IMG/VR virus record: IMGVR_UViG_3300025137_000235
Location: 1-26,896 of that record
Strand: one strand, 5' to 3'
Source of the DNA: a virus
DNA: 26,896 bases
The notes beneath the pieces are model-generated. The model ran no database searches. It was given only the letters and a program-made list of their open reading frames with translations, and was not told where the DNA came from. How positions within the stretch are numbered: position 1 is the stretch's first letter; each line of letters begins with the position of its first letter. Below are positions 1 through 26,896 of this stretch, piece after piece. The translations under genes and the position numbers were made by a program.

Positions 1-180
1 ATGAAGGAAGCGGCAGAGGCAACGGGAGTCAAGTTGCGGTGGGGCGCTGCGTGGACTATTAATGATCTAGGTGCTTGGGAAGGCACAGCGGAAAACGCAA
101 TGAACTCCTACATCGACATTCGTAGATCACAGGGGCGCAGACCGTTCATAGACGCACCACACTTTGAACTTATGTTTTAA
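1..180 (+). CDS. Phage endolysin, M15-type peptidase (C-terminal part only)
   Basis: The window opens inside this gene; 59 residues are visible before the TAA. The end of the chain reads RPFIDAPHFEL, the conserved C-terminal zinc-binding signature of M15-type L-alanyl-D-glutamate / D-Ala-D-Ala peptidases used by phages as endolysins, with the His of PHFEL as a metal ligand. The preceding WGAAWTINDLGAW stretch also fits this fold. The upstream SxHxxGxAxD metal motif would lie outside the window, so the ATG at base 1 is probably an internal Met and not the start. The stop overlaps the next ATG by one base (TAATG). The predicted role is cleavage of host peptidoglycan at lysis. The family call is from motif recognition only. 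Confidence 0.72.
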   Translation: MKEAAEATGVKLRWGAAWTINDLGAWEGTAENAMNSYIDIRRSQGRRPFIDAPHFELMF

Positions 181-392
181 TGCACGTTTTCGTTCTCATG
201 GTCTATATGGGTTATGGGGATGATCGTGTGTTAACGAGTAGTAATATGCGCTTCTATAATATAGATCATTGCAACTACGTTGCTAGCGCGGTGGTAAGAC
301 GTTATAGTAGTCATGGAATCACAACCAAAGACAGGGTTGTTGCGTATTGCGTACCTGAAAAATTAGAAGATAATAGTCTTCCTGTGTACTAA
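180..392 (+). CDS. Small conserved phage protein, function unknown (70 aa)
   Basis: The ATG overlaps the stop of the endolysin gene (TAATG), which suggests translational coupling and supports the start. The product has a short hydrophobic N-terminus (MHVFVLMVYMGYG), too short and too polar afterwards to be a convincing transmembrane helix, and two cysteines (C31, C57) in a small alpha/beta-looking protein ending in charged residues. The pattern resembles short proteins that often sit between lysis and tail genes in marine phages, but I do not know a function. A holin or spanin role is possible from position but is not supported by a clear membrane segment or lipobox. Confidence 0.6.
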   Translation: MHVFVLMVYMGYGDDRVLTSSNMRFYNIDHCNYVASAVVRRYSSHGITTKDRVVAYCVPEKLEDNSLPVY

Positions 393-406
393 CTTATAGG
401 TGTAAT

Positions 407-2536
407 ATGCCGTTGAAAAAAGTATTGTTTAAACCCGGAGTTAACAGGGAAAATACACGCTATACTTCAGAAGGTGGTTGGTACGAGTGCAATAACATTA
501 GGTTTAGACAAGGCACTCCTGAAAAAATTGGCGGTTGGCAACGTCTAAACACCATAACTTTTTTAGGGGTTGCACGTTCTCTTTGGAATTGGATCACCTT
601 GGGTGGTCAAAATTTGATTGGTGTTGGTACAAATGTAAAATTTTACATAGAAAACGGTGGTGCATTTAACGATATAACTCCTCTACGTAGCACCACTTCG
701 GCAGGAGAAGTTACCTTTAGAGCATCTAATACTACGTTGAGTGCTGCTATAACTTCCACGTCTGCTACTACAATAGCCCTAACAGATGCAACGGGTTTTC
801 CCCGTGCGGGTCTAGTGCTTATAGATAGTGAGGCTGTTTCCTATACCGGTATAACTGACAATACGCTTACAGGATGCACTCGTGGAGCTTCCTATTTAAT
901 ATCTGACGTACCTACTAGCACCACAGCTGCCACACATAGTAATGGAGCCGCCGTAACTTGTTTTACTATCGTGGTGCTTGATTCTAGTCACGGCGCTGTT
1001 GTTGGTGACTTTGTAACTTTTTCGGGAGCCGCTGCCCTAGGGGGCAATTTTACTGCTAAAGTGTTAAATCTTGAATACGAAGTCTTGTCCGTAGAAGATG
1101 AAAACACGTATACTATACTGGCAAAGAGTTTTAGTAACGCGACGCTTAAATTTACCAATGTTGCCTCTACCTCTTCTGATTCGGGTAGTGGTGGTACTTC
1201 CACGGTCGGAGCGTATCAAATTAACGTGGGGGTTACTACGGCATCTGATCTTGCAGGTTGGGGCGCAGGTAGCTACGGCGCGGGTTTATTTGGAGTTGGT
1301 GAAACAAGTCAAGAGGAACTACGCATATGGTCACAACAAAACTTTGGGGAAGATTTAATTTTTGGGTTGCGTGGTGGGCGTATATATTATTGGGATGCTT
1401 CAACTAGCCTTACAACACGCGCTGTTGACCTGACCACGCGGTCGGGAGCCTCTAATGTACCAACTGTTCAAAATTCTATTCTTGTGTCTGATATTAACAG
1501 ATTTGTGTTTTGTTTTGGAGCTAATATCTTAGGAAGTGCCACCCAAGACCCCATGTTAATTAGGTGGTCTGACCAAGAAGATGCTACTAATTGGACACCT
1601 TCAGCTACAACACAAGCAGGAAGTCTTAGGTTATCTAGAGGCACTAATATCGTAGCCGCATCTCAAGCCCGACAGGAAGTCTTGGTTTGGACTGACTCTT
1701 CTTTGTATTCGTTGCAATATGTAGGCGCGGGGTCTGGTGTTTGGGGCGCTACATTAGTTGGCGAACAGACGTCAATAGCCTCACAAAACGCTGTGGCATA
1801 TGCCAATGGGGTTGCCTATTGGATGGGTAAAGATAAATTCTACAAATACGACGGACGTACTCAACCACTACCGTCTGACTTACGTAAACACGTATTTACA
1901 AACTTTAACGAAGAACAGTTTGAACAGGTGTTTAGTGGTACAAATGAAGCGTTTAACGAAGTGTGGTGGTTTTATTGTTCTACAAACGCAATAAACATAG
2001 ACAGCTATGTAATATATAACTACGTAGAAAATATATGGTACTACGGTTCTATGGCACGGTCTGCTTGGCTAGACTCAGGGTTGAGATCATTTCCGTTAGC
2101 TGCGACTTACAATAACAGGATTGTCGAACATGAACGTGGGGTTGATGATAACGAGACAGGTACAGCCGCTGCCATATCTTCTTTTATCACCTCCGCTGAG
2201 TTTGATCTTGATGACGGACACAACTTTACCCTTGTGTCTAAAATGATACCAGATGTATCTTTTGAAGGTTCTACGGGTGGAACACCTACCATAGTGATGA
2301 CTTTACAGCCGTTAAGTTCTTCGGGGTCTGGTTTTAACAACCCTGCGTCCGAGAGCGGTTCTGCTTCAGGGTCGGTTGTGCGTAGTGCTAGCTCTCCTGT
2401 AGACGTGTACACAAGCCAAATTCACACACGCGTTCGGGGCAGGCAGATGTCTTTAAAAGTTGAGTCCACAACAACGGGAGTGCAGTGGCAACTAGGTTCT
2501 CCTAGACTTGACATGCGCCCTGATGGGAGACGGTAA
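407..2536 (+). CDS. Tail structural protein, nozzle / beta-propeller-like (709 aa)
   Basis: This is a beta-rich 709-residue protein starting 14 bases after the preceding gene, with GGTG upstream of the ATG as a plausible ribosome binding site. The N-terminus (FKPGVNRENTRYTSEGGWYE) is a recurrent opening in marine podovirus tail proteins. Residues ~112-185 form a small inserted module of the type DATGFP...IDSEAVSYTGI...LTGCTRG...THSNGAAV, seen in many phage tail proteins. It is followed by a second module beginning SSHGAVVGDFVTFSG. The C-terminal half has repeated blades with aromatic signatures (IRWSDQEDATNWTP, VLVWTDSSLYSLQYVG, VAYWMGKDKFYKYDG, EVWWFY, NYVENIWYYG), consistent with a beta-propeller hub such as that of T7 gp12-type nozzles. 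I infer a tail nozzle or tail hub role. A P22-like stabilisation protein is the main alternative. Confidence 0.6.
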   Translation: MPLKKVLFKPGVNRENTRYTSEGGWYECNNIRFRQGTPEKIGGWQRLNTITFLGVARSLWNWITLGGQNLIGVGTNVKFYIENGGAFNDITPLRSTTSAGEVTFRASNTTLSAAITSTSATTIALTDATGFPRAGLVLIDSEAVSYTGITDNTLTGCTRGASYLISDVPTSTTAATHSNGAAVTCFTIVVLDSSHGAVVGDFVTFSGAAALGGNFTAKVLNLEYEVLSVEDENTYTILAKSFSNATLKFTNVASTSSDSGSGGTSTVGAYQINVGVTTASDLAGWGAGSYGAGLFGVGETSQEELRIWSQQNFGEDLIFGLRGGRIYYWDASTSLTTRAVDLTTRSGASNVPTVQNSILVSDINRFVFCFGANILGSATQDPMLIRWSDQEDATNWTPSATTQAGSLRLSRGTNIVAASQARQEVLVWTDSSLYSLQYVGAGSGVWGATLVGEQTSIASQNAVAYANGVAYWMGKDKFYKYDGRTQPLPSDLRKHVFTNFNEEQFEQVFSGTNEAFNEVWWFYCSTNAINIDSYVIYNYVENIWYYGSMARSAWLDSGLRSFPLAATYNNRIVEHERGVDDNETGTAAAISSFITSAEFDLDDGHNFTLVSKMIPDVSFEGSTGGTPTIVMTLQPLSSSGSGFNNPASESGSASGSVVRSASSPVDVYTSQIHTRVRGRQMSLKVESTTTGVQWQLGSPRLDMRPDGRR

Positions 2537-2724
2537 TGCCAAATAATGATTATATAGTGGGTTTTCGTTCTCCTGCGCTACCATATCCTCCCGCAGAGTA
2601 TGACCCGTTTCAGTTTGAAGAATTTAACAAAGTGCTCAGACTGTATTTCAACCAGTTAGACAATGTGTTGCGTGATACATCTATGTCTCGACAGACTGAA
2701 GCTATGGGGTGGTTCTTAGGCTAA
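2536..2724 (+). CDS. Small tail-associated protein, function unknown (62 aa)
   Basis: This short gene is joined to the nozzle-like gene by a one-base stop/start overlap (TAATG) and to the next gene by another TAATG at 2722-2726. The proline- and aromatic-rich N-terminal part (SPALPYPPAEYDPFQFEEF) is followed by an amphipathic helix (NKVLRLYFNQLDNVLRD). Proteins with this LPYPP...YD...F..FN..LR.YF.QLD pattern are common beside tail genes of uncultured marine phages. It is probably a minor tail or tail-assembly component, coupled in translation to its neighbours. No enzymatic motif is present. Confidence 0.65.
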   Translation: MPNNDYIVGFRSPALPYPPAEYDPFQFEEFNKVLRLYFNQLDNVLRDTSMSRQTEAMGWFLG

Positions 2725-3044
2725 TGGCAAACACTTATGTAAATGCAAAATTAGATTTGTCGTCTACAAGTGTTACTACTTTGTACACCTGTGCTGCGTT
2801 AACCACAGCAATAGTAAAATCTATACTTGTTTCTGAAGACAGTGGTAATGCAGACACTATAACCTTAACCATTACAAGCGGAGATGATGTCTTTAGTTTG
2901 TTTAAAACCAAAGCCGTTAGCGCAAATAACACAGTAGAGTTGTTAACCGCGCCCCTTATTGTGCAAGCTAGTGAGATATTGAAAGTAACGGCAGGTACTG
3001 CAAATAGGATACACGTTGTTGCTAGCATTTTAGAGGTCACATAA
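2724..3044 (+). CDS. Small beta-rich virion protein, function unknown (106 aa)
   Basis: The chosen start is the ATG at 2724, which overlaps the upstream TAA; a GTG 15 bases earlier would add only five residues and lacks that coupling. The product alternates short hydrophobic and Thr/Ser-rich stretches (AIVKSILVSEDSGNADTITL, VELLTAPLIVQASEILKVTA), giving a predicted all-beta sandwich with no charged helices. Such small beta proteins beside tail genes are often decoration or tail-tip components, but I cannot assign it to a named family. It overlaps the next start as TAATG, continuing the coupled chain. Confidence 0.65.
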   Translation: MANTYVNAKLDLSSTSVTTLYTCAALTTAIVKSILVSEDSGNADTITLTITSGDDVFSLFKTKAVSANNTVELLTAPLIVQASEILKVTAGTANRIHVVASILEVT

Positions 3045-3511
3045 TGGCTACAGTTATTGATAGTACCGAGACGCCCCTACCGGCTCCTACTATTGTGTTA
3101 ACATATGCGTCTGAGGCTAAATTACCTCCAGATATGGATTTGCAAACTGCGTTGACGCGGTGGGTACAAGAAATGTCTTCACCAAATATTGAGATGATTC
3201 AGGTAGGCAATACCGTCTTTGTTGGACATCCTAGCAAAGACAAACGTAAACTTATGGGTCGTGTATTTAACGTAGATACTGCACGTAATTTTGTGTCTAA
3301 TACTGTAAAGTATTTTAAGTTGCTGCAAAAAAAGGGGATAACACACTATTCTGTATCGTTCGATACAGGCACTTTGGAACAAATTGCAAAAGCAGTTGGA
3401 AAGGCACTTGTAGGAAGTGGAATACAAGCAGGTTTAGCACCAACTGAGTCTGGCAAAGAGACCGTGTTATTTGTGCAGTTTCCTACCAACATAAAGAAAG
3501 CTAAGTCATGA
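3044..3511 (+). CDS. Hypothetical phage protein in the tail gene cluster (155 aa)
   Basis: This is an alpha/beta protein of 155 residues in the coupled run of small tail-cluster genes. It starts in a TAATG overlap at 3042-3046 and ends in an ATGA overlap with the 1570-aa gene. Residues ~30-70 (LQTALTRWVQEMSS...EMIQVGNTVFVGHP) look like a helix followed by beta strands; residues ~80-120 hold a helix (NFVSNTVKYFKLLQKKG) followed by a strand. This resembles small proteins found upstream of large tail-tip or ejection genes in marine phages. There is no catalytic signature that I recognise; function is unknown. Confidence 0.6.
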   Translation: MATVIDSTETPLPAPTIVLTYASEAKLPPDMDLQTALTRWVQEMSSPNIEMIQVGNTVFVGHPSKDKRKLMGRVFNVDTARNFVSNTVKYFKLLQKKGITHYSVSFDTGTLEQIAKAVGKALVGSGIQAGLAPTESGKETVLFVQFPTNIKKAKS

Positions 3512-6500
3512 GTTTTGTTTTTGAAGTGGTAGACACAGTGGCTTCTCCGGTCCTTGATGTTGTGTCAGACATTGGTGACGTTGTTATGGACAGCCCTGTA
3601 TTCGACGTTATGGATTTTGTGCGTGACGAAATAGCTGCTCCTGTTTTTGATGTGGCTATAGATAATATAGATATATACGACGCTATTCAAATAGGGTTGG
3701 TTTTAAGTGGAGTTCCTCCGTGGGTTATTGGTGTATCATCAGGAGCTTCTACAATAGCCCGAGGCGGTGATTTAAGCGATGCTATTAAAGCAGGAGCTAT
3801 ATCTTATGCAGGGTCTACCATAGGTAAAACTTTTGACGCTAAGATTGCCCCTAGAATTACAGACACTCTTACAGCCGAAGGTTTTAACCAGACTGTTAGT
3901 AATTTAATTAACGAAGGCGTTAAATCCTCGGCAAAAGCATTGGTTTACGGTCAGGACCCTTTAAAGGCGTTTGCTACAGGTGGATTAACAGCAGGTGTGA
4001 ATGCTGCATTAGGGCAGATTGACGAGGCATTTACCAATCTTACAGGCGAATTTGAACTTGATGAAGTAGGAGAGTTTAAGCTTGATGATTTAGGCCAACG
4101 TATACCTATGGTTGCTGGATGGGAAAACTTACAGGATGGTGTCAAGGACGCTATAGCGGCGGGTGTAACTGCAGAATTAAATGGTGGCAGCGTAGACAAT
4201 GCGGTTCTTGCAAACATTGTGAGCAAATACTCTGGCCTTGCTAGGAACATGAACAACTTCTTACAAAGTGAAGAAGGTTTAGGTTTAGATGAAGACCGCG
4301 CAAGGCTCTTAACAACTGCTTTGGGTAATGCTGCAGGCGCTGCAGTTAGTGGTAATTCAGAACTCACATTTGACGCATTTTTCAAAACTATCGAAGATTA
4401 TGGGTACAAAGGATTAAAAGAAGCAATAGACAAACCCGTGTATGAAGGTTTGGACAAACTTACAGGCGACTACGGAAAGACTGCAACAGCAGCTAATGCG
4501 TTAAATACGGCTATTATAACGGCTCAAGACACGACAGACGAGTACAATAGTTTACGCACTGCCTTGCAAAACGAAGTTGACAATGCTGAAGCTCTTTATG
4601 GTACAGCAGAATACGATGCAGCATACGCAAGATTACAGGAACGGTATGATACATATTATACTCCTACGTTTGACGCATTACAGAGTGAGTATGACACTGC
4701 AGTAGTGGCAGTGCGTGATGCCCAGATTGAGTATGATGACCAAAGCCGGTTTCTTATGTCTGACTTAAACGATTTAGATTCAACATTGTCCCCCTTATTT
4801 GATGACGTACAACTTCAAACAGTGCTCGCTCTAAAACCAGATGCAAACTTAAAAGTTATTGCTAACTACCTTGGTGTGGATGAGGTAGATGCTGCAAATG
4901 CGATGTTAAGCACTAGCGGCGGGATTACAAATGTACCGAACACGCAGTCTCAAGCTGACGCTGCACTAAATCAAGCGCGACTTCAATATGTTACAGCGGC
5001 GTTAAATGCACGGGGCATACCCATTGAATCACTAAGCCCAAACCAACTAGGTAAATACCTTAATTACGCTAAAGAATTTTTAGGGAATACAAATGATATT
5101 TTAAGTTTAGATATGAACGAGTTTGCGGACAGCATGATTTACTCCGCTGAGTTATCTCCTGAAATAATAAAGGCAGCTAAAGACGCAGGTTTTGTACCCC
5201 AAACTGTAGACGACTATGGTATGTTTCTTACTGGCGAATACATACGGGTTAGCGAAGCAGGAAATACGGGAGACGCTCCTGAATTTTTAGATACTAGAGG
5301 ACTAACAGACGAAAATGTTGACCAATGGCTATTTACTAACGGGTACACACAAGACGACGTAACCCATGTTGGTGATGGGTATTATAACAGAGATACTACA
5401 GATTCAACTACTTATGGCTTTGAAAAACCCCCGCTTGAAGAACTAGACAATGCGGTAGGTAGTTTTCTCTACCTTGAAGACCCCATGCAAACAACGGGCA
5501 CCCGTGTTCTTGACGAAGTAGTTTTGGGCGACGGCGTAGGCGCACAACAGTTATTAGACGGGAGTGCCATCCTAACCAACAATGACGGAGTTCCTACGTG
5601 GGAACTACGTACAACGCAAGACACAGCTGCAGGCGGTGTTGATACGACTGCTGTATTAGAACAGGCGTTCACAGGCACTAACAAAGAGGACATGGTAAAT
5701 TTTGAAGGGTATGTAGAAACTTCGGGAGGTGCTTTATTTAATCCCGAAGACGAAGCCTATGCCCGTAGCAAATTACAGATTGCTACGCTTGCAACTATGA
5801 ACCCTAATGAAGGGCAAACATACGACGAGTTTACAAATTCATCTTTGTATAAAACAACTTCTACGTTGTATAACGCCTTTCGTGATACTTTTAGTGAAGA
5901 AGAAAACAAAGACATCCTTGACAATACTGTTAGTGTTGTTGTCGGCGCTAGTGGAGAAATGCTTCAAGCCATTGCCGGTTTAGCTACTCTTGTAGACAAC
6001 AATCCTAACAACGCATTAGGGCAAACTGCTAAAAATATGTTGCGGTTAAGTGGTGATATGCGGTCTGATGAATGGACTGCTGCTGCACAAGAAATGGCTA
6101 CTAATTCTGCTAACTACGATGCACAATGGCGTAAAGATAATCCGGGCAGAGAGCCAACAACTATAGAGAAAATATCTTTAAAAACACAAGCAATATACGG
6201 AAATTTTAAAAACCATCCTGCACAATTTTTAGCTGAAAACGTAGCTAGTGAGGTGTTACAGGAACTACCTATACTCCTAACATCTTTTGGTGTGGGCAAC
6301 GTGGCAAAAGCTGCATTGGTCAAAGCGGGTAAAGAAAATGCAAAGAGGTTGTCTACTAAGGCGGCGTTAAGCACCGCACTTACTTTAGATACTGCTGAAG
6401 CTTTTGGCGGCACTGCAGCGTCTACATTTGATGAAGTTTACGCTACCGCGTTGCGGACAGGTAAAAGCGAACAAGAAGCCACTGATCTTGCTCTAGATAC

Positions 6501-8220
6501 CGCACAAAAGGCAGGCACAATAGCTTCGTTAGCCACTATCTTTACAGCAACTACGATGGGCGGTCAGGCGCTTGCAAAGAGCGTTTTAGGCGATAATGCT
6601 GGTTCTATTGGTAAAAACGCTTTTGAGGCTTTGTATGATGTTGTTTTAGAAGGCACACGCGTAACTATAAAAGAAGGTATTACAGAGTCCATAGAAGAAG
6701 GGTTGCCGCAACTATACAGCGCAACTGTACAGAAACAACTAGACCCTAATTTTGATGTTGCAGGGTCTGTTTCTGAAGCCTCTATTATGGGCACAATCGC
6801 AGGTACAGGCACGGCAAGCACAATATATACAGGAAATGTTGTTGCTGATGTCTTGTCTATGGTTAATTCAGATGTAGAAAACGTGTTTGCCAATACTTCT
6901 ACTGCAGAAGAGGCTACCACAGCGTTACAAGAGCTTGGTCTCAACGACAATGTGGTCTTAAACAACATACTAAACACAACGTATGACACCATGTACGTTA
7001 GCACTAATGAAGCAGAGACTGCTTTTGCTACTGCCAATCCTGATTACATACCGACCCAAGATGAAATAAATTCTTTTGTAACTACTCCGCGTTCTGATGC
7101 AGATTTAGCCACCGAAATAAGTTCATACATTAACGAAAGATATACGAGTGTAGATGACGTAGTAGCGGCAGCAGAAGACGAAGGTATTACCTTAACAGAA
7201 GACCAAATTGATGACTATGTTGGTGAGGCTGACCCTGACACACTAGCTCCTACTACAGAAGAGTTACGAGAACGTATAAGGACCGACGAAGAACAGCGTC
7301 CTATTACCGAATTAAAAGAAGACGTTACGCAACTTGGCACAGATATAGTAGATACCGAAACTAGGCTAACCGATCTTATAACTACAAACGAAGAAGCAGG
7401 ATTAGCAAGAGACCAAGCCACGCAAACGGCGTTAGACACTCTAGCAGATCAATTAGGTATAACTGAAGCCGAACTTCTTGCTGAGATTGGCACTACTAAA
7501 AGTGAGTTACAAGCAGACGTTACGCAACTTAGTACCGACGTTACAGGGTTAACCAGTACGATAGGTGATGTAGGTACAGATGTACAAGCTATTGCAGAGT
7601 TAATTGGCAAACCTGCTCGTGACGTGACAGAAACAGACGTTGACTTTGTAATTGATTTGTTAGCGCAGGAAGATGTTCTAACTGAACAACAGACACAACA
7701 GTACGATGTTACCGGTGATAGTCTTGTAAATCAGTTAGATGTGGATTTGCTACAACAAGTCTTAAGTGGGGATACAGATGTTCAACTAGCCGACACGTCT
7801 ATGTTTACTCCTGCTACGGGACTTTTTGCAGACGTTGCCGCGCAACGTGACGTATTAACGCAAATTCAAGAAGATGCTGTTGTACAGAACCAAGCTGAAT
7901 TAGATGCAGTTACTGACTTAAACACCAATATAAACACGCAAATAAACGCGCAAAGAGAACAACAAGCCATGAGAGATTTTTTGCAAATGCAGCAATTAGG
8001 TTTGTTTCAAGGAGCAAGAACCGAAACTACTTCTCCCGACCCGCTTCAACTCTCTTACGCGTATGACATTGGTGGCGAAAGCGTGTTTGCTACTCCACAA
8101 CAAGAGGCACTATTTACCACTCCATATGGTGATCCTAGAGGCAGTACACGGTTTTTTACACAGGGTGGACAAATAAACACTAGCAATGATATGCTATTAA
8201 AACTACTTGGAGAGGCATAA
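3508..8220 (+). CDS. Large virion protein with coiled coil and dockerin-like Ca2+ loop (1570 aa)
   Basis: This is a giant acidic protein starting in an ATGA overlap. Residues 14-49 hold three PVxDV repeats (positions 14-18, 30-34, 45-49). Residues ~925-1116 are Ala/Gly-rich and hydrophobic, with an EGITESIEEG helix at 1056-1065, resembling a segment of the 2552-aa protein downstream. Residues ~1257-1385 form a long heptad-like coiled coil with repeated DVTQLxTD. Residues 1400-1411 match a dockerin/EF-hand calcium loop (D1400, T1402, D1404, N1408, D1411). The C-terminus ends in TQGGQI followed by LLKLLGEA, a tail seen in related marine phage proteins. I infer a structural tail or internal virion protein. 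Whether it is a central fibre, a tape-measure analogue or an ejected protein cannot be decided from sequence alone. Confidence 0.7.
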   Translation: MSFVFEVVDTVASPVLDVVSDIGDVVMDSPVFDVMDFVRDEIAAPVFDVAIDNIDIYDAIQIGLVLSGVPPWVIGVSSGASTIARGGDLSDAIKAGAISYAGSTIGKTFDAKIAPRITDTLTAEGFNQTVSNLINEGVKSSAKALVYGQDPLKAFATGGLTAGVNAALGQIDEAFTNLTGEFELDEVGEFKLDDLGQRIPMVAGWENLQDGVKDAIAAGVTAELNGGSVDNAVLANIVSKYSGLARNMNNFLQSEEGLGLDEDRARLLTTALGNAAGAAVSGNSELTFDAFFKTIEDYGYKGLKEAIDKPVYEGLDKLTGDYGKTATAANALNTAIITAQDTTDEYNSLRTALQNEVDNAEALYGTAEYDAAYARLQERYDTYYTPTFDALQSEYDTAVVAVRDAQIEYDDQSRFLMSDLNDLDSTLSPLFDDVQLQTVLALKPDANLKVIANYLGVDEVDAANAMLSTSGGITNVPNTQSQADAALNQARLQYVTAALNARGIPIESLSPNQLGKYLNYAKEFLGNTNDILSLDMNEFADSMIYSAELSPEIIKAAKDAGFVPQTVDDYGMFLTGEYIRVSEAGNTGDAPEFLDTRGLTDENVDQWLFTNGYTQDDVTHVGDGYYNRDTTDSTTYGFEKPPLEELDNAVGSFLYLEDPMQTTGTRVLDEVVLGDGVGAQQLLDGSAILTNNDGVPTWELRTTQDTAAGGVDTTAVLEQAFTGTNKEDMVNFEGYVETSGGALFNPEDEAYARSKLQIATLATMNPNEGQTYDEFTNSSLYKTTSTLYNAFRDTFSEEENKDILDNTVSVVVGASGEMLQAIAGLATLVDNNPNNALGQTAKNMLRLSGDMRSDEWTAAAQEMATNSANYDAQWRKDNPGREPTTIEKISLKTQAIYGNFKNHPAQFLAENVASEVLQELPILLTSFGVGNVAKAALVKAGKENAKRLSTKAALSTALTLDTAEAFGGTAASTFDEVYATALRTGKSEQEATDLALDTAQKAGTIASLATIFTATTMGGQALAKSVLGDNAGSIGKNAFEALYDVVLEGTRVTIKEGITESIEEGLPQLYSATVQKQLDPNFDVAGSVSEASIMGTIAGTGTASTIYTGNVVADVLSMVNSDVENVFANTSTAEEATTALQELGLNDNVVLNNILNTTYDTMYVSTNEAETAFATANPDYIPTQDEINSFVTTPRSDADLATEISSYINERYTSVDDVVAAAEDEGITLTEDQIDDYVGEADPDTLAPTTEELRERIRTDEEQRPITELKEDVTQLGTDIVDTETRLTDLITTNEEAGLARDQATQTALDTLADQLGITEAELLAEIGTTKSELQADVTQLSTDVTGLTSTIGDVGTDVQAIAELIGKPARDVTETDVDFVIDLLAQEDVLTEQQTQQYDVTGDSLVNQLDVDLLQQVLSGDTDVQLADTSMFTPATGLFADVAAQRDVLTQIQEDAVVQNQAELDAVTDLNTNINTQINAQREQQAMRDFLQMQQLGLFQGARTETTSPDPLQLSYAYDIGGESVFATPQQEALFTTPYGDPRGSTRFFTQGGQINTSNDMLLKLLGEA

Positions 8221-8924
8221 TGTCTGAATTTCTAAACAGTCTTAGAGGTCTTACCGGTAGCGCCGTTACCGAAGTCCAAAATATGTTTACAAAAGATAGT
8301 GGTGAATATGATTGGCAAAACATTGGTATTTTAGCAGGTATGGGTGCTAGCGCGTTAGGATTAATACCTGATGCGGGTTCTGCAGCTTCAGGATACCAAG
8401 GATCAATTCCTGACCTGACTGCAACTCGCGAACGTGTTCCCAACACGTATGATCCTAACAGAAGGGCGGGAAGTGGGGGACAACGATACTTCACTGACAC
8501 GCAATTTGTTCCGAAAACTGGGGCACCTGCAGCCCCTGTGTCTGCAGCAGGATTGGCCGCTATAAATATGTCTAACCCTGCACAAGAACAACGAAAACCT
8601 AGCCCAATTCCCCCTCCTATAGGTCGCGTTGCCCAGCCTATGGCAGCAGGCGGTATCGCAAAATTAAAAAAAGGGCAGTATCTTAATGGTAAAACAGATG
8701 GTATGGCTGATGTAATACCAGCACGTATAGATGGAGTGCAAGAAGCCAGACTTAGTGATGGTGAGTTTGTTATTCCTGCAGATGTTGTAAGCCATCTTGG
8801 CAACGGCAACTCTGATGCGGGTGCAAAAGTTCTTGAAGGTATGATGTCACGTGTTCGTAAAGCACGGACAGGTAACACTAAACAGGGGAAAGAAATTAAC
8901 CCTAAAAAATTCTTACCAGCGTGA
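8220..8924 (+). CDS. Virion protein with conserved phage C-terminal DGEFVIPADVV module (234 aa)
   Basis: The gene begins in a TAATG overlap with the 1570-aa gene. The N-terminal 140 residues are variable and proline/glycine-rich, with one hydrophobic stretch near residues 33-50 (NIGILAGMGASALGLI). From M141 the sequence enters MAAGGIAKLKKGQYLNG and then a strongly conserved module (DGMADVIPARIDG, LSDGEFVIPADVVSHLGNG, ending PKKFLPA). I recognise this module from many uncultured marine phage and tail-assembly-associated proteins. It is not an enzyme motif that I know. Position between the 1570-aa protein and the probable ejection-protein genes suggests an internal virion or tail assembly role. 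Function remains inferred. Confidence 0.65.
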   Translation: MSEFLNSLRGLTGSAVTEVQNMFTKDSGEYDWQNIGILAGMGASALGLIPDAGSAASGYQGSIPDLTATRERVPNTYDPNRRAGSGGQRYFTDTQFVPKTGAPAAPVSAAGLAAINMSNPAQEQRKPSPIPPPIGRVAQPMAAGGIAKLKKGQYLNGKTDGMADVIPARIDGVQEARLSDGEFVIPADVVSHLGNGNSDAGAKVLEGMMSRVRKARTGNTKQGKEINPKKFLPA

Positions 8925-8932
8925 GGTAGATT

Positions 8933-9844
8933 ATGGCTAACATTCTTACAACAAACGAAGACCCGATTGCCACAGGTAAAGAATCTGCACTATCTAATTA
9001 CGCAGGTCCGTATGTTACTAACATGTTGGGCAGAGGCCGAGCGTTAGGTGAAGAACCTTATAGTGCTTATATGGGGCCACTGACGGCAGGGTCTTCAGAC
9101 TTACAAGATGCAGCGTTTCAAGGTGTAGGTTCTCTTGCGTTGCCTACAGAAGAAATGGGTGTAGGCGGTTTCACTCCTGATACTTTTACCTCTGAAAACG
9201 TGCAGCAATACATGAATCCCTACCTTATGAACGCATTGCAGCCACAGATTGATGAAGCTCGTAGGCAGTCCGAAATAAATAGAGTAGCAAATGCCTCGCG
9301 TTTAACACGTGCAGGGTCATTTGGAGGGTCACGCCAAGCTGTTATGGACGCAGAAAATCAAGCATCACTTAACAGAAATTTAGCAAATATTACAGGGCAA
9401 GGATACCGAGACGCGTTTGACAAAGCTACGGCCCAATTTAATACTCAACAAAATAGAGATATGGACGCACAACGAGCTATAAATGAGTACGGTATGACCG
9501 GACTTGGCGCGTTAGCTGATTTAGGGACCGTTCAACGTAATATAGAAGCAGAAGGTATTGCTGCAGATAGGGCACAGTTTGAAGAAGAACGAGATTTCCC
9601 GTACAAACAAGTGCAATACATGCAATCTTTGCTACAAGGCTTACCTATTGCTGCACAAAATGTAACTTACCAAGAGCCTAGTTACTTACAACAGTTGCAG
9701 ACAGATAGTGGTGACTTTCTTTCGTTCTTTAAAACTTTGTTTGGTGACCAAGATAAACAAGTACCTGCTGGAAACATTACTAAAGGAAGTCTTTCCGCTC
9801 CAGTAACTTCTCCCATGGCACCACTAATGGACTTAATAGGGTAA
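8933..9844 (+). CDS. Probable internal virion / ejection protein, small member (303 aa)
   Basis: The ATG follows GAGGTAG by a few bases, a good ribosome binding site. Residues ~90-180 are the most characteristic: YMNPYLMNALQPQIDEARRQ, then SRLTRAGSFGGSRQAVMDAE and ITGQGYRDAF...QFNTQQNRD, a long helical region with a Gly-rich turn that recurs in marine podovirus genomes. The C-terminus contains a short hydrophobic stretch (LSFFKTLFG). It is followed after 5 bases by a 740-aa helical gene and then the 2552-aa gene. By size and order the set resembles T7 gp14-gp15-gp16, the ejected core proteins. That analogy is an inference from synteny; I see no sequence identity to T7 gp14. Confidence 0.55.
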   Translation: MANILTTNEDPIATGKESALSNYAGPYVTNMLGRGRALGEEPYSAYMGPLTAGSSDLQDAAFQGVGSLALPTEEMGVGGFTPDTFTSENVQQYMNPYLMNALQPQIDEARRQSEINRVANASRLTRAGSFGGSRQAVMDAENQASLNRNLANITGQGYRDAFDKATAQFNTQQNRDMDAQRAINEYGMTGLGALADLGTVQRNIEAEGIAADRAQFEEERDFPYKQVQYMQSLLQGLPIAAQNVTYQEPSYLQQLQTDSGDFLSFFKTLFGDQDKQVPAGNITKGSLSAPVTSPMAPLMDLIG

Positions 9845-9849
9845 CAAAA

Positions 9850-12072
9850 ATGGCTTTAGGTATAGATCAAGAAATTGAAAGTCGCAAAGATGCGTACCGT
9901 GGAAACCCTCAACAGTTGCAAAAACGGTATTCGCAAAACAAACAACTTGTGGACTTGCTAGCTTTACAACAAATGAAGTCTGACCAAGAAGCCGTTAAAC
10001 GCAATCAAGCACTAAAAGCAAACCAAAATGCAGGAACAGTAGCAGAAAGATTAGAAGCAGAAGTACTTGATGGGTACAAACAAAAACAAGCTGCAAAAAT
10101 TGCAGACACTCGCGGTGTATTGCAAAACAAACAAAACACGCAAAACAAAAACATGCAGCGTATGGCTGCAGCGGCAGGTAAAACCAGACCTACAGGGCTT
10201 GCAGCGTTAACTGGAGCACAAGGACAGGCGGGGATAGGTGGTATGCGTAAACCCCCTGTACGGTCCGCTCAGGGCATACCGGCACAGGTTCCTAGCACTG
10301 CACGTATGGCTCAGGGTGGTATTATTGGGTTTGCAGGGGGTAGAGGTGTAGAGGGAACAGGAGATTATCCAGAATTAGGGGGTACGGAACTTACTACTGA
10401 AAGGCTTATGGCCCTAAAAGAGGCATATCCAAGAGACTATTTACGTTACGCTGAAATTATTAAAGACAATCCTGATGGCATTCCGTTTTATACATTACCC
10501 CCATTATTACAAAACAAAATAAGTGAATTATTTAACATAAGAAGAGAATTTTCACGCGCAGACTTGCGAAGGTTAGAATCGGGAGCCGATCCAAGCGGTA
10601 TGGATACAGAAGAAGGGTCTGGTTTTGAGTTAGACCCTATAGAAGCAACAGAACGTGCCACTGACCCTGAACCTGAAACTGCAGAACAGCCTGAATCTGA
10701 AACTGCAGAATCGTCTACGGGTGATGTTACATTTGAACCTGTAGAAAGAAAACCTAGTGCCTTAGAAGGCATAGATACAGAGGTTGAGGCAGTGGTGCCT
10801 CAACAAGTTGATACTTCACAACAAGACGAGGCAAGAGAGGCTGTGGTAGACCAAGCAGCCAAAACAGTCGGAAAATTAGACCCAATATTATTAGACGACC
10901 CTGACGCAACACAAGTTGCAAGTTTAGAACCTGTTAGTCCTAATGAGTATTTAGACGAAACAAACCAAAAATTATTTGAAGGATTAACTACACAACAAGT
11001 TAAAATGATTAACAAACACCAAGACCCGTTAGCTATGGGACTTGATGCTCGTGATGAGTCAGATGATTATTTACTACGTGAACTTAAAAGAGACACACGT
11101 AAACGCCAAATTGATCGTTCGTCTGCTTTAGAAGATGAAGCACGAGGTGAGGACAGGATAAATAACGCAATTCGTACTTTAGGTGGCGCGCGTAGGGGTG
11201 CTGGTGGCTTAGGAGATGCTTATTTAGAAGGACAAAAACTTACACGTGACCGGCGGTCTGCATCAGAAAAAATTCGTAGGGGCATTGAAGACGCGGCAAT
11301 CTTAACTGATACTAATATTGGTTTGGACGGCCAACGTATGCAAACAGAAATTGGTCAGCAAGCTTCAGATTTGTTGGGTCAAGGTATTGCAGGAATACAA
11401 GCAAGACTAGACACAGCTGCTGCAATGTCTAGAGATAAACGTGAAGGCAAGCAATCTGCATTTAATATAGATTCACGCAATCAAACACTAATTGATATTA
11501 GAAACAGCGAGTCGGAAGACAATACGCAACAACAAAATGCGGCTATTGAACAAGCAGGCTTAGACAGAGAAGCAGCAGCAAGAAGATCAGTTTTAGAGGC
11601 ATTAAATAGAAGAGATGTGCAAGAACAAGCCAGACTCATACAACAAAGTGCAAATGCCCAACAAACATTGTTAGAAAATGTCAAAAGAAAAATAGAAGTT
11701 GCAAAAAGCACTGATGAACATGACCGATTTGTAATGGAGCTTGACTCAAGAAATATGCTAGAAATGGAAGCCCTTGTTTCGGGAGCAACCGAACGACTAA
11801 CAACAGATCGTAACGCGCTCATACAAGGTAATGCAATATACCAAGCATTGGTACAGGAAGCAGGACTAGCAGAGGGAGATGACATTGATGGTGCAAAAGC
11901 TAAATTGGAACAATACGAATCTATTATGGATGCAATACTTGCAGATCAATTTGCAGACCAGTACGCAAGATTAGGCGCTATGCAAAACCGATTAGATCAA
12001 TTACGCGCACAAGCAGGAATGCCTACTATATTAGACCCTGCTGATCCTTCCATAGAAGTAACTCCACAATAG
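9850..12072 (+). CDS. Probable internal virion / ejection protein, middle member (740 aa)
   Basis: This protein is mostly helical, rich in Gln, Ala, Arg and Glu. Residues 1-120 are basic coiled-coil-like (KQLVDLLALQQMKSDQEA and following). Residues 153-164 carry MAQGGIIGFAGG, close to a motif in the 234-aa protein. Residues ~225-345 are acidic and Pro/Glu/Thr-rich with a duplicated PExETAE unit. Residues ~360-740 are again long helices with heptad character. No catalytic motif is seen. The start is 5 bases after the previous stop with only a weak AGGG, so translation may depend on coupling. Its length and place in the 303/740/2552 series suggest a T7 gp15-like tube protein of the DNA ejection apparatus, by analogy only. 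Confidence 0.55.
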   Translation: MALGIDQEIESRKDAYRGNPQQLQKRYSQNKQLVDLLALQQMKSDQEAVKRNQALKANQNAGTVAERLEAEVLDGYKQKQAAKIADTRGVLQNKQNTQNKNMQRMAAAAGKTRPTGLAALTGAQGQAGIGGMRKPPVRSAQGIPAQVPSTARMAQGGIIGFAGGRGVEGTGDYPELGGTELTTERLMALKEAYPRDYLRYAEIIKDNPDGIPFYTLPPLLQNKISELFNIRREFSRADLRRLESGADPSGMDTEEGSGFELDPIEATERATDPEPETAEQPESETAESSTGDVTFEPVERKPSALEGIDTEVEAVVPQQVDTSQQDEAREAVVDQAAKTVGKLDPILLDDPDATQVASLEPVSPNEYLDETNQKLFEGLTTQQVKMINKHQDPLAMGLDARDESDDYLLRELKRDTRKRQIDRSSALEDEARGEDRINNAIRTLGGARRGAGGLGDAYLEGQKLTRDRRSASEKIRRGIEDAAILTDTNIGLDGQRMQTEIGQQASDLLGQGIAGIQARLDTAAAMSRDKREGKQSAFNIDSRNQTLIDIRNSESEDNTQQQNAAIEQAGLDREAAARRSVLEALNRRDVQEQARLIQQSANAQQTLLENVKRKIEVAKSTDEHDRFVMELDSRNMLEMEALVSGATERLTTDRNALIQGNAIYQALVQEAGLAEGDDIDGAKAKLEQYESIMDAILADQFADQYARLGAMQNRLDQLRAQAGMPTILDPADPSIEVTPQ
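10666..10710 (+). repeat. Two 21-bp direct repeat copies, 24-bp period, inside the 740-aa gene
   Basis: The unit at 10666-10686 recurs at 10690-10710 with one mismatch (C at 10672 versus T at 10696), separated by CAG. In frame it encodes PEPETAE, then Q, then PESETAE (residues 273-287). This lies in the acidic, probably disordered linker and looks like a recent slippage or duplication event. Confidence 0.8.
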
Positions 12073-12085
12073 TAAGGTAGACTTT

Positions 12086-15000
12086 ATGGTTGCGTACAAT
12101 TTAAAAACTAAGTCTGGAATAAATGCGGTAGTAGATGCTCCTGTAGGAGCTACTAAAAAAGAAGTTATAGATATCTATAACAAGACGTTACAAAGAAAAT
12201 TAGACGCGCCTCGTTTACAACAAGAAGCTACAACGCAACGTGCGCGTGATGCTAGAAGTCGTATGTTAATGGAACGAAAACGTGCGTACGACCCTACTAT
12301 CACTGATTACCTAGCTGAAATACCTAAAGGCGTTGTAGGTGGTGCTGCAAATTTAATAGAGTCTGGTGCGTTAGGCATCGCCGCGCTGCTACCCGAAGAG
12401 GCAGAGAATGTTGTACGCGACGGCATAAAATCTGTAGGTGGAGCTGTACAAGATTATGTAAAACCTACAGTAAACACTGAGGACAGTGTACCGCGTAAAT
12501 TTAGCGAGGCTGTAGGCTCGTTTGCGGGACTTGCAGGCGTCTTTGCTGCTAATCCCATTGCAGGCATTACGACTGCTGTTGGCGCAGGCGTTGGTGAGGC
12601 TAGTGAACGTGCAAGAGCCGCAGATGCCACACAAGAAGAACGTAACCTTGCAGCAACACTTGGTATACTTCCGGGCGCACTTGAGTTAATCCCTATAAGT
12701 CGTTTTGTTAAAGGTGTTAAATTACTAAGAAAAGGGGAAGCTGCTACAGATGTAGATTCTGTTACAGCCGTAGGGCCAAACACTGTTGTAACACAAAACC
12801 GACTTATCGCTAACCGTGTTGCACGTGCAGCCCGTGAAGGCGGTATTGAAGGAGCGCAAGAAACAGCATCTAGTATAGCTCAAAACATGATTGAGCAGGG
12901 GTATAACCCCGATAAAGGTACGTTTGAAGGTAGCGGTGAAGCTGCTGGCTATGGTTTTGGTGTAGGTGCGTTTGCACAAACCTTGCTCGATCTTGCCGCA
13001 CCCAAAATACGCGGTAGTGCAGACGTAGATGGCGAAGAAGGACAGGCTGCAGCAAGAGCCGCAATCGGTAAATCATTAGATGAAACAGGAGCAGTTGACT
13101 TCAACATATTACGCACGTTGGACGCACCTGCTCTTACTATTGAAAAAATAATAAACGAAGAAAAAACTAAACGTAATATTGTCGATCAAGACCCCGACGT
13201 GTTACAAGAATTACTTACAAAGCCACGTGTTGTACAAGACAAGACACGTTTTGATCAAGCTGTGGCTAAAGGAAAATACCAAGGTAATTTACGCGATAAC
13301 TACGAACGCTATAGAGCAACAAATCCCTTAACCGCTATGTCTTTTAAAGAATACGTAGAAAGTGGTATGGGTACATCTTCATTAGAAGATATGGAATTAG
13401 CAGATAGAACTTCTGCAGATATAAAATCAAAACTTGATCGCGTTGCTACTGATCGTGCTACTGAGTTGTTAAGTGATCTAGGTATGCAACAACAAACAAG
13501 TGCTCGTATAGATCGTCAGCTTAAAGCCATTGATCCCGAACGTGACGGCAGATTTGACCGTGCTGTTGCAACAGCAGGTAGTGATGTAGCCCGAGGATTG
13601 GCAAGCCTTCGTCCTGAAGCACAAATGGATTTAGCTACCGATCCTAAACGTACAGCCGAAGAACGCGCACAATCAGAGTTATTCCCTGAACAGGTACGTG
13701 AAGGCGCGTTAGGACAGGCGCAGTTAGAAAATCTTGAACGTCGTAAAGAAGGTCCAATTAGCGAACAGCCAAAGGCTACAGATGAGTTAGACCCGTACCG
13801 TAGTGACCTGCTATCGTTCTTGCCTGATGGATTAGAAGGCGCTCGCAGACGCAAGGCTGATCAACAAGAAACTGATTTGGCTGAACGGTCAGATGCACAA
13901 ACGGCTCTAAAACAAATCTCTGCACAGGAAACAGCTGACGCCAAACAAGTTACAGATAGGCTTGCAGAGACAGATGCTACACGCACTAAAATATTGCAGG
14001 ACACAATAGCTAATGCAGGAGAGCTTCGTAGGCCCGAAGCTTTGCGAAAAGCGTATGAAGACGCGCTAACAGCGGCAGGTATAACTAACGCCAAGGCCAC
14101 ACCACAGGAGGTGACTAGCCTAAAACGTGCGTCTGATGCAATACGGGCTAAGTCCCCTGTTCCTAATGTAGATAATATCATTGTACCTCCTGCGTTGGAG
14201 CCAGTAACAGACCCTAGACAAGCAGACATGGAAGCACAAGTTGCTCCTAAACCTGTAACGCCAACGCAAGCCTCGTTTGCTGGCATGGGGCGTAGTGCTA
14301 AACTTGGCACCCCTCCCATGCGTCCGGGCCAAGACACGTTTGCTACTGCAGAACCTACTGTAGAACCCCGCATTATAAATGAAAAATTTTTAGACAATTT
14401 AAAAATAAGACCGCAAGCTGCAGTACGTAAACGCACTATGGGCAAAGACTTTAATGATCCTGTGGTACGGGCAGATATTGCTAGTTATGCGGGTTTAAAA
14501 AGCACATCGTTAGAGGCTAAAAACCAAATAAATCGGTTACTTGATGACACCGATATTAAACAAACTAGTATATTTGACAAAGAAGAACCTACAAAAAAGG
14601 GAGCAAAACCCGATGCAGACCCAGATAAATCTAAATCACCTGACGCGGAAGGAAGTGGAGATGGCGATGCAGGTGCTGATGGAAAGCGTAGAAGTGAAGG
14701 GCAAGCCAAAGCCGATAGAGGTCCCGAAAGAACTGAAACATCTGACGGGGAGGGAGTGGGACCTGCTGGCAAAGGGGCTAGCGAGCCTCGTGACGGAGAT
14801 GCAGACAGCGACTCTGCACTAGCTAAAGCAAACGCAAAGTTAAAAAAAGCGCAACAAGCTAAAGCCAAACGTGAGGCTGCTGCTCGCGCAGCCGAAATTG
14901 CTAGGAAACGTCAAAAAGAACAAGATGAAAAACTTGAAAACCTACGTAGAGAAGCTTCCAAACAAAGAAAAAAAGATAGGGATGCCGAAAAGCAAGCCGC

Positions 15001-18000
15001 TGCCCAAGCTAAATTCAAAGCAGATATAGCTAATGCAAAGAAAAAATTTGATAAAGAACAAGCCGATGCTAAAGCTGCTATGGAAGCAAAAAGTGTATCC
15101 ACGCTTGCTGATAAACCAAAACCTGCAGGAGAAACAGGAGCCAGAACTACAGGATTCGGTGGTGGTGCAACTGACCCTGAGCGTAGAATAAGTCGGCGTA
15201 ATCTTAAAGAATTTACACCAAACTCACGCCCTGCCCCAACCGAACCTTCTGCTAAAAAAATAACTACGTTATGGAACGAAAGTGCTTCCGACGCAAAGCA
15301 AGAGGACTATAAAAACGATGATGCTGTTCGCAACAGCACAAACCCGTTTAACGACGAAGATAACAACACAATATATGAATTACTCACTAAAAAATTAACC
15401 GGAAATGAGACAAACAGGGGTGGTAATGATTCACTTGTAAACGTAGTTGCATACCTGAGCCGTTATCCTAACCCTATGGACGGTATAAAACTAGCCGCGT
15501 ACGACCTTGTTAACAACACAGAAGCTATGAACGTAAATGTGCAGAACGCATCTGTTGCCTACATACGAACTGCCGAAATGTACAAAGACATGGGCGGTGT
15601 ACCTAGTAAGAAAGGTAAAGATTCTAAAGGAAGAGAAATTACATCTCCTGCAGAACGTCTTCAAATATGGGTTAATACAAACCTTAGTAGGGACGGACGA
15701 GAGCGATTTAATAAAGAGGTAACAAGAGCCACAACTGCTAAACTTAGTCAACGAGATTCGTACGTAGGCATTAGCAATATCCGTGAACATATAGATGAAA
15801 ATGTAAGACAAGCTAAAGTGTTACAGGTACTACAGGCGGTATCACAACGAGATAAATTTAAACCTGCAGATTTAGTAGCTGAAAACATTGTAACTAAAAA
15901 AGAATTAAACGCGTTACTTAAAAACAAATCTCTTGAACAAATAGCTGGTGGTAGTTGGGTCTACAATCCTCCTAGTCTGGCGTTTAAAGGCCAAGAGTTT
16001 GGAAAAAATGAAGCCGAGATTAATGAAGACCGGCGAACTACAGAGGAATATCTAAAAGATTTAGGTGTAACGCTTAGTAGTCCGTTAAACCTTTCGCTAG
16101 AAGCCGCGTATGTTGTAAGCACAGCGTCTGTACATCCATCTGTTACTAACGCGCTTAAAAATAATAATCTTCAGGACGCACTGCTATTCGTAAGCCAGAC
16201 ATCTTCAAACAAACAAGTACGTCAACTTGCTGAAAAATTTGCAAAGGTCACTGGCACTACAAAAGTTGTTATTAAAAAGAATCTCAAACTAAACGGCAGA
16301 CCCGTAGCTGGCCTGTTTGAACCACGCACTAATACTATCACGCTAGACGCAGACGCTGGTATCAACTTACATACGCTGATGCACGAGATGTCTCACGCAG
16401 CGGGTAGCGCAGCAATAGCCGACAAAAGCTCACAACTAGCAATCAAATTAAACGAGTTGTTTAAACGTGTTAGAGGGTCGTTGAGCCGAGAATCAGGCAC
16501 AGCAAACTTACAAGAGTTTTTCGCTGAAGCTATGGCAAACTCAGAGTTTCGCAGTGAATTGTCAGCAATTAACATGAAGGGCGAACCTGTTACTGCGTTA
16601 CAGCGGTTCTTCAACATAATGCAAAACTTTTTACGTAAGTTTACGGGCGCACCATCGGTAAACTTAACGGCCTTACAACAAGTAGACAGTCTTACTGACG
16701 CGTTGTTAGCCCCTGCCCCAGATAGCCGTAATTCTGCAGCCTACCCAATGGCTATGATGGATACTACGCGTAAGGGCGTACAGAATTTCATGTCAGGATT
16801 TATTGATGGTACGCAAAAAGTCGTTAGTAAGACTAGCCAAGAAACAATAAAAAACAATACTAAGGATTTCTTCACACAGACCATAGATAAGAAGGGTAAA
16901 GATTTATTAATGATGCTTTCTGGCTCACAAGCTATGGGCGACATAGCTAGTGCAGTGGGTTTAGGTAACTTAGGATACGACTTAGATAGGATTATGGCGC
17001 AACAACGCGGTTCTATCATGAATGCTGAAGCCAAAGTAAAAGATCAAATTGAAGATATTTTAACAGTCTTAAATAAAGGCAACAATGCAGAGGCAATAAG
17101 AAAACGTATCGAAGCATTAAACACGGTTATATACGATAACAACTTTGGTGCTACGATCTTCCAAGTAGACCCCAACGAAGCCCGTAGCGAGTATTTAACT
17201 AAAAAAGGTGAGTCAAAAATAGATAATGAAGGCAACAAGTTAGCAGATATTTGGGACGCCCAACGTAAACATTGGAATGATATGGGGCCAGAAGGGCAAA
17301 AAGCCTTTAACGATATGCGTAAAGTGTACGACGAACAATATGCGTCTATGAAAGAAGTTTTGTTTAAACAAGTAGACGATAGCTTGGGTGATGGGGAGAC
17401 AGCCAAAGCATTAAAAAATACTATTACTAAACAGTTGTTCGATAAATCAAAGTTAAAGGTGTACTTCCCGTTGTTACGCGAAGGCGACTTTGTGCTACGT
17501 TATGATGTTAAAAACATTGACCCCAAAAAACGTATAGCCAACGTACTGCAAACTTTTGAGACTGCATCCGAACGCGATGATGCCAAAGCAGTTATCGAAG
17601 CAAGTTCTGATTATGAAAACGTAACTACGTCTGACGGAGAATTAACACTGTCCCAGATGCAATCTGTGCCAGCCGTGTTTGTTCAAGATACGCTATCCGT
17701 ACTTAAAAAAGCTAAAGTAGACGCAAGTGTGCAAAAAGACATATTGCAGTTGTTTATAAAGACGTTGCCTGAGACATCTTTTGCGAAAGCATTACAGGGA
17801 CGTAAAGGTACTCCCGGATATATGCAAGATAGCGTCCTTGCTCTAAAGACAAAAGCATATAACATTGCTAGCCAAGCACAGAAAATTAAATACGGTGCAG
17901 AAATACGGGCATTAGAACTTAAAATAGAAAATGCCAAACCACCTACAGACCCGCCTGCGAAGGGTAAGACAATATCTGGTAAGGTGTTACGAGGGTTGGA

Positions 18001-19744
18001 AAATAGAACGCTCGCTGACTTTGATGCGGTTAAGGCAGAGCTATACAAACGGTCAAGATTTGCACGGGAAGGTGCTACAAACCCTACCATTGAGGCCGTA
18101 GGACGTAGGTTAAATCAAGCTGCGTTTATCTATACAATCGGGTTTAACGCCTCGTCTGCAATGGTAAACCTGTCGCAAATCCCACTGTTTGTTGCACCGT
18201 ATCTAGGTGGTCAGTACGGGTACAAGAAAACACACGCTGCAATTAAAAGTGCGTACGGCAATGTAATCAAAAGTAAAACACGTAACGGTGCGTTTAATTC
18301 ACTCTACGAGTATTACAAACGTGACGATAATGGTGCGTTGCAACTACGAGACCGCTCCGAGTTAAACCTACCTGATGGTGCCGAAGGCGATGCTAAGTAC
18401 TTAGAATTAGGTCGTATGACCGCGTTGGTTGAAGAGGCTAGAGGTCGGGGGTTGTTACAAAGTAGTGCTCTTGCCGAATCTATGGGGCTTACAGAATATT
18501 CACGTATTGCAAAGGGTGGTGCGGTAGGCCGTGCTTTAGACAATACTGCAGTGTTATCAGCTATACTATTTAACCATGGGGAACAAATGAACAGGCAGGT
18601 CACGTTGATGGCCTCATTCAATTTGGCGTTAGACGCAGCGACAAAAGGCAAACCCGAAACGGCTACAGCCGACCAGATAGACACTGCCGTGCAGGACGCG
18701 ATATACAACACGCAACAGACAAACGGTGGTACATTCTTAGAAAGTGCTCCACGTATTACCCAAGAAGGTATCGGGCGTGTTGCGGGTATGTACAAAAGCT
18801 ACGGTATGCAGATGTACTACACCATGATGAAAACAGCCAAGATAGCGTTTGATGGTGACAAAGGTGCTTTGTTTGGTAAAGACGGTGTAGAACGACGCAC
18901 TGCATGGAAACAACTTATAGGGTTACATGGCACAGCAATGTTGTTTGCAGGTGTTCAAGGTTTACCTCTGTACGGTGCGGTTCGTCTGATTACTAACCTG
19001 TTCTTCTTAGATGATGAAGAAGATGATTTCGACACAATAGTCCGCAAACACATCGGTGAGGGGTGGTATAAGGGTGGCATAACAGCGGCTACGGGGCTAG
19101 ATGTATCTACCCGAGTTGCACTTACGGGGCTGTTGCTACAGCAAAACCGTTACAACAACGACCCATCTATAGAAGAACAACTTGGGTTTTATTTTGGTGG
19201 TCCTGCCTTGAGCGTAGCTAAACGCTTGGATAGGGGTAAAGATGATATAATTAACGGTGAGTTTGAGCGCGGTATAGAAAACTTATTACCTGCAGGTATT
19301 TCTAACGCTTACAAAAACACTTTTGGACGGTATCAACAGGAGGGTGGCGTGTTCACCAGACGTCAAGACCCAATATATGATGACATATCTGCAGGAGAGC
19401 AATTCTTTTGGGCGCTTGGTATATCCCCCGCCGAGTATACACTACGCCAAGACAAGGCCATGATTGGTAAAAGAGTTGATACGGCAGTTAATAAAAAACG
19501 ATCTGAATTATTAAAGAAATATTACGTTGCCTCACGCATGTACGACACCGGTGAGATGTTACGTATATCTACCAAAATGATGGAGTTTAGTTTGCGCCAC
19601 CCTGATGCAGCGATTGGTCGTGACACTATCGAACGTTCCATGAAAACCCACGCTACTTCGTCTGAAACAATGTACAATGGCGTGTCATTCAGTTCTTTGT
19701 ATGGCGACACTATCCGCATGATGTTGAGTGAGTTTGAGCAATAA
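12086..19744 (+). CDS. Giant polyvalent-type internal virion protein with zincin metallopeptidase and PLxRFG-like motifs (2552 aa)
   Basis: The ATG is preceded by AAGGTAG. Residues ~75-306 contain Gly/Ala-rich hydrophobic stretches and the helix EGGIEGAQETAS (251-262), resembling a membrane-interacting region. Residues ~831-1002 are a low-complexity Asp/Gly/Lys linker followed by a long Lys/Glu/Ala charged helix. Residues 1433-1437 read HEMSH, a zincin HExxH site, followed ~40 residues later by NLQEFFAEAM (E1477 and E1481 are candidate third ligands). At 1793-1802 YFPLLREGDF matches the PLxRFG motif of very large phage proteins. The C-terminal third is helical, with a hydrophobic segment (TAMLFAGVQGLPLYGAVRLI) and an acidic DDEEDD patch. 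It is likely the largest ejected protein (T7 gp16 position), possibly digesting a cell-wall or cytoplasmic target. The substrate is unknown, and no lytic transglycosylase motif was recognised. Confidence 0.7.
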   Translation: MVAYNLKTKSGINAVVDAPVGATKKEVIDIYNKTLQRKLDAPRLQQEATTQRARDARSRMLMERKRAYDPTITDYLAEIPKGVVGGAANLIESGALGIAALLPEEAENVVRDGIKSVGGAVQDYVKPTVNTEDSVPRKFSEAVGSFAGLAGVFAANPIAGITTAVGAGVGEASERARAADATQEERNLAATLGILPGALELIPISRFVKGVKLLRKGEAATDVDSVTAVGPNTVVTQNRLIANRVARAAREGGIEGAQETASSIAQNMIEQGYNPDKGTFEGSGEAAGYGFGVGAFAQTLLDLAAPKIRGSADVDGEEGQAAARAAIGKSLDETGAVDFNILRTLDAPALTIEKIINEEKTKRNIVDQDPDVLQELLTKPRVVQDKTRFDQAVAKGKYQGNLRDNYERYRATNPLTAMSFKEYVESGMGTSSLEDMELADRTSADIKSKLDRVATDRATELLSDLGMQQQTSARIDRQLKAIDPERDGRFDRAVATAGSDVARGLASLRPEAQMDLATDPKRTAEERAQSELFPEQVREGALGQAQLENLERRKEGPISEQPKATDELDPYRSDLLSFLPDGLEGARRRKADQQETDLAERSDAQTALKQISAQETADAKQVTDRLAETDATRTKILQDTIANAGELRRPEALRKAYEDALTAAGITNAKATPQEVTSLKRASDAIRAKSPVPNVDNIIVPPALEPVTDPRQADMEAQVAPKPVTPTQASFAGMGRSAKLGTPPMRPGQDTFATAEPTVEPRIINEKFLDNLKIRPQAAVRKRTMGKDFNDPVVRADIASYAGLKSTSLEAKNQINRLLDDTDIKQTSIFDKEEPTKKGAKPDADPDKSKSPDAEGSGDGDAGADGKRRSEGQAKADRGPERTETSDGEGVGPAGKGASEPRDGDADSDSALAKANAKLKKAQQAKAKREAAARAAEIARKRQKEQDEKLENLRREASKQRKKDRDAEKQAAAQAKFKADIANAKKKFDKEQADAKAAMEAKSVSTLADKPKPAGETGARTTGFGGGATDPERRISRRNLKEFTPNSRPAPTEPSAKKITTLWNESASDAKQEDYKNDDAVRNSTNPFNDEDNNTIYELLTKKLTGNETNRGGNDSLVNVVAYLSRYPNPMDGIKLAAYDLVNNTEAMNVNVQNASVAYIRTAEMYKDMGGVPSKKGKDSKGREITSPAERLQIWVNTNLSRDGRERFNKEVTRATTAKLSQRDSYVGISNIREHIDENVRQAKVLQVLQAVSQRDKFKPADLVAENIVTKKELNALLKNKSLEQIAGGSWVYNPPSLAFKGQEFGKNEAEINEDRRTTEEYLKDLGVTLSSPLNLSLEAAYVVSTASVHPSVTNALKNNNLQDALLFVSQTSSNKQVRQLAEKFAKVTGTTKVVIKKNLKLNGRPVAGLFEPRTNTITLDADAGINLHTLMHEMSHAAGSAAIADKSSQLAIKLNELFKRVRGSLSRESGTANLQEFFAEAMANSEFRSELSAINMKGEPVTALQRFFNIMQNFLRKFTGAPSVNLTALQQVDSLTDALLAPAPDSRNSAAYPMAMMDTTRKGVQNFMSGFIDGTQKVVSKTSQETIKNNTKDFFTQTIDKKGKDLLMMLSGSQAMGDIASAVGLGNLGYDLDRIMAQQRGSIMNAEAKVKDQIEDILTVLNKGNNAEAIRKRIEALNTVIYDNNFGATIFQVDPNEARSEYLTKKGESKIDNEGNKLADIWDAQRKHWNDMGPEGQKAFNDMRKVYDEQYASMKEVLFKQVDDSLGDGETAKALKNTITKQLFDKSKLKVYFPLLREGDFVLRYDVKNIDPKKRIANVLQTFETASERDDAKAVIEASSDYENVTTSDGELTLSQMQSVPAVFVQDTLSVLKKAKVDASVQKDILQLFIKTLPETSFAKALQGRKGTPGYMQDSVLALKTKAYNIASQAQKIKYGAEIRALELKIENAKPPTDPPAKGKTISGKVLRGLENRTLADFDAVKAELYKRSRFAREGATNPTIEAVGRRLNQAAFIYTIGFNASSAMVNLSQIPLFVAPYLGGQYGYKKTHAAIKSAYGNVIKSKTRNGAFNSLYEYYKRDDNGALQLRDRSELNLPDGAEGDAKYLELGRMTALVEEARGRGLLQSSALAESMGLTEYSRIAKGGAVGRALDNTAVLSAILFNHGEQMNRQVTLMASFNLALDAATKGKPETATADQIDTAVQDAIYNTQQTNGGTFLESAPRITQEGIGRVAGMYKSYGMQMYYTMMKTAKIAFDGDKGALFGKDGVERRTAWKQLIGLHGTAMLFAGVQGLPLYGAVRLITNLFFLDDEEDDFDTIVRKHIGEGWYKGGITAATGLDVSTRVALTGLLLQQNRYNNDPSIEEQLGFYFGGPALSVAKRLDRGKDDIINGEFERGIENLLPAGISNAYKNTFGRYQQEGGVFTRRQDPIYDDISAGEQFFWALGISPAEYTLRQDKAMIGKRVDTAVNKKRSELLKKYYVASRMYDTGEMLRISTKMMEFSLRHPDAAIGRDTIERSMKTHATSSETMYNGVSFSSLYGDTIRMMLSEFEQ

Positions 19745-19768
19745 AAAACCCCCGCCGTGAAGCGGGGG
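19743..19768 (-). terminator. Intrinsic terminator of the leftward operon
   Basis: A perfect 7-bp GC-rich stem (CCCCCGC at 19749-19755 and GCGGGGG at 19762-19768, loop CGTGAA) is flanked by six A residues at 19743-19748. On the minus strand this reads stem-loop followed by TTTTTTAT, a canonical rho-independent terminator for leftward transcription. In the rightward direction the stem is followed by AGTCAAC, with no U-tract. The A-tract overlaps the stop codon of the 2552-aa gene. It probably also slows rightward polymerase, but its form favours the leftward transcript. Confidence 0.85.
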
Positions 19769-19825
19769 AGTCAACATCAAGGGAGAAAGATAAGTACGTC
19801 GCATACTCATCACACCATCTCTATA

Positions 19826-20053
19826 TCACATTGTCCTCCAAATGCGAACCCCAAACATTTTATTTTCTATCCGTGTCCGCATTGCTACACGCCATAGCTT
19901 TAAGTCTGCAATCTTTCTCATCTGGTGGTTTGCACGTAACGTGTTAACACATGGTACAAACACTGACGCACCAACGTACATACGTTCCCAATCCACGATA
20001 ATTTTAACCCCGTCAGGGTTTAAGTCATCAATCTTCTGTGTCTTGCGATACAC
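19826..20053 (-). CDS. Small conserved phage protein at the end of the replication operon (up to 75 aa)
   Basis: The conserved part reads DWERMYVGASVFVPCVNT, then a basic helix (RANHQMRKIADLKLWRVAMR) and TRIENKMFGVRIWRTM at the end. This DW..M.VGASVFVP...R.RIEN...G.R.WR pattern recurs in small proteins beside primase genes of marine phages. The basic C-terminal half could bind nucleic acid; the function is unknown. The longest reading starts at GTG 20053, overlapping the primase end by 26 bases. A second GTG at 19996 begins right before DWERM, leaves a 31-base gap holding a short hairpin, and may be the true start. It is the last gene before the terminator at 19743-19768. Confidence 0.6.
   Translation of the reverse strand: MYRKTQKIDDLNPDGVKIIVDWERMYVGASVFVPCVNTLRANHQMRKIADLKLWRVAMRTRIENKMFGVRIWRTM
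20006..20020 (-). repeat. Short inverted repeat at the primase / small gene junction
   Basis: AACCC (20006-20010) and GGGTT (20016-20020) form a 5-bp stem with loop CGTCA. Two further A-T pairs lie beyond one mismatch. It falls between the primase stop (20028) and the GTG at 19996. It is weak alone, but it fits the pattern of palindromes in the gaps of this operon. Confidence 0.35.
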
Positions 20054-22685
20054 CGCCCCACCCGCTTAATTGCACAGCAATAACTCTTATTGGGGGTAGG
20101 TTAAAATTTGTACCCCTAGTCAGCCGCATCTGTATCTTTCTAGCACCCATCTGTTTTACCATCTCCTCGACGGTAGTATTGTAATTTATATGGCGGTCGT
20201 TGAGATGTTTCTTAAATGCTTTGGGCACTATGTAAAGCATATCAGTGTCCGTCTCAAACCTAGCTACAAACATGTTTCGTGGGTTTTGTTCTGGTATGAT
20301 TATGGGGGTAGGCCCGTTTACATTCTCCCCGCGTTTATCCTGAGTGCTTTTAATCTTAAGTATGTTTGTCCAATTCTCTGTGGCAAACTCTGTAAGTAAT
20401 TGTTCTACGGACGTACCGCTGTCATCGACATAAGCCTTCACTTTGCGTAACTCTTGTACTACCCAATCAAACAACGCGTCGGTGTCGTAGCGGATCAATC
20501 CCATCTGCCTAGCAACAAGTGCCCCTACAACGGTTGTGGCGCACCCTGCAGACCAAAAGCGGTTCTTCGCTTCTAACCCTGCCTTGCGGTCAAGCTTGCT
20601 CTTTACCTTGCGATACAGCCGCTCTAATGGTTCAACGTTATTTATAACATATTGCACAAACTCTATTGAGAAGTGCCCATAGTTTTTCTTAACATCGTCA
20701 AACAGCGTGTCAGTCTTACTCTTGTCTAAAACTGCCTTTATGTTCTTGTCCACACGTATCTCTAGCACCCGTTGCATCTCAGCCTCTGGCGCATCTTTCT
20801 GTCGCATCATCTCCTCATAGAAACTCATATTACCTGTGGACACGGCTGTAAGTTGCCATGGCTTGCCCCTGACACGTTCTATGTTACCACCGCCAGCCAT
20901 ACGGTTCTTCTGTTTACCTTCGGACGTCTGGTAAGCATAGTCTGATACGTCTCTGCCCCGCATGTTTGTCATCTCATCAGAGTTTAAAGGGAGGTTACAC
21001 ATAACTTCGCCACGGTTCATACGTGAGTTTGGTGTATCTTTCTGTCCGCAAGTCAGTCCATGAGGGTCACCCCATATACCTGTGTTGCCATATATGGCCG
21101 TTGTCTTTCCTACCCCTGTTCCACCGTACAGATGCACACCGAAACTGTTCAACCCTGTAAGCGGCATGAGTATAGAGCCAAACCCCATACACACAACAAA
21201 CTGCTGTAACTCCAACCCGCTGGGGCTGAAGAAATCTAACACTTCTAACTGTTTTTCTCGTGTGCCTTCGGGAGTAAAATAGTCTATAAGCCCCGCTGTC
21301 TTCGATGATGGGGGGTTGTACTCAACGTCGTTAGCCGTGATCAACTGGTCACCCAATACAAAAGACTTCATCTCTTTACCAACCCAACCGAATTGTTGGT
21401 GCGCTTCGCTAGCCATAGTTGTGCGCTGTAGTTCATTAATCCATGCTGCTGTATACGCCATAAGCCTGTCTACATCCTTTCCAAATGATGTTATACCGTG
21501 CATAGCCATGCTCTTACGAAATTCTTCCTTCGACGTTACTGAGGTCAGAGGCACTACGAACTCTCGTACACCGTCGCGTGGTAAGTGCAGAGCAAACGCT
21601 ACTACTTCTCCTAGTAACACGTCATGCAATCGCCTCGTCACATAAAAATCGTAGTGGTATATACATACCTCATCAGGCTCTCCGTCTGCGTTGGTTGTCC
21701 TTAAAAACACGCCCCCGTTATGGCCCCGAAAGTATGGTTTCGGAAACGTGGGTATGTTCTGTTCACTGAGCCTGTCCTCTGTGTGGCACTCGTCCTCTGC
21801 TAAATCTACGTCTTCATGCGCTGCGTAACGTGCTACCAACCCATCTACCTCTTTCCGACTTAGTGGAGGATCAAATGCGGTAACATTAAAGCCATGTGCC
21901 ATAGCACGTATATCATCTTCTGATAGGTGTCCTTTAGCGCGCAGGTGCCCTATGTAAGACAGCATAGCAGGGTTCCTACCCCCTTCCTGCACCTCGTCAG
22001 GTTTCTCGTAGGTATTGCGCTCTAAGAGGTCTTTAAAAGACTGTATGCCCGTAGGGGGCGGTATCGCCTTACCCCCTACCAACTCAGCAAACGTATCGTA
22101 GTCTACCGTACGCGGCGTGTCTGCCCCTATGAGTGTCACTTGTGCAGGAGGATCGTTCTTATAATTATGTGTGTCGGGAACACGCAACACCCTAGATATG
22201 TCTGCGGTTACAGCGGGGTCTGCAGGGAAGTCACTAGCTGCACATAACTTCTTCAGTCTAAGTGCCGTGGTCAGCCAATCGTCTTTGTACACAGGAGCAT
22301 CTAATATCCAGTACACGTGTATGCCACTGCCAGAATTTACGAGGGTTGGACGTGGTAGCCTATGTTGCTTGCAAAAGTCTTTGAGCCTACGAACGGCGTC
22401 AGCTTGTGTAGGAAATTTGTTATCACCTTCACCACAATCCAAATCCAAAAAGAAAGATTTAAGGGTATGTACGTTATCAGCTTTGCGTGACCCTGCTTCG
22501 GTCAAACAAGCTAGGCTATAGTAAGCATCATATCCATTGTTATCAAACTGTTGTGCAGCAGCTAACACATGACTAGCAGAAGTGTAGAATTTTTGTTTAC
22601 GCCGGTCTGCGGCTGCGTTGGCTGCAAAAACGCAATAGTTCCCCTGTTGACCTAATACTAGGCCCAAAAAATGTTCTGTTTTCAT
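20028..22685 (-). CDS. Primase-helicase: AEP-type primase plus DUF927-like ATPase (885 aa)
   Basis: The N-terminal domain has archaeo-eukaryotic primase motifs: FFLDLD (catalytic D81 and D83), NSGSGIHVYW (H123) and DISRVLRVP (D162, R165). Residues ~250-450 are a linker plus a DUF927-like region (HQQFGWVG). Residues 521-529 are a Walker A site, GGTGVGKTT with K527, and D570-E571 in LNSDEMTN are the Walker B acids. This is the composite RepB-like primase / superfamily 3-like helicase arrangement used by phages and plasmids in place of separate DnaG and DnaB. It should unwind the fork and make primers for the family A polymerase encoded at the head of the operon. The ATG at 22685 is chosen because GGTGG lies 5 bases upstream; the TTG at 22697 overlaps that site. 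Confidence 0.85.
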   Translation of the reverse strand: MKTEHFLGLVLGQQGNYCVFAANAAADRRKQKFYTSASHVLAAAQQFDNNGYDAYYSLACLTEAGSRKADNVHTLKSFFLDLDCGEGDNKFPTQADAVRRLKDFCKQHRLPRPTLVNSGSGIHVYWILDAPVYKDDWLTTALRLKKLCAASDFPADPAVTADISRVLRVPDTHNYKNDPPAQVTLIGADTPRTVDYDTFAELVGGKAIPPPTGIQSFKDLLERNTYEKPDEVQEGGRNPAMLSYIGHLRAKGHLSEDDIRAMAHGFNVTAFDPPLSRKEVDGLVARYAAHEDVDLAEDECHTEDRLSEQNIPTFPKPYFRGHNGGVFLRTTNADGEPDEVCIYHYDFYVTRRLHDVLLGEVVAFALHLPRDGVREFVVPLTSVTSKEEFRKSMAMHGITSFGKDVDRLMAYTAAWINELQRTTMASEAHQQFGWVGKEMKSFVLGDQLITANDVEYNPPSSKTAGLIDYFTPEGTREKQLEVLDFFSPSGLELQQFVVCMGFGSILMPLTGLNSFGVHLYGGTGVGKTTAIYGNTGIWGDPHGLTCGQKDTPNSRMNRGEVMCNLPLNSDEMTNMRGRDVSDYAYQTSEGKQKNRMAGGGNIERVRGKPWQLTAVSTGNMSFYEEMMRQKDAPEAEMQRVLEIRVDKNIKAVLDKSKTDTLFDDVKKNYGHFSIEFVQYVINNVEPLERLYRKVKSKLDRKAGLEAKNRFWSAGCATTVVGALVARQMGLIRYDTDALFDWVVQELRKVKAYVDDSGTSVEQLLTEFATENWTNILKIKSTQDKRGENVNGPTPIIIPEQNPRNMFVARFETDTDMLYIVPKAFKKHLNDRHINYNTTVEEMVKQMGARKIQMRLTRGTNFNLPPIRVIAVQLSGWGGVSQDTED

Positions 22686-22690
22686 TGTTA

Positions 22691-22695
22691 CCACC
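22691..22695 (-). promoter_or_regulatory. Ribosome binding site deciding the primase start
   Basis: On the minus strand GGTGG lies 5 bases before the ATG at 22685. An upstream TTG (22697-22695) would be part of this site, so the longer reading is unlikely. Confidence 0.6.
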
Positions 22696-22704
22696 AATAG
22701 GTAG

Positions 22705-22728
22705 CCACGGTTAAACTAATAACCGTGG
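22705..22728 (-). promoter_or_regulatory. Perfect 9-bp hairpin between ssb and primase genes
   Basis: CCACGGTTA (22705-22713) and TAACCGTGG (22720-22728) are perfect inverted repeats with a 6-base loop. In the leftward transcript the hairpin follows the ssb stop and precedes the primase ribosome binding site by about 9 bases. No U-tract follows, so it is not a standard terminator. It could be an RNA processing or stability element, a translational control hairpin, or a protein-binding operator. Confidence 0.6.
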
Positions 22729-22738
22729 CGTGGAAGTT

Positions 22739-23452
22739 TTAATCGTCCCACTTATCGACAAGGGAATCAACACTATCGCTCGGTTTGTCCGAACCCTTTG
22801 TTTTCCTCGTCATCTTTTTTGGTGGAGTATCTTCTTCTTCGTCGTCAGCCACATCTGCTAACACGTTATTACTTTTAGTAGACGCCGCTGCCTTGGCAAA
22901 CGGGTTGTTATCGTCTAACACAAACCCCCCATCTACCGCCTTAAACGGGTTGCGGACTTCTTTGGGCACGTACTTGACAACTTGTACGGCCTTGAGGCGT
23001 AACGATACCCCACATTCCCACTCCTTACCACGCTTCATGCGGTAGGGTATAAAGTTCACTGCTACATTAACAGTGCTACCTGTGGTCAACTGAAACCCTT
23101 CAGGCAGTGGAGTGCTGTTACTATCCACCTCTAAGGGCTTAACAGTAGTCTCACCGTTGTACGCACCCTTGAGGCTGGCCTTATGCGTATATGTGCCATC
23201 ATCGTCTTTCACAAACGGGTTAGACAATCTTTCGTCCCAACCATCATCACGGTTGTCATCGTAGACTGACCGCATGGCCGTAAGTAACGCCTTGGCGGTG
23301 GGTTCATCCATACGAAATTGTATGGAGTATGACGCGCCTTGGTCCCTTGCATCACAAGGTTCACTGCGTCTAATTTTTGAGTTGAACGCATAGGTGCGGT
23401 CTACTCTAGGCCAAAGTGCTTCCACACCGTCAATTAAATACGTCTCTGCCAT
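22739..23452 (-). CDS. Single-stranded DNA-binding protein, T7 gp2.5-like / DUF2815 type (237 aa)
   Basis: The protein has the layout of gp2.5-like OB-fold SSBs: IRRSEPCDARDQGASYSIQF near the start, LSNPFVKDDDGTYTHKA in the middle, then STVNVAVNFIPYRMKRGKEW and GVSLRLKAVQVVKYV as late beta strands. A disordered tail (~residues 185-237) is acidic in its first part (DDEEEDTPPKKM) and ends in SLVDKWDD, the acidic aromatic tip typical of SSBs that dock polymerase and helicase. The ATG at 23452 is chosen because AGGAGA lies 6 bases upstream; an ATG 39 bases earlier would add a peptide without a good site and overlap the upstream gene. The role is coating ssDNA during phage replication and recombination, between the HTH gene and the primase. 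Confidence 0.82.
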   Translation of the reverse strand: MAETYLIDGVEALWPRVDRTYAFNSKIRRSEPCDARDQGASYSIQFRMDEPTAKALLTAMRSVYDDNRDDGWDERLSNPFVKDDDGTYTHKASLKGAYNGETTVKPLEVDSNSTPLPEGFQLTTGSTVNVAVNFIPYRMKRGKEWECGVSLRLKAVQVVKYVPKEVRNPFKAVDGGFVLDDNNPFAKAAASTKSNNVLADVADDEEEDTPPKKMTRKTKGSDKPSDSVDSLVDKWDD

Positions 23453-23458
23453 TACTAT

Positions 23459-23464
23459 TCTCCT
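23459..23464 (-). promoter_or_regulatory. Ribosome binding site deciding the ssb start
   Basis: AGGAGA on the minus strand, 6 bases before the ATG at 23452. It selects this start over the upstream in-frame ATG at 23491. Confidence 0.75.
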
Positions 23465-23468
23465 TTGA

Positions 23469-23708
23469 TTATACGTCTTGATCAGCGTCAAGATCGAACT
23501 CTAGTTGTCTTGGATCGTGCTCCTCTTCGCGCTGTAGTTGACTAGTCAAGGCTTCATCTACTGCGGACTGTTTAAACCGATACGTGTTACCGATCTTCAC
23601 GTATGTATTTCGGGGTATGTGCCCCTGCCGTATCCACGCACGTATAGTAGATATGGACACTGCAAAATGTTTGGCCACGCCTTCAATAGGCACAAAAGGT
23701 TCTGTCAT
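23469..23708 (-). CDS. Helix-turn-helix DNA-binding protein, excisionase / MerR-like (79 aa)
   Basis: Residues ~8-54 form the HTH_17-type fold: IEGVAKHFAVSISTIRAWIR gives the two helices of the HTH, QGHIP the turn, YVKIGNTYRF the wing, and KQSAVDEAL the closing helix. The tail from residue 61 is strongly acidic (EEEHDPRQLEFDLDADQDV). Proteins of this size and fold are phage excisionases or small transcription regulators. The gene starts with a TAATG overlap to the 133-aa gene, has AGGAAG upstream, and ends 16 bases before ssb. No integrase is visible in the window, so a regulator or replication accessory is as likely as an excisionase. A palindrome near 24121-24142 is a candidate target, which is speculative. 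Confidence 0.75.
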   Translation of the reverse strand: MTEPFVPIEGVAKHFAVSISTIRAWIRQGHIPRNTYVKIGNTYRFKQSAVDEALTSQLQREEEHDPRQLEFDLDADQDV

Positions 23709-24109
23709 TATTTCTTCCTAACTGAGATTACGTACTCTTTGTCGATATTAAGCCCTTTGGGCAAAACATCAGGGTTCTCCTCTAAAAACTGTTTTAAGTG
23801 AGTTTGGTTGAGCCGTTTGTCTAACAGTTCGGGAATATCGTGTTCTAAGATAAACTCGTACATCCGCTCCCAATCACTCGTCCAATATTTTGTCTTTGTG
23901 GTTCTAAAGAACAGTCCCTCAGAGGTTCTTACACTCTCAACGTGATGGTTCTCACAATAATCCAACAGCGCATTCTTTATCATGGTCTGTTGACGCATGA
24001 GTTCGTCGTCTCGCTCTTTAAATTGTTGTGACAGTGCCGACCGCTCTGCACGTATCTTTATGTACGTTTTGGTCAGTTTGTCGGCAGATATGTCTGGCTT
24101 ATCGCTCAT
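23708..24109 (-). CDS. Coiled-coil phage protein, function unknown, Gam-like layout (133 aa)
   Basis: Residues ~8-55 are a charged helix (KLTKTYIKIRAERSALSQQF, then KERDDELMRQQTMIKNALLD). It is followed by a small alpha/beta part (EGLFFRTTKTKYWTSDWERM) and a C-terminal helix-strand unit (LKQFLEENPDVLPKGL, EYVISVRKK). A coiled coil followed by this kind of C-terminal unit is the general layout of Mu Gam and similar host-nuclease inhibitors that bind DNA ends. I see no specific identity, so this is only a structural analogy. The ATG follows GGGGAG closely and the stop overlaps the HTH gene start, so the two are coupled. It is the first gene after a candidate promoter. Confidence 0.6.
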   Translation of the reverse strand: MSDKPDISADKLTKTYIKIRAERSALSQQFKERDDELMRQQTMIKNALLDYCENHHVESVRTSEGLFFRTTKTKYWTSDWERMYEFILEHDIPELLDKRLNQTHLKQFLEENPDVLPKGLNIDKEYVISVRKK

Positions 24110-24120
24110 ATGCTCCCCTT

Positions 24121-24142
24121 TCTAATGGTAAGAACTATTAGA
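24121..24142. promoter_or_regulatory. Imperfect palindrome overlapping a possible -10 box
   Basis: TCTAATGGT (24121-24129) and ACTATTAGA (24134-24142) are inverted repeats matching at 8 of 9 positions, with a 4-base centre. It lies in the 50-base gap upstream of the 133-aa gene. Its outer arm coincides with TCTAAT on the minus strand, the best -10-like hexamer here, a typical place for an operator. Confidence 0.45.
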
Positions 24143-24167
24143 TACTTACTTATACTAGGCTAGTCAA
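24137..24167 (-). promoter_or_regulatory. Possible sigma70-type promoter for the 133-aa, HTH, ssb and primase genes
   Basis: On the minus strand TTGACT (24167-24162, 5 of 6 to the -35 consensus) overlaps the end of the SNF2 gene. TCTAAT (24142-24137, 5 of 6 to TATAAT) follows after 19 bases, longer than ideal. A TATAAG at 24154-24149 is present but lacks a matching -35. Start of transcription would fall just before the GGGGAG ribosome binding site. This is a weak call. Confidence 0.3.
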
Positions 24168-25695
24168 GCATTTCTTTGTATAAATCTATCATCTTTGTGT
24201 GTACATCTATTCTACTATCTAACAGTGAGTACACCCGCGCTTCTACTGGCGATCCTTGTAGCTGTACGATTGTGCATTTATGGTCTTGCCCCGACCGATG
24301 AACCCTAGCGTTAGCCTGTGCGTACGTCTCTAAAGATGATGTTGGTCCCCACCATACAACCGTGTTTGCGGCTGTTAGTGTGACACCGTGTGAAGCTGAC
24401 TGTGGTTGAATAACAAGTACACGTGGGTCAGGTTGTTCTTGGAACCTTTTAAATATCTCTGCTCGTTTGGTTGCGGGTACGTCACCGCGTATGACCTCTG
24501 TAGACACACCGTCGAAACGTAATTTGTTGGTTATAACATCTATGGCGTGTTTGAACGGTACGAACACCAACACTTTCTTACTGCTCTCGTCAATGACTTC
24601 ACGTAACACTTTATACCTATGAGAGATATCAAACTCCACAGCACTACCGTCATCAGTGTATACCCCACCTGCAGATATTTGGAGCAGCTTGTTCATGGCT
24701 ACTGCCGCGTTTACAGCCGACACCTCAGAACCACTTATGGTCATGACCAGACGTTTCTTTAACATTTGGTAATATTTTAATTGTTGCCGAGTTAATTCCA
24801 CCTTGCGTTTCACGTACACCATTGCGGGTAGATCAAGGCATTCTTCTTTGGTAAATCGTATGGCTGGCTGTAGTACGCGATGCACAGTATCGTTCGCCGT
24901 TTCTTTTGCAACCCACTTAAAATTTGTAATCTTAGTCATAACCATATCGCGAAAAGAACTGTAAAACTTTGGCACAACATCAGGGTTTACAAGCTTGGCT
25001 ATTCCATAAGCGTCTACCGGCGATTGCGCGGCAGGTGTACCTGTCATCATCCACAACCAAGTATTTTCATGGACTAGTCTGCATAACGTCTTCCATCGTT
25101 TGGTACGCGTATTTTTGTAGTGTGTAGCCTCGTCCACAATAATTATGTCAAACCCGCCAGCCGCTATGCTATCCGAAATTATATTTACGCCATCGTAGTT
25201 TATGATTACGAAGTCTGCCCCCTGTTCTATTATTGCCCTGCGCTTCTGTGCCGTGCCGTACGCTATATCTACCGAACGATGTGGGGCAAAAGTCTGTAAG
25301 TCCCCCCGCCACGCGCTATCCATAATCGACAACGGGCACACGACTAAAACACGTTTTGCCTTGCCCTGCTGCATCAAGAAGTCTGCCGCCCAAATTGCGC
25401 TTGCAGTCTTACCCGTACCCTGTTCGTTAAAACAAAACGCTTTTCTATGCAGTGTGAAAAATGCGGCTGTGGCTTTTTGGTGTTTGAACGGCTTGTGTTT
25501 GCCTGACCACTGGTATCTGGTATCGATGGGCGAGGGTGCTCTAATACCTAAAGTTCTTAACGCTCGTGTTTCGTCAACGCCGAAATCTACTTTTACTTCG
25601 TGCGAATTGACCTGCACACTGTTGGGCACTGCCTTGGTAACACGACTTGGATTGCGTAGCTTTAACAGCAACGCTTTGCCATCTACTAACTTCAT
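24160..25695 (-). CDS. SNF2-family DNA helicase / translocase (511 aa)
   Basis: This is a compact superfamily 2 helicase. Motif I is NEQGTGKTASA (K96), motif Ia VLVVCPLSI, motif II IIVDEAT (D188, E189), motif III MTGTP (217-221), motif V VLVIQPQSASHGVTLTAA and motif VI QANARVHRSGQ (460-470). The last is the SNF2-type arginine-finger motif. The short length and lack of extra domains match the phage SNF2 helicases common in marine phage replication clusters. They probably remodel forks or recombination intermediates and may work with the PD-(D/E)XK nuclease encoded two genes upstream. The ATG is preceded by AGGAGA. A 7-bp hairpin sits just before that site, and the stop codon overlaps a candidate -35 element for the downstream genes. 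Confidence 0.88.
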   Translation of the reverse strand: MKLVDGKALLLKLRNPSRVTKAVPNSVQVNSHEVKVDFGVDETRALRTLGIRAPSPIDTRYQWSGKHKPFKHQKATAAFFTLHRKAFCFNEQGTGKTASAIWAADFLMQQGKAKRVLVVCPLSIMDSAWRGDLQTFAPHRSVDIAYGTAQKRRAIIEQGADFVIINYDGVNIISDSIAAGGFDIIIVDEATHYKNTRTKRWKTLCRLVHENTWLWMMTGTPAAQSPVDAYGIAKLVNPDVVPKFYSSFRDMVMTKITNFKWVAKETANDTVHRVLQPAIRFTKEECLDLPAMVYVKRKVELTRQQLKYYQMLKKRLVMTISGSEVSAVNAAVAMNKLLQISAGGVYTDDGSAVEFDISHRYKVLREVIDESSKKVLVFVPFKHAIDVITNKLRFDGVSTEVIRGDVPATKRAEIFKRFQEQPDPRVLVIQPQSASHGVTLTAANTVVWWGPTSSLETYAQANARVHRSGQDHKCTIVQLQGSPVEARVYSLLDSRIDVHTKMIDLYKEMLD

Positions 25696-25711
25696 TATCT
25701 TTCTCCTAAAT

Positions 25712-25729
25712 GTTAGGGAAGTCCCTAAC
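25712..25729. promoter_or_regulatory. 7-bp hairpin between the HNH-like and SNF2 genes
   Basis: GTTAGGG (25712-25718) and CCCTAAC (25723-25729) form a perfect stem with a 4-base loop and cover the stop codon of the upstream leftward gene. On the plus strand it is followed by TTTTTCTACTTTT and so looks like a terminator for antisense transcripts. In the leftward direction no U-tract follows, and it precedes the SNF2 ribosome binding site by 6 bases. Confidence 0.55.
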
Positions 25730-26015
25730 TTTTTCTACTTTTCTTTTGGTAGTTACGAGCGCGGTTCTTGCTTGAACTCTCTATGCGTAGCCCGTCTTTA
25801 TTTTTACCGCCCTTTACTAAGGCTTTCTTGTGGCTGACGTCCTTACCTTCACGCTTATCAGCCTTACCATTACCGTTACGATCTGCTCCCTCGCGGTCAA
25901 CTTTGCGTCGCGCCCGTTGGCGTTCCATCCTACGCTCAAACGTAGCAGACCCTACAGGTGCGTTAACCTGCTTCTTACGCTTGGCTTTCTTCGCCCGTTT
26001 ACTGTTTTCGCTCAT
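25725..26015 (-). CDS. Small basic HNH-like protein with an EF-hand-like loop (96 aa)
   Basis: The first 40 residues are almost all Lys/Arg/Ala (KRAKKAKRKKQ, RRMERQRARRK), suited to nucleic acid binding. Residues 45-56 (DRNGNGKADKRE) match an EF-hand calcium loop at positions 1, 3, 5, 6, 9 and 12. Residues 59-85 (DVSHKKALVKGGKNKDGL and on to SKNRAR) resemble the core of an HNH nuclease, VDHxxPLxxGGxNxxxNL...N. H62 is kept, but the Asp before it is Ser and no zinc-binding cysteines are present. It could be a small HNH nuclease, a degenerate DNA-binding version, or a structural protein of the kind sometimes annotated in podoviruses. The gene starts in an ATGA overlap with the nuclease gene, which ties it to DNA processing. 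Confidence 0.6.
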   Translation of the reverse strand: MSENSKRAKKAKRKKQVNAPVGSATFERRMERQRARRKVDREGADRNGNGKADKREGKDVSHKKALVKGGKNKDGLRIESSSKNRARNYQKKSRKS

Positions 26016-26683
26016 GCGTTCGCTCCATTATGTATACACTCAATCACGGGGCAGTGGCGTCTGCACAATCCGCTAGGTCGTGGGTTCCACACATCGTTGT
26101 CGGCTGCAATCTGCATTTGTTGGTGTTTACCTATCCACTTACGCCAGAGTGACCCGCTGTCGTAGTCTTGATATGTGTCCTTCACCAAGTCTTTACTTAC
26201 GACAAACAATAGTCCAGCCCTAATCTTTTTGACTTTGGGGTAGTGTGCAAAGACGGACAACGCCATTAACTCTAGTTGGCCCGTATCAGCATACCGCGCC
26301 GATTTGCCTGTCTTATAATCCACGACCCATGCAAGTTCATCGTCTAAGATGATAAGGTCAGCTATGCCACGGAACCAAACTTCAGGAGAGTAAAACCCAC
26401 ACGGCTCTAGGTTTTCGGTAACCCCCAACTTTTTCTCGCACAGCTTCTGCCCTTGCTTATTTTTCAAAGACGTTAACACGTTACGTGCAAAAGCAAACTT
26501 CTCCGGTACGGGCACGTCCCTACCCACAAAATCTTCAGCCATGTTATGAAACGCCGTGCCGTACAGCATGGCATCGGTCTCTTTGAACGGATATTCTTTG
26601 AGTATCTTCTCATGGTAGAATTGTTTGGGGCACTGCTCAAAAGCTTTGATCCTACTGAACGACCACGGTGTAACTTTTGTCAT
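26012..26683 (-). CDS. PD-(D/E)XK exonuclease, Cas4 / AddB / RecB-like, with four conserved Cys (223 aa)
   Basis: Motifs appear in the expected order: SFSRIKAFEQCPKQFYHEKI near the start (C18), GTAFHNMAEDF (H46), FRGIADLIILDD (D109), VVDYKTGK (D122, K124) and TGQLELMAL (Q136). Near the end three cysteines follow (C207, C211, C216 in GLCRRHCPVIEC). This is the RecB-like nuclease fold of Cas4 and AddB, where one N-terminal and three C-terminal Cys hold a 4Fe-4S cluster. Here the C-terminal spacing is CX3CX4C. No Cas genes or CRISPR arrays are near, so it is a phage replication/recombination nuclease and not an immunity protein. It overlaps its neighbours by ATGA on both sides, directly after DNA polymerase. 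Confidence 0.85.
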   Translation of the reverse strand: MTKVTPWSFSRIKAFEQCPKQFYHEKILKEYPFKETDAMLYGTAFHNMAEDFVGRDVPVPEKFAFARNVLTSLKNKQGQKLCEKKLGVTENLEPCGFYSPEVWFRGIADLIILDDELAWVVDYKTGKSARYADTGQLELMALSVFAHYPKVKKIRAGLLFVVSKDLVKDTYQDYDSGSLWRKWIGKHQQMQIAADNDVWNPRPSGLCRRHCPVIECIHNGANA

Positions 26684-26896
26684 TCACAATCTCCGTAAGA
26701 CTTACCTGTGCCACTTTCACAGGTGATAGGTAAGCCTTCGGCCCATTCAGGCTTCTGGCTCATGCAATGCTCTACGTATGCTTGCGCTTCAGGGACGTCT
26801 GCGTCTGGCACAGCTACAACAATGCTGTCATGTACTGTTAGCACAACTTTGTATCTCTTGGCAATAAGTATCATTTGGTGGCCTATGATACAACGT
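26680..26896 (-). CDS. DNA polymerase, family A (C-terminal fragment)
   Basis: About 71 residues of the C-terminus are in the window and the reading frame stays open to the edge, so the start lies outside. The sequence RYKVVLTVHDSIVVAVPDAD contains motif C of family A polymerases (HDE in E. coli Pol I, HDS here, with the catalytic Asp kept). It is followed by the palm and thumb-closing helix (AQAYVEHCMS) and the end motif GTGKSYGDC. It would be the replicative polymerase of the phage, served by the primase-helicase and the gp2.5-like SSB of the same operon. The ATG at 26874 is an internal Met. The stop overlaps the nuclease start as ATGA. Confidence 0.85.
   Translation of the reverse strand, partial: RCIIGHQMILIAKRYKVVLTVHDSIVVAVPDADVPEAQAYVEHCMSQKPEWAEGLPITCESGTGKSYGDCE

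Follow-up and report, generated by a model that had tools for sequence, protein, structure and literature searches.

A conserved A-x-G-G motif in neighbouring proteins of a podovirus-like tail and ejection module: a candidate processing-and-anchoring junction of the siphophage tape measure type

Cleavage of the tape measure protein in phages lambda and T5 has been known for decades. In T5, mass spectrometry maps the cut in the tape measure protein pb2 after R1127, and the C-terminal piece, a helical trimer, reportedly remains in the tail tip (Linares et al. 2023, PMC10038345). The context of this bond is FVPR↓AEGGMM, which places the cut directly ahead of an A-x-G-G tetrapeptide, and the R, A, GG and GE positions are invariant in six T5-like proteins with identities down to 34%. 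In the podophage P22, the ejection protein gp7 is described as being cut by the host protease OpdA, yielding a mature N-terminus of Lys-Gly-Gly-Lys-Gly, and loss of the 20-residue leader is said to cost little (PMC8402733); in the sequence record the context is SYPE↓KGGKGG. The literature searched, part of it available as partial text, yielded no mapped cut sites in ejected proteins besides those of T5 pb2 and P22 gp7, and neither a named protease nor a general recognition motif for tape measure cleavage. Since bonds with a GG in the P1'-P4' positions are rare (15 of 1218 in pb2 and 17 of 228 in gp7), a fortuitous coincidence of cut and GG in both proteins is unlikely, in a comparison that was made after the idea had formed and that rests on these two mapped sites.

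Lambda gpH has two A-x-GG copies, HFATGG and GYATGG, with sites at A734 and A779, and a cut before A734 would leave a sequence-based mass of 79.8 kDa out of 92.3 kDa, a value which we take to fit the sizes of gpH and gpH* and which does not amount to a test. The tape measure protein of JBD30 likewise has two copies, FASGG and HATGG; the cut that its authors predict, at R1066 (PMC11445458, partial text), falls at neither of them. The tape measure proteins of TP901-1, HK97 and 80alpha have no A-x-GG module. A separate head-protease system acts at AXE sites in the head proteins of SPN3US, according to the portion of the source available (PMC10052503).

The locus considered here, from a marine phage, is a window of 26,896 nt, constituting the analysed stretch of IMG/VR virus record IMGVR_UViG_3300025137_000235, on whose plus strand ORF calling yields the gene order p709, p111, p155, p1570, p234, p303, p740, p2552 (Table 1). 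Three products make it very probable that this block represents the module for tail and ejection in a podovirus-like phage: the nozzle-like p709, which matches PDB chains 9nwi_Y and 8zkk_O (the latter carrying the name nozzle); p303, with a weak match to the DNA ejection protein family PHROG 4287 (E 0.0015); and the PLxRFG-type giant protein p2552, which scores 288.5 bits against NF032893 (PLxRFG/tail-700; cut-off 100). Gene order, together with such weak matches, suggests that the individual proteins are virion components. Distant named relatives of parts of the block are found in Synechococcus phage MinM2, Caulobacter phage RW and Microcystis phage MJing1, and further ones in Erwinia phage PEp14 and Klebsiella phage LASTA. 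Neither p234, p740 nor p1570 has a match in PHROGs, and p234 and p740 retrieve no significant family in Pfam, PHROGs or NCBIfam; BLAST of p740 against the phage collection gave no match, PDB profile searches with two of the alignments described below (A1 and A3) returned insignificant matches or none, and a host or prophage search for p234 relatives in genome contigs found none. As a separate observation, residues 1373-1419 of p1570 match Dockerin_1 slightly under the Pfam cut-off (20.3 vs 22.9 bits), forming an odd calcium-binding-like repeat ahead of the C-terminal tail.

Table 1. Genes, motif copies and modules of the tail and ejection block, in window coordinates
Feature	Position	Strand	Description	Basis
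p709	407..2536	+	Tail nozzle / P22 gp10-like, first gene of module	PHROG 3287, E 5.7e-71
p1570	3508..8220	+	Large protein in hypervariable slot, C-terminal tail conserved	ORF
Motif copy 1	8158..8175	+	FF-TQGGQI, p1570 residues 1551-1556	String located; relatives FAQGGQ, RAKGGM, AKGGII
p1570 C-terminal tail	8158..8217	+	20 residues, GG then amphipathic helix-like end SNDMLLKLLGE	
p234	8220..8924	+	Candidate ejection protein; N-terminal part plus tape-measure-like C-terminal module	Comparison with relatives
Motif copy 2	8640..8660	+	MAAGGIA, p234 residues 141-147	GG invariant in alignments A3 and A1
p234 C-terminal module	8643..8921	+	A142-A234, 93 residues	BLAST of phage RW copy, alignment A4
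p303	8933..9844	+	Helical candidate ejection protein, without strict motif	Weak PHROG 4287 match
p740	9850..12072	+	Mostly helical; predicted disordered linker bears motif	AlphaFold2 model
Motif copy 3	10306..10341	+	MAQGGIIGFAGG, p740 residues 153-164	String located; GG invariant in A2
p2552	12086..19744	+	PLxRFG / polyvalent-type giant protein, candidate in-virion metallopeptidase	NF032893, E 1.1e-85
HEMSH signature	16382..16396	+	Zinc-metallopeptidase signature, p2552 residues 1433-1437	Sequence match

The first-pass annotation of this DNA had drawn attention to a recurring Gly-Gly-Ile motif in p1570, p234 and p740. A string check in the ORFs recovers all three strings where they had been placed, each once per protein. 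By itself GGI, which occurs once in each of the three proteins, has shuffle means of 0.40, 0.19 and 0.22, its count being reached by 33%, 18% and 20% of 2000 shuffles of p1570, p234 and p740, respectively; the DNA pattern GGNGGNATH has 10 matches in the window against 5.49 expected. The longer form MAxGGI is reached in 1 of 2000 shuffles for p234 and likewise in 1 of 2000 for p740. Bare GGI is unremarkable in the window, and MAxGGI is not a product of chance. The recurrence proposed earlier is thus upheld in the form of MAxGGI and in the relatives, while the Gly-Gly-Ile consensus gives way to A-x-GG-hydrophobic. Taken strictly, the three strings are not one motif, p1570 reading T-Q-G-G-Q with Q rather than I after the GG; they become one through the relatives, whose FAQGGQI, AKGGII and RAKGGMI identify TQGGQI as a variant of A-x-G-G. 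Across 80 related loci the motif is best written [M/F/Y/R]-A-x-G-G-hydrophobic.

These loci came from a search of viral contigs with p234 that retrieved 103 relatives, of which 80 loci were analysed; most of them keep the gene order. Counted over distinct proteins, excluding loci L081 to L083 and the window itself, the strict motif [MFY]A.GG[IVLYFMQ] is present in 22/28 p234 proteins, 33/40 fusions of p234 with p303, 45/62 p740-slot proteins and 12/73 p1570-slot proteins, with shuffle controls averaging at most 2 proteins per set, and in none of the 40 p709, 25 p303 and 58 p2552 proteins of the relatives. A looser form, frequent in shuffles too, is found in 28/28, 40/40, 62/62 and 55/73 of the four motif-bearing sets. 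Genes were called simply as longest ORFs; some slots may be misassigned in these counts, namely the p1570 slots of L042, L060 and L061 (121 aa), which were scored as misses. In L049 and L050 the caller prefers minus-strand ORFs (230, 150 and 647 aa) at the p234 position. Absence of the motif from homologues had been named as the outcome that would speak against it; the homologues conserve it.

Alignments sharpen this result. In A2, comprising 40 of the 50 distinct proteins hit by p740 (slot-740 proteins lacking a BLAST match being left out), mean column identity is 19% and only G142, G156 and G157 are invariant, the last two being the GG of the motif. In A1, with 37 of the 40 distinct p234-p303 fusions, both the p234 GG and a junction GG are invariant; A3, in which the p234 GG is invariant too, uses 23 of 30 sequences. 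The GG codons of the relatives use all four synonyms, which indicates that selection acts on the protein; in the survey of codons and flanks the site pattern itself demands GG, whence its 59/59 GG holds by construction and its evidence lies in the codon counts and the flanking residues. At all four places (the three copies and the fusion junction) the residue preceding A-x-GG is mostly M, F or Y, the p1570 tails having A plus some R or K, and Arg being a minority among the relatives. The motif is real and under protein-level selection.

A wider DNA scan of viral contigs for MAxGGIVG[FY], the fixed letters of which are likewise conserved by construction, gave at least 120 stretches against 3 for the reversed peptide. 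All 127 matches listed lie in frame within an ORF of at least 40 residues; among them, 77 fall in the p740 slot by BLAST and 42 have no BLAST assignment, most of the latter having a p740-like position and context. From its sequence context, the match in L132 resembles a chance hit in a membrane protein and that in L108 a tape measure protein. Two exact copies about 84-120 residues apart are seen in p740-type proteins of L112, L135, L192, L204, L212 and L217. Searches of the literature, mostly outside subscription papers, gave no paper on the motif, and the strings GGIVGF, GGIVGY, MAQGGI, MADGGI and AQGGIVG were absent from the literature so covered.

In p234 the motif is the opening of a C-terminal module with the layout A-x-GG ... 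G ... D-x-I ... LSxGE(F/Y)V. Synechococcus phage MinM2 and Caulobacter phage RW both have this module. The RW copy matches 66 phage records by BLAST, and most of the matches listed carry a tape measure annotation, in siphophages that include mycobacterial, rhodococcal and salmonella ones. An alignment of 12 podovirus-type and tape measure sequences (A4) has invariant A, GG, G, D and GE, the start of the module corresponding to A142, G144 and G145 of p234. Judged from these sequences, the p234 module is related to siphophage tape measure proteins: it shares with the C-termini of those of LeBron, Sergei, Faja, lambda (gpH) and JBD30 the sequence (F/Y/M)A-x-GG ... GPGTGxSDxI ... LSxGE(F/Y)V, whereas p234 falls far short of tail-ruler length and sits in a podovirus-type operon. 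The downstream G, D-x-I and LSxGE(F/Y)V elements are present in p234 only; p740 and p1570 have A-x-GG alone in common with the tape measure module. Indeed, a profile comparison of A2 with A4 aligns 7 columns at a probability of 1.4%, and the p1570 tail, with 20 residues only, has no SDxI or GE(F/Y)V. At L057:5597-6583 about 55 inserted residues, including a hydrophobic stretch, split the p234 motif from the rest of the module.

A further copy of the motif appears in relatives at the junction of a gene fusion. The p234 and p303 genes, separate in the window (8220-9844), are a single fused ORF in 40 distinct relatives. Where separate, p234 ends in KEINPKKFLPA or similar; where fused, the chain continues as KFMPxMAQGGIA.. 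or KFMPGGLAGY.., then enters a low-complexity stretch, which is Thr/Gly-rich and of variable length, and then p303. The junction GG is present in 40/40 fusions, just beyond the point at which the separate p234 ends. A cut at this junction would restore two proteins much like the separate p234 and p303; the junction could also be a linker or docking element.

The two remaining carriers place the motif in different surroundings. The AlphaFold2 model of p740 has helices at 5-109 and from 183, with residues 147-180 at pLDDT <50, such that the motif falls in a coil-predicted, low-confidence linker; the models are poor overall (mean pLDDT 56.8 and 61.6) and around the motif, on account of which structural evidence drawn from them is weak. 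Conservation in p740 extends beyond the GG as I-V-G-F/Y..GG. Relatives of p740 frequently have another GG/GIAxLP-like element 10-17 residues ahead of the motif. In the p1570 slot, whose members reach about 2,650 aa, 705 of 1378 protein pairs are without a BLAST match once the last 45 residues are set aside, and 254 of these 705 nonetheless have the tail in common. The combination of GG and helix pattern (xDxLLxIIGE) occurs within the last 32 residues of 43 of the 53 slot-1570 proteins of at least 600 aa and in 7 of 2751 internal 32-mers. By its sequence, p1570 is built like a cargo that carries a conserved tag at its end.

Candidates for a processing enzyme were sought in the relatives, the window being without capsid-region genes. 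The head protease domain PF04586 was detected in 0 of 15 relative records, many of these being fragments, and no protease was recognized among 10 proteins of L092 and 10 of L091/L094; matches to PHROGs 133 and 4523 span only the C-terminal, capsid-like part of the profiles. The capsid region of L092 encodes a portal, a GroES/Cpn10-like protein, a charged scaffold-like protein and a Mu gpT-like capsid protein; its GroES/Cpn10-like gene (L092:14609-15028) lies between those for the portal and the scaffold-like protein. In p2552 the HExxH signature is conserved in 45 of 46 slot-2552 proteins of at least 1000 aa. Metallopeptidases are reported in packaged polyvalent proteins (Iyer et al. 2017, PMC5512222), and p2552 resembles the polyvalent proteins with a zincin-like metallopeptidase both in its PLxRFG/tail-700 match and in this HExxH. 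A host protease or the p2552 peptidase could be the cutter, the action of the latter at A-x-GG sites being speculation.

Combining these strands, we tentatively lean, at somewhat below even confidence, towards reading the motif as a processing-and-anchoring junction of the siphophage tape measure type that serves several times in the ejection-protein operon of a podovirus-like phage. Each protein would be recruited to the assembling virion core through one side of the motif. This is clearest for p1570, whose helix-like C-terminal tail is conserved while the rest turns over; for p234 the recruiting part would be the C-terminal module, similar to the end of tape measure proteins located in the tail tip. 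Cleavage just before A-x-GG would follow, by a protease that is likelier to be a host enzyme or the p2552 peptidase than a head protease, and upon ejection the bulk would exit while the anchor piece remains. For this phage, we infer the occurrence of cleavage, the copies cut, the protease and the anchoring alike. The likeness to T5 pb2 lies in the prospective cut directly before A-x-GG, the GE-bearing module that follows and the ejected nature of the protein; further, the C-terminal fragment of T5 has 92 residues against 93 from the p234 motif to the end, and both end helical. Against this, the siphophage T5 has a single site mapped, in a single protein, whereas here 3-4 sites are predicted in neighbouring proteins, and the T5-like proteins have an Arg ahead of the site where the window has Met, Met and Phe. 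P22 gp7 is comparable as an ejected virion protein with N-terminal processing beside Gly-Gly (E↓KGGKGG); it differs in having no Ala before the GG and in lacking a demonstrated sequence relation to p234 or p740. Prohead-protease maturation, as by SPN3US gp245 or in T4, is similar in using a short repeated site in several internal virion proteins, but has another consensus, and no head protease was recognized in the relatives examined here.

Of the functions offered in the first-pass annotation, maturation cleavage gains partial support from the position of the T5 cut directly before A-x-GG and of the P22 gp7 cut before GG, and sorting or docking gains it at p1570, where the C-terminal tail is kept while the remainder turns over. 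We place cleavage ahead as no other reading would predict the T5 coincidence together with the fusion junction. Several facts count against it: the lack of an Arg ahead of the motif (Met, Met, Phe here, and Glu in P22), the failure to detect a head protease in the relatives examined, the mere 7 columns over which the p740 motif is alignable to the tape measure module, the absence of that module from TP901-1, HK97 and 80alpha, and the predicted JBD30 cut elsewhere. The conservation of I-V-G-F/Y..GG far beyond a normal protease footprint rather suits a structural or docking role. A serious alternative, which we regard as possible with somewhat less conviction, is accordingly that A-x-GG-hydrophobic is a short linear motif which folds onto a common partner (the portal, the tail hub or a protein of the core) and, without any cut, keeps the ejection proteins in place, either in the virion or in a channel across the envelope. 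Such docking explains the extended GG-I-V-G-F/Y..GG pattern of p740 better than cleavage, and it is consistent with an invariant motif in a low-confidence, coil-predicted linker, with several, variably spaced copies per protein (in the six loci with paired copies listed above) and with a conserved tail on a hypervariable p1570. It has precedents in the tape measure C-termini of T5, JBD30 and lambda, which are described as docking in the tail tip as short helical trimers (PMC10038345, PMC11445458, PMC10721106), and in the tape measure protein of TP901-1, whose final 30 residues are reported to be required for assembly (PMC5099701), all as far as the partial texts go; yet it leaves unexplained why the mapped T5 cut coincides with the motif and why an extra copy marks the precise point at which p234 and p303 are fused. 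The two readings would come together in an anchor-and-cut model, by analogy with the T5 tape measure end, which is both docked and cut.

Rather unlikely, in our estimate, is a purely structural boundary, in which the GG is a turn or hinge that opens a beta-rich module after a disordered linker, with neither partner nor cut. That the p234 motif opens a larger conserved module, and that tight turns suit glycine pairs, speak for this; yet p740 has no predicted fold after the motif (147-180 at pLDDT <50, in a poor model), just 20 residues follow it in p1570, and hinges seldom retain an Ala plus flanking residues. It is highly improbable that the motif is membrane-active, a counterpart of the glycine zipper in T6SS effectors that helps ejected proteins cross the envelope: the carriers are likely ejected proteins, and GxxxG zippers are reported in Tde1, with a membrane role, and in Burkholderia tape measure proteins (PMC10240207, partial text), but GG with a single hydrophobic stretch of 3-4 residues is not a helix-long series of GxxxG repeats, and the flanking residues, notably in the p1570 tail, are charged. 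Least of all do we credit coincidence or a DNA-level repeat spread among neighbouring genes. Bare GGI does stand at chance level in the window, and the junction and p740 copies are slightly more alike at the DNA level within a genome than between genomes (0.529 vs 0.500), in a four-site comparison usable for this pair alone, the p234 site (YYLGG) and some tails having been wrongly picked; this is outweighed by the varying synonymous codons, and coincidence is ruled out by conservation across relatives, the invariant GG in A2 and the excess over the reversed peptide in the DNA scan.

The processing-and-anchoring reading has a bolder extension, which we think unlikely to hold in full: that A-x-GG is a single conserved release site serving unrelated tail types, in the tape measure proteins of siphophages as in the ejection proteins of podophages, and that the enzyme cutting it is either a widespread oligopeptidase of the host or a metallopeptidase packaged in the virion. 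If this is true, a short C-terminal piece would anchor the proteins and the cut would free them for ejection, the whole cargo and ejection operon would be armed in this way, and the p1570 tail would be a portable cargo-loading tag on a hypervariable payload. Regardless of this, a motif common to the mapped T5 site and to adjacent podophage proteins makes the question of cleavage testable, and the conserved tail on the hypervariable, probably packaged p1570 could be a natural loading tag for phage-injected proteins.
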